This document shows positions 1 to 36,432 of a DNA stretch of 36,432 nucleotides, piece after piece. Under the pieces are notes generated by a model, which made no database searches, was not told the origin of the DNA, and worked only from the letters and a program-made list of their open reading frames with translations. The stretch is from Sphaerochaetaceae bacterium (GTDB taxonomy: Bacteria > Spirochaetota > Spirochaetia > Sphaerochaetales > Sphaerochaetaceae), in the NCBI GenBank assembly GCA_028532915.1, contig JAQQAI010000040.1, positions 1 through 36,432 on the forward strand, written 5' to 3'. Position 1 is the stretch's first letter, and every line of letters begins with the position of its first letter. The position numbers were made by a program, and so were the translations under genes.

Positions 1-11
1 ACTTTATTCAT
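1..11 (-). CDS. Start of an unknown gene running off the left edge
   Basis: Only the first codons are present: an ATG at 11-9 followed by AAT AAA. I call a start here because AGGAG (minus strand, 22-18) sits six bases upstream and because an operator-like palindrome and AT-rich promoter DNA lie behind it. It would be divergent from the GntR regulator gene at 523. No function can be assigned. Its position makes it a candidate target of that regulator. Confidence 0.5.
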
Positions 12-50
12 CTCTAGCTCCTCTTTATAGGAATTGGTAAAAACACTCTT

Positions 51-67
51 TTGTATACCGTATACAA
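51..67. promoter_or_regulatory. 17-bp GTATAC palindrome, probable GntR operator
   Basis: TTGTATACCGTATACAA is a perfect inverted repeat of two 8-bp arms around one central base. The half-site TTGTATAC matches the 10-bp palindrome at 495-504. Operators with a GTATAC core are known for several FCD-type GntR regulators. It lies 40 bp upstream of the start codon of the gene leaving the window on the left, where a repressor would block its promoter. Confidence 0.6.
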
Positions 68-474
68 TAATATATCAACGAGACTGTTTTTTGTCAAATA
101 AAGTTTTTGTAAATCAGTTAATTTATTATCTTATACTATTATATTTTTGTAATCTCTAATGTATCCAATATCCTTGTTGAGGTAAATCATTGTCAGTATT
201 ATTTTTATTCCAGTACACATATACAATATATCAATGAACAGATCATTCAAGCAAATTCACTCAACAAACACAAATATACTCATCTATTGTTTTACTATTT
301 AACAATTTAGATAATTCTATTTGTTCAAACCTTCTTCCTGTTTAACCTGCCATGCATCCTCTCTGCCGATTTTGTATATTTGATTATTGCATTATGGGTA
401 AAACCACAGTATTATTAAAATCTATTAATATTGTTCATCCGAAAAATGAGGAATTTGGTACTTCATTCTCACTT
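68..474. other. AT-rich divergent intergenic region
   Basis: About 400 bp of strongly AT-rich DNA separates the left-edge gene from gntR. I see no convincing ORF: the upstream extension of the GntR frame to 352 has no ribosome site and lacks family similarity. There is a loose resemblance between 61-82 and 219-239 (both ATACAAT followed by ATATCAA), too weak to call a repeat. No tRNA or stable RNA is evident. Confidence 0.5.
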
Positions 475-503
475 TTCACCGTTTTTTCAATCTATTGTAT
501 ACA
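475..503 (+). promoter_or_regulatory. Predicted promoter of the gntR gene
   Basis: A -35-like TTCACC (475-480), a 17-bp spacer and a -10-like TATACA (498-503) fit a sigma-70 promoter. The predicted transcript start near 510 would leave a leader of only about 13 nt before the ATG at 523. Confidence 0.45.
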
Positions 504-504
504 A
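495..504. promoter_or_regulatory. 10-bp GTATAC palindrome over the -10 box
   Basis: TTGTATACAA is a perfect palindrome covering the predicted -10 hexamer of the gntR gene. It is the same half-site as the 51-67 palindrome. Placement over the -10 box suggests autorepression by the GntR protein encoded next to it. Confidence 0.6.
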
Positions 505-522
505 AGGACACAGCACACCATT

Positions 523-1149
523 ATGTCAAAGATCATAAAACAGACCAGTTTAGCAGATAAAGTATATGACGTGTTAAAGACACAGATCCTCTCGGGAGAA
601 CTGAAGGGAGGAATGATCATCCCCGAAGAACAGCTCGCGACGCAATACGGAGTTTCCAGAACCCCCATACGAGAGGCGATCAGAAGGCTTTCCGAATACG
701 GACTGGTAATCCTCAAACCGCGCTCTCATGCCATGGTCTATAAAGTGGATGACAAGGAAGCCGAAGATATTGCGGTTGTGCGTGTCGCTCTTGAAAAACT
801 GGCAATTCAGATGATCACTCCTGACAGCCTTGAAAAACATATCGAAGAACTTTCCCGTCTTGCCGCAGACTGTCAGTATCATCTCACCCTCGGAGACAGA
901 GCACAGCTGTTCGTCAAAGACAGCCTGTTCCATCTCGAACTGGTCAAATGTGCCGAGAACGATGCTCTGTTCGATCTGTACGAACGACTCGACTCACGTG
1001 TTCAGCTTCTCAGAATCGCTCAGGACCTTTCCGACAACGAACTTTCGGACATCATCAGCCAGCACCCGTCGCTTCTCCAATACCTGAAGAAAAATGATAA
1101 AGATGCCGCTTTAAAGCTTATCGAGCATCATGTAGCCCATAACATGTGA
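523..1149 (+). CDS. GntR-family (FadR/FCD) transcriptional regulator
   Basis: A 208-residue DNA-binding regulator. Residues about 8-70 form the GntR winged helix (SRTPIREAIRRL recognition segment at 45-56). The rest is an FCD ligand domain in which D133, H137, H181 and H203 fit the usual metal-binding set. I start at 523 rather than 352 because the family homology begins at MSKIIKQ and the 57 upstream residues have no similarity. The gene is flanked by the GTATAC palindromes at 51-67 and 495-504, which suggests it controls itself and the divergent gene at the left edge. Its 3' end overlaps the convergent serine hydrolase gene by 32 bp. The ligand is unknown; FCD regulators usually sense small organic or sugar acids. 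Control of the murein salvage operon is possible but is only inferred from position. Confidence 0.88.
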   Translation: MSKIIKQTSLADKVYDVLKTQILSGELKGGMIIPEEQLATQYGVSRTPIREAIRRLSEYGLVILKPRSHAMVYKVDDKEAEDIAVVRVALEKLAIQMITPDSLEKHIEELSRLAADCQYHLTLGDRAQLFVKDSLFHLELVKCAENDALFDLYERLDSRVQLLRIAQDLSDNELSDIISQHPSLLQYLKKNDKDAALKLIEHHVAHNM

Positions 1150-2164
1150 AAAGTCTCTCGACAACATCGTTTCTGAATGATCCGATATTCCTGGGATTCT
1201 CCGTATGAAGCCGGTTGGTAAGAATCGAGACAGAGACCCGGTTCTTCCTGTTCAGATAGAGATAGGTTCCTGTGAATCCGGTATGACCGCACCCTCCGAA
1301 AGGATAGTTATCACCGAGCTGGAACCCGAGCCCTCTGTTCTCAATGTGTGCTCTCATTGCAGAATCTGCCAGTTCTGGACTGAGAAATGAAGAACATGGG
1401 TATAGATATGTTCTTGCAAGACGGCAGACATCTTCGCCGTTCGAGAACAGTCCTGCATGACCGGAGACTCCTTTAAAGTAGTAATAGCCGTTTCCGTCAT
1501 CACACTCCCCTCTGATCGCAGTATCGACAGGTCTGAATGAATCGAACGAAAGAGAAAGAGCTGCCACCATATCCATCTCGATACGATTCCCGAACTCGGT
1601 CTCAACACAGTCATACACCGCTGGATGCCAGGTAGTGTTCTGCAGCCGAAGAGGATGGATAACAAGCTCCTCGACAGCCTTGTCAAGCGAACAAGAGCAT
1701 ACCTTCTCGATTATCCTGCCCTGCAGCATGAAGTTCAGATCCGAATAGATCATTCTCTCTTTCAGAGGGTGTTCTTCAACGATGCTGGAAAGGATCTCGA
1801 AGAAATCTTCATCTCTGCGTGTATAGAAAGGGTACCAGTAATGAAGTCCGGAGCTGTGAGTGAGCAGTGAATAGACAGATATGCCGTTCAGACTTTCATG
1901 GATTTCGGGAAAAAACTGAATGAGTGTATCCTGCAACGATAGCTCATTCATCGATATCAGATGCAGGATTGCCGTCGAGGTAAACAGTTTAGTCAATGAG
2001 GCGAGATCAAAAAGGTGAGATGAAGTCAGTTTAATATGTTTCGAACCTGTATCGCCGAATACGCCTTCAAAGAAAACTCTCCCTTCTTTTTCTGCATAGA
2101 TGGAAACTCCGGTGAACAGCTTCTCAGCAATAGCCTCATTGACATAACTCTTTATCGATTCCAT
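1118..2164 (-). CDS. Beta-lactamase-fold serine hydrolase, possible muropeptide amidase
   Basis: A 348-residue member of the beta-lactamase-related family (COG1680 type). The nucleophile motif is S56-L-T-K59, Y140-S-D is the YxN-like element, and H294-T-G replaces KTG. GHAGLFS near 235-241 is a typical marker of this branch. No signal peptide is visible, so it should act in the cytoplasm. It is the last gene of the murein salvage operon and overlaps the GNAT gene by 13 bp. From memory, the Bacillus subtilis murQ cluster carries a related serine hydrolase (YbbE/AmiE) that cuts MurNAc from L-Ala. By analogy this enzyme may free peptide from imported muropeptides before AnmK acts. Esterase or D-peptidase activity is equally open. 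True antibiotic beta-lactamase activity is unlikely without export. Confidence 0.85.
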   Translation of the reverse strand: MESIKSYVNEAIAEKLFTGVSIYAEKEGRVFFEGVFGDTGSKHIKLTSSHLFDLASLTKLFTSTAILHLISMNELSLQDTLIQFFPEIHESLNGISVYSLLTHSSGLHYWYPFYTRRDEDFFEILSSIVEEHPLKERMIYSDLNFMLQGRIIEKVCSCSLDKAVEELVIHPLRLQNTTWHPAVYDCVETEFGNRIEMDMVAALSLSFDSFRPVDTAIRGECDDGNGYYYFKGVSGHAGLFSNGEDVCRLARTYLYPCSSFLSPELADSAMRAHIENRGLGFQLGDNYPFGGCGHTGFTGTYLYLNRKNRVSVSILTNRLHTENPRNIGSFRNDVVERLFTCYGLHDAR

Positions 2165-2619
2165 TTTTTCACCATGATCAGCTCATCAATTCCCTCTTTC
2201 GCAAACCCTGCAAGTCTGCCCACATTCTTATACCCATGCTTCTCATAAAACGCTATGGCATCCGAATTGAAAGAGGAAACAAGAAGAAAATAGTCACGTC
2301 TCAAAGATGCAGTTCTCTCTTCAAAAGCATCAAGAAGCGCCGATCCGATCTTTCTGCCGCGGAAATTGTGATGAACGGCTATCAGGCGAAGATAGGGAGC
2401 TGTACTGAAAGCTCCTTTCTGATCGATCCAGGCAAAACCGGCGATCTCGGATCCGACAATCGCAGTGAGAAGCAGATGATGTGAATCGAATCCACCCCGG
2501 AGGCTGTTTTCGAGAGTTGCAGCTGTAAAACCGTATTTATCACCAATAGATGAGTTCAGGACTATGTCGGCACATAAAGTGATATCTTCTTCTTTCATAT
2601 CACAGATTTCAATGTCCAT
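2152..2619 (-). CDS. GNAT family N-acetyltransferase
   Basis: A 155-residue GCN5-related acetyltransferase. The acetyl-CoA binding motif is RGRKIGSALL (about residues 89-98), preceded by the strand YLRLIAVHHNF and followed by the C-terminal AIAFYEKHGYKNVGR segment, as usual for the family. The start at 2619 is one base after the stop of the dipeptide epimerase gene. Its AAGGAG ribosome site lies inside the end of that gene, so translation is probably coupled. Substrate is unknown. In this operon it might acetylate an amino group of a murein amino acid, dipeptide or amino sugar, but nothing in the sequence proves it. Confidence 0.88.
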   Translation of the reverse strand: MDIEICDMKEEDITLCADIVLNSSIGDKYGFTAATLENSLRGGFDSHHLLLTAIVGSEIAGFAWIDQKGAFSTAPYLRLIAVHHNFRGRKIGSALLDAFEERTASLRRDYFLLVSSFNSDAIAFYEKHGYKNVGRLAGFAKEGIDELIMVKKWNR

Positions 2620-2620
2620 A

Positions 2621-3691
2621 TCACTCCTTCATCAGCAGCGGTCTCTCCGACTGCAGATCCTTTATCAGATCTTTGTCGGCTTCTATCCCCTGAGGATGCA
2701 AGGCGACACTCTGATTCTCATATACTACACCATTGAAATATGAACGGGCCAGCAGCAGCGGAGCGTCCAGATCAATGTAACTGGCCAGTGGTGCCAATGT
2801 GACGGCACTGTAGAGCCCTGCACTGCTTTCAACCATCGAACTCAGAAAGACCTTAAGATGAGCCTCACGGGCACGATCGATCAGAGCTTTGGAATATAAC
2901 GGTCCACCGCACTTGGCATTCTTCACGACGACCCCTCCCAGATGAGGTACCTTCTCAAGATACTGTTCGAGCTGCCTGATGCCGGTCACACTCTCATCGA
3001 GCACGATCGGGATAGAAGTCATTGCTGAAAGTCGTGCGATATCTTCACTCCCCGATGATAGAGGCTCCTCGATGAGTTCGACACCGATATTCTCAAATTC
3101 TCTTACCGCTGTACATGCCTCATCGTAGGTCCACCCCTGATTCGCATCAATGAACAATAAAGCTTCAGGAAGAGCTTCCCTGATCCTTTTCACACGCTCG
3201 ACATCACCGGGAATACCGCATTTGATCTTGAGTGAAGAGAAACCTGAATTCACAGCACCTCTTACCATCTCATCGATATCCTCGTTGAAAGCGATAGTGA
3301 ATGTTGTTCTGAAAGAATGTTGCCAAGAAGAGATTTTAAGCAGCGATGAAAGAGAAACGTCTCTTATCTTACTTGCCAGATCCAGTATCGCTTCCTGAAA
3401 GGCGCAGGAGGATACGGGATATTCGAATGCCGGATATTCTGAATCGACAGGATTCTCGAGAATATTTTCAATATCTTTCGCCCTCAATCGAGAAATATTG
3501 CGTATCAGGTCAGCTTTCACCTGCTGCACAGATCCCTTGTAATACGGTACGATCGGCCCCTCTCCGTATCCTGAATGATCATTCTTTTGAATCTCTATGA
3601 ATACATTATTTCTGAAACTGTATGAGCCGTGAGCTATCGTGAAAGGCGTTTTAAGCGGCAGCTCCAGGTCGAATACTTTTATGCTGATCAT
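2621..3691 (-). CDS. L-Ala-D/L-Glu dipeptide epimerase (enolase superfamily)
   Basis: A 356-residue enolase-superfamily enzyme of the muconate-lactonising subgroup. The acid/base lysines are in K155-I-K157 and near K257 (VVVKNAKCGG). Metal ligands are D182 (IDANQGW), E208 (IEEPL) and D232 (LDES). D307-L-D309 matches the DxD element that dipeptide epimerases use to bind the substrate amino group, which favours AEE over muconate or o-succinylbenzoate enzymes. The family converts L-Ala-D-Glu from murein peptides to L-Ala-L-Glu so that ordinary peptidases can use it. The gene lies between the peptide transporter and the GNAT gene, nine bases after dppF, which fits murein peptide catabolism. Other dipeptide specificities exist in the family. 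Confidence 0.88.
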   Translation of the reverse strand: MISIKVFDLELPLKTPFTIAHGSYSFRNNVFIEIQKNDHSGYGEGPIVPYYKGSVQQVKADLIRNISRLRAKDIENILENPVDSEYPAFEYPVSSCAFQEAILDLASKIRDVSLSSLLKISSWQHSFRTTFTIAFNEDIDEMVRGAVNSGFSSLKIKCGIPGDVERVKRIREALPEALLFIDANQGWTYDEACTAVREFENIGVELIEEPLSSGSEDIARLSAMTSIPIVLDESVTGIRQLEQYLEKVPHLGGVVVKNAKCGGPLYSKALIDRAREAHLKVFLSSMVESSAGLYSAVTLAPLASYIDLDAPLLLARSYFNGVVYENQSVALHPQGIEADKDLIKDLQSERPLLMKE

Positions 3692-3700
3692 CTTGAACCT

Positions 3701-4696
3701 CTATTCATAGAGGAAACAGGCCACTTCGTGCCCGGGGGAGACTTCCTTGAGCCGGGGCGGAGTGAGAGAACACTGTTTCATCGCCTTCGGACACCGTTCG
3801 ACGAACGGACAGCCTTTATGAATTTTCGAGGGAGAGGGAACATCTCCTTCCAGAATTATCCTCTTTCGTTTTCGGGCATTGATCGGGTCGGGCAGAGGCA
3901 CTGCAGAGAGAAGAGCCTGAGTATAGGGATGAAGACTGTCATGATACAGCTGCTGAGAAGATGCTGTCTCCACGATATGACCCAGATACATCACAGCTAC
4001 CCTTGAACAGAAATATTCTACGACGGCAAGGTCGTGAGCGATGAACAGGAAAGTAAGGTCGAATTGCTGCTGAAGGTCCTTGAGCAGATTGAGGATCTGC
4101 GACTGTATCGAAACGTCGAGAGCAGAAACCGGTTCATCGGCAAGTATCAGTTTAGGTTCCAGAGAAAGAGCCCGGGCGATTCCTATTCTCTGCCGCTGAC
4201 CTCCGCTGAACTCATGAGGATAACGCCCTTTGAACGTTGGCGAAAGACCGCACACATCCATCAGGCTGGTTGCCTTTGCTTCGATTTCACTTTCGGTCAG
4301 TGCAAGAAGACCTCTTTTCGCATAGATTCTCATAGGTTCAGCTATCAGATCGATCGCCCTCATTCTGGGATCAAGCGAGCTGTATGGGTCTTGAAAAACG
4401 ATCTGGAAATTCATCCGCATCTTCTGCAGGTCCTCTTTTTTCAAAGCAGTGAGATCTGTTCCTTCGAACATCACGCTTCCGGCAGTCAGCGATTGAAGCT
4501 GGGCGATGGCCATCGCCGTCGTCGATTTCCCGCATCCGGATTCGCCGACGAGTCCAAGAGATTCTCCTTTTCTGACAGAGAAGCTCACCCCGTCAACAGC
4601 CCGGATGAATCCGGCGTTCCTCTTGAAGATGATCCCTTTCTGAATAGGAAAGTGAACCTTGAGATCTTTTACTTCCAGCAATGTCTTATTTTCCAT
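3701..4696 (-). CDS. dppF: Oligopeptide/dipeptide ABC transporter ATPase (DppF/OppF type)
   Basis: A 331-residue cytoplasmic ATPase that powers peptide uptake with the DppD partner. Walker A is GESGCGKST, the signature is FSGGQRQR and Walker B is LILADEPVSALD. The C-terminal oligopeptide extension carries a cysteine set (GCPFVERCPKAMKQC plus a late VACF). I start at the ATG at 4696, preceded by GGAG six bases upstream. It overlaps the dppD stop by 11 bp (ATGGAAAATAA). The in-frame ATG at 4714 has no good ribosome site. Last transporter gene in the operon. Confidence 0.92.
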   Translation of the reverse strand: MENKTLLEVKDLKVHFPIQKGIIFKRNAGFIRAVDGVSFSVRKGESLGLVGESGCGKSTTAMAIAQLQSLTAGSVMFEGTDLTALKKEDLQKMRMNFQIVFQDPYSSLDPRMRAIDLIAEPMRIYAKRGLLALTESEIEAKATSLMDVCGLSPTFKGRYPHEFSGGQRQRIGIARALSLEPKLILADEPVSALDVSIQSQILNLLKDLQQQFDLTFLFIAHDLAVVEYFCSRVAVMYLGHIVETASSQQLYHDSLHPYTQALLSAVPLPDPINARKRKRIILEGDVPSPSKIHKGCPFVERCPKAMKQCSLTPPRLKEVSPGHEVACFLYE

Positions 4697-5687
4697 GATG
4701 CGCTCCAGTTTCATGAAGATAGCAGGCTACCTTCCAGTTCTCCTGTTCATTCAGAACATATTCGGGAGGATTGGAGGTCGCACATTTTTCCATTGCGTAC
4801 GCGCATCGCGCGTAGAACGGACACCCTTTCGGAAGATCGATGAGGTCGGGAGGTGCTCCTTCAATAGTATGCAGCCGTTCATTGTGGTCCTGGTCCAGAC
4901 GGGGGATCGAAGAAAGGAGCCCTTTCGTATAGGGATGCTGCGGTTCATAGAAAAGTCGATTCACAGGTGCTCTTTCGACTACCCGCCCGGCATACATGAC
5001 ACAGATGGTATCACACATGTCTGCTACGACACCCAGGTCGTGGGTTATCATGATCACCGAGGTTGAATTCTCTTTGGACAGTTTCTTGATCAGGTCGAGA
5101 ATCTGAGCCTGAATCGTGACGTCCAATGCTGTCGTCGGTTCATCGGCTATGAGGATATCCGGATTACACGAAAGAGCCATCGCTATCATCACCCTCTGTC
5201 TCATCCCTCCGGAGAACTGGTGGGGGTAGTCATTTGCCCTTTCCCGAGCATCAGGGATCCCTATCATCTGCAGCAGCTCGATCGCCTTTTCTTTTGCTTC
5301 CTTCTTTTTAATATCATGATGGAGCATCAGAGCTTCTGCGACCTGAACCCAGATCTTGATAACCGGATTGAGGGAAGTGAGAGGATCCTGGAAGATCATG
5401 GAAATATGTTTCCCTCTCACATTTCTGATTTCTTCCTCACTTTCTTCGAAAAGATCTTTCTTGTCATAGAGAACCTTCCCCTGCGTGATCTTGCCGGGAG
5501 GAAACTGTATGAGTTTCAATATGGAAAAGTTCGTGACGGATTTCCCGCAGCCGGATTCTCCGACTATGCCGAGAGTCTCTCCTCTATGGAGCTCGAAAGA
5601 GACATCATTGACAGCATGGACGATTCCACGCTCGGTAGTGAACTGGGTCACAAGTCCTTCTATCTGTAAAATCGGTTCAGTTTTCAA
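4686..5687 (-). CDS. dppD: Oligopeptide/dipeptide ABC transporter ATPase (DppD/OppD type)
   Basis: A peptide-transporter ATPase of about 333 residues. It has Walker A GESGCGKS, signature FSGGMRQR, Walker B ILIADEPTTALD and the cysteine-bearing C-terminal segment GCPFYARCAYAMEKC. The start is unusual. A TTG at 5687 is preceded by AGGAG with seven bases of spacing (5699-5695), and that AGGAG overlaps the stop of dppC. The in-frame ATG at 5708 lies within dppC and has no ribosome site. Homology begins at LKTEPILQIEGL, which agrees with TTG. It pairs with DppF as a heterodimeric motor. Confidence 0.9.
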   Translation of the reverse strand: MKTEPILQIEGLVTQFTTERGIVHAVNDVSFELHRGETLGIVGESGCGKSVTNFSILKLIQFPPGKITQGKVLYDKKDLFEESEEEIRNVRGKHISMIFQDPLTSLNPVIKIWVQVAEALMLHHDIKKKEAKEKAIELLQMIGIPDARERANDYPHQFSGGMRQRVMIAMALSCNPDILIADEPTTALDVTIQAQILDLIKKLSKENSTSVIMITHDLGVVADMCDTICVMYAGRVVERAPVNRLFYEPQHPYTKGLLSSIPRLDQDHNERLHTIEGAPPDLIDLPKGCPFYARCAYAMEKCATSNPPEYVLNEQENWKVACYLHETGAHHGK

Positions 5688-5697
5688 ACGCCTACTC

Positions 5698-6537
5698 CTA
5701 ACGTACATTTCGTAATCGGGGATCAAGGATATCACGTAATCCGTCACCCAGCAGATTGAATCCCAGCACTAACGTCACGATCGCCAGTCCCGGATAGATG
5801 GCAGTCCAGGGAGCCAGCATCATCACCTTACGGGCACTGCTGAGCATGTTTCCCCAAGATGGTTCAGGAGGCTGTATTCCCAGTCCCAGGAAGCTCAGAG
5901 CTGATTCAAGAAGTATTGCAACAGACAGCGACAGCGATATCTGGACTATGATCGGTGCGATACTGTTGGGAAGAAGGTGGTTAAAAAGGATGTAGGAGCT
6001 GCCGGCCCCGTTGGAACGGGCTGCCCGGACGAACTCGTTAGATTTGAGTGCGATGATCGCTCCCCGTGAAATCCTTGCGAACTGGGGAATATAGACGATT
6101 CCGATAGCGATGATGATGTTCGCGTTGTTCTCTCCCAGTATCGCCATGATGAAGATCGCCAGCAGAAGTGACGGGAAAGAGAAAAGGATATCGGCGATTC
6201 TCATGATCACATTGTCCCATCGCCCGCCGAGAAATCCTGCCCAGATTCCCATAAGAATTCCGAATGTGGCCCCCAGCAGTGTTGCGAGAATACTGATCAT
6301 AAGAGAAACCGCGCTTCCTTTCATCACCCGTGAGAGGATATCTCTTCCGAATTCGTCGGTACCGAAAATATGACCGGAGGACAGTGAAGGCTTTTGGAGC
6401 ATCAGTTCCGGATTCATCTCCATCGGATCGAATGGAAGCCAGAAGAAGGAAACAACAATGATCACCACATACAGAGAGATGATGATCAATCCGGCCAAGG
6501 CAATCCTGTTCTTTACTAGTCTTGTCATCGTGTTCAT
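5698..6537 (-). CDS. dppC: Peptide ABC transporter permease (DppC type)
   Basis: A 279-residue inner-membrane permease. An N-terminal membrane helix (IALAGLIIISLYVVIIVVSFF) is followed by a short outside segment containing GTDEFGRDILSRV, then five further hydrophobic segments. The cytoplasmic coupling loop (about FVRAARSNGAGSSYILFNHLLPNSI) is the EAA-type contact with the ATPases. It ends NLLGDGLRDILDPRLR, typical of DppC/OppC. It lies 16 bp after dppB. An ATG nine bases further in is an alternative start. Confidence 0.92.
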   Translation of the reverse strand: MNTMTRLVKNRIALAGLIIISLYVVIIVVSFFWLPFDPMEMNPELMLQKPSLSSGHIFGTDEFGRDILSRVMKGSAVSLMISILATLLGATFGILMGIWAGFLGGRWDNVIMRIADILFSFPSLLLAIFIMAILGENNANIIIAIGIVYIPQFARISRGAIIALKSNEFVRAARSNGAGSSYILFNHLLPNSIAPIIVQISLSLSVAILLESALSFLGLGIQPPEPSWGNMLSSARKVMMLAPWTAIYPGLAIVTLVLGFNLLGDGLRDILDPRLRNVR

Positions 6538-6553
6538 AGATCACCAACCTTTA

Positions 6554-7507
6554 TCAGTCAGAAAGCCGAATTCTCGGATCGGCTAACGCATATACTATAT
6601 CTGTCACCAGATTCACCAATACAAAGATCGTCGCTACGATCATCACGACAGCCTGAATGATCGGATAATCGCGCTGATAAATCGCATAGAGTGAAAGCCT
6701 TCCCATGCCGGGCAGAGCGAACACCTCTTCGATCACGATCGCACCGCTGAGCAGATATCCGGCATTGAAGCCTGTCACCGTGATCACAGGAAGGATTCCG
6801 TTCTTCAGAGCATGGGTGTAGATCACGCTCTTTCTCTTCAATCCTTTCGCCTTTGCCGTTCTGATGTAATCCATTTGAAACACCTCCAGCATGCTTGTGC
6901 GGGTATATCTCATCACTACCGCGGCAAAACCGATCCCGATCGCAAGAGAGGGAAAGAACAGCATCTTGATATTCCTCAGAGGAGCCTCGAGAAAACCTAC
7001 ATAGTTTCCCATGGGAATCCAGCCATTGAATCCGGAAAAAGCCATCACCATCAAAGCTGCCAGCCAGAACTGGGGCAGAGAGAGTCCGAGAAGGCCAAGG
7101 ATTCTCATAAGGAAGTCCCCAAAAGTGTTCTGTCTCAATGAAGAGGCGATCCCGAGCGGAATTCCAATAAGAAGAGCAAGGATAAGAGAAAAGAGAGTCA
7201 ATTCCAGACTGAGAGGCAGTCGTGAAAGGATGTCAGGGAGCACAGGTCTTCCTGTACGCAGAGAATAGCCGAAATCGCCTTTCAGGATATCCTGCATCCA
7301 TTCAAGATATAATACCGGTACGGGCTTATCCTCTCCGAACAGCTTCTCTAATTCCTCCATCATTTCAGGAGTTGCTTCGACCTGTGTTCCCATGTACATC
7401 TCCAGGGCGGTCCCCGGGATGAGTCTTACAAGAAAGAACACGATCAATGAAACACCTAAAAGGACAGGAATGAGAGTCAATAATCTTCTTACAATAAATC
7501 TAAGCAC
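6554..7507 (-). CDS. dppB: Peptide ABC transporter permease (DppB type)
   Basis: A 317-residue inner-membrane permease with about six hydrophobic segments. It has the family N-terminus MLRFIVRRLLTLIPVLLGVSLIVF and the coupling loop YIRTAKAKGLKRKSVIYTHALKN. The start is GTG at 7507 with GAGG six bases upstream. It pairs with DppC to form the channel. It is separated from dppA by a 70-bp spacer that holds a large hairpin, so permease expression is probably lower than that of the binding protein. Confidence 0.92.
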   Translation of the reverse strand: MLRFIVRRLLTLIPVLLGVSLIVFFLVRLIPGTALEMYMGTQVEATPEMMEELEKLFGEDKPVPVLYLEWMQDILKGDFGYSLRTGRPVLPDILSRLPLSLELTLFSLILALLIGIPLGIASSLRQNTFGDFLMRILGLLGLSLPQFWLAALMVMAFSGFNGWIPMGNYVGFLEAPLRNIKMLFFPSLAIGIGFAAVVMRYTRTSMLEVFQMDYIRTAKAKGLKRKSVIYTHALKNGILPVITVTGFNAGYLLSGAIVIEEVFALPGMGRLSLYAIYQRDYPIIQAVVMIVATIFVLVNLVTDIVYALADPRIRLSD

Positions 7508-7522
7508 ACTTCACCTCTAAAT

Positions 7523-7570
7523 CTGAGTATAAGGTGCCCCTTCTATATGAAAGAGGCACCTTTATCTCAG
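7523..7570 (-). terminator. Intercistronic hairpin between dppA and dppB
   Basis: Directly after the dppA stop, CTGAG/CTCAG outer arms enclose AAGGTGCC (7531-7538) paired with GGCACCTT (7555-7562), with small bulges. There is no U-run, so I read it as a transcript-stabilising or partial attenuating hairpin rather than a full terminator. Such elements usually keep binding-protein mRNA more abundant than permease mRNA. Confidence 0.65.
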
Positions 7571-7577
7571 AATTCAA

Positions 7578-9116
7578 TTATTGTACGTCAGTTTGTGTCA
7601 CGTAATACAGGCTTCCGTTTCCGACCTGCTTGAACCCGGTAACTCGTTCGGAAAGAACATGAGATTCACTCGGGCTGTACAGGAAGATGACCGGAGCTTT
7701 CTCGCTCAACACCTTCTGTACTTCATTGTAGGTCTTCTTTCTCTCGGCGGGAACAGTCTGGCTTCTTCCCAGATCGAGAAGCTCGTCAGTCTTCGCATCC
7801 GCGAACATGAAGTTGTTCACTCCGCCTGTGCTGTGCAGGGTCCGATAGAGGAATCTGTCGGGTTCGCCGCTGCCGCCGCGGATTTCAACCATGGAATCGA
7901 AATCACGTTTCACCCAGCGGTCAATATAGACACCCCATTCGACCACGACAAGATTGGCTGTAACTCCGATATTCTTCAGTTCACTCTGTATGACCTGAGC
8001 AACTGCGAGGCCCCCTTCATATGTAGCAGAACATACGATATCGAAACTGAATCCGTCAGGATAACCAGCTTCAGCAAGCAACGCTTTTGCTTTCTCGTAA
8101 TTGACCTCGTTCACCGGAAGTTCATCGAGAGGAAGAGCCCAATCGGTTGCTGCTACGGGAATAGGTCCTGTAGGAGTTCCCATTCCAAACTCCGCCATCA
8201 TGACGATTTCGTCTCTGTCTATTGCCAGAGCAAGAGCACGCCTGACTCTTTCATCTGTGAAAGGTTCCCTTGTGGTATTGAAACCGAAGGTTCTCACATT
8301 GATACCGGGTTTGCTTTTGACTACCACACCTGAAGTATTCTTCGCCTGTCTGATCGTAGCTCCGTCGCTGATAGTCGCGATATCGAGGTCTCCTGATTTC
8401 ACCCCGGCCAAAAGCGATGCTGCTTCAGGAATGACCCTGAAGATGACTTTATCGACTTTCGGCTCTCCTTCAATGAAATAGTCAGGATTTTTCACCAGTG
8501 TCATCGAGTTGTCGGCGACCCATTCATCGAGCATGAAAGGACCGGTTCCTACAGCGACTTTCTGAAGATTGCCATATTCTTCAACAGCTTCTTTCGGTAC
8601 AATCGAGAGATTGTTGCTCGTCAGCGAATCGAGTAGCGATGCTAAAGGAGCCGACAATGTCAGCTTGACAGTGTATTGATCGACCACTTCTACCGATTCC
8701 ACCAGAGCCAGGTAGGATTTTCCGGGAGATGCTGTTTTCGGATCCATCACACGCTCAAGAGAGTATTTGACATCATCTGCGACGAGTTCTCTTCCATTAT
8801 GGAATTTAACACCCTCTCTGAGATGGAAGATGTATGTAAGGTTATCAGGGATTTCCCAGGACTCTGCCAGATCGGGAACGACAACCAGATTCTCATCCAG
8901 ACGGACAAGACGGTTGTACATCAAATCGATCCTTCTGTGAGAAGAAAAAGCTGTCACTATATGAGGATCAAGGCCGATAGCCTCCTGATCCACCCCGATC
9001 GTCAGCACTTTTTCCTCAGTACCCTGGACTTCTTCCGTCCCCGTCGCGAACAGCCCCGCAACTGAGATCGCACTGATCAATACAATCGCAATCAACACCA
9101 TAGAAAGTTTTTTCAC
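7578..9116 (-). CDS. dppA: Peptide-binding protein, extracellular solute-binding family 5 (DppA/OppA type)
   Basis: A 512-residue periplasmic binding protein. The N-terminus MKKLSMVLIAIVLISAISVAG is a signal peptide. Cleavage is probably around FATG. No lipobox cysteine is present, so it may be soluble in the periplasm. The family 5 fold is shown by the DLAESWEIPDNLTYIFHLREGVKFHNG segment near residue 85 and VRRALALAIDRDEIV near residue 290. The start is GTG at 9116 with AAGGAGG six bases upstream. It sits 43 bp after anmK in the same operon, so its likely cargo is murein-derived peptide or muropeptide. The binding pocket cannot be read by eye. Confidence 0.9.
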   Translation of the reverse strand: MKKLSMVLIAIVLISAISVAGLFATGTEEVQGTEEKVLTIGVDQEAIGLDPHIVTAFSSHRRIDLMYNRLVRLDENLVVVPDLAESWEIPDNLTYIFHLREGVKFHNGRELVADDVKYSLERVMDPKTASPGKSYLALVESVEVVDQYTVKLTLSAPLASLLDSLTSNNLSIVPKEAVEEYGNLQKVAVGTGPFMLDEWVADNSMTLVKNPDYFIEGEPKVDKVIFRVIPEAASLLAGVKSGDLDIATISDGATIRQAKNTSGVVVKSKPGINVRTFGFNTTREPFTDERVRRALALAIDRDEIVMMAEFGMGTPTGPIPVAATDWALPLDELPVNEVNYEKAKALLAEAGYPDGFSFDIVCSATYEGGLAVAQVIQSELKNIGVTANLVVVEWGVYIDRWVKRDFDSMVEIRGGSGEPDRFLYRTLHSTGGVNNFMFADAKTDELLDLGRSQTVPAERKKTYNEVQKVLSEKAPVIFLYSPSESHVLSERVTGFKQVGNGSLYYVTQTDVQ

Positions 9117-9159
9117 GTTCTTCCTCCTTGTGAACTAATAAAAAGGTTCCCTTCAGTCG

Positions 9160-10380
9160 TTATAAGGTAATCATACCCAACACCTTCGGTTCGGTCGCTC
9201 CTGTAACTGCTGGCAAGTTACCTGTTCTTCCCATCAGAGATTCATATGCCATAACGGCAAATGCCATGGCTTCACGTGCATCTTCAGGAATACCGAAATC
9301 TCTGGTAGTCCTGACGCATATGTTCTGCGGCAGACGCTGCCGTATCATATCGAGTAATGTATCATTCAGCGCACCGCCTCCGCCGATGATCACAGTCGAA
9401 ATCGGATGCTTCGGCAGGATAAAATCGATATATGACCGGCAGATTGTCTCTGCTGTGAATGCTGTGGCTGTCGCCAGAGTGTCGGCATAAGAAAGATCTC
9501 TTTCTCTGCATGAATTGATGAATTTCAGGGCAAAATCTTTTCCGTAGACTTCTCTGCCGGTACTTTTGGGAGGTCCTTTATGAAAATAGGAATCTTCATC
9601 GAAGAACTTCTGAAGGATCTGTTCGTTCACAATACCCTGCCCGGCGACCGCTCCTCCTTCGTCATACCTGAGTTTTCCATCAGAGAAATATTCCACTACA
9701 GCATCCATGATCATGTTTCCCGGACCTGTATCGAAGGCATACACTCCCTTTTCTCCGGTCTCTTTCGGCAATACCGTCGCATTCCCGATTCCCCCGATAT
9801 TCTGAACGATCCGCCCTTCCCGATCTGAACCGAACATCATATAGTCGGTAAACGGTGCCAATGGAGCACCTTCACCTCCGGCCGCCATATCTGCCGAACG
9901 GAAATCGCTTACGACCGGGATGCCGGTAAGATGTTTAAGATAGGAAGCATTGCCGAGCTGCAACGTCCCCTTCACATTCACAGTCTCTGTGAACGGTGCG
10001 GGAAACGGCGTCTCGACGGGGGAATGCCATACCGTCTGTCCATGCATTCCTATAGCATCAATATCTTCCGCATTGAAATCACTTTTTGCCAGCAATGCTT
10101 TAACAGCCGATGCATACCAGTAGGACAGTCCGCAGTGTACCAATACCAGTTCATCGATTTTTGACCGTTCAATCTGACACAGCGCATTGATCCTATCTCT
10201 CATCTGTTGTGTATAAGGAAGATAATAATGATCTACTAGTGCTATCGACCTGATCATCTTCTCATCAGATTCAATCGAGACGAGAACAGCATCCACTCCG
10301 TCCAGCGAAGTCCCTGACATCAGTCCGATCATGAGGTGTTCTGTAAGCTTCTTCCGGTTATCTGAATCGTTCTTTTTCAT
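9160..10380 (-). CDS. anmK: Anhydro-N-acetylmuramic acid kinase
   Basis: AnmK opens 1,6-anhydroMurNAc and phosphorylates it with ATP to give MurNAc-6-phosphate, the substrate of MurQ encoded next door. Family markers are IGLMSGTSLDGVDAVL, QTVWHSP, NIGGIGNATVLP, DTGPGNMIMD and GGGGALND. The start is uncertain. ATG 10380 is only a few bases after the predicted transcript start, which would make it almost leaderless. ATG 10392 lies within the promoter. ATG 10332, next to IGLMSGT, is possible but has only a distant GGAAG. The reading frame also extends to a TTG at 10419 that forms part of the -35 box and cannot be the start from this promoter. It is the first gene of the salvage operon, divergent from murQ. 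Confidence 0.9.
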   Translation of the reverse strand: MKKNDSDNRKKLTEHLMIGLMSGTSLDGVDAVLVSIESDEKMIRSIALVDHYYLPYTQQMRDRINALCQIERSKIDELVLVHCGLSYWYASAVKALLAKSDFNAEDIDAIGMHGQTVWHSPVETPFPAPFTETVNVKGTLQLGNASYLKHLTGIPVVSDFRSADMAAGGEGAPLAPFTDYMMFGSDREGRIVQNIGGIGNATVLPKETGEKGVYAFDTGPGNMIMDAVVEYFSDGKLRYDEGGAVAGQGIVNEQILQKFFDEDSYFHKGPPKSTGREVYGKDFALKFINSCRERDLSYADTLATATAFTAETICRSYIDFILPKHPISTVIIGGGGALNDTLLDMIRQRLPQNICVRTTRDFGIPEDAREAMAFAVMAYESLMGRTGNLPAVTGATEPKVLGMITL

Positions 10381-10390
10381 ATACTGACTC

Positions 10391-10419
10391 ATTATATGAT
10401 ACAATATTTCAAATCTCAA
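10391..10419 (-). promoter_or_regulatory. Strong promoter of the anmK-dpp operon
   Basis: On the minus strand TTGAGA (10419-10414), exactly 17 bp, then TATAAT (10396-10391): a near-consensus sigma-70 promoter. TTGTATCATATAA (10404-10392), one mismatch from a symmetric sequence and sharing the TTGTAT half-site of the GTATAC palindromes, covers the -10 box. Confidence 0.75.
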
Positions 10420-10524
10420 TAAAAATATTAAAATATTATTTCTTTACATTACATTTACCAAATGCTACCATTACACTACATTTCTATTCCTTTTAAAGAA
10501 AATGAAACTGTTGGAGAAACCTTG

Positions 10525-11463
10525 ATGATTGATACGACCATTACCCAGGACATGCTGGATCTGTTCACCACGGAACAGCGAAATGAAAAAACCTCTCATA
10601 TTGATGAGATGAGTACCCGTGAGATAGTCGAGGTAATCAATGATGAAGATAAAACAGTTCCATATGCTGTCGAAAAACAGCTTGACCAGATCTCTGCTCT
10701 GATTGAGGATGTCGTGCTGTCATTCAAAAATGGCGGGCGTCTTTTCTATATAGGGGCGGGAACGAGCGGAAGACTCGGTGTACTTGATGCATCAGAATGT
10801 CCTCCTACGTTCGGGGTCAGCTCCTCCATGGTTCAGGGACTGATAGCAGGAGGAAGAGAGGCTCTGGTACGATCGATCGAGAACGCCGAGGATGAGGTCG
10901 AGAGCGGAGAAAAGGAACTCGATTCGGTCAATTTCACCTCAAAAGATGTGCTGGTAGGAATCACCGCGAGCGGGCAGGCTCCGTATGTTCTCGGAGCTAT
11001 GATGAAAGCAAAAAGGATGGGAGCCGTCGTCGGAGCCATCAGCTGTAACAGAGGCTCGAAGACTTTTGAACATGCGACTCATTCGATCTATCTTGACGTA
11101 GGCCCGGAAGTCGTCACAGGCTCGACCAGAATGAAAGCCGGTACAGCTCAGAAACTCGTCCTTAACATGATCACTACAACAAGTATGATCAGGCTGGGAA
11201 AAGTCTACCACAACCTCATGGTCGATCTCACTCCCGTCAACAAAAAACTTATCGAGCGGTCGAAACGTCTGATCAGACAGGCGACAGGATGTTCTCTCAA
11301 AGAGGCGGAAAAAGCTTTCACTGAATCAGGGAAAAAACCAAAAATCGCTATAATCATGGTATTATTGAACATCAGCAGAGAAGACGCTGAATTGCTGGAG
11401 AATAATGACACGAAACCGATTTCGGAAATACTCAAACAATACAAAAGCGGGATTTCCGAATAA
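10525..11463 (+). CDS. murQ: N-acetylmuramic acid 6-phosphate etherase
   Basis: MurQ splits the lactyl ether of MurNAc-6-phosphate to give GlcNAc-6-phosphate and D-lactate in the cytoplasm. The 312-residue protein has the SIS sugar-phosphate fold with GAGTSGRLGVLDASECPPTFG (the conserved Glu lies in ASECPPT) and the family signature TGSTRMKAGTAQKLVLNM. The chosen ATG at 10525 has GGAG (10513-10516) eight bases upstream. The longer reading frame from 10462 lacks a ribosome site and adds unrelated residues. It is divergent from anmK, whose product feeds it, and is followed 23 bp later by an RpiR regulator. Confidence 0.95.
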   Translation: MIDTTITQDMLDLFTTEQRNEKTSHIDEMSTREIVEVINDEDKTVPYAVEKQLDQISALIEDVVLSFKNGGRLFYIGAGTSGRLGVLDASECPPTFGVSSSMVQGLIAGGREALVRSIENAEDEVESGEKELDSVNFTSKDVLVGITASGQAPYVLGAMMKAKRMGAVVGAISCNRGSKTFEHATHSIYLDVGPEVVTGSTRMKAGTAQKLVLNMITTTSMIRLGKVYHNLMVDLTPVNKKLIERSKRLIRQATGCSLKEAEKAFTESGKKPKIAIIMVLLNISREDAELLENNDTKPISEILKQYKSGISE

Positions 11464-11486
11464 AATAAATTGCTAAAGGGTATCGC

Positions 11487-12356
11487 ATGGAACAGGAAAA
11501 AGTGATTGAAGGGGCTCTGGTTGCAGTTAACGCACGATTGGATACGTTAAGTGAATCCGAGAGAAAGATCGCCGATTACATTTTCAGAGAACCAAAGAAA
11601 GCGATTCATCTCAATGTGAGAGAACTGGCAAAACAGAGCGGATCATCACAGGCGGCAGTGATCAGATTCTGTAAACGCATCGGCTTTGACAGCTTCAGTA
11701 CCTTCAAGATACGCCTCGCAAGAGATGTCTTCAGAGACTCTGATGAACGTTATATTCCAGATCTTGATCTTGAATCGGAGATATCACCGGCGAAGGTAGT
11801 AAAAGGAGTGATAGACAGAACACAGCGCTCACTTTCAGCACTGGAATCAACTCTCGATCCCTCCAGCGTCCAGGAAGCAGTTGATCTGATGCTAAACGCC
11901 ACTTCCACTATACTCTTCGGTGTGGGTGCTTCCGGAGTAGTCGCCTACGATTTCATGCAGAAACTCACCCGGTTGGGACTTCCGGTATACTACACTTCCG
12001 ATACGGACCTTCAGCTGACTGCAGGTTCGACGATACAAAAGAATCAGATTGCTATGATCATCTCCTATTCGGGAGAGAACAAAAACATGATAGAAGTGGC
12101 ACGACTGGTGAAAAGCCGTAAAATCCCTCTGATAACCATCACCATGGACAGCAGAAACACGATCCGGTCTTATGCTGACACAGCTCTTCTGGTCCCTTCA
12201 ACGGAGAAGCTCTACAGGCAGGGAGCAGCGACGAGCAGGATCAACCAGCTCGCCGTCATCGATATCCTCTACTCTCTGATGGTATCGAACAATCTTGATG
12301 ATTCGATCACAGCCATAGAATCCACGATGAAAGCCACCCACAAGAAAAACGGATAG
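11487..12356 (+). CDS. RpiR/MurR-family transcriptional regulator
   Basis: A 289-residue sugar-phosphate sensing regulator. The N-terminal RpiR helix-turn-helix spans about residues 10-85 (NVRELAKQSGSSQAAVIRFCKRIGF). The C-terminal SIS domain contains FGVGASGVVAYDFMQKL. It starts with AAAGGG six bases upstream of ATG and is co-transcribed with murQ. By analogy with MurR, it probably senses MurNAc-6-phosphate and controls murQ and the divergent anmK operon. No operator could be identified with confidence in the 10420-10510 gap. Its gene ends four bases from the convergent cupin gene. Confidence 0.9.
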   Translation: MEQEKVIEGALVAVNARLDTLSESERKIADYIFREPKKAIHLNVRELAKQSGSSQAAVIRFCKRIGFDSFSTFKIRLARDVFRDSDERYIPDLDLESEISPAKVVKGVIDRTQRSLSALESTLDPSSVQEAVDLMLNATSTILFGVGASGVVAYDFMQKLTRLGLPVYYTSDTDLQLTAGSTIQKNQIAMIISYSGENKNMIEVARLVKSRKIPLITITMDSRNTIRSYADTALLVPSTEKLYRQGAATSRINQLAVIDILYSLMVSNNLDDSITAIESTMKATHKKNG

Positions 12357-12360
12357 ATTC

Positions 12361-12756
12361 TCAGCGCAGATAGGCTCTGATGGAAGAAATTTCTTCTTCA
12401 GTCAGGGCGCAGAGTTCACTGTTCTCCATCGATGTGCTGCTGCGTTCTATCAGGATCATCTTGCATCCTTTCTCCATTATCGTCGTATGCCAGATTCCCT
12501 TATTGATGGTATAGACCTTTCCTTCTTCCATCCGACTGAACGTCATAGACTCATCCGATTCATCCTTTGCGACCAGAAGACAGTTCCCTTTCAGCAGAAC
12601 GAAGGATTCATCCGTAAGCAGATGCCGTTCCAATTCTTTAAGATTCTCTATATCGTTGGCGACTTTGTAGTTCTTTATCCCGATGACCCAGTCACCTTCA
12701 TCATATACCAGTTTGAGACCGTCACCTTCCCAGCTCTTGTGTTCAATACGTTCCAT
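12361..12756 (-). CDS. Small cupin-like protein
   Basis: A 131-residue single-domain protein that reads as a cupin barrel. There is a hydrophobic strand pattern with ESFVLLKGNCLLVA followed by GKVYTINKGIWHTTIMEKGCKMILIER, where the GIWH histidine is the usual second-motif metal ligand. The first cupin motif lacks its HxH, so metal binding is doubtful. AAGGAG lies five bases upstream of ATG. It is the last gene of the split-transketolase/CUT1 operon, so a sugar isomerase, epimerase or sugar-acid binding role is plausible but unproven. Confidence 0.7.
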   Translation of the reverse strand: MERIEHKSWEGDGLKLVYDEGDWVIGIKNYKVANDIENLKELERHLLTDESFVLLKGNCLLVAKDESDESMTFSRMEEGKVYTINKGIWHTTIMEKGCKMILIERSSTSMENSELCALTEEEISSIRAYLR

Positions 12757-12769
12757 GCTTTCTCCTTTT

Positions 12770-13603
12770 TTATCCTTTCACTGCGCCGGCAGTCATTCCC
12801 GTGATCAACTGTTTCTGAATAAAGAAGAAGAGTATGATGACAGGTAGAGCACTCAGTACACCGCCTGCTGTGAGAAGCCCCCACTCGATCTGATACTCCC
12901 CTATCATATTCTGCAATGCGATCGGAATGGTCCTCACTTTCGAACTGGTAAGGATCGCCGCATACAGGTATTCGTTCCATGATGTGATGAACACGTAGAT
13001 ACCCGTCGAAACGATACCCGGCATCGCTACAGGAAGGACGACCCTGAGCATCGCTCCTATTCTAGAACATCCGTCTATCTGGGCAGCTTTATCAAGATCC
13101 TGCGGAATGGCATTGAAGAAACTGGTCAGCATCCACGTGGAAAAAGGGATAGTGAATGTAGAGTAGGCTATCACTAAAGCAAAATGGGTATCCATCAGCC
13201 CAAGGACCCTCATCATGATGAACAGAGGGACTATCAGAAGCATAATGGGAAACATGTTGATGACCAGAAACTGCATCAGCAGTACTTTGCTCCCTTTGAA
13301 TTTGAACCGGGAAAAACTGTATGAGGCAGGAACCGTGATGGACAATCCGACCAGAGCAGTCATCAATGCGATCGCCATCGAATCGATCATATTCCGGGCA
13401 AAATCGAGTTTGGAAAACAATCTTGTATAGTTCTCGGTAGTCGGGTGTTCCGGGAAGAATCTGAAATCAGGCCTGTACAATTCTTTCTCTATTGTTATCG
13501 AAGAGATGAAAGTCCAGATGTACGGACCGATGGCAAACAGCACAATCAGAAGTACAGGAAGATAGATTGTCAGCAGTCGTTTGAACGTGTGGTGTCTTTT
13601 CAT
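12770..13603 (-). CDS. CUT1 sugar ABC transporter permease (MalG type)
   Basis: A 277-residue inner-membrane permease with six hydrophobic segments. The coupling motif is PQDLDKAAQIDG...RVVLPVAMPGI, the EAA loop of carbohydrate permeases. Its GGAGG ribosome site overlaps the end of the partner permease gene (stop at 13607-13605, one base gap). No ATPase is encoded in this operon, so it must share a general MsmK/UgpC-type ATPase encoded elsewhere. Confidence 0.9.
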   Translation of the reverse strand: MKRHHTFKRLLTIYLPVLLIVLFAIGPYIWTFISSITIEKELYRPDFRFFPEHPTTENYTRLFSKLDFARNMIDSMAIALMTALVGLSITVPASYSFSRFKFKGSKVLLMQFLVINMFPIMLLIVPLFIMMRVLGLMDTHFALVIAYSTFTIPFSTWMLTSFFNAIPQDLDKAAQIDGCSRIGAMLRVVLPVAMPGIVSTGIYVFITSWNEYLYAAILTSSKVRTIPIALQNMIGEYQIEWGLLTAGGVLSALPVIILFFFIQKQLITGMTAGAVKG

Positions 13604-13604
13604 C

Positions 13605-14486
13605 TTAACGCTCCTCCTTCAACAGATTTCTCACATACCCGGAGACTATGATCATAAGCAGTATCGTCAGAAGTACAGCGAGAGCTGATGAATAACCGAA
13701 GTCCATCCCCTTGTAGGCTTTGAAATATGAATAGACAGGAAGTGTGTAGGTACTGTATCCGGGACCTCCCGCCGTCATAACCACAATGACATCCAGAGAG
13801 TTTGCAACCCAGATGATCCTCAGCAGCAGCGTGGTGAGAATCACAGGTTTCAGCATCGGAATCGTGATTCGGAAGAACTGCTGAGAAGTTGAAGCTCCGT
13901 CGATGCGGGCGGCCTCGTACAGTTCATCAGGAATCGCCTGAAGACCTGCAAGAAGCATGATTGCGAAGAAAGGGAAGCCCTGCCAGACCAGTGCGAACAT
14001 GATGGAAGGCAGTGCAAGCTGCATATCTGCGAGAAACGGAATGAACTGATCGATCCATCCGAGCCTGAACAGGATCTGATTGATCAATCCGAAATTACCG
14101 TCATACATCCAGCGCCACATGAGAGCCGTGATGACCGACGGGGTGACCCAGGGAATTAAAATGAGAGACCGCGCTATACCACGACCGATGAATCTCTTGT
14201 TCAGCAGTAAAGCTGTGATGAATCCCAGAAGAAACTGAAATGTGATGATACCGACGATCCAGATCACGGTGTTCTTCAGAGAAGAATAGAACAGAGGATC
14301 GGAGAATATCGTCTTGTAGTTCTCGAATCCGTTGTATCGGACCTCTGTAGGCTTGTAGACGATATAGTTCATAAAACTGTATCCGATCGTCCTGAACATC
14401 GGAATGAAGATGATCGCCAAAGTCACAATCATCGCTGGTGTAATCATCTTATATGGCAATGTATCTCTTCTTTTGATTTTATTCAT
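13605..14486 (-). CDS. CUT1 sugar ABC transporter permease (MalF type)
   Basis: A 293-residue inner-membrane permease. N-terminal helix PAMIVTLAIIFIPMFRTIGYSFMNY and five more membrane segments. EAA loop IPDELYEAARIDGASTSQQFFRITIPML. It sits 69 bp after the binding-protein gene, with AGGTGA before its ATG. With the MalG-type partner it forms the membrane channel of a carbohydrate importer. Confidence 0.9.
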   Translation of the reverse strand: MNKIKRRDTLPYKMITPAMIVTLAIIFIPMFRTIGYSFMNYIVYKPTEVRYNGFENYKTIFSDPLFYSSLKNTVIWIVGIITFQFLLGFITALLLNKRFIGRGIARSLILIPWVTPSVITALMWRWMYDGNFGLINQILFRLGWIDQFIPFLADMQLALPSIMFALVWQGFPFFAIMLLAGLQAIPDELYEAARIDGASTSQQFFRITIPMLKPVILTTLLLRIIWVANSLDVIVVMTAGGPGYSTYTLPVYSYFKAYKGMDFGYSSALAVLLTILLMIIVSGYVRNLLKEER

Positions 14487-14555
14487 ACGCTGTCACCTGT
14501 AGATGACGCAGGACCGAGGATTACTCCTTAGCCCCGCGTACCTTCAATCGTTTAA

Positions 14556-15794
14556 TTATTCACTGAAATGATCTTCGATCTGCTGCATCATCTGTTCACT
14601 CGTGATCTGACCTGCGAATGCCTGCTGCATGAGTGCGGGCCACAAAGATTCAACGAATTCGGCAGTACCGGAATGTGCCGGAAGCACGCCGGCAAAGTCG
14701 GCTGAATCTGTAGTAGCTTTCAGGAATCTGTCAGCATCAGAAGTGGCATTGCTCTTATTGATCGAAACCTGTCCGCTCGATTTCTGCCAGATAGCATTGT
14801 TCTCAGCTTCTGCAAGGAAGGAGACCCATTTGAATGCGGCATCAGGAACTTCGGTGGCTGCGAACACAGCATTCTCTTCATCCCCGAACGAAGTCCATGC
14901 ACCTTCTGTTCCCATTGGCACAGGAGCTGCCGAGATCTTATCGCCAAGTGCTTCTTCAAGAGTCTTTGCGCTTCCCAGGTGGTGGATGGTCATAGCTGTC
15001 TTTCCTGAAACCATGTTTGCTATGATCTCTTTAAATCCGTCACTAGGAGTCGTCGGAGGACTGACTTTGTGTTTTCTGTACAGATCGATAAACCACTGGT
15101 TGGCGGCAATCGCCTTATCGGTTGTCAGACCGGAATTACCGTCCTCATCAAAGAACTGAGCACCGCTGGACAATACGAATGTACCCCACCAGTCATGTCC
15201 GCCTCTCGCTCCGCGGATACCGAATCCGTACACATCTACGATTCCGTCCCCATCGGTGTCACGTGTGAGTTTTTTGGCTACATCAAGGAATTCCTCCCGT
15301 GTCTTCGGCAGTTCGAGACCTAACTGCTCGAACATATCAGTTCTGTAGTAAAGATAGAGGATAACCATCTGAAGAGGCATATAATACTGGTGACCATCAG
15401 AATATTTGGTAAGTTCCCAGACCTTGTCGTAGATATCATCTTTTCCGTCCCAGGAAGCGATGTAATCATCAAGAGGAAGAAGAGCTCCCATCTCTACCAG
15501 CTGGGGCTGCCACCACAGTTTGACCTGTGCGACATCTGGCGGGTACCCTCCGGCTATCGCAGTGAGCAGTTTCTGGTTGTACACATCCCATGAAATCCTT
15601 TCCGGCTCAATGACGATACCGGGATTCTCCGCCTCGAACTTCTCGATCAGCGGGTTCAACGCTGTTTCGGGATCATCGAAATGATACCAGAACTTGACAG
15701 TCTGTACCTCAGGTTCACTCTCTTTTCCTCCTTGAGCGTAAACCATAGAGACCATCATCACTAATACCATGATAAAAACGAATGTTTTTTTCAT
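14556..15794 (-). CDS. CUT1 sugar-binding protein, extracellular solute-binding family 1
   Basis: A 412-residue periplasmic sugar-binding protein. Signal peptide MKKTFVFIMVLVMMVSMVYAQGG, probably cut after the second Ala-type site (VYA-QGG); no lipobox cysteine. Family 1 features include VKFWYHFDDPETALNPLIEKFE and VAQVKLWWQPQLVEMGALLPLDDY. Residues 179-190 (DTDGDGIVDVYG) form an EF-hand-like calcium loop seen in some members of this family. GGAGG precedes the ATG. Located 12 bp after the transketolase C-subunit gene, which ties the transporter to that enzyme. Cargo is unknown. Confidence 0.9.
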   Translation of the reverse strand: MKKTFVFIMVLVMMVSMVYAQGGKESEPEVQTVKFWYHFDDPETALNPLIEKFEAENPGIVIEPERISWDVYNQKLLTAIAGGYPPDVAQVKLWWQPQLVEMGALLPLDDYIASWDGKDDIYDKVWELTKYSDGHQYYMPLQMVILYLYYRTDMFEQLGLELPKTREEFLDVAKKLTRDTDGDGIVDVYGFGIRGARGGHDWWGTFVLSSGAQFFDEDGNSGLTTDKAIAANQWFIDLYRKHKVSPPTTPSDGFKEIIANMVSGKTAMTIHHLGSAKTLEEALGDKISAAPVPMGTEGAWTSFGDEENAVFAATEVPDAAFKWVSFLAEAENNAIWQKSSGQVSINKSNATSDADRFLKATTDSADFAGVLPAHSGTAEFVESLWPALMQQAFAGQITSEQMMQQIEDHFSE

Positions 15795-15806
15795 ATTTGA
15801 CCTCCA

Positions 15807-16748
15807 TTATTTTTTGTTCAGGACACTCCTGACTTTTTCAATAATATCTGTTTCACACAGATGGTATTTTTTCAGTATCTCATCGGGCTCTCCGGATTCT
15901 CCGAACGTATCCAGGACTCCGACGCGTTCGAGAACGACAGGATATTCGGATGAAATGACCTCGGCCACAGCAGAACCGAGCCCCCCGATAATCGAATGCT
16001 CTTCCGCACTCACAATACATTTGCACTCCTTCGCAGCGTCTATGAGAGCCTTTTCATCAAGAGGTTTCACTGTCGGCATGTGAATGACTTTCACTGAAAG
16101 ACCTTCCTTGCCGAGAGTCTGTGCGGCACTCAGTGCTGTCGGTGTCATACTCCCTGTCGACACGATTGCGACATCACTTCCTTCCCGAAGGACTTTGGCT
16201 TTGCCGATCGTAAAAGGATCATCGAAAGAGGTTACCACCGGCGTTGCGACTCTGCCGAATCTCAGATAGACAGGACCATCAAACTCTGCGGCGGCAAAGG
16301 TTGCTTTATATGCTTCGTTCGCATCACAGGGAACCAGAACCGTCATCTTTGGAATGAGCCTCATCAGGGCGATATCCTCGAAGGACTGATGAGTCGCACC
16401 GTCTGCTCCGACACAGACTCCTCCATGACTTGTTGCGATCTTCACATTGGCTCTGTTATACCCCACCGAAACTCTGATCGGCTGATTTGCCAGACTCGTC
16501 GCAAATGCGGCGAAGGTAGTAGCGAAGGGTATCAGACCGTCAACAGCCATGCCCGCAGCAGTTCCCATCATATCAGACTCCTTGATTCCCATCTGAAAGA
16601 ATCTGTCAGGGTATGATTCACTGAACTTCGTCACCTTGATCGCATCGGTCAGATCTGCAGTGAGAACAACAACCTTATCATTGATCTTTCCGAGATCCGC
16701 CAAAGCGTCTCCGAAAGCTTCTCTCATCGATTTCAATCCACTATACAT
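15807..16748 (-). CDS. Transketolase, C-terminal subunit (split enzyme)
   Basis: A 313-residue half-transketolase: pyrimidine-binding domain (about 5-165) plus transketolase C-terminal domain (about 185-310). The catalytic glutamate that activates thiamine diphosphate is E57 in GIKESDMMG. Start at 16748 has GGAG seven bases upstream. It pairs with the adjacent N-subunit. Split transketolases occur in dedicated catabolic routes, for example apulose-4-phosphate transketolase AptA/AptB in apiose breakdown. Here the link to a CUT1 importer suggests a specific sugar, but no kinase or isomerase is present, so the substrate is open. Confidence 0.92.
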   Translation of the reverse strand: MYSGLKSMREAFGDALADLGKINDKVVVLTADLTDAIKVTKFSESYPDRFFQMGIKESDMMGTAAGMAVDGLIPFATTFAAFATSLANQPIRVSVGYNRANVKIATSHGGVCVGADGATHQSFEDIALMRLIPKMTVLVPCDANEAYKATFAAAEFDGPVYLRFGRVATPVVTSFDDPFTIGKAKVLREGSDVAIVSTGSMTPTALSAAQTLGKEGLSVKVIHMPTVKPLDEKALIDAAKECKCIVSAEEHSIIGGLGSAVAEVISSEYPVVLERVGVLDTFGESGEPDEILKKYHLCETDIIEKVRSVLNKK

Positions 16749-16766
16749 ATCTCATCTCCATCTCTA

Positions 16767-17633
16767 TTACTGTGGTATCAGCACACTGCAGTCTGCGTAT
16801 TCATCGTTGATTCCGATATCCTTCAAAGCCGTGAGGGTCTGCTCGAGAGATGGCGTAGTCCCGTGCCATTTCGCAAGATTCTCCATAAACGGGACACCTT
16901 TCCCCATCAGTGTGTTCCCTATGATCACCGTAGGCTCTGTCGTACACTCTGCAGCTTTCTTAAGTGCATCGACGACCTGTCTCATATCGTTTCCGTCAAT
17001 CTCTATCACATTCCATCCGAATGAACTGAGACGATCATTCAGGTTTTTCATATTCATGACATCTTCGACCTTCCCGTCTATCTGCAGCCTGTTATTGTTT
17101 ATGAAGACACACATTGACGAGAGCCTGTAATGGCCTGCCGTCATAAAGGCTTCCCAGACCTGTCCTTCCTGAAGTTCTCCATCGCCAAGGACACAATAGA
17201 CTCGTGCCGGTGATTTTCTCAGTCTCAAAGAAAGGGCGATACCATTTGCGACCGAAAACCCCTGTCCCAACGGTCCGGTGGAAGTCTCCACCAGCTTTGG
17301 CATCGCACAACGTGATGGATGTCCCTGCAGTCTGCTTCCCAGTTTCCTGAATGTGGCCAGCTCTTCAAGAGGAATCAGGCCGCTTCTTGCCAGAGCGGCA
17401 TACCAGATAGCACAGGTATGACCGTTGCTCAGAACGATCCTGTCTCTGTCAGGATCCTCAGGATCAAAATTCATCGCATATCCGTACAGGGCACCAATAA
17501 ACTCGGCCAGCCCCAAAGCTCCACCGACATGACCCGATCCGGCATGATAGATCATCTCGACAGTATCACGCCGAAGCTGCTGGGCAAAACATTCCAATCT
17601 GGTAATATCTACCTCACTTTCAAATCTCTCCAT
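16767..17633 (-). CDS. Transketolase, N-terminal subunit (split enzyme)
   Basis: The thiamine-diphosphate binding half, about 288 residues. GDGELQEG (150-157) through NNN (179-181) is the TPP/Mg motif. Conserved histidines are H30, H35, H72 and H105. It combines with the C-subunit for two-carbon transfer between sugar phosphates. I use ATG 17633 (AAAGGGAG upstream); ATG 17639 is also possible. Either start overlaps the end of the GntR regulator gene (stop at 17622-17620), so regulator and enzyme are translationally coupled. Confidence 0.9.
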   Translation of the reverse strand: MERFESEVDITRLECFAQQLRRDTVEMIYHAGSGHVGGALGLAEFIGALYGYAMNFDPEDPDRDRIVLSNGHTCAIWYAALARSGLIPLEELATFRKLGSRLQGHPSRCAMPKLVETSTGPLGQGFSVANGIALSLRLRKSPARVYCVLGDGELQEGQVWEAFMTAGHYRLSSMCVFINNNRLQIDGKVEDVMNMKNLNDRLSSFGWNVIEIDGNDMRQVVDALKKAAECTTEPTVIIGNTLMGKGVPFMENLAKWHGTTPSLEQTLTALKDIGINDEYADCSVLIPQ

Positions 17634-18342
17634 CCTCATTTTCTCCCTTTTTCTGTATCTCATCACCGATTCTTCGCTTTCTCGAATTTTTCATATGCTC
17701 TTCCATTGCGGCGGAAGCTCTTTCAGGATCTTTTGATTCGATTCCTTCCATTATCTTCTCATGCTCATTGATACTGTTTTTGACAACGACAGTGTAGTTC
17801 TCTTTGAAATTCCTGTTCATCGAGATAATTTCAGGAGTGATCAAAGTGATCAGAGACTCCAGCACAGGGTTCTTTGTCGCCTTTGCTATCGAAAGATGGA
17901 ACAGATGATCCTCCTCCAAGGTAGCTCGTCCCTCATTGAACGCTTCAATGAAATTCTCATGAGATTTCCTGATATTCTGAAGATCTGAAGAATCACTCCG
18001 CTTTGCAGCGAGCGATGCAGCGAAGACTTCGAGATTCGTCCTCGTTTCCATCAGATTGACGATATCATGTTCGGTGAACGAAAGGATATTGTTGATCAGT
18101 GCATCGAGAGTAACCGGCTTGATACGGGGAATATAGATACCCTTCTGCGGCCTGATTTCCAGAACCCCGTAGTGTTCGAGCTTCTGAAGGGCTTTTCTGA
18201 TATATCCGCGGCTAGTGTTGCACTGTTGAGCAAGAACACGCTCTGAAGGAATTTTCTCTCCGGGTTTCAACGATCCGTCTCTCAGCTGATCCTGAATCTG
18301 TTTGATAATGAGATCAATCTGATTTGTCTTCTGCTGTGACAT
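17620..18342 (-). CDS. GntR-family (FCD) regulator of the split-transketolase operon
   Basis: A 240-residue regulator. GntR winged helix at about residues 5-72 (GEKIPSERVLAQQCNTSRGYIRKAL), FCD ligand domain after about residue 85. Start ATG 18342 has AGGAG nine bases upstream; the longer frame to 18390 runs back through the operator and is not coding. Two identical ACTGGTTAACCAGT palindromes upstream are its probable binding sites and would make it an autoregulated switch for the whole operon. Ligand probably a sugar acid or intermediate of the imported sugar. Confidence 0.92.
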   Translation of the reverse strand: MSQQKTNQIDLIIKQIQDQLRDGSLKPGEKIPSERVLAQQCNTSRGYIRKALQKLEHYGVLEIRPQKGIYIPRIKPVTLDALINNILSFTEHDIVNLMETRTNLEVFAASLAAKRSDSSDLQNIRKSHENFIEAFNEGRATLEEDHLFHLSIAKATKNPVLESLITLITPEIISMNRNFKENYTVVVKNSINEHEKIMEGIESKDPERASAAMEEHMKNSRKRRIGDEIQKKGENEDGEI

Positions 18343-18363
18343 ATTAGACTTCTCCTGAACACA

Positions 18364-18377
18364 ACTGGTTAACCAGT
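18364..18377. promoter_or_regulatory. Operator 1, 14-bp palindrome
   Basis: ACTGGTTAACCAGT is a perfect palindrome 22 bp upstream of the GntR start codon. It has the TGGT/ACCA half-sites typical of FadR-type GntR regulators. An identical copy lies 34 bp away (centre to centre). Confidence 0.8.
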
Positions 18378-18378
18378 G

Positions 18379-18388
18379 GTACATGTAC
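18379..18388. promoter_or_regulatory. GTACATGTAC palindrome between the two operators
   Basis: A perfect 10-bp palindrome lies between the two GntR operators. Its sequence differs from both, so if functional it would bind another factor. It could also be chance. Confidence 0.3.
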
Positions 18389-18397
18389 AAGAGTAAT

Positions 18398-18411
18398 ACT
18401 GGTTAACCAGT
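18398..18411. promoter_or_regulatory. Operator 2, 14-bp palindrome
   Basis: Second exact copy of ACTGGTTAACCAGT. On the minus strand it falls between a possible -35 (TTGCAA, 18419-18414) and -10 (TACTCT, 17-bp spacer), so binding here would block RNA polymerase. Confidence 0.8.
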
Positions 18412-18506
18412 TTTGCAAGAAAAATCTTTAATTCCTAACATGATATGTTTTTGCAGAAAATCTCAAAGATAAATAGGGATAAGAGTAGTATTCTTGTGTT
18501 GAATTC

Positions 18507-19496
18507 TCAGCTCGACTCTCGTTCAACAAGAAAACAGGGAAAGGAGATGTGATGCTTTTCGATCTTCTCGTTTCTGGTGAGTTTATCGAGATACTCAACC
18601 GATTTATCGCACATCTCTTTAAACGGCTGTGCTATCGTCGTGATACTCGGATAGATCATAGGGGCGAACTGTACATCATCCATCCCGACCACCGAGACAT
18701 CCTGAGGGACTCTCTTTCCGTTTCTCAACAATGTGGAGATCGCTGCGGCCGCGATCAGATCGTTCTGGGCCCACAGACCATCAAACTCTTTATCCGATTC
18801 TAGAAATTTCTTTACCCCGTCCATTCCCGACTGATACGTAAAACCGCCTTCATAAATCAGCTCTTCGTCCAGCTCGATGTCATGGCTTCGCAGAGTATCA
18901 ACGAACCCCTGATGACGGTCTCTGGCCAGTGATATATCGAACTTTCCCGTGATCGTGGCTATATGACGCCTTCCTTTCGAGACCAGATGCTCTGCGGCAA
19001 GAACTCCCGCCTGATAATTGTCTGCCGTTATGTTCGGGATTCTCTCATTATTGAAAGCTCTGTCGAGAACCACCATCGGAACGTTGGTGGATCTGGAGAC
19101 ATTCACGATGTGAGATTTATCTGAAACCCTGATAAATATGATTCCGTTGATAGCCTGGCGGACAAGACTGTCGATGATCTTCGCCTCTTTCACATCATCG
19201 TTATGTGTATTGCAGACGATCGTGTTGAGACCTCTTTTTGCGGCACTGTCGACTACGTATTTTATGACCAGATTGAAGGATGGATGGGCAATCTCTGGAA
19301 CCAGCAGACCGATATTCTTGGTGGCCTTGAGTCTGAGACTCTGAGCCAGAATATTGGGTTTGTAATTCACTTCTCTGATTGCCTGTTCGACTTTCTCTCT
19401 TGTATCGGGAGAAACGAAAATCGTATTGTTCATCACACGGGAGACTGTAGAAGGCGAAACTCCTGCCAGCTGCGCTACATCCTTTAAAGAGGCCAT
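18507..19496 (-). CDS. LacI-family transcriptional regulator
   Basis: A 329-residue repressor. The N-terminal LacI helix-turn-helix and hinge read MASLKDVAQLAGVSPSTVSRVMN, then NYKPNILAQSLRLKATKNIGLLVP. The rest is the periplasmic-binding-like sugar domain. AGGAG lies five bases before ATG. It is the last gene of the ribose-type transporter operon, 56 bp after the isomerase-like gene. The palindrome with central CG dinucleotides at 24313-24336 is its likely operator, controlling both divergent units. Confidence 0.93.
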   Translation of the reverse strand: MASLKDVAQLAGVSPSTVSRVMNNTIFVSPDTREKVEQAIREVNYKPNILAQSLRLKATKNIGLLVPEIAHPSFNLVIKYVVDSAAKRGLNTIVCNTHNDDVKEAKIIDSLVRQAINGIIFIRVSDKSHIVNVSRSTNVPMVVLDRAFNNERIPNITADNYQAGVLAAEHLVSKGRRHIATITGKFDISLARDRHQGFVDTLRSHDIELDEELIYEGGFTYQSGMDGVKKFLESDKEFDGLWAQNDLIAAAAISTLLRNGKRVPQDVSVVGMDDVQFAPMIYPSITTIAQPFKEMCDKSVEYLDKLTRNEKIEKHHISFPCFLVERESS

Positions 19497-19552
19497 GATC
19501 TCTCCTAAATCTTATCGGTGAGAACGGCCTTCACCATTCCCACCGTACTATC

Positions 19553-20764
19553 TTATAAAATCAAATCAGGATTCTCGGCTCCGAAGTGTTTCAGGATGAC
19601 TATCGGATCTGATTTCGATGGATTCTTTATTTTCACTCCTTCTTTCGCGGCCTTCTCGCTCACAAAGTATTCATCATAGGTAAGCTGACCGAACCTGATG
19701 AGTGCAGGAGATTCTATGTCATGGACTCCGAATGTACCGTGGCCCTGAACGACATACATACCGTATGCTGCATTATCGTGAATAGTGACTTCAGCTTGGG
19801 GGAATATTGTAAGTTCTTTGGCACTCATCGCGGAAGAACGGTAAACAACCCACTTCTCCTCATAGCCCTCCTCGTGCATCTGTTCAACAGGTCTCACAGG
19901 TTTGGGGATCATGAAATGATGTTCTGCAAACAGAGGATCGACATTCATTTCCCAGTCGATCACATCTACCAGGTAATCATAATCGCCAACCTTATCTTCC
20001 GGGGTATTCTTCCACAGAAGCTCTTCTTCTATCACAGCATCGTTTACCAGCGACTGATACATCGCAAAGACATCCGATGCCATCTGAGGTTCATAGGTAC
20101 ATAGTGATCCGGGAGCATGAAGGACTCCGGGAGGAACATCCCAGCCGGTTCCCGGTACCAGGCGGTAGGCACTCGACAGATCGGTGATCTTGTTATCACC
20201 CTTATTGAAGTTCATCAGAGCTTCTTTCACCATCTCTTTGGTCACACCGGGCTGCAGACCGAAGAATGTATAGGGGAAATCTCCTCCGTGGTTATTCAGC
20301 TGCGGCGGGAAATAGTAGGCCTCGGGTTTTCCCATCTCCCCGACTAAAGCAGCATGTTCATCACGCTGGTGGATATGATGGGGAAGAGGGCCCTTGTTGT
20401 CGAAGAACTTCGAGAACATCGGCCATTTGCCGAACTTACCATACAGCCGTTCTCCGATAAGCTCTCCTTTGAGAGTCTCAACTGCATCACGCAGGAGGAA
20501 CTGTTTCGTTTTACCTTCATCTTCGAACACGCAGAAGCTCAGCCCTTCAAACTCTCCGGTAAGAGGCCCGTTGTCTGCAGGAGTCGTCGAGCTGAACCAC
20601 CGCTCGTCGATTCCTCCTCTGTTTCCTCCCAATGCATAATAGTCGTCGGGATGGAGCTTGATCCTCCTTCCCGGAACACAGAATGACCGGGGAACCCAGT
20701 TAGGGGCAAGACGCAGTATTCCCCGCCCCTTTTCAAATGCCAGTCTAATGTCCTTTTCACTCAT
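19553..20764 (-). CDS. Class I mannose-6-phosphate isomerase-like protein
   Basis: A 403-residue two-cupin protein resembling ManA-type phosphomannose isomerases. Metal-site candidates are H129-H-I-H-Q133 and K146-P-E148 in the first barrel and the later PPGVLHAPG histidine. A second cupin spans about residues 310-385 (EVTIHDNAAYGMYVVQGHGTFGVHD). ATG 20764 has GAGGAG upstream; the longer frame to 20797 runs back into the permease gene. It is placed between the CUT2 permease and LacI genes, so it probably isomerises the imported sugar or its phosphate. It is not a typical housekeeping ManA: the usual GG(K/R)PWG-type N-terminus is not seen. The exact substrate is unknown. Confidence 0.75.
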   Translation of the reverse strand: MSEKDIRLAFEKGRGILRLAPNWVPRSFCVPGRRIKLHPDDYYALGGNRGGIDERWFSSTTPADNGPLTGEFEGLSFCVFEDEGKTKQFLLRDAVETLKGELIGERLYGKFGKWPMFSKFFDNKGPLPHHIHQRDEHAALVGEMGKPEAYYFPPQLNNHGGDFPYTFFGLQPGVTKEMVKEALMNFNKGDNKITDLSSAYRLVPGTGWDVPPGVLHAPGSLCTYEPQMASDVFAMYQSLVNDAVIEEELLWKNTPEDKVGDYDYLVDVIDWEMNVDPLFAEHHFMIPKPVRPVEQMHEEGYEEKWVVYRSSAMSAKELTIFPQAEVTIHDNAAYGMYVVQGHGTFGVHDIESPALIRFGQLTYDEYFVSEKAAKEGVKIKNPSKSDPIVILKHFGAENPDLIL

Positions 20765-20783
20765 ATGATAACTCCTCAAATAA

Positions 20784-21731
20784 TTAATTAGTTTCATCTC
20801 TGAGACGGTCGAGGATGACAGCTCCGATGATCAGACATCCTTTCACCACCTGCTGGAAATAGGGGGAGATACCCAGAAGGTTCATCCCGTTGTTGATCAC
20901 CCCTATCAGAAGGGCGCCGATGAGAGTCCCTATGATCGTTCCTCTCCCTCCCGACAGTGAGGTTCCTCCGATAACCACGGCCGCGATGACATCAAGTTCA
21001 TACCCCTGTCCCGCGATAGCCTCGGCAGAATTGAGTCTGCTTGTAAGAATCAGGGCACTGAGACCCGATGCGATACCTACGATCACATAGACCATCGTCT
21101 TGTAGAATTTCACATTGATACCCGAAAGCGTCACAGTCTCTTCGTTTCCTCCGATAGCGTAGGTGTATCGCCCGAGACGGGTATGATTCAGAATATACCA
21201 GGCGATGACGACAGTGATGACGAAGATGATCGCAGGGATGGGAATTCCCAGAAAATAGCCGCCTCCGATTTCCCTGAACGAGGAAGAGAATCCGCTGACC
21301 GGATACCCTTTGGAGTAGATCAGAGTCAGCCCGCGTGCGATCGTCACCATACCGAGTGTCACAACGAAGGGAGCGATCTTGCCCAGTGTGATCAGAAGAC
21401 CGTTGACCAGCCCCAATCCGCCTCCTACGAGGATCGCAATGAGCGATGCTGCAAATGCGTTGACCCCGTTATTCTTCATCAATCCGGCACAGATCATTCC
21501 CGAAAGAGCAAGAATCGATCCGACTGAAAGATCTATTCCTCCTGTGAGAATGACGAACGTCATTCCGACAGCTATCACTCCGTAGATCGATGTCTGCCGG
21601 AAGATATTCAGAATATTGTTCAATGTAAAGAAGTAGGGAGAGAGAAAAGAGAGCCCGATACAAATGATGAAAAATACTATGAGCACCCCATTGTTCTTCA
21701 CGACCTGTTTCATATCCAATGTTTTATTCAT
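20784..21731 (-). CDS. CUT2 (ribose-type) sugar ABC transporter permease
   Basis: A 315-residue RbsC-like permease with 8-10 hydrophobic segments. Family markers: GMTFVILTGGIDLSVGSILALSG near residue 57-80 and ELDVIAAVVIGGTSLSGGRGTIIGT near residue 240. GAGG precedes the ATG at 21731. Follows the ATPase gene by 26 bp and works with it and the binding protein as a ribose/xylose-class importer. Confidence 0.93.
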   Translation of the reverse strand: MNKTLDMKQVVKNNGVLIVFFIICIGLSFLSPYFFTLNNILNIFRQTSIYGVIAVGMTFVILTGGIDLSVGSILALSGMICAGLMKNNGVNAFAASLIAILVGGGLGLVNGLLITLGKIAPFVVTLGMVTIARGLTLIYSKGYPVSGFSSSFREIGGGYFLGIPIPAIIFVITVVIAWYILNHTRLGRYTYAIGGNEETVTLSGINVKFYKTMVYVIVGIASGLSALILTSRLNSAEAIAGQGYELDVIAAVVIGGTSLSGGRGTIIGTLIGALLIGVINNGMNLLGISPYFQQVVKGCLIIGAVILDRLRDETN

Positions 21732-21757
21732 TCCTGTTTCCTCTTTTTCGCAATTTT

Positions 21758-23263
21758 CTAGGCATGCTTTTTCTCATGCAACCCGAGAGAATACTCCATT
21801 ACCTGTTCTTCATTGAGTTCACCGCGGGCAAACTCCTTCACGATCCGTCCTTCGAACACCACAGCTATTCTGTCGGCGATGTTCATCACCTCCGGCAGTT
21901 CGGAGCTGATCATAACGACCGCGGCACCCCTGAGAGCAAGATTCTGCATAAGACGGAAGATCTCAACCTTAGCTCCCACATCGATCCCCCGTGTCGGTTC
22001 ATCGAAGATGTACACGTCGCAGTGTCTGATGAACCATTTGGCAAGAACCACTTTCTGCTGATTCCCGCCGGAAAGATTTTTCACCAGCTGCCTCACCGAC
22101 GGTGTTTTGATATCCATCGAATCGATCATCTTGTTCACTTCGGCATTGATCTTCGACCGTTTGAGTATCCCTCCTGTGCGGGAGTAGAGATCCAGTACAG
22201 CCAGGGCCGCATTATCGAAAACACTCATTCCCAGGATCAGACCCTGCTGTTTTCTCTCTTCGGGAATGAGGGCGATACCCTTTTGGACAGCATCCTGACA
22301 GTTTCTGATCTCCACCTTCTTTCCGTTCATGAAGATCTCACCGCCCTCTTTCTTCCGGTATCCGTAGATCGTCTGCATGATCTCCGTTCTCCCGGCCCCT
22401 ACGAGACCGACAAAACCGAGGATCTCCCCGGATCGGGCAGTGAAGGAAAGATTCTCGCAGATTCCCTTCTTCGTCAGATTCTTCACCTCAAGAACCGGAT
22501 CACCCGGTGTCGATTCGTACTGGGGATACTGTTCTTCAAGAACACGGCCGACCATATGACGGACCATCTCGTCGTTGCTCATCTCGCCTCTCTTTTTGGT
22601 CACCACATGTTTTCCGTCACGCAGGATGGTGATCCGGTCGGCCAGATGATGTACCTCTTCAAGACGGTGGGAGATATAGATGATCGAGACTCCGTCATTT
22701 TTGAGTTTCGCGATGATATCGAACAGTTTGTCGACCTCATTTCCCGTGAGGGCGGCCGTCGGTTCATCCATGACCAGAATCTCGGCCTTGAGCGAAAGGG
22801 CTTTTGCGATCTCGATGATCTGCTGATAGGCAGCCCCGAGTGTACACACTTTCTGTGTAACGTCGATATCGAGGTTGAAAGGCTCCAGAAGCTCTTTTGT
22901 CATCGATCTCATCTTCTTCCAGTCGATTCCGTTCACCCGGTTGAGAGGTTCACGTCCGATGAAGATGTTCTCGGCAACCGAAAGATACGGAATGAGGTTC
23001 AGCTCCTGATAAATGACTCCGATTCTGTGGCCGATCATCTCTCTCAACCCGGTGGAGACGATCTTCTCTCCTCTCAGAATCAGATCGCCGGAGTCTGCCT
23101 TATAGAGTCCGGAAAGGATCTTCATCAAGGTCGACTTACCTGCCCCGTTCTCTCCAACCAAGGCATGCAACTCCCCTTTATAGAGATCGAAACTCACATC
23201 TGATAACGCTATCACTCCGGGAAACGTCTTCGTTATTCCCTTCATGGCTAATATAGGTTCCAT
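21758..23263 (-). CDS. CUT2 (ribose-type) sugar ABC transporter ATPase, two ABC domains
   Basis: An RbsA-like double ATPase of 501 residues. Domain 1: Walker A GENGAGKST, Walker B ILVMDEPTAALT. Its signature region reads LGAAYQQIIEIAKAL instead of the usual LSVGQQQ. Domain 2: degenerate Walker A GLVGAGRTE, as normal for RbsA, canonical LSGGNQQKVVLAKW, Walker B YIFDEPTRGID. Start ATG 23263 has AAGGA seven bases upstream; an in-frame ATG at 23269 is too close to it. Confidence 0.93.
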   Translation of the reverse strand: MEPILAMKGITKTFPGVIALSDVSFDLYKGELHALVGENGAGKSTLMKILSGLYKADSGDLILRGEKIVSTGLREMIGHRIGVIYQELNLIPYLSVAENIFIGREPLNRVNGIDWKKMRSMTKELLEPFNLDIDVTQKVCTLGAAYQQIIEIAKALSLKAEILVMDEPTAALTGNEVDKLFDIIAKLKNDGVSIIYISHRLEEVHHLADRITILRDGKHVVTKKRGEMSNDEMVRHMVGRVLEEQYPQYESTPGDPVLEVKNLTKKGICENLSFTARSGEILGFVGLVGAGRTEIMQTIYGYRKKEGGEIFMNGKKVEIRNCQDAVQKGIALIPEERKQQGLILGMSVFDNAALAVLDLYSRTGGILKRSKINAEVNKMIDSMDIKTPSVRQLVKNLSGGNQQKVVLAKWFIRHCDVYIFDEPTRGIDVGAKVEIFRLMQNLALRGAAVVMISSELPEVMNIADRIAVVFEGRIVKEFARGELNEEQVMEYSLGLHEKKHA

Positions 23264-23289
23264 GCACATTTCCTTTTTTTCAGGGATCG

Positions 23290-23317
23290 CACAGGAGCCG
23301 GTCTACCGGCTCCTGTG
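23290..23317 (-). terminator. 12-bp perfect hairpin between binding-protein and ATPase genes
   Basis: CACAGGAGCCGG (23290-23301) pairs perfectly with CCGGCTCCTGTG (23306-23317) around a four-base loop. No U-run follows. As after dppA, it probably protects the binding-protein mRNA and lowers downstream expression. Confidence 0.75.
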
Positions 23318-23333
23318 AAAGTAACAGCAAAAA

Positions 23334-24248
23334 CTACTCGGTCACAGGCAGAGGATTGATATACTCGACTGCTTCGGCAGGTTTTTCTCCTGTCTTGATG
23401 AAATTCACCAGAACATCCAGAGCTCTGCTGGCCTGACGTCCGGGGAACTGGTCGATGGTCGCATCTAGCTTTCCTTCTTTCATATAGGAGAAGGCATCGG
23501 TGGTGGCATCGAATCCGATGGTCACCTTCATAGCGGGATCCATTCCGGCCGACTGCATAGCCTCGATAGCACCGATGATCATCTCATCGTTCGCACCGAA
23601 TACTGCATCGAATTCAGGATAAGCCTGCATCAGGTTTTCCATGACAGTCTGTCCTTTCGAACGTGAGAAGTCGGCTGTCTGGCTGACGATGATCTTAACA
23701 TCCGAATCGTTGATAATCTCGTCGAATCCGGCTTTTCTATCCAGAGCCGCGGAAGCTCCGGGAGTTCCTTCCAGTTCAATGACAGTCCCTTTTCCGCCGA
23801 GCTGTTCGATGATGAACCGTGCAGCGGCTCTACCGCCTTCAACGTTGTCAGCTCCCACATGGACCAGAACTTCATCCGTATTGGCTTTTCTATCTACGGT
23901 AGCTACAGGGATACCGGCTTTCACGGCGGCTTCGATAGCCGGAACGAGAGAATCGGTCGTCATCGGTGAGATCAGAATTCCATCGACCTTCTGGGCAATG
24001 AAATTTTCTACGGCAGCCATCTGAACAGAGGACTGGTTCTGAGAGTCATGTGTGAGAAGTTCGATACCCAATTCGTCAGCATACGCGAGAGCTTCTTCCT
24101 GCATCGTCACGAAGAAAGGAAACTGCAGTCCGGGGACTGTCATCCCGATCGTAATTCCGTCATCGGAAACAGCTTCTGTCTGGCCTGCGCCAAAAGCTGT
24201 GAACCCGACGATCAACACCACGATAGTTGCAATCAGTAATCGTTTCAT
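23334..24248 (-). CDS. CUT2 ribose-type sugar-binding protein
   Basis: A 304-residue RbsB-like periplasmic binding protein. Signal peptide MKRLLIATIVVLIVGFTAFGAG, no lipobox cysteine. Compared from memory with E. coli RbsB, most ribose-contact residues are kept: PFF, VDR, LDRKAGF Arg, TADF Phe, ANDE Asn, GFD Asp and DQFP Gln. The Asn equivalent to N13 is replaced by Phe (LQFPFF versus LNNPFF). The cargo is therefore a ribose-like sugar but perhaps not ribose. AAGGAG six bases before ATG 24248; longer frame to 24296 lies in the promoter. First gene of the operon. Confidence 0.93.
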   Translation of the reverse strand: MKRLLIATIVVLIVGFTAFGAGQTEAVSDDGITIGMTVPGLQFPFFVTMQEEALAYADELGIELLTHDSQNQSSVQMAAVENFIAQKVDGILISPMTTDSLVPAIEAAVKAGIPVATVDRKANTDEVLVHVGADNVEGGRAAARFIIEQLGGKGTVIELEGTPGASAALDRKAGFDEIINDSDVKIIVSQTADFSRSKGQTVMENLMQAYPEFDAVFGANDEMIIGAIEAMQSAGMDPAMKVTIGFDATTDAFSYMKEGKLDATIDQFPGRQASRALDVLVNFIKTGEKPAEAVEYINPLPVTE

Positions 24249-24281
24249 AAATAACTCCTTTTTTTTATTAAACTTATTCAA

Positions 24282-24309
24282 AGCATAACACACCATATCC
24301 CGCTGTCAA
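24282..24309 (-). promoter_or_regulatory. Promoter of the ribose-type transporter operon
   Basis: Minus-strand TTGACA (24309-24304), 16-bp spacer, TATGCT (24287-24282). The -35 box lies three bases from the LacI-type palindrome. Confidence 0.7.
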
Positions 24310-24312
24310 TAT

Positions 24313-24336
24313 GAAATCGATTGCACAATCGATTTC
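24313..24336. promoter_or_regulatory. 24-bp nested palindrome, probable LacI operator
   Basis: GAAATCGATTG (24313-24323), two centre bases CA, then CAATCGATTTC (24326-24336): perfect 11-bp arms. Each arm contains AATCGATT, itself a palindrome with the central CG common in LacI-family operators. It lies between two divergent -35 TTGACA boxes (24304-24309 and 24338-24343), so one repressor could close both promoters. Confidence 0.82.
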
Positions 24337-24337
24337 T

Positions 24338-24366
24338 TTGACACTTTTCCTTGACTTATCTTTAAA
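24338..24366 (+). promoter_or_regulatory. Promoter of the M24-like/dehydrogenase operon
   Basis: TTGACA (24338-24343), 17-bp spacer, TTTAAA (24361-24366). The -35 box begins two bases after the palindrome. Confidence 0.65.
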
Positions 24367-24403
24367 TGGGTTCTAGGGTTAAAAGGAACGGAGAGTGATT
24401 ACC

Positions 24404-25573
24404 ATGCGTCCACAGCCGATCACGAAACAGGAATTTCAGGCAAAGATCCTACACCTAAGAGGGGTGTTGAACAACCGGGGATACCGGGGAATATATTTGT
24501 CGAGCGAAGGTGCTATGAGATGGCTCACAGGGATGCGCCACCAGGTGACCGACATAGCTCCGCTTGATTCCACCACCATCCACTGTCTTATAAAACCGGA
24601 TAAAGAATCGACGATTCTCCATTTCTACTGTGAAAGATGGGAGCAGAACAGACTGCAGTCCTTTCTGCACGATCCGCTGTTCTCATCAGAGGCGGTGAAG
24701 GTACGCTATTCTCTGATCGAAGAACTCTATCATGATGATAACGTCCTGTTTCCGGGCGACACGGGATACCGTGAACTTGAAAGAGAGATCGTCTCCGTCC
24801 TGATTGAACACCTTCAGGGAAATCAGATGGACAAGCTCAACTATCTTGTCTCGAATTCAAGAAAGGCGCTCATAGAAATATCCCGTCTTGTAGAAGAAGG
24901 TATGACAGGCTGGGATCTTCGTTCGCTCGTCTATGAGAAGTTCCATCAGAAACACCTGGAACTCAATCAGGTGGTTCTCGGTCTTTCCGGTATGGAATCG
25001 TTTCAGCATCCTGTCACGGATGACGATTCCACGGTCCAAAAAGGCTCTGTGATAAAGATCGTCGTGGGAGCCCGTTACTTCGACATGCTTCATTCTGCCT
25101 CCCAGCTGGTCAAGATCGGCCAGGATGTCACACCCTTTGAGATGAAAGTCTACAAGGCGCTTGCAGCTTTCTCGCTCTCATATGCCGCCACGTTCACATC
25201 GGAGGCTGCAGAAAAGGATATCTATGAACGCGCCTATCCCATCGCCGTGAAGGTGGAAGAAGAATATCAACTGGAAGGATTTTCACAATGCGCCTACCTT
25301 CACCACCTCGGAGGACCGCTCAGTCCCCTCGGAAACAGAGAGTTTCTCATCAAAAAGGGAGGGAACAGAAGAATACTTCCCTACTCGCAGTTTGCCGTCA
25401 ATCCTGTCGACCCGATCCTGTTTCACAAATGCGAACTTCAGGGAATCGTTATTCCCGACGGCCCGCCTGTGATACTAGACGAGTTCGCTCTGGTAGAACA
25501 TGAATTTATGACGATGCCCTATAACGGCCGGAAAGTACGTATTCCCACAATCATATCGACAAAGGAGAAGTGA
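24404..25573 (+). CDS. M24 (creatinase/aminopeptidase P) fold protein without metal ligands
   Basis: A 389-residue protein with a creatinase-like N-terminal domain (about 1-130; IYLSSEGAMRWLTG matches the family pattern) and a C-terminal pita-bread domain. In active M24 peptidases the segment DxGARYxGYxSDxTR supplies two metal-binding Asp. Here it reads VVGARYFDMLHSASQ, so both are gone. The IEPG glutamate is Asn (FAVNP) and the last Glu is not seen; a histidine in YLHHLGG remains. It is therefore either a non-metal hydrolase, as creatinase itself is, or a non-catalytic protein. ATG 24404 has GGAG ten bases upstream; GTG 24395 is an alternative. Divergent from the transporter operon and co-transcribed with the dehydrogenase. 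Confidence 0.8.
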   Translation: MRPQPITKQEFQAKILHLRGVLNNRGYRGIYLSSEGAMRWLTGMRHQVTDIAPLDSTTIHCLIKPDKESTILHFYCERWEQNRLQSFLHDPLFSSEAVKVRYSLIEELYHDDNVLFPGDTGYRELEREIVSVLIEHLQGNQMDKLNYLVSNSRKALIEISRLVEEGMTGWDLRSLVYEKFHQKHLELNQVVLGLSGMESFQHPVTDDDSTVQKGSVIKIVVGARYFDMLHSASQLVKIGQDVTPFEMKVYKALAAFSLSYAATFTSEAAEKDIYERAYPIAVKVEEEYQLEGFSQCAYLHHLGGPLSPLGNREFLIKKGGNRRILPYSQFAVNPVDPILFHKCELQGIVIPDGPPVILDEFALVEHEFMTMPYNGRKVRIPTIISTKEK

Positions 25574-25587
25574 ACGGAAACTTCTCC
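25564..25587 (+). other. Hairpin overlapping the M24-like gene's stop codon
   Basis: GGAGAAGT (25564-25571) pairs with ACTTCTCC (25580-25587) around an eight-base loop; the stop codon TGA (25571-25573) lies at the loop edge. No U-run. It may modulate read-through or mRNA stability between the two genes. Confidence 0.6.
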
Positions 25588-25636
25588 GCTCAGATTCATC
25601 AAAGCAGGCGGAAAATTAAAATAAAGAGGAAACCAT

Positions 25637-26665
25637 ATGAAAAAGGAAAAACCTGTCATTATCGCCGATCCGTATCCTCAGACACTCGAGCGGATCTTCG
25701 ACCCAAAAGCATGGGATCGTCTCAATTCGATTGCAACTGTGGTCTCATCTGAAAGCGAACGAATGGACGAACAGCAGTTCGAACAGCACCTTGGAGAGGC
25801 TGCGGCCATCATCGGGCAGACTGCGATGCCGAAAGAGAGGCTCGACAAGGCGCCGAATCTCAAAGTCATTTTCAACGTGGAGGGCAACTTTTATCAGAAT
25901 ATTGATTATCAGGAATGCTTCAGACGATCGATCAGGGTACTCAACTGCGGCAAAGTATATGCCCGCCCCGTAGCCGAGATGGCTCTTGCTCTGGCCCTCG
26001 ATCTTTCCCGCTCGATCACGCGGGAACATATGAGGTTCACTGAGGGAAAAGAGCGGTACGTTCTCGAAGGGAACAAGAAAGCGAGGCTGCTCACCCGCTC
26101 ACAAGTGGGAATCATCGGCTTCGGTCTTCTCGGGCGGTCGCTTCGTCCTCTGCTCGTCCCGTTCGACTGCAAAGTGAAAGTCTATGATCCGTGGCTTCCC
26201 CCATCTGTCATAGAAGAGAACAATTGTATCCCATCCTCTCTTGATGAAGTCCTTTCAACAAGCGAGTTCATCTTCATCCTTGCCGGAGTGACTAATGAGA
26301 ATCAGGGGTTTTTGGGAAAGAGAGAGTTCGATCTCATCGAAGACGATGCGAATGTGATATTGATGAGCAGGGCAGCTGTCGTCGATTTCGAAGAGTTCAC
26401 AAGGCAGCTTGCCACGGGAAGGTTCAAAGGAGCCACAGATGTATTTCCTTCAGAACCGTTCGATGCTCACCATCCGATCCGCTCTCTCGACAATGTGATT
26501 CTTTCTCCCCACAGAGCAGGAGGGATCCCGCAGGCATTCTATGAGATCGGCAATATGGTCATCGATGACTTTACCAGCATCATGAACAACCTTGCTCCAG
26601 TGAGAATGCAGGCGGCTCAGCCTGAGACAGTTTCGCGCCTGGTAAGCAAACCTGTAAAGGACTGA
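25637..26665 (+). CDS. D-isomer-specific 2-hydroxyacid dehydrogenase
   Basis: A 342-residue NAD(P)-dependent dehydrogenase of the PGDH/glyoxylate reductase family. Rossmann motif GFGLLG (161-166), with aspartate D184 in VYDPW after the second strand suggesting NAD preference. Catalytic set R245 (MSRAAVVD), E273 (FPSEPF) and H292 (SPHRAGG) is intact. It interconverts a 2-hydroxy acid and a 2-keto acid; the substrate cannot be told. GAGG lies before the ATG at 25637. It follows the M24-like gene by 63 bp and a hairpin, and ends at a terminator-like stem. Its place in a LacI-controlled sugar locus suggests oxidation or reduction of a sugar-derived acid. Confidence 0.9.
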   Translation: MKKEKPVIIADPYPQTLERIFDPKAWDRLNSIATVVSSESERMDEQQFEQHLGEAAAIIGQTAMPKERLDKAPNLKVIFNVEGNFYQNIDYQECFRRSIRVLNCGKVYARPVAEMALALALDLSRSITREHMRFTEGKERYVLEGNKKARLLTRSQVGIIGFGLLGRSLRPLLVPFDCKVKVYDPWLPPSVIEENNCIPSSLDEVLSTSEFIFILAGVTNENQGFLGKREFDLIEDDANVILMSRAAVVDFEEFTRQLATGRFKGATDVFPSEPFDAHHPIRSLDNVILSPHRAGGIPQAFYEIGNMVIDDFTSIMNNLAPVRMQAAQPETVSRLVSKPVKD

Positions 26666-26712
26666 GATTGAATCAGGCCTCCCGTAATCACGACGGGAGG
26701 CGATTCTTAATC
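26666..26712. terminator. Strong hairpin between convergent genes
   Basis: GCCTCCCGT (26677-26685) and ACGGGAGGC (26693-26701) form a 9-bp stem with a seven-base loop, extended by GAATC/GATTC and GATT/AATC outer arms. It starts right after the dehydrogenase stop. T-runs are weak on both sides, so a bidirectional terminator is likely but not textbook. Confidence 0.7.
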
Positions 26713-26734
26713 ACTTATCATCGCTTTTAGACTA

Positions 26735-27244
26735 TCATTTATCGTACCGATCCCAATGGATGATCGAATCATCGAATGTTTGCCTGTGTGCAGGTTCAGC
26801 GTCCGTATGACCCAATGCTATGATCGAAAACGGAATAATATGTGAAGGAGATTGGATGACAGAAGAGATCTCTTTCATCCTGTCTTCATTCGGATACAGA
26901 CCTATCCAGCATCCTCCCAGACCTTCTTCGACGATCTGCAGCAGCATGTTTTCTGTTGCAGCGGAAAGGTCCTGTTCCCACTTGTTGTTCATCCTGCTTA
27001 TCTTGCTCGTGTCCGCCAATGCTATGATGACAGCTTTCGCTGTCGCTGCGAATCTTGCGTACGGACTGATCGATGACACCTTCTTCTTCTGTTCGGGATC
27101 TTCTATGACGATGAACTGCCAGGGTTTGACATTCATCGCAGAAGGTGCAGCCATTCCGGCATGAACGATTTTCAATAAGGAATCTTTATCGACTTTCTGA
27201 TCTGTGAATGTTCTTACACTCTTTCTTGCAAATATTGCATTCAT
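26735..27244 (-). CDS. Nitroreductase family protein
   Basis: A 169-residue FMN-dependent oxidoreductase. N-terminal FARKSVRTFTDQKV (the RRSxRxF phosphate-binding motif), APSAMNVKPWQFIVIED (FMN contact) and GLGGCWIGLYP near residue 115. Short for the family (often 180-220 residues), so it belongs to a compact subgroup. Reduces nitro compounds, quinones or flavins; the natural substrate is not predictable. ATG 27244 has AAGGAG ten bases upstream; a TTG at 27250 also fits. Stands alone, divergent from the Nudix gene. Confidence 0.88.
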   Translation of the reverse strand: MNAIFARKSVRTFTDQKVDKDSLLKIVHAGMAAPSAMNVKPWQFIVIEDPEQKKKVSSISPYARFAATAKAVIIALADTSKISRMNNKWEQDLSAATENMLLQIVEEGLGGCWIGLYPNEDRMKEISSVIQSPSHIIPFSIIALGHTDAEPAHRQTFDDSIIHWDRYDK

Positions 27245-27333
27245 ATTCAAAATTCTCCTTGTAATGAAAATCTAATACATTATAAAAAATTCTCAAAACA
27301 CTTTTTTAAAATCACCGATTGAAGCGCCTGGAC

Positions 27334-27357
27334 CCGAAGATGAAGAGCTGCTACAAT
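27334..27357 (+). promoter_or_regulatory. Predicted promoter of the Nudix-helicase operon
   Basis: TGGACC and TACAAT (27352-27357) lie 17 bp apart. The predicted transcript start near 27364 leaves a leader of about nine bases before ATG 27373, too short for a Shine-Dalgarno sequence. Confidence 0.4.
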
Positions 27358-27372
27358 ACAGCCTGTAATACC

Positions 27373-27771
27373 ATGAAACAGATACACGTAGCAGCAGCAG
27401 TCATAGAAAAGGATAATAAGATATTCGCCGCACAGAGAAAGGATGCCGGGGAACTGGCTCTCAAATGGGAGTTTCCCGGAGGTAAGCTCGAAGAGGGTGA
27501 ATCGGGTGCTCAGGCAATCGTCAGAGAGATCCGTGAGGAACTCTCTGTCGACATCGTAGTGAAAGGACACTTTCTGAGAGTCTCGCACCAGTATGAAAGT
27601 TTCCACATCACGATGGATGCCTACCTATGCAAATTAACACGGGGAGATATCAGGTTGAACGAACACGTAGATTCATTTTGGTGCCCTGTAGAACAACTGA
27701 TGGACCTTGACTGGGCCGCAGCCGACATCCCTATCGCACAGAAGCTGCACAGTACAGCAATGGAAAGATGA
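27373..27771 (+). CDS. MutT-type Nudix hydrolase
   Basis: A 132-residue Nudix protein, the length of MutT. The Nudix box runs from G37 (GGKLEEGES) to V59, with the metal-binding REIREE intact. The usual Gly after EEx is Ser here (EELSV). The family hydrolyses oxidised or unwanted nucleoside triphosphates such as 8-oxo-dGTP. Homology begins at MKQIHVAAAV, so I reject the longer start at 27319. Its stop overlaps the ATG of the helicase gene by four bases (ATGA), so the two proteins are translationally coupled and probably act together in DNA repair or defence. Confidence 0.9.
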   Translation: MKQIHVAAAVIEKDNKIFAAQRKDAGELALKWEFPGGKLEEGESGAQAIVREIREELSVDIVVKGHFLRVSHQYESFHITMDAYLCKLTRGDIRLNEHVDSFWCPVEQLMDLDWAAADIPIAQKLHSTAMER

Positions 27772-30719
27772 ACAAAGACCAATCACCTTCAGCAGATCTT
27801 CCTCTCTCGCTTACCAGCGGCTTCATTGATTACAGAACACAATCCCCTCTTGCCTACAGACCATCGCTCATCCTCAATGATCCTCCCCGTTCTAAGGTGA
27901 TCCATACACTCATAAGAGAACTCAACGAATGTACCTCATTCGAATTTTCGGTCGCATTCATTACCACAGGCGGAGTGATGATGCTTTTGCAGTCACTTTA
28001 TGATGCACAGAAACGGGGTGTGAAAGGAAAGATCCTCACTTCAGATTACCTTAACTTCACAGAGCCTGAAGCCCTTCGTATTCTGTACGACAAATTCGAT
28101 AATATCGAAATACGAATGTACCGTTCGGATCCGTTTCATGCAAAAGGCTATATATTCCACCACGAAGAAAAGTGCTCATCGGTGATCATAGGCTCTTCGA
28201 ATATTACAGATAACGCACTTGCGAGAAACAGAGAATGGAATGTCCGGCTGGTGTCTCTTGATGAGGGAGAGCTGCTGAGAAAGACCCGCGAGGAATTCAC
28301 CCTGGCATGGAATAAAGCTTATGAGGTCTCACCGGCTCTCATCGCTCAATATGAAACTCTCAGAGAGAACATAAAACAGAAACAACCATCCCCATCGGTC
28401 CTTCCTGAAGAGGAAGAGACCTTTGACGAGAAGAAGATCGTCGCGAATTCTATGCAGAAGGAGGCCCTTCGCTCTCTTGATGCACTTAGAGAAAGGGGGG
28501 AGAACAAGGCGATACTGATCTCTGCTACCGGTTCAGGAAAGACGTTTCTGAGTGCGTTCGATGTAAGACGATTCGCTCCGAGGAAGTTCCTGTTTATCGT
28601 ACACCGCCAACAGATAGCCCGCGAATCTATGCACAAATTCCGTCAGATTCTCTCGAACAGCATCAAAGCGAGTCTTCTCGGAGGATCAAACCATTATGAC
28701 AGAGATGCCGTATACACCTTCGCCATGATTCAGACTCTAAGCAAAGATAGGACTCTTCATTCATTTGCCCGTGATGAGTTCGATTACATCGTCGTCGATG
28801 AAGTTCACAAAGCCGGAGCTCCGAGTTATGAGAAGGTTCTCTCCTATTTCACTCCGAAATTCCTTCTGGGGATGACGGCGACCCCCGAACGCAGCGACGG
28901 ATACGATATCTTTCGTCTGTTCGATCATAATATCGCATATGAGATACGGCTCAATCAGGCACTTGAGGCAGACCTTCTCTGCCCGTTTCATTATTACGGC
29001 ATCAGCGATCTTGCTATCGATGATAAACACTATGAGAAACTCTCTTTGTTCGCCCTCCTCAAAGAGGATGAGAAGGTCCGTCAGATCGTGGAAGCAATAG
29101 ACCGCTATTCGGTCCCGAGCATCAGGCGCAGAGGACTGATCTTCGTTTCACGTAACAAAGAAGCATCGATCCTGAGTGAAAGGCTCAATAAAATGGGGCT
29201 TTCCACTCTTGCTCTCAGCGGAGAAGACAGTGACGATGCAAGAAATGAGGCCTTCGACAGACTCGAAAACGGAGAGCTCGAATACCTTATAGCCGTCGAC
29301 ATCCTCAATGAAGGAATAGATATCCCATCTCTCAATCAGATCATCATGCTGAGACCCACACAGTCGGCCATAATCTTCATCCAGCAGATGGGACGGGGAC
29401 TGAGAAAACATAAAGGAAAGAAATTTCTCACCGTCATAGATTTCATCGGGAATTATCAGAATAACTATCTCATTCCTATCGCACTGTTCGGAGACACTTC
29501 CTATAAAAAGGACAATCTGAGAAAACTTGTCAGCAGCGGCTCTCTGGGAATACAAGGGGTATCGACAGTCAATTTCGATGCGGTCGCGAAAGAGAGGATA
29601 TATCAGTCGATCAACACAGCTTGCATCACTCATAAAAAGCTGCTTAAAGGAGAATATATCAGGGTAAGGGCCAAGATCGGTCGCATACCGAAGATGACAG
29701 ACTTTATCACCCATGGAGTGATGTCTCCTCTTCTGTTTCTTGAGAAATTCAAGAATTATTATTCATTCAAAGTCGAGGCTGAAAAGGAATTTCTTAATAC
29801 ATGTACCGATAAGAATCAGATTCAAAATGATTTCCAGATGGATCTCAGCGACATACATCTGAGAAGCCTCAACTTCTTTTCCCGCGTGCTCGCCTTTGGT
29901 ATCCGTCCATACGAGACTATGATCATCGCCCATCTGATAAAACAGGAAACACCTCTTTCGTTTGAAATATTGAACAATGAAACAGAAAGCCTATACGGCT
30001 TCAGGCTGTCGCGCGACAGCTATGATAGTGCTTTGAGAATCCTTTCGAACCAGTTCTTCCCAGAAGGAGCCAGAAACGGGTATGGAAACATCTCGTACTG
30101 CACCAGAAGGGGCGATCTTGTATATATAAGTGCCAGATTCAAAGATCTTCTTTCAAACAGTGTCTACAAAGATGAACTTGAGGACATCATCGCCATTTCA
30201 AAGCATGAGTATGAAACATCGATGTTACCGAAACGCCAAGATGATGATCTCATCTTGTATCATAAATATTCCAGAGAAGAAGTGTGCAGGATGCTCAACT
30301 GGACAAAGGACGAAAGCGGGACAATATTCGGCTTCAAGGTTCACAGGGAGACTATGACATGCCCCATATTCGTAACCTATCATAAAAAAGAAGATCAAAT
30401 TGATTCTGCAATCAATTATTATGATCGTTTTGAAAATCCGGAAACCTTCATATGGGAAACAAGGACAAGGGTGAAAATCGATTCGTCGGAACCGAAGGCG
30501 ATCAGAAATGAAGAAGGACCGCTGAGAAAGCTTCTCTTTATTCAAAAGAACAATGATGAAGGAAAGAAGTTCTACTATATGGGAGATGTATCATTCATCT
30601 CTCATGAGCAGCATACCAAAGAAAATGATAAAGGGGAGACTTTGCCCGTAGTGAGAATGCGCTTTGCCATGCACAAATCAGTTCCCCCGGATTTGTACGA
30701 GTACATCGAAACCAAATAA
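27768..30719 (+). CDS. PLD-like nuclease/SF2 helicase fusion (DUF3427-type architecture)
   Basis: A 983-residue protein. Residues about 40-190 are a phospholipase-D-like domain with H124-x-K126 and GSSN (142-145), one half-site per chain so a dimer would be needed. Residues about 225-570 are a superfamily 2 helicase: Walker A ATGSGKT (253-259), DEVH (344-347), TATP (370-373), motif VI QQMGRGLR (539-546). From about 600 to the end is a large domain that resembles the DUF3427 region of similar proteins. Expected activity is ATP-driven DNA translocation coupled to strand cleavage. Coupled to the upstream MutT gene by a 4-bp overlap. Related proteins are found both as chromosomal repair factors and in defence islands; neighbours here are metabolic, so the role is undecided. 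Confidence 0.88.
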   Translation: MNKDQSPSADLPLSLTSGFIDYRTQSPLAYRPSLILNDPPRSKVIHTLIRELNECTSFEFSVAFITTGGVMMLLQSLYDAQKRGVKGKILTSDYLNFTEPEALRILYDKFDNIEIRMYRSDPFHAKGYIFHHEEKCSSVIIGSSNITDNALARNREWNVRLVSLDEGELLRKTREEFTLAWNKAYEVSPALIAQYETLRENIKQKQPSPSVLPEEEETFDEKKIVANSMQKEALRSLDALRERGENKAILISATGSGKTFLSAFDVRRFAPRKFLFIVHRQQIARESMHKFRQILSNSIKASLLGGSNHYDRDAVYTFAMIQTLSKDRTLHSFARDEFDYIVVDEVHKAGAPSYEKVLSYFTPKFLLGMTATPERSDGYDIFRLFDHNIAYEIRLNQALEADLLCPFHYYGISDLAIDDKHYEKLSLFALLKEDEKVRQIVEAIDRYSVPSIRRRGLIFVSRNKEASILSERLNKMGLSTLALSGEDSDDARNEAFDRLENGELEYLIAVDILNEGIDIPSLNQIIMLRPTQSAIIFIQQMGRGLRKHKGKKFLTVIDFIGNYQNNYLIPIALFGDTSYKKDNLRKLVSSGSLGIQGVSTVNFDAVAKERIYQSINTACITHKKLLKGEYIRVRAKIGRIPKMTDFITHGVMSPLLFLEKFKNYYSFKVEAEKEFLNTCTDKNQIQNDFQMDLSDIHLRSLNFFSRVLAFGIRPYETMIIAHLIKQETPLSFEILNNETESLYGFRLSRDSYDSALRILSNQFFPEGARNGYGNISYCTRRGDLVYISARFKDLLSNSVYKDELEDIIAISKHEYETSMLPKRQDDDLILYHKYSREEVCRMLNWTKDESGTIFGFKVHRETMTCPIFVTYHKKEDQIDSAINYYDRFENPETFIWETRTRVKIDSSEPKAIRNEEGPLRKLLFIQKNNDEGKKFYYMGDVSFISHEQHTKENDKGETLPVVRMRFAMHKSVPPDLYEYIETK

Positions 30720-30722
30720 ATA

Positions 30723-30755
30723 ATCCCGGCCGGGTTTATCCAGTCGGGATCTTCT
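30723..30755 (+). terminator. Rho-independent terminator after the helicase gene
   Basis: ATCCCGGC (30723-30730) pairs with GTCGGGAT (30743-30750) through one G-U pair, followed by CTTCTT. It lies three bases after the helicase stop and before the convergent gene. Confidence 0.7.
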
Positions 30756-30761
30756 TAAGTG

Positions 30762-31535
30762 TCACGGGAAGATGTTAGCACTTCTTCCCCAATCGTAATC
30801 GAGTTCTCTCAGCTGTTCTACCGACGGCATCGGATAGAAGAGGATACTCTTTCCCCGTGCAATATAGATTCCCGTATCGATTATCTGATAGGTGAACCGT
30901 GTCCCGAAAGACCGGTCGACAGTCTTCGTCATTTTCTGAGACTGCTCAGTTATGGTGGAGATACAGTCTTTCAGATGGTCGAGATCCCGTTCGAACATGC
31001 TTCCGATATTCCCCGTGTCCTCTTTCTCATCGAAATCTATGATGCGTACATCGTTGAAGATGATCGCAGGAACGGTGATCTTTTTGGTCCGGTCATTGAT
31101 GATGTAATCGGCAAGAGCCTTGGGGTCGAGAGAACTGACGATGAACGGGTGTACAGGGCAGTGTTCCTTGTACAGCCCGTATCCTCTCCAGTTATGCGGC
31201 TGGCGGTATTCGGCAGCCTTCAATGCAAGAGTCCTTCCATCCTTGTTGACCAGAAAGACATCTTTGTATGCTTCCAGCGGGATGTGTTCGATCACCCGGT
31301 AGATCGAGAGATAGAGGGAGTGTTTGACCTCACCGTTGCTGTGCTCGACACAATTGGCCTCGGCATAATCCCAATCGAAATAGTTACCGAAACCGCCTTC
31401 TACCTCAGCGAACATCAGCTGTTCGGCTGAACCTTTCTTGGAACCTCTCGCCATATACATCCCGAACTGTTTCGGTTCCAGCTGTGAAGCGATAAAGGCC
31501 TCTATCGGTGAAAAGACAACATAGTAATAGATCAT
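30762..31535 (-). CDS. Conserved-looking protein of unknown function
   Basis: A 257-residue protein I do not recognise. No signal peptide or membrane segment is visible. It starts with aromatic-rich MIYYYVVFSP and ends YDWGRSANIFP, and is mixed acidic/basic and aromatic. The central part (KEDTGNIGSMFERDLDHLKDCISTITEQSQKMTK) looks helical. The gene follows the pyrophosphatase gene by 18 bp on the same strand, so they are probably co-transcribed. Codon use looks like its neighbours, and the convergent helicase gene ends at a terminator 40 bp away. A cytoplasmic accessory or sensor role is possible, but nothing shows it. Confidence 0.8.
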   Translation of the reverse strand: MIYYYVVFSPIEAFIASQLEPKQFGMYMARGSKKGSAEQLMFAEVEGGFGNYFDWDYAEANCVEHSNGEVKHSLYLSIYRVIEHIPLEAYKDVFLVNKDGRTLALKAAEYRQPHNWRGYGLYKEHCPVHPFIVSSLDPKALADYIINDRTKKITVPAIIFNDVRIIDFDEKEDTGNIGSMFERDLDHLKDCISTITEQSQKMTKTVDRSFGTRFTYQIIDTGIYIARGKSILFYPMPSVEQLRELDYDWGRSANIFP

Positions 31536-31553
31536 CCAATCCCTCCTTTTCTA

Positions 31554-33701
31554 CTACATGAACAGGGCAAACAAATTATATTTACTGAATATCGAAACAG
31601 AGATGACAGAGACGATCGCCATTATCTTGATAAGAATATCGAGTGAAGGTCCGACAGTGTCTTTTAACGGATCACCGACGGTATCACCGACGACCGCAGC
31701 CTTATGGGCATTCGAACCTTTTCCTCCAAAGTGTCCATGTTCCACGTATTTCTTTCCGTTATCCCATGCTCCTCCTGCATTAGCAGTGTACAGAGCCAGC
31801 ATGACAGAAGATAATGTCGTTCCGATCAGCAGACCTCCTACGAATTCAGCTCCGAAGATGAATCCTGTAACCAGCGGAGTCGCTACCGAGATGAGAGCAG
31901 GAATCTTCATCTCCGAAAGGGCCCCCGCACTACTTATACTAATACAGGTAGTATAATCTGGCAATGATGTTCCCTGAATAATTCCGGGATCCGCCTTGAA
32001 CTGTCTTCTTACTTCCTGAACCATCTTACGTGCCGCATTGGCAACAGCTTCGATCAGAATTCCGCTGAACAGATAAGGAAGAGCTCCTCCAACCAGTGCT
32101 CCTACCAGCGTGAGAGGGTTGACCATGTTCAATATCATATCCACCCCGTGGGCAACGGTCTCTCCCGCCTGGGCATACAGATAAGAGGAGAACAGTGAAA
32201 GGGCTGCCAATGTAGCAGAACCGATCGCGAAACCCTTCCCGATGGCTGCAGTAGTGTTACCTACGGCATCGAGTTCATCTGTGATACCTCTCACCTCCGG
32301 GTGGAGTTTCGCCATCTCGCTGATACCGCCTGCGTTATCGGCGATAGGTCCGTATGTGTCGACGCTGACTGTGACTGTAACGAAACTGAGCATTCCGATG
32401 GCAGCCATCGCAACTCCGTACAATCCGGCAGTCATGTTCGCCGCGATAATCGCGACTCCCAGCACCAGAACAGGTCCGATGACACTGATCATCCCGACCG
32501 ACATCCCCTGAGTGATTGTCAGAGCAGGGCCTTCCTGACTCGAAGAGGAAATCTTCTGAGTTGGTCTGTAGTCGTAACTGGTGTAGTATTCAGCGATCTG
32601 CCCGATGATGATACCGCTGACGATACCCAATACAGCACAGACCCACGGTGAGAATGCCCCGAGAGCGAACCCGATCTCACCCAGTGCCTCTCCTTTGAAA
32701 ACCAGATAGGAGATCACGGCCGATGAAGCGATCGTCAGACCGGCTCCCATGAATGTAGCGGCGTTCAGCTCCTTGTGAGGATCACTCGATACTTTCTTGA
32801 CCAGAAGGAACAGGATTCCGACCATTGAAGAGAGGATTCCCACAGCTGCCACAAGAAGCGGTGCATAAATCAATTTGGACACGAGCGTCGCTGAAATATT
32901 ACCCTGAGAGAAATAGATGTATGCAGCCAGGATCATTGCTGATACCAGTGCGCCTACATAACTTTCAAGAAGATCTGATCCCAGACCGGCAACGTCTCCT
33001 ACGTTATCACCGACATTATCCGCTATGGTTGCAGGGTTTCTCGGATCATCTTCGGGAATACCGGCTTCAGTCTTTCCGACGAGGTCAGCTCCCATATCGG
33101 CGGCCTTGGTGTAGATTCCTCCTCCGACACGGTTGAACATCGCGATGATGGAACACCCCAGAGCATACGCGCTGATAGTCATGGTGAACGGGATATCACT
33201 GATTCCGAGCCAGTTCGTATGGAATACAAGATTCTCGGGTGCCACCTGATTCAGCAGCACGCCGAATACGAAATAGACGATCGCAAGCCCGAGCAGGGCG
33301 AATCCGCCGACAGCCAGACCCATTACAGATCCTCCTCTGAAGGCGACTCTCAGAGTCTTTCCGAGGCTCTTGGTAAGACGTGCCTCATTAGAGACCCTTA
33401 CGTTACTGATAGTCGCGATATTCATTCCGATCCATCCTGCACTGGCACTCATCACAGCACCGAGAATGAACGCAAAGGCACTGGTGACAGAAACGACAAC
33501 GCCAAGAAGAATCGCGATGATGATGACAACCTTCAGTATCACAGAGTATTCATGACGCAGAAAGGCTCTTGCCCCCTCCTGAATAGCGCCCGAGATCTGC
33601 TGCATCTCAGATGTACCAGGATCTTTTCTCTTAACTCCGTAGTAGTTGATTGCAGCGAAGGCAAGTGCTGCAACAGCCGCAATGATGATAAATCCGATCA
33701 T
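31554..33701 (-). CDS. hppA: K+-dependent membrane-bound pyrophosphatase (H+ or Na+ pumping)
   Basis: A 715-residue integral membrane protein with about 16 hydrophobic segments that couples pyrophosphate hydrolysis to cation export. The catalytic DDPRNPATIADNVGDNVGD stretch lies at 218-236. GNTTAAIGKG (481-490) has Ala and Gly at the positions that are Lys and Thr in K+-independent enzymes, so K+ dependence is expected. E246 in SDLLESYVG sits where Na+-pumping enzymes of the Thermotoga type carry their gate glutamate; some H+ pumps share it, so ion choice is unsettled. Start at 33701 has AGAGGA upstream. Likely regulates energy status and PPi removal during biosynthesis. Confidence 0.95.
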   Translation of the reverse strand: MIGFIIIAAVAALAFAAINYYGVKRKDPGTSEMQQISGAIQEGARAFLRHEYSVILKVVIIIAILLGVVVSVTSAFAFILGAVMSASAGWIGMNIATISNVRVSNEARLTKSLGKTLRVAFRGGSVMGLAVGGFALLGLAIVYFVFGVLLNQVAPENLVFHTNWLGISDIPFTMTISAYALGCSIIAMFNRVGGGIYTKAADMGADLVGKTEAGIPEDDPRNPATIADNVGDNVGDVAGLGSDLLESYVGALVSAMILAAYIYFSQGNISATLVSKLIYAPLLVAAVGILSSMVGILFLLVKKVSSDPHKELNAATFMGAGLTIASSAVISYLVFKGEALGEIGFALGAFSPWVCAVLGIVSGIIIGQIAEYYTSYDYRPTQKISSSSQEGPALTITQGMSVGMISVIGPVLVLGVAIIAANMTAGLYGVAMAAIGMLSFVTVTVSVDTYGPIADNAGGISEMAKLHPEVRGITDELDAVGNTTAAIGKGFAIGSATLAALSLFSSYLYAQAGETVAHGVDMILNMVNPLTLVGALVGGALPYLFSGILIEAVANAARKMVQEVRRQFKADPGIIQGTSLPDYTTCISISSAGALSEMKIPALISVATPLVTGFIFGAEFVGGLLIGTTLSSVMLALYTANAGGAWDNGKKYVEHGHFGGKGSNAHKAAVVGDTVGDPLKDTVGPSLDILIKIMAIVSVISVSIFSKYNLFALFM

Positions 33702-34042
33702 ATGACTTCCTCTAATATAAATAAAAGTGTATTAATTTCTGTGCGAAATCTCTGAATAACAGAAATGACCCACATTATTTTATCCACACGGATTCTATAC
33801 TATATTTTTATTTAAATCACTATCAGAATACGAATTTTCCGGCAAGTTATCTTTTTTTGTCATATAAGATAAGAAAAATCTTCCCATTTTTACCCTATCG
33901 ATAAATCCGTATCCAAAAATCACCCTTATCCGGGCAGAAAAAGAGCGCTTAAAACTTCCAGCCTGCATACTAGGATACTTACCATACGATAACATATTCA
34001 GAGTGACAGGTCACCCCTTCTTCTCTTTCTCACACCCATAAA
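33702..34042. other. AT-rich intergenic region upstream of the pyrophosphatase gene
   Basis: About 340 bp without a convincing gene. A 66-codon minus-strand frame at 33795-33995 lacks a ribosome site and family features. ATTTCTGT (33735-33742) and ACAGAAAT (33759-33766) form an 8-bp stem with a 16-base loop in the presumed leader of the pyrophosphatase mRNA. I could not define a clear promoter; several AT-rich hexamers compete. Confidence 0.5.
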
Positions 34043-34065
34043 AAAGAGGGGAAGGACCCCTCTTT
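34043..34065 (-). terminator. Rho-independent terminator after the radical SAM gene
   Basis: AAAGAGGGG (34043-34051) and CCCCTCTTT (34057-34065) form a perfect 9-bp stem with a five-base loop. On the minus strand it is followed by a short T-run. It lies 10 bases after the radical SAM stop. Confidence 0.9.
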
Positions 34066-34075
34066 ATTTTTGCTG

Positions 34076-35482
34076 TTATGAACTTTTCCGTCTTCTTTTT
34101 CTTCCAGGATCAGGGGCTCCCGGCCAGCTCTTATGCTCCATCTCGACAGAACGCGGATTTTCGCGCCATAGCCTGTCGGCGACAGGCGCCCAGGCGGCAG
34201 CTGCATCATCGGTCTTGGCTGCCAGATCTTCCACACTCTCGGTATGAATATACTCGGTGGAAACTGCCTTGCTCTCATTCACCATCTTCCGCAGATATTG
34301 AGGATTATCCAGAAGAGGACACGGTCTCAGATAGTTCTTGTTGAACGGCTGATGAGCCCGATACTGCTGGAAAAGCTGAGAGTGGAGAACTTCCAGGAGA
34401 GAGTGATCCTTGATAGATATGTCCGAATAATGGATGAAGGCGCACGGTTCGACATCACCTCTCGCATTTATGTGGAAATAGTTCCTTCCTCCTGCGATAC
34501 ATCCGTATACATATTCTCCGTCATTCCAGAAGTCCATCAGGAATATCGGCTTCGTCTTTCTGAATGTTCTCACCTGATGATACATGTACTCTCTCTGCTC
34601 GGGTGTCGCAATCAGTGAAGGAACAGCGTTTTTACCCACAGGGATATAGGTGAACAGCCATCCGAAGATCGCTCCGAGATCGATCATCGAATCGATATAC
34701 TCTTCACTTCCTACCGTCTCGCTGTTTTCACTGTGATAACAGGAAGAGAAACCGAACGGAACACCTTTCTTTCTCAACATCTTCATTGCATGCATCATCG
34801 TATCATAGGAACCCTCTCCTCTTCGCGCATCGGTCTCCTCTCTGCTTCCTTCCATACTGATCGCGAGGGTGAAGTTGCCGACCTCTCTCAGCTGTTCGGC
34901 AAATTCCTCATCGATGAGCGTCCCGTTGGTAAATGCCAGGAAATAGCAGTCATTATGTTTTCTTGCCAGTTCTATAAGATCCTTCCTTCTCACCAGAGGC
35001 TCTCCACCCGAGTAAAGGTACATGTAGATTCCCAACTCCTTCCCTTCGGTTATGATCCTGTCGATCAGTTCATTATCGAGAGAGTCTGTTCTGCCGTATC
35101 CTTCTGCCCAGCACCCTTTACAGTGAAGGTTGCATGCTGTGGTGGGATCGATCAGAATCGCCCACGGAATGTTGAGATCATACTTGTCTCTGTTATCTCT
35201 CAGTTTCTGATTTCCTTCCCATGCCGCATTCAGCACCAGGTTGTCGACCATCTTGTTGAGACAGTTCGGATCGATCGTATCGATGATATTATGGACCAGT
35301 TTGTAATTGTTGTCCCGTCTGTTCCAAGAGGTCCTGAAGTTGTTCAACTGCTTCTTATGAGTCTCATTACCCATAAAGTATTCGACCATCGGCAGTATAC
35401 GCTCAATGATCCCGTCAGGATTTTTCTTTATCACCTTCATCATCGTCATGATAGTCGAATGCATCGCATCTCTTTTATTCAT
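34076..35482 (-). CDS. Radical SAM enzyme with a SPASM-like C-terminal region
   Basis: A 468-residue radical S-adenosylmethionine enzyme. The cluster motif is C117-x3-C121-x2-C124 (ACNLHCKGCW), followed by YSGGEPLVR (SAM contact) and TNGTLIDEEF. Later cysteines (YGCIAGG, VEPCAF, RPCPLL) suggest an auxiliary iron-sulfur cluster as in SPASM proteins. An N-terminal region of about 100 residues precedes the barrel, and the tail is basic (GRKRRRKSS). Start ATG 35482 has GGAGG five bases upstream; a GTG four codons earlier is part of that site. No peptide substrate gene is seen. Co-directional with the SPW gene, separated by a hairpin. Confidence 0.9.
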   Translation of the reverse strand: MNKRDAMHSTIMTMMKVIKKNPDGIIERILPMVEYFMGNETHKKQLNNFRTSWNRRDNNYKLVHNIIDTIDPNCLNKMVDNLVLNAAWEGNQKLRDNRDKYDLNIPWAILIDPTTACNLHCKGCWAEGYGRTDSLDNELIDRIITEGKELGIYMYLYSGGEPLVRRKDLIELARKHNDCYFLAFTNGTLIDEEFAEQLREVGNFTLAISMEGSREETDARRGEGSYDTMMHAMKMLRKKGVPFGFSSCYHSENSETVGSEEYIDSMIDLGAIFGWLFTYIPVGKNAVPSLIATPEQREYMYHQVRTFRKTKPIFLMDFWNDGEYVYGCIAGGRNYFHINARGDVEPCAFIHYSDISIKDHSLLEVLHSQLFQQYRAHQPFNKNYLRPCPLLDNPQYLRKMVNESKAVSTEYIHTESVEDLAAKTDDAAAAWAPVADRLWRENPRSVEMEHKSWPGAPDPGRKRRRKSS

Positions 35483-35512
35483 ATCATCCTCCACGTATCG
35501 GTATATGAGAGA

Positions 35513-35544
35513 CCGGAGACTCCCTTTCAGGCCCGAGTCTCCGG
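35513..35544 (-). terminator. 10-bp hairpin between the SPW and radical SAM genes
   Basis: CCGGAGACTC (35513-35522) pairs perfectly with GAGTCTCCGG (35535-35544). No U-run follows on the minus strand, and the radical SAM ribosome site is about 20 bases downstream. It is either an attenuator or an mRNA stabiliser for the small membrane-protein gene. Confidence 0.65.
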
Positions 35545-35552
35545 CTAAGTCG

Positions 35553-35873
35553 CTATTCGCTCTTCTGCTGCAGAATCCAGATGGAGAGTACCACCATTAC
35601 CAATGTGATTATTCTCATGTTCCAGGCAGCACCGCCTGTGAACCCGATGATCCAGGGCGAGATAAACATGAAAATCGAGATGAACAGATAAGCCCAGGTG
35701 AAACCCTTCTGGTCGGGCTTGCGGACAGCCAGATAGATGATAACTGCAGTGACGATTCCGGCAATGACAGTGAAGACTGCCCCGGTTTGGAACGTAAAGA
35801 TCGCAGGTGAAAGAATCATCCAGAGAGCCAGCACGAAATTGATCCATCCAAGAGACTTTGATAATTTAGCCAT
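35553..35873 (-). CDS. SPW-repeat small membrane protein
   Basis: A 106-residue inner-membrane protein with four hydrophobic segments in two related halves: WINFVLALWMILSPAIFTF and LFISIFMFISPWIIGFTGG. Each half carries the SP(W/A) signature of the SPW repeat family, whose function is unknown. GGAGG precedes the ATG. It is the first gene before the radical SAM enzyme; shared expression is likely but a functional link is not established. Confidence 0.88.
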   Translation of the reverse strand: MAKLSKSLGWINFVLALWMILSPAIFTFQTGAVFTVIAGIVTAVIIYLAVRKPDQKGFTWAYLFISIFMFISPWIIGFTGGAAWNMRIITLVMVVLSIWILQQKSE

Positions 35874-35966
35874 GTACTTTCCTCCTATTTACAAGTGCTT
35901 TATATACATAGAGTAAATACGTGGGGATGAGGAAACAACTGTACGAAAGTATGGTTATGGTACTGT

Positions 35967-36432
35967 TCAGCCGATGAGATTGTGCCGACGGGCCGAATTT
36001 ACAGCCTGAGTTCTGTTTTTCACCTTGAGCTTGCGGTAGATATTCGAAGAATGCCATTTGACAGTCCGTTCTGAAAGACAGAGCCGGCCGGCGATCTCCT
36101 TGTTCGTTAAGCCCTGGGCGAACAGAGAAAGCACTTCGATCTCTCTGGTGCTGAGCAGTTCGTCTTCCTGTGCTTCATCTTTTTCGTGAAAATATTGAAG
36201 CAGATGACTGACAAACGATCTGTCTTTCTCGGAAAAGGTAAGGGAACACAGAACCTGCTTCATCAGAGGGCCTTCATCGGCCCACATCTGAATGATCCGG
36301 TGAACAGATGAGAACCTGAGCGCGGAAAGCAGAACCTTTCTGCATTTCTCTTTTTCATCGAGAAACCAGTAGCATTGAATGAGAATCAGTCGGGCTTCCA
36401 GTGAATGCATAGGCCACCCCAGCTGGGTTGCA
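35967..36432 (-). CDS. LuxR/MalT-type transcriptional regulator, C-terminal part
   Basis: The last about 154 codons of a gene that continues beyond the right edge: the frame is open from 36432 and the ATG at 36410 is internal. The end is a LuxR helix-turn-helix (LSTREIEVLSLFAQGLTNKEIAGRLCLSERTVKWHSSNIYRKL), and the preceding helical segment looks like the TPR-type sensor of large MalT/LAL regulators. It probably controls genes outside this window; the SPW gene downstream has its own ribosome site and possible promoter. Confidence 0.85.
   Translation of the reverse strand, partial: ATQLGWPMHSLEARLILIQCYWFLDEKEKCRKVLLSALRFSSVHRIIQMWADEGPLMKQVLCSLTFSEKDRSFVSHLLQYFHEKDEAQEDELLSTREIEVLSLFAQGLTNKEIAGRLCLSERTVKWHSSNIYRKLKVKNRTQAVNSARRHNLIG

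Follow-up and report, generated by a model that had tools for sequence, protein, structure and literature searches.

A conserved AnmK-linked Dpp-type transporter locus of Sphaerochaetaceae, proposed to import and degrade anhydro-muropeptides

The window analysed here is a 36,432-nucleotide stretch from a Sphaerochaetaceae bacterium (assembly GCA_028532915.1, contig JAQQAI010000040.1, positions 1 to 36,432 of the forward strand). Between positions 1118 and 12356, it contains a minus-strand run of genes, anmK-dppABCDF-epimerase-GNAT-serine hydrolase, divergent from murQ-rpiR. All of the genes named in the original prediction of this arrangement were found in that interval, and those on the minus strand are tightly spaced, with intergenic gaps of -50 to +70 bases. 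Just past rpiR lies a sugar-type ABC importer (12770-15794).

Anhydro-N-acetylmuramic acid kinase (AnmK; 9160..10332, minus strand) is assigned to its family by NF007148 (433.6 bits, cut-off 387) and PF03702 (330 bits). Relatives and the position of the promoter place its start most likely close to 10332 rather than at the frame's first start codon (10419), since the interval 10391-10448 holds a sigma-70-like promoter together with a conserved block. Within this divergent promoter/operator-like region, the minus strand carries TTGAGA-17-TATAAT (10419-10391), alongside a block, conserved in spirochaete loci, that contains half sites resembling TTTGAAATATT. A murQ promoter-like site, TTTACA-17-TACCAT, is located on the plus strand (10443..10471), followed by the gene of the MurNAc-6-phosphate etherase MurQ (10525..11463, plus strand), which scores above the cut-offs of both NF003915 (402 bits versus 168) and TIGR00274 (368 versus 302). 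The next gene encodes an RpiR/MurR-type regulator (11487..12356, plus strand; PF01418 and PF01380), and each of the 7 other full loci likewise has a gene of this type adjoining MurQ, one copy being a fragment at a contig end.

The transporter genes, all on the minus strand, begin with a DppA-type periplasmic binding protein (7578..9116) that has a signal peptide-like N-terminus and matches SBP_bac_5 (PF00496) with 327.6 bits. The permeases DppB (6554..7507) and DppC (5698..6537) were recognised not by a profile match but from ORF position and from identities of 79-92% and 78-89%, respectively, to their relatives in the seven other full loci. The DppD/OppD-type (4686..5747) and DppF/OppF-type (3701..4714) ATPases each combine PF00005 with PF08352; the true start of DppD is probably further in, as full-length relatives align from residue 16-26. 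With an SBP_bac_5 protein, two permeases and two oligo_HPY ATPases, the system has the composition of a Dpp/Opp importer, whereas its DppA reaches only 178.7 bits against the DppA equivalog NF043070, for which the cut-off is 1005.

The enolase-superfamily dipeptide epimerase (2621..3691, minus strand) is proposed to be an L-Ala-D/L-Glu epimerase on the basis of PF13378, its MR_MLE domains, residues and PDB relatives. Residues KxK (155/157), D182, E208, D232, K257 and D307-L-D309 align with those of E. coli YcjG, so that the KxK, metal ligands, second Lys and DxD of a dipeptide epimerase are all present. Among the best PDB relatives are 1jpm and 1jpd, both labelled L-Ala-D/L-Glu epimerase. The NCBIfam equivalog NF011708 is matched with 107.7 bits, below its cut-off of 343, and the best NCBIfam score, 160 bits, belongs to the N-acetyl-D-Glu racemase DgcA (cut-off 400), a profile matched by all 8 epimerase members. 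The adjoining GNAT acetyltransferase (2152..2619, minus strand; PF13508/PF00583) is proposed to re-N-acetylate amino sugars; a PDB sequence search for its substrate gave only weak general matches.

The last gene of the run encodes an S12 serine hydrolase (1118..2164, minus strand; PF00144, 137 bits), the proposed cytoplasmic anhydro-MurNAc-L-Ala amidase, and its structure model (pLDDT 95.6) confidently shows the S12/class-C beta-lactamase fold. Across 34 aligned sequences, from which five truncated, split or doubtfully started ones (L106, L107, L111, L128 and L131) had been left out, S56, K59, Y140-S-D142, H294 and G296 are invariant, and position 295 is T in 22, S in 9 and another residue in 3. 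A crude hydropathy test detected a hydrophobic N-terminus or signal peptide in none of the 34. The nearest NCBIfam family is YfeW/PBP4B (NF002968), to which the hydrolase does not belong at 106.8 bits, far below the cut-off of 385. It does possess the features of an AmiE-type enzyme, namely the S12/PF00144 fold with S-x-x-K, Tyr and H/K-T/S-G; Bacillus subtilis AmiE itself is of the S12 fold. Naming the function from the fold was attempted and abandoned, because Foldseek and VIA give near-equal scores to an acyltransferase, esterases, a D-amino-acid amidase, DD-peptidases and class C beta-lactamases. The fold matches listed include no AmiE structure, which says nothing either way.

To the original prediction, a lack of conservation of the gene order would have been fatal. 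The full order is present in 8 Sphaerochaetaceae genomes (split over contigs in 2 of them), and the anmK-hydrolase-dpp association is seen again across two phyla, Spirochaetota and Bacillota; because of this recurrence, the locus appears to be more than a chance assembly. Two genomes of another family (L220 and L221) carry the same kinds of genes in rearranged order, and their clusters include NagZ-like as well as epimerase-like genes.

Loci were also collected by the hydrolase alone, by scanning genomes with two short peptide patterns, which yielded 93 stretches and 38 relatives, relatives devoid of the patterns being missed. These 38 loci are distributed over Spirochaetota and Bacillota. With up to 10 kb fetched on either side, 30 of them include AnmK, and in 5 of the remaining 8 the contig breaks off at the expected position of AnmK. 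The same DppA lineage accompanies 21 of the 30 AnmK-bearing loci. A sugar-type ABC system takes the place of Dpp in 5 of the 38, the DppA of one locus (L111) comes from another lineage, and in six loci (L109, L119, L121, L124, L130 and L132) the hydrolase is near AnmK although no Dpp genes of the clade were seen. A GNAT relative is present in 18 of the 38, directly adjoining AnmK in several Bacillota, and the epimerase was matched in only 8. Many of the carriers have record titles of gut or rumen Clostridia. As a control within the order, 9 strong hydrolase matches were compared with 32 weaker S12 matches (13 of them in AnmK-bearing genomes): AnmK is no more than 10 kb away from 8 of the 9 (the remaining one is on a split contig), versus 1 of the 32.

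The phylogeny of DppA points in the same direction. In a tree with paralogues sampled from 8 Sphaerochaetaceae and 10 further genomes, 28 of the 29 copies linked to AnmK or the hydrolase form one clade (SH-aLRT 99) that includes none of the 42 sampled paralogues, and a smaller tree supports the linked clade with 100/98. Both trees omit L112 and other matches with fewer than 300 aligned residues, as well as L065 and L071, whose genomes are already represented by L101 and L095; five near-identical rows were also dropped from the larger one. In all six searched Bacillota genomes that have a Dpp-type locus, the copy in the locus ranks first among the DppA matches. A search of 392 Spirochaetota genomes with DppA returned 7 matches at E<=1e-100, and AnmK is adjacent in 6 of them; four of the seven were already among the known loci, and two of the three new ones have an adjacent AnmK. 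G397 (L219) has its DppA orthologue next to a NamZ-like gene, with neither AnmK nor the hydrolase in the 19.5 kb fetched. By comparison, AnmK is found within 1.5 kb in none of the 41 paralogue loci examined, a count that excludes four near-duplicates (L159, L165, L172 and L173). At L208, one of the paralogue loci, DppA adjoins a weak S12 match.

Taken at the level of sequence comparison, these results favour the original prediction of a conserved salvage locus, of Dpp-type import of anhydro-muropeptides, and of the serine hydrolase as the missing amidase. We consider it likely that the locus is an anhydro-muropeptide catabolic module fed by an ABC importer, in which the cytoplasmic S12 hydrolase replaces AmpD. 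From linkage and phylogeny, we infer that DppA is a specialised binding protein that would take anhydro-MurNAc-peptides in the periplasm, and that DppBCDF would import them. The hydrolase would then cleave the muramyl lactyl-L-Ala amide in the cytoplasm, performing the task of AmpD with a beta-lactamase fold. By the reactions established for both families, AnmK would convert the freed anhydro-MurNAc to MurNAc-6-P, and MurQ would convert the latter to GlcNAc-6-P. The epimerase, in its family role, would turn the released L-Ala-D-Glu into L-Ala-L-Glu for peptidases, and the GNAT probably, as a guess, re-N-acetylates de-N-acetylated amino sugars. Should the cargo carry GlcNAc, a NagZ-like GH3 enzyme encoded elsewhere would take it off. 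The RpiR/MurR protein may regulate the two divergent promoters via the conserved intervening sites.

Other explanations deserve consideration. E. coli MppA/Opp and Dpp take up free murein peptides, and the present Dpp system might do likewise while anhydro-MurNAc enters otherwise, for instance by a sugar ABC importer, with the hydrolase acting as a cytoplasmic peptidase and no amidase involved. Dpp/Opp-family transporters are classically peptide carriers, S12 members include DD- and D-peptidases, and the epimerase substrate is free dipeptides. The sugar-type importer adjoining the locus in the window could, moreover, carry the muramic sugar separately, and sugar-type ABC components were matched in 21 of the 34 loci fetched around anmK, with partner contigs, in the family. 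However, five other full loci (L061, L065, L066, L069 and L071), read to 20 kb, gave no match to sugar-type genes, in two phyla a DppA clade accompanies AnmK and the hydrolase, and the hydrolase is near AnmK even in the six loci without Dpp genes of the clade. We judge free-peptide import to be unlikely.

N-succinylamino-acid racemase and DgcN/DgcA systems convert D- to L-amino acids through N-acyl intermediates, and the GNAT, the epimerase-like enzyme and the hydrolase (as a deacylase) could form such a route that merely uses murein D-Glu. The DgcA scores of all 8 epimerase members and the adjacency of the GNAT gene are compatible with it. Nevertheless, it seems highly improbable given that the DgcA cut-off is not reached, that the enzyme shares the DxD and further aligned residues with the dipeptide epimerase YcjG, that 1jpm and 1jpd are among the best relatives, and that several loci have the hydrolase and GNAT matched without the epimerase. 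There is an even slighter probability that a general peptide transporter and unrelated enzymes came to lie beside anmK and murQ by chance. SBP_bac_5 proteins are indeed numerous, with 7 DppA-like matches in this genome, but the gene order is kept despite large divergence, the DppA clade in the sampled tree consists of copies from such loci only, and the adjacency of AnmK to orthologues in the phylum search has no counterpart at the paralogue loci.

The catabolic module with the S12 hydrolase in the place of AmpD can also be compared with the rest of the genome. The predicted absence of an AmpD homologue extends to the whole genome, which has no match to PF01510 (AmpD-type Amidase_2), a family matched in 2 of 27 genomes. 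AmpG (TIGR00901) has no match here and, among the 27 genomes, five weak matches with none over the cut-off, which only 2 of 14 control genomes reach. The predicted complete breakdown inside the cell is only partly supported: no enzyme trimming the peptide to L-Ala-D-Glu was found in searches of this genome for LdcA (PF02016) and NlpC/P60 (PF00877), and the NagZ-like GH3 scores under its NCBIfam cut-off. In this genome, the natural cargo could be a short anhydro-muramyl dipeptide, in which case the hydrolase, epimerase, AnmK and MurQ would make up a complete chain. The fragments may come from the walls of other bacteria, as the original prediction suggested, or equally from the cell's own murein.

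ABC import of anhydro-muropeptides has been shown for YejBEF-YepA of Agrobacterium tumefaciens (PMC9790009), and the proposed module would be another variant of such import. As described there, the bacterium has no AmpG and likewise relies on a specialised binding protein that serves an ABC transporter of the peptide family, but YepA occurs only in Alphaproteobacteria, its gene lies apart from those of the transporter, and the amidase is AmpD. The present locus, in Spirochaetota and Bacillota, groups the binding protein, permeases, ATPases, kinase and serine hydrolase. The B. subtilis murQ-murR-murP-amiE-nagZ-ybbC cluster, according to its description (PMC5061867), similarly brings together MurQ, a MurR-type regulator and a MurNAc-L-Ala amidase; AmiE, encoded with murQ-murR-murP, and NagZ both work extracellularly there, with a PTS taking up MurNAc. 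The hydrolase studied here has no signal peptide, import would be by an ABC system, and the sugar would pass through AnmK; we propose secreted AmiE as its functional analogue. In E. coli, YfeW (PBP4B), a 28% identical S12 relative, is encoded after murQ-murP, with murR opposite, but it has a signal peptide-like hydrophobic N-terminus, transport is by a PTS, and anmK is absent from the stretch shown. E. coli recycling by AmpG-AmpD-NagZ-LdcA-AnmK with YcjG-MpaA shares AnmK, MurQ and the epimerase chemistry, in contrast to the lack of AmpG, PF01510 and PF02016 matches in the present genome. AmiR of Caulobacter was rejected as an amidase model, being AmpD-like and zinc-dependent, thus of another kind, by the account in PMC13046382.

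Among the matches listed from the open-licence literature (titles and abstract openings), we recognised no published account of an AnmK-Dpp-hydrolase locus. The chances seem about even that Spirochaetota and Gram-positive Bacillota share, by transfer or old descent, a third muropeptide-uptake pathway besides AmpG and YejBEF-YepA, in which binding proteins of a dedicated DppA clade supply AnmK and a cytoplasmic amidase with a beta-lactamase fold. It would give Bacillota an anhydro-muropeptide route; in Gram-positives, AmpG is apparently lacking by the description in PMC6448482. With a binding protein of its own and a cytoplasmic amidase of an unexpected type, so compact an operon would make anhydro-muropeptide uptake open to experimental test. 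Because of the gut and rumen titles of many carriers, it could also bear on which microbes remove host-stimulating muropeptides.

The original prediction also suggested that the host, if Sphaerochaeta-like, belongs to a group reported to lack classical penicillin-binding proteins, a lack reportedly described by Caro-Quintero (2012). That reading fails for this genome, which encodes one PF00905 transpeptidase that also has a PBP dimerisation domain. A single transpeptidase has been reported for Sphaerochaeta coccoides (PMC4423922). Across 139 genomes of the order, PF00905 has one match each in 59 and none in 80; the 8 genomes that carry the full locus show one match apiece.

The genes transcribed on the minus strand within 1118-12356, in the order anmK, dppA, dppB, dppC, dppD, dppF, dipeptide epimerase, GNAT and serine hydrolase, are separated by -50 to +70 bases, as in an operon, and murQ and an rpiR-type regulator gene are transcribed oppositely. 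The original prediction called for this order to be sought in related spirochaetes, where it does recur: the complete arrangement, including the divergent murQ-rpiR, is found in eight genomes (G000, G091, G092, G106, G114, G115, G088 and G111), although in the last two the locus is divided between two contigs, across which we infer continuity. AnmK itself is present in 32 of the 139 genomes of the order, 31 of them above the cut-off. Across the full loci the transporter is strongly conserved (79-92% identity to the window for DppB, 78-89% for DppC and 70-83% for DppA), whereas the enzymes are divergent (hydrolase 40-50%, epimerase 38-44%, GNAT 46-53%).

As judged from their sequences, the DppA proteins of the AnmK loci are a specialised lineage. 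When 71 DppA proteins are placed in a tree, one clade (SH-aLRT 99) unites 28 of the 29 AnmK- or hydrolase-linked copies and includes none of the 42 paralogues; a 52-row tree with bootstrap gives the same clade (100/98), both trees being midpoint-rooted with some long branches and limited paralogue sampling. The sole linked copy outside belongs to L111, a hydrolase locus whose Dpp-type transporter has a DppA from another lineage. AnmK was not found within 1.5 kb at any of 41 paralogue loci examined. Among ten further genomes searched, six Bacillota have a Dpp-type locus, and in all six the hydrolase-adjacent DppA is the top match of the window DppA. At E<=1e-100 the same protein has seven matches in 392 Spirochaetota genomes, and AnmK adjoins six. 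Four of the seven (G000, G091, G388 and G481) were already known through the hydrolase, and three are new. Two of these, G489 and G495, belong to another family and have a gene arrangement different from that of the window, with epimerase-like, MurQ, AnmK, DppABCDF, GNAT, NagZ-like, RpiR and distant hydrolase-like (26-27%) genes. In the third, G397, the genes found with the DppA orthologue (77%) are instead dppBCDF, a NamZ-like gene and a pair of GNATs, and neither AnmK nor the hydrolase was found in its 19.5 kb stretch (L219); this transporter may import MurNAc- rather than anhydro-MurNAc-peptides.

The AlphaFold2 model of the hydrolase (1118..2164, minus strand; pLDDT 95.6, pTM 0.94) has a class C beta-lactamase/S12 fold over its full length, the top VIA match (Z 34.7, rmsd 2.4, 311 residues) being accompanied by many near-ties with differing functions. 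S56, K59, Y140, S141, D142, H294 and G296 are invariant across 34 hydrolases, and a crude test detects a hydrophobic N-terminus in none of them. Escherichia coli YfeW, encoded directly after murQ-murP, is 28% identical but, unlike the window hydrolase, has a hydrophobic N-terminus. The amidase AmiE of Bacillus subtilis shares the fold. It is described as encoded with murQ, murR, murP and nagZ and as acting outside the cell (PMC5061867). Since the window enzyme appears cytoplasmic and lies beside AnmK in a genome without an AmpD-family match, it is most simply predicted to be a cytoplasmic anhydro-MurNAc-L-Ala amidase.

Loci were also collected by the hydrolase alone, by scanning two short patterns from its alignment over GTDB species genomes. 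By title, the 38 relatives comprise 11 spirochaetes, among them Sphaerochaeta halotolerans and Sphaerochaeta sp. MAG3, 26 members of Bacillota groups and one further bacterium. The fetched stretches contain AnmK in 30 cases, MurQ in 21, a GNAT relative in 18, RpiR in 14 and the epimerase in 8. Where AnmK is missing, five stretches (L100, L103, L105, L114 and L128) stop on the side where it would be expected, and three (L115, L125 and L127) lack it despite about 5-10 kb on either side. A Dpp-type transporter accompanies 26 of the 38, 23 with a DppA of the AnmK-linked clade, counting a fragment at L112 that was excluded from the tree; at L100 and L103 the sequence stops before dppA. Five loci (L109, L115, L121, L130 and L132) have a sugar-type system. 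As a control within the order, AnmK is no more than 10 kb away from eight of nine strong hydrolase matches, the remaining one (G088) being on a separate contig; it is as close to only one (in G093) of 32 weaker S12 matches, 13 of which are in AnmK-bearing genomes. In G112, the gene after anmK encodes a hydrolase relative and contains one in-frame TGA (L074 1758-2753, L038), possibly marking a decaying remnant; dpp genes were not found on its 5 kb contig.

Among the loci fetched around anmK, anmK fragments and partner contigs, 21 of 34 have sugar-type ABC components, which share 22-31% identity with the window's components. The window's own sugar-type importer lies directly past rpiR (12770-15794) and has no match in five other full loci to 20 kb (L061, L065, L066, L069 and L071). 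L077, the only sugar-ABC locus examined closely, has NagZ, NamZ and another GNAT beside anmK. The genome G106 carries both types of anmK locus, Dpp (L071) and sugar-ABC (L083). In G089, of the same genus as the host, neither AnmK nor a DppA orthologue (top match 35%) was found.

The recurrence of GNATs near AnmK, including a different one in a sugar-ABC-type locus, suggests that the GNAT is a real pathway step. In connection with cell walls, a glucosamine/glucosaminide acetyltransferase of Clostridium acetobutylicum is cited (Reith and Mayer 2011, in PMC4974736), and an anhydro-MurNAc N-deacetylase is reported from Agrobacterium (PMC10838918); our guess is that the GNAT re-acetylates such de-N-acetylated sugars. 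With a NagZ-like protein (561-residue open frame, 102.7 bits for a cut-off of 207) as one of its two GH3 matches, the host genome can complete the sugar branch. PF01510, TIGR00901 (AmpG), PF02016 and PF00877 have no match there, and no enzyme was found that would shorten a longer stem peptide to L-Ala-D-Glu. Either a different family does this or the cargo arrives short, in which case the hydrolase and epimerase would suffice. Among the eight full-locus genomes, PF01510 has one match (G088:C422, L146), on a 3 kb contig; it adjoins a frame resembling by eye a DNA adenine methylase and is therefore perhaps phage-borne.

Since Agrobacterium YejBEF-YepA, a peptide ABC transporter, has been shown to import anhydro-muropeptides (PMC9790009), as proposed for the window system, the principle is already known. 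Within the literature searched, a DppA clade dedicated to the system, an S12 hydrolase in the role of AmpD and the presence in Spirochaetota and Bacillota appear new.

The host is a member of the Sphaerochaetaceae, with an assembly of 2.64 Mb in 96 contigs (97% complete) in which the window is the entire contig 40 (36,432 bases). The suggestion that it may lack classical penicillin-binding proteins did not hold, as a single PF00905 match, accompanied by a PBP dimerisation domain, is present in the genome. This transpeptidase family has no match in 80 of the 139 genomes of the order, some of them incomplete; five AnmK-bearing genomes without one (G025, G069, G103, G121 and G125) would be better wall-scavenging candidates.

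When 12 spirochaete loci are aligned, most share an intergenic block between anmK and murQ that contains, by eye, TTTGAAATATT-like half sites in opposite orientations. In the window it coincides with TTGAGA-17-TATAAT on the anmK side and TTTACA-17-TACCAT on the murQ side. The former matches at 11 of 12 positions and scores highest in the 11.9 kb scanned, where promoter-like sites are not in excess (14 versus 13.6 in shuffles). A 21-base portion of the block is present at a single place in the window, against an expectation of zero. We infer a common regulator acting at this block. At the other end, a GntR/FCD regulator gene (352-1149) is convergent with the hydrolase gene, their ends overlapping by about 31 bases, and has no match at this position in the other full loci fetched around anmK. 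Translations read by eye place a cupin, the sugar ABC importer, a split transketolase, GntR and LacI regulators, an Rbs-like ABC importer, an M24-like protein, a hydroxyacid dehydrogenase, a helicase with a PLD domain, a membrane pyrophosphatase and a radical-SAM-like protein in 12361-36410.

Follow-up and report, generated by a model that had tools for sequence, protein, structure and literature searches.

A Nudix hydrolase gene overlaps that of a SauUSI-type Type IV restriction endonuclease in a Sphaerochaetaceae bacterium and may act on the matching modified nucleotide

The window analyzed here, a 36,432-nucleotide stretch of contig JAQQAI010000040.1 from a Sphaerochaetaceae bacterium, carries two genes that share four nucleotides; both genes, and all features within them, lie on the forward strand. 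The first (27373..27771, from the ATG at 27373 to the TGA ending at 27771) encodes a 132-aa Nudix protein of the PDC-S07 type, predicted to be a 5-methyl-/5-hydroxymethyl-dCTP pyrophosphatase, and the second (27768..30719, from the ATG at 27768 to the TAA ending at 30719) encodes a 983-aa protein assigned below to the SauUSI-type Type IV restriction endonucleases. Their start/stop overlap, ATGA at 27768..27771, is read directly from the sequence. It had been noticed in an earlier sequence-only reading of this DNA, and our analysis confirms it, together with both open reading frames and the domains then recognized. An in-frame TTG is present at 27319, upstream of the Nudix ATG; the homologues start at the ATG of an MKxIxV motif, which in the window is the one at 27373.

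The flanking genes encode a nitroreductase, a 2-hydroxyacid dehydrogenase, a 257-aa protein without a family, a membrane pyrophosphatase and a radical SAM protein, so that the surroundings in the window are metabolic and not a defense island. Of eight flanking window proteins compared, none recurs close to either of two homologous pairs, L032 and L033, so the unit occupies different sites in related genomes. No cognate methyltransferase gene was found among the scanned neighbors, and PF00145 gave no hits in the window genome. The radical SAM/SPASM protein (34076-35494, reverse strand) resembles the models for prokaryotic viperins weakly, at 33 bits; it is closer to NirJ2/AhbD-type models, though far under their cut-offs.

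Pfam divides the 983-aa protein into PLDc_2, ResIII, Helicase_C and DUF3427 domains. It matches the PADLOC mREase_IV model (953 positions) with 764 bits over residues 10-980, and its best match among solved structures is 7CLG, that of SauUSI, with 736 bits over residues 11-980. An AlphaFold model of the protein (mean pLDDT 81) aligns with 7CLG over 797 residues at Z 45.5 and 43% identity, and the next row follows at Z 21. Enzymes of this type hold a PLD nuclease, an SF2 ATPase, a coupler and an SRA/DUF3427 region in a single chain of about 950-1000 aa. The window protein has the same elements in the same order, with the HxK, the motor motifs and most pocket residues of SauUSI conserved, and we are nearly certain that it is a Type IV restriction enzyme of the SauUSI type, complete over its length. 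It differs from SauUSI in its host, a spirochaete relative, and in a Phe that replaces Tyr831 of the pocket. The sequence-only reading had regarded the one-chain PLD-helicase as an unusual fusion, set against the separate proteins of DISARM, and had overlooked the DUF3427 C-terminal region with its modified-cytosine reader. That view has to be given up, as a single PLD-SF2-DUF3427 chain is the standard SauUSI architecture (PMC7913695), a known kind of enzyme and no new fusion. DISARM was likewise rejected: the DrmA/DrmB/DrmC set is absent, with only a 27-bit DrmC match and no other Drm among the seven window proteins scanned. NgoAVII and CglI also combine a PLD nuclease with an SF2 motor, but they are built from two subunits and use a B3 domain for recognition (PMC7913695).

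SauUSI itself is dimeric and ATP-dependent; its SRA domain recognizes 5-methylcytosine, and its PLD domain cuts DNA while the motor translocates (PMC7913695). It cleaves m5C and hm5C DNA but not m4C DNA, and the cloned enzyme restricts on its own in E. coli (PMC3874153), which indicates that a Nudix partner is not needed for cleavage.

The HxK motif of the nuclease domain (H124 and K126; 28137..28145) was located by homologue alignment. Among the homologues covering the site, H124 is found in 79 of 79 and K126 in 79 of 80, and E156 is retained in the window protein. The Glu given after the HxK in SauUSI is variable across the family and is His in the window protein; judged from this comparison, it is therefore unlikely to be catalytic. 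The Walker A motif of the SF2 motor, ATGSGKT (residues 253-259; 28524..28544), is read from the sequence, and the motif position agrees with the alignment. The DUF3427 region (29874..30707, from Pfam and alignment) comprises the coupler and the SRA-type reader of modified cytosine, the function of the latter being taken from the work on SauUSI (PMC7913695). The modified-cytosine pocket is mostly conserved: F856, F868, V869, D886 and W896 of the window protein correspond to Y831, F841, I842, D858 and W868 of SauUSI, with Asp and Trp retained and Tyr831 changed to Phe. The Tyr831 position is occupied by Tyr in 86 of 89 aligned homologues, so the Phe of the window (residue 856, 30333-30335) is unusual, and it may alter the preference between m5C and hm5C.

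The pairing of a Nudix gene with a SauUSI-type gene is real and wide. Scanning genome contigs yielded 80 homologous loci from Spirochaetota, Bacillota, Bacteroidota, Cyanobacteriota, Actinomycetota, Pseudomonadota and others. The sequence-only reading had allowed for a pairing confined to this one genome, whereas the pair is present in several phyla. A Nudix gene adjoins the helicase gene in 54 of the 70 homologues with enough flank on both sides, being upstream on the same strand in 36, downstream on the same strand in 8, downstream and convergent in 8, and upstream and divergent in 2. On closer look L107 raises the adjacent pairs to 55, and in L036 and L081 a Nudix gene lies within 2 kb. Across the 80 loci, the density of Nudix ORFs at 800 bp or less from the helicase gene is ~105 times that of the remaining flanks, which means that the juxtaposition is not chance. 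Where the Nudix gene is upstream (37 cases listed), it overlaps the helicase gene or is separated from it by 14 nt or less, measured from the start codon nearest the Nudix stop. The existence of four gene orders would argue for selection on the combination rather than for one inherited arrangement.

The same pattern holds in the 296 genomes of the window's phylum, where 15 of 16 SauUSI-type loci have a Nudix gene within about 1 kb, as read from the coordinates. With adjacency labels assigned by hand from locus coordinates, 17 of the 57 high-scoring Nudix genes of the phylum adjoin a SauUSI-type gene, against none among the 93 low scorers listed. Next to homologous pairs, some proteins match models for Gabija, AbiE, Zorya or defense candidates, an observation that has no control set for comparison. 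A defense-island setting was not adopted, and the window's own neighbors are metabolic.

The association is wide but not universal. Fifteen genomes whose SauUSI gene has no Nudix neighbor were searched: eight carry a Nudix gene scoring at least 139 bits somewhere in the genome (in one of these, G332, the match has an internal stop), and the other seven have no such Nudix above 60 bits anywhere. We considered whether a MazG-type or other NTPase replaces the Nudix at such loci and found none among the 19 neighbor proteins scanned. Nor do SauUSI genomes avoid m5C methyltransferases, which occur in 19 of 40 of them (nearly all Nudix-paired) versus 124 of 296 genomes of the phylum, with no depletion. 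The seven Nudix-less genomes, restriction by SauUSI alone and the undepleted m5C methyltransferases all speak against a strict need for the Nudix. The adjacency has already been remarked in two papers, neither of which gives a mechanism: a figure legend in PMC7641849 places MutT homologues next to SauUSI homologues in Streptococcus, and in S. suis PDC-S07 and RM type IV were co-localized in 23 of 23 occurrences (PMC12813430).

The pairing extends to the prototype. In an S. aureus record that serves for context only, its SauUSI copy being interrupted, the Nudix gene encoding WP_000755954.1 ends 1 bp upstream of the SauUSI ATG. The Nudix is of the same kind as that of the window, where the two genes instead overlap by 4 nt. 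WP_000755954.1 contains all 125 residues of 5X1X that are printed in the alignment with the window Nudix, and 5X1X, an S. aureus structure deposited as mutator MutT, is the best PDB match of the window Nudix; its gene is thus the one directly upstream of SauUSI. An S. aureus phage record, probably host DNA, has the same gene order with a long SauUSI frame. A linear 30-kb S. aureus 'plasmid' (NZ_CP077890.1) carries two inverted Nudix copies and an interrupted SauUSI, and looks like an assembly or chromosomal fragment.

The window Nudix has a NUDIX domain by Pfam, matches the PDC-S07 model over its full length with 166 bits, and has a confidently predicted fold (pLDDT 94). Both window genes score full length on PADLOC models, PDC-S07 and RM type IV; in PADLOC the Nudix is a candidate on its own, for which no mechanism was proposed. 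The structural ranking of the Nudix model is headed by MutT2 with 5-methyl-dCTP (5ZRO, Z 20.9), with MutT at Z 19.3; these values are too close to decide on a substrate, and the ranking was set aside as a pointer. The characterized 5-methyl-dCTP hydrolases E. coli NudG (Orf135) and mycobacterial MutT2 share the fold, but the tree places them far from the window Nudix, with a long branch for NudG, and MutT2 also digests dCTP (PMC10742078).

In a tree of 138 Nudix proteins over 137 columns, built by a quick search and containing many weak forks, SauUSI-linked Nudix proteins are intermingled with stand-alone high scorers, and 20 ordinary Nudix proteins of the phylum form a separate branch (SH-aLRT 97). 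The B. fragilis protein 3GWY (Q5LBB1) lies inside a 26-row clade (SH-aLRT 95) in which 22 rows are SauUSI-linked, and is 56% identical to one of these. The window Nudix belongs to the same group but to a different sub-clade, which joins that of 3GWY with a support of only 85. The two proteins are ~41% identical and have in common the Nudix box, Y74, F77, W114, A117 and D118, whereas in the ordinary Nudix group position 74 is H or N, position 114 is mostly F and position 117 is S. D118, in the C-terminal base-contact loop, occurs in 75 of 76; the ordinary Nudix proteins of the phylum have Asp there too, so it is not diagnostic. We take this Asp to contact cytosine, as in Orf135. The kcat/Km values of 3GWY are 4.8e6 for 5-Me-dCTP, 4.4e6 for 5-hydroxymethyl-dCTP and 8.5e4 for 5-OH-dCTP per M per s, and its activity on canonical NTPs is much lower (PMC5158307). 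Relatives of 3GWY are rare in Bacteroidales (5 of 393 genomes at E <= 1e-30, a sample that does not include the B. fragilis gene itself), and the two best of them adjoin SauUSI-like or DUF3427-type helicases. By its clade, the likely substrate of the window Nudix is 5-methyl-/5-hydroxymethyl-dCTP. In the accessible literature we found hydrolysis data neither for this protein nor for any SauUSI-adjacent Nudix.

These comparisons bear on the proposal, made in the sequence-only reading, of a repair unit for oxidized DNA, in which a MutT-like enzyme would remove 8-oxo-dGTP beside a repair helicase-nuclease. A remote resemblance of the two proteins to MutT and RadD/XPB motors, respectively, speaks for such a unit. 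However, the window Nudix remains under the MutT 8-oxo-dGTPase cut-offs (TIGR00586, 91.8 versus 97.9 bits; PRK10776, 78.4 versus 148), has Asp118 in the base-contact loop where E. coli MutT has Asn119 and clusters with a 5-methyl-dCTPase, and the large protein matches SauUSI from end to end. We consider this proposal very improbable.

SauUSI targets m5C and hm5C in DNA, and 3GWY, a characterized member of the partner's clade, destroys both matching triphosphates, so the substrates of the two partners would match. The locus probably combines a SauUSI-type enzyme with an enzyme that removes the same modified base from the nucleotide pool. As an overall explanation we somewhat favor a two-gene unit in which the Nudix clears the modified nucleotide that matches the target of the restriction enzyme. 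By full-length homology to SauUSI, for which these steps are experimental, the SRA domain would read 5-methyl- or 5-hydroxymethyl-cytosine in incoming DNA, and recognition would trigger ATP-driven translocation and shredding of the DNA by the PLD nuclease. Degradation of foreign or own methylated DNA may then release modified cytosine into the nucleotide pool; 5-methyl-dCTP is an excellent dCTP analogue that readily enters DNA and may derive from degraded methylated DNA (PMC10742078). The Nudix would keep it out of newly made host DNA, and the restriction enzyme would thereby be spared its own target in the host chromosome. As there is no protective methyltransferase and incorporation of 5-methyl-dCTP would endanger the host, pool cleaning is the simplest role. 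Even so, we put this particular role for the Nudix at a little under an even chance. Slightly more tentative still is the general form of the idea, that SauUSI-type enzymes carry a dedicated nucleotide-level immunity enzyme, a 5-methyl-/5-hydroxymethyl-dCTP pyrophosphatase that blocks salvaged modified cytosine and so prevents self-cleavage.

The same substrate match would also be expected if the Nudix were a second weapon, destroying phage-made 5-hydroxymethyl- or 5-methyl-dCTP while the SauUSI-type enzyme cuts whatever modified phage DNA is made anyway, so that modified-base phages would be attacked at two consecutive stages. The listing of PDC-S07 among defense candidates is in keeping with such a role, and so are the convergent gene orders, which show that fixed co-transcription is unnecessary. 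On the other hand, the monophosphate product could be rephosphorylated by a phage kinase, which would make the reaction futile; related genomes retain the Nudix where the nuclease is lost, and in many genomes the two genes lie apart; and we found no phage test of the Nudix in the literature; we regard this role as unlikely. The earlier suggestion of a small antiphage system that monitors nucleotides pointed in the right direction, toward a Type IV restriction enzyme with a Nudix of a dNTP-hydrolase clade, and it is the comparison with DISARM that fails.

Two genomes of the window's family contain SauUSI remnants beside an intact Nudix gene (L138, 991-1309; L139, 5434-5625). Such loci are what the protective role would lead one to expect, with the nuclease as the costlier half of the unit, although a housekeeping role predicts them too. 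Under the latter the Nudix would be an ordinary sanitizer of dCTP and of 5-substituted or oxidized dNTPs, not linked specifically to the target base; it would travel with mobile defense genes because it compensates for damaged or unbalanced nucleotides when the cell is infected and DNA is degraded. The many stand-alone genes of the high-scoring group in the phylum, with their mixed neighbors, fit independent housekeeping, as does the fold, for which MutT scores a Z close to that of the top match. Against it, the tree places ordinary Nudix proteins from the same genomes on a separate branch, and adjacency to SauUSI-type genes is confined to the high scorers in the phylum comparison. General housekeeping appears to us an improbable account, on a level with the second weapon.

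If the Nudix does clear the matching nucleotide, self and non-self would be kept apart by cleaning of the dNTP pool, a form of protection for which searchable papers gave us no precedent among restriction systems; a search for 'type IV restriction' together with '5-methyl-dCTP' returned no paper, within a partial literature coverage. Type IV enzymes act without a protective methyltransferase, and the pairing makes it directly testable how a cell that has one copes with salvaged methylated nucleotides. It would also give the anonymous defense candidate PDC-S07 a predicted substrate and a partner. SauUSI, which strongly limits the transfer of genes into S. aureus, has the same Nudix neighbor; the structures of SauUSI and of the S. 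aureus Nudix are both solved, and we found no connection drawn between them in searchable papers.

Three further observations concern the neighborhoods of this Nudix group. High-scoring Nudix genes also occur near m5C methyltransferases in genomes of the phylum (L143, L151, L156 and L136). The immediate neighbors of stand-alone members include two Vsr nucleases and one restriction enzyme of the Eco47II type; with the methyltransferases, these neighbors would fit a wider tie of the group to 5-methylcytosine. Finally, an L. plantarum plasmid (NZ_CP028230.1, 2553-7948) carries a run of genes for a Nudix, a SauUSI-like protein, a MazG-like pyrophosphohydrolase and a DNA/RNA helicase-domain protein, possibly placing two dNTP hydrolases in one locus.
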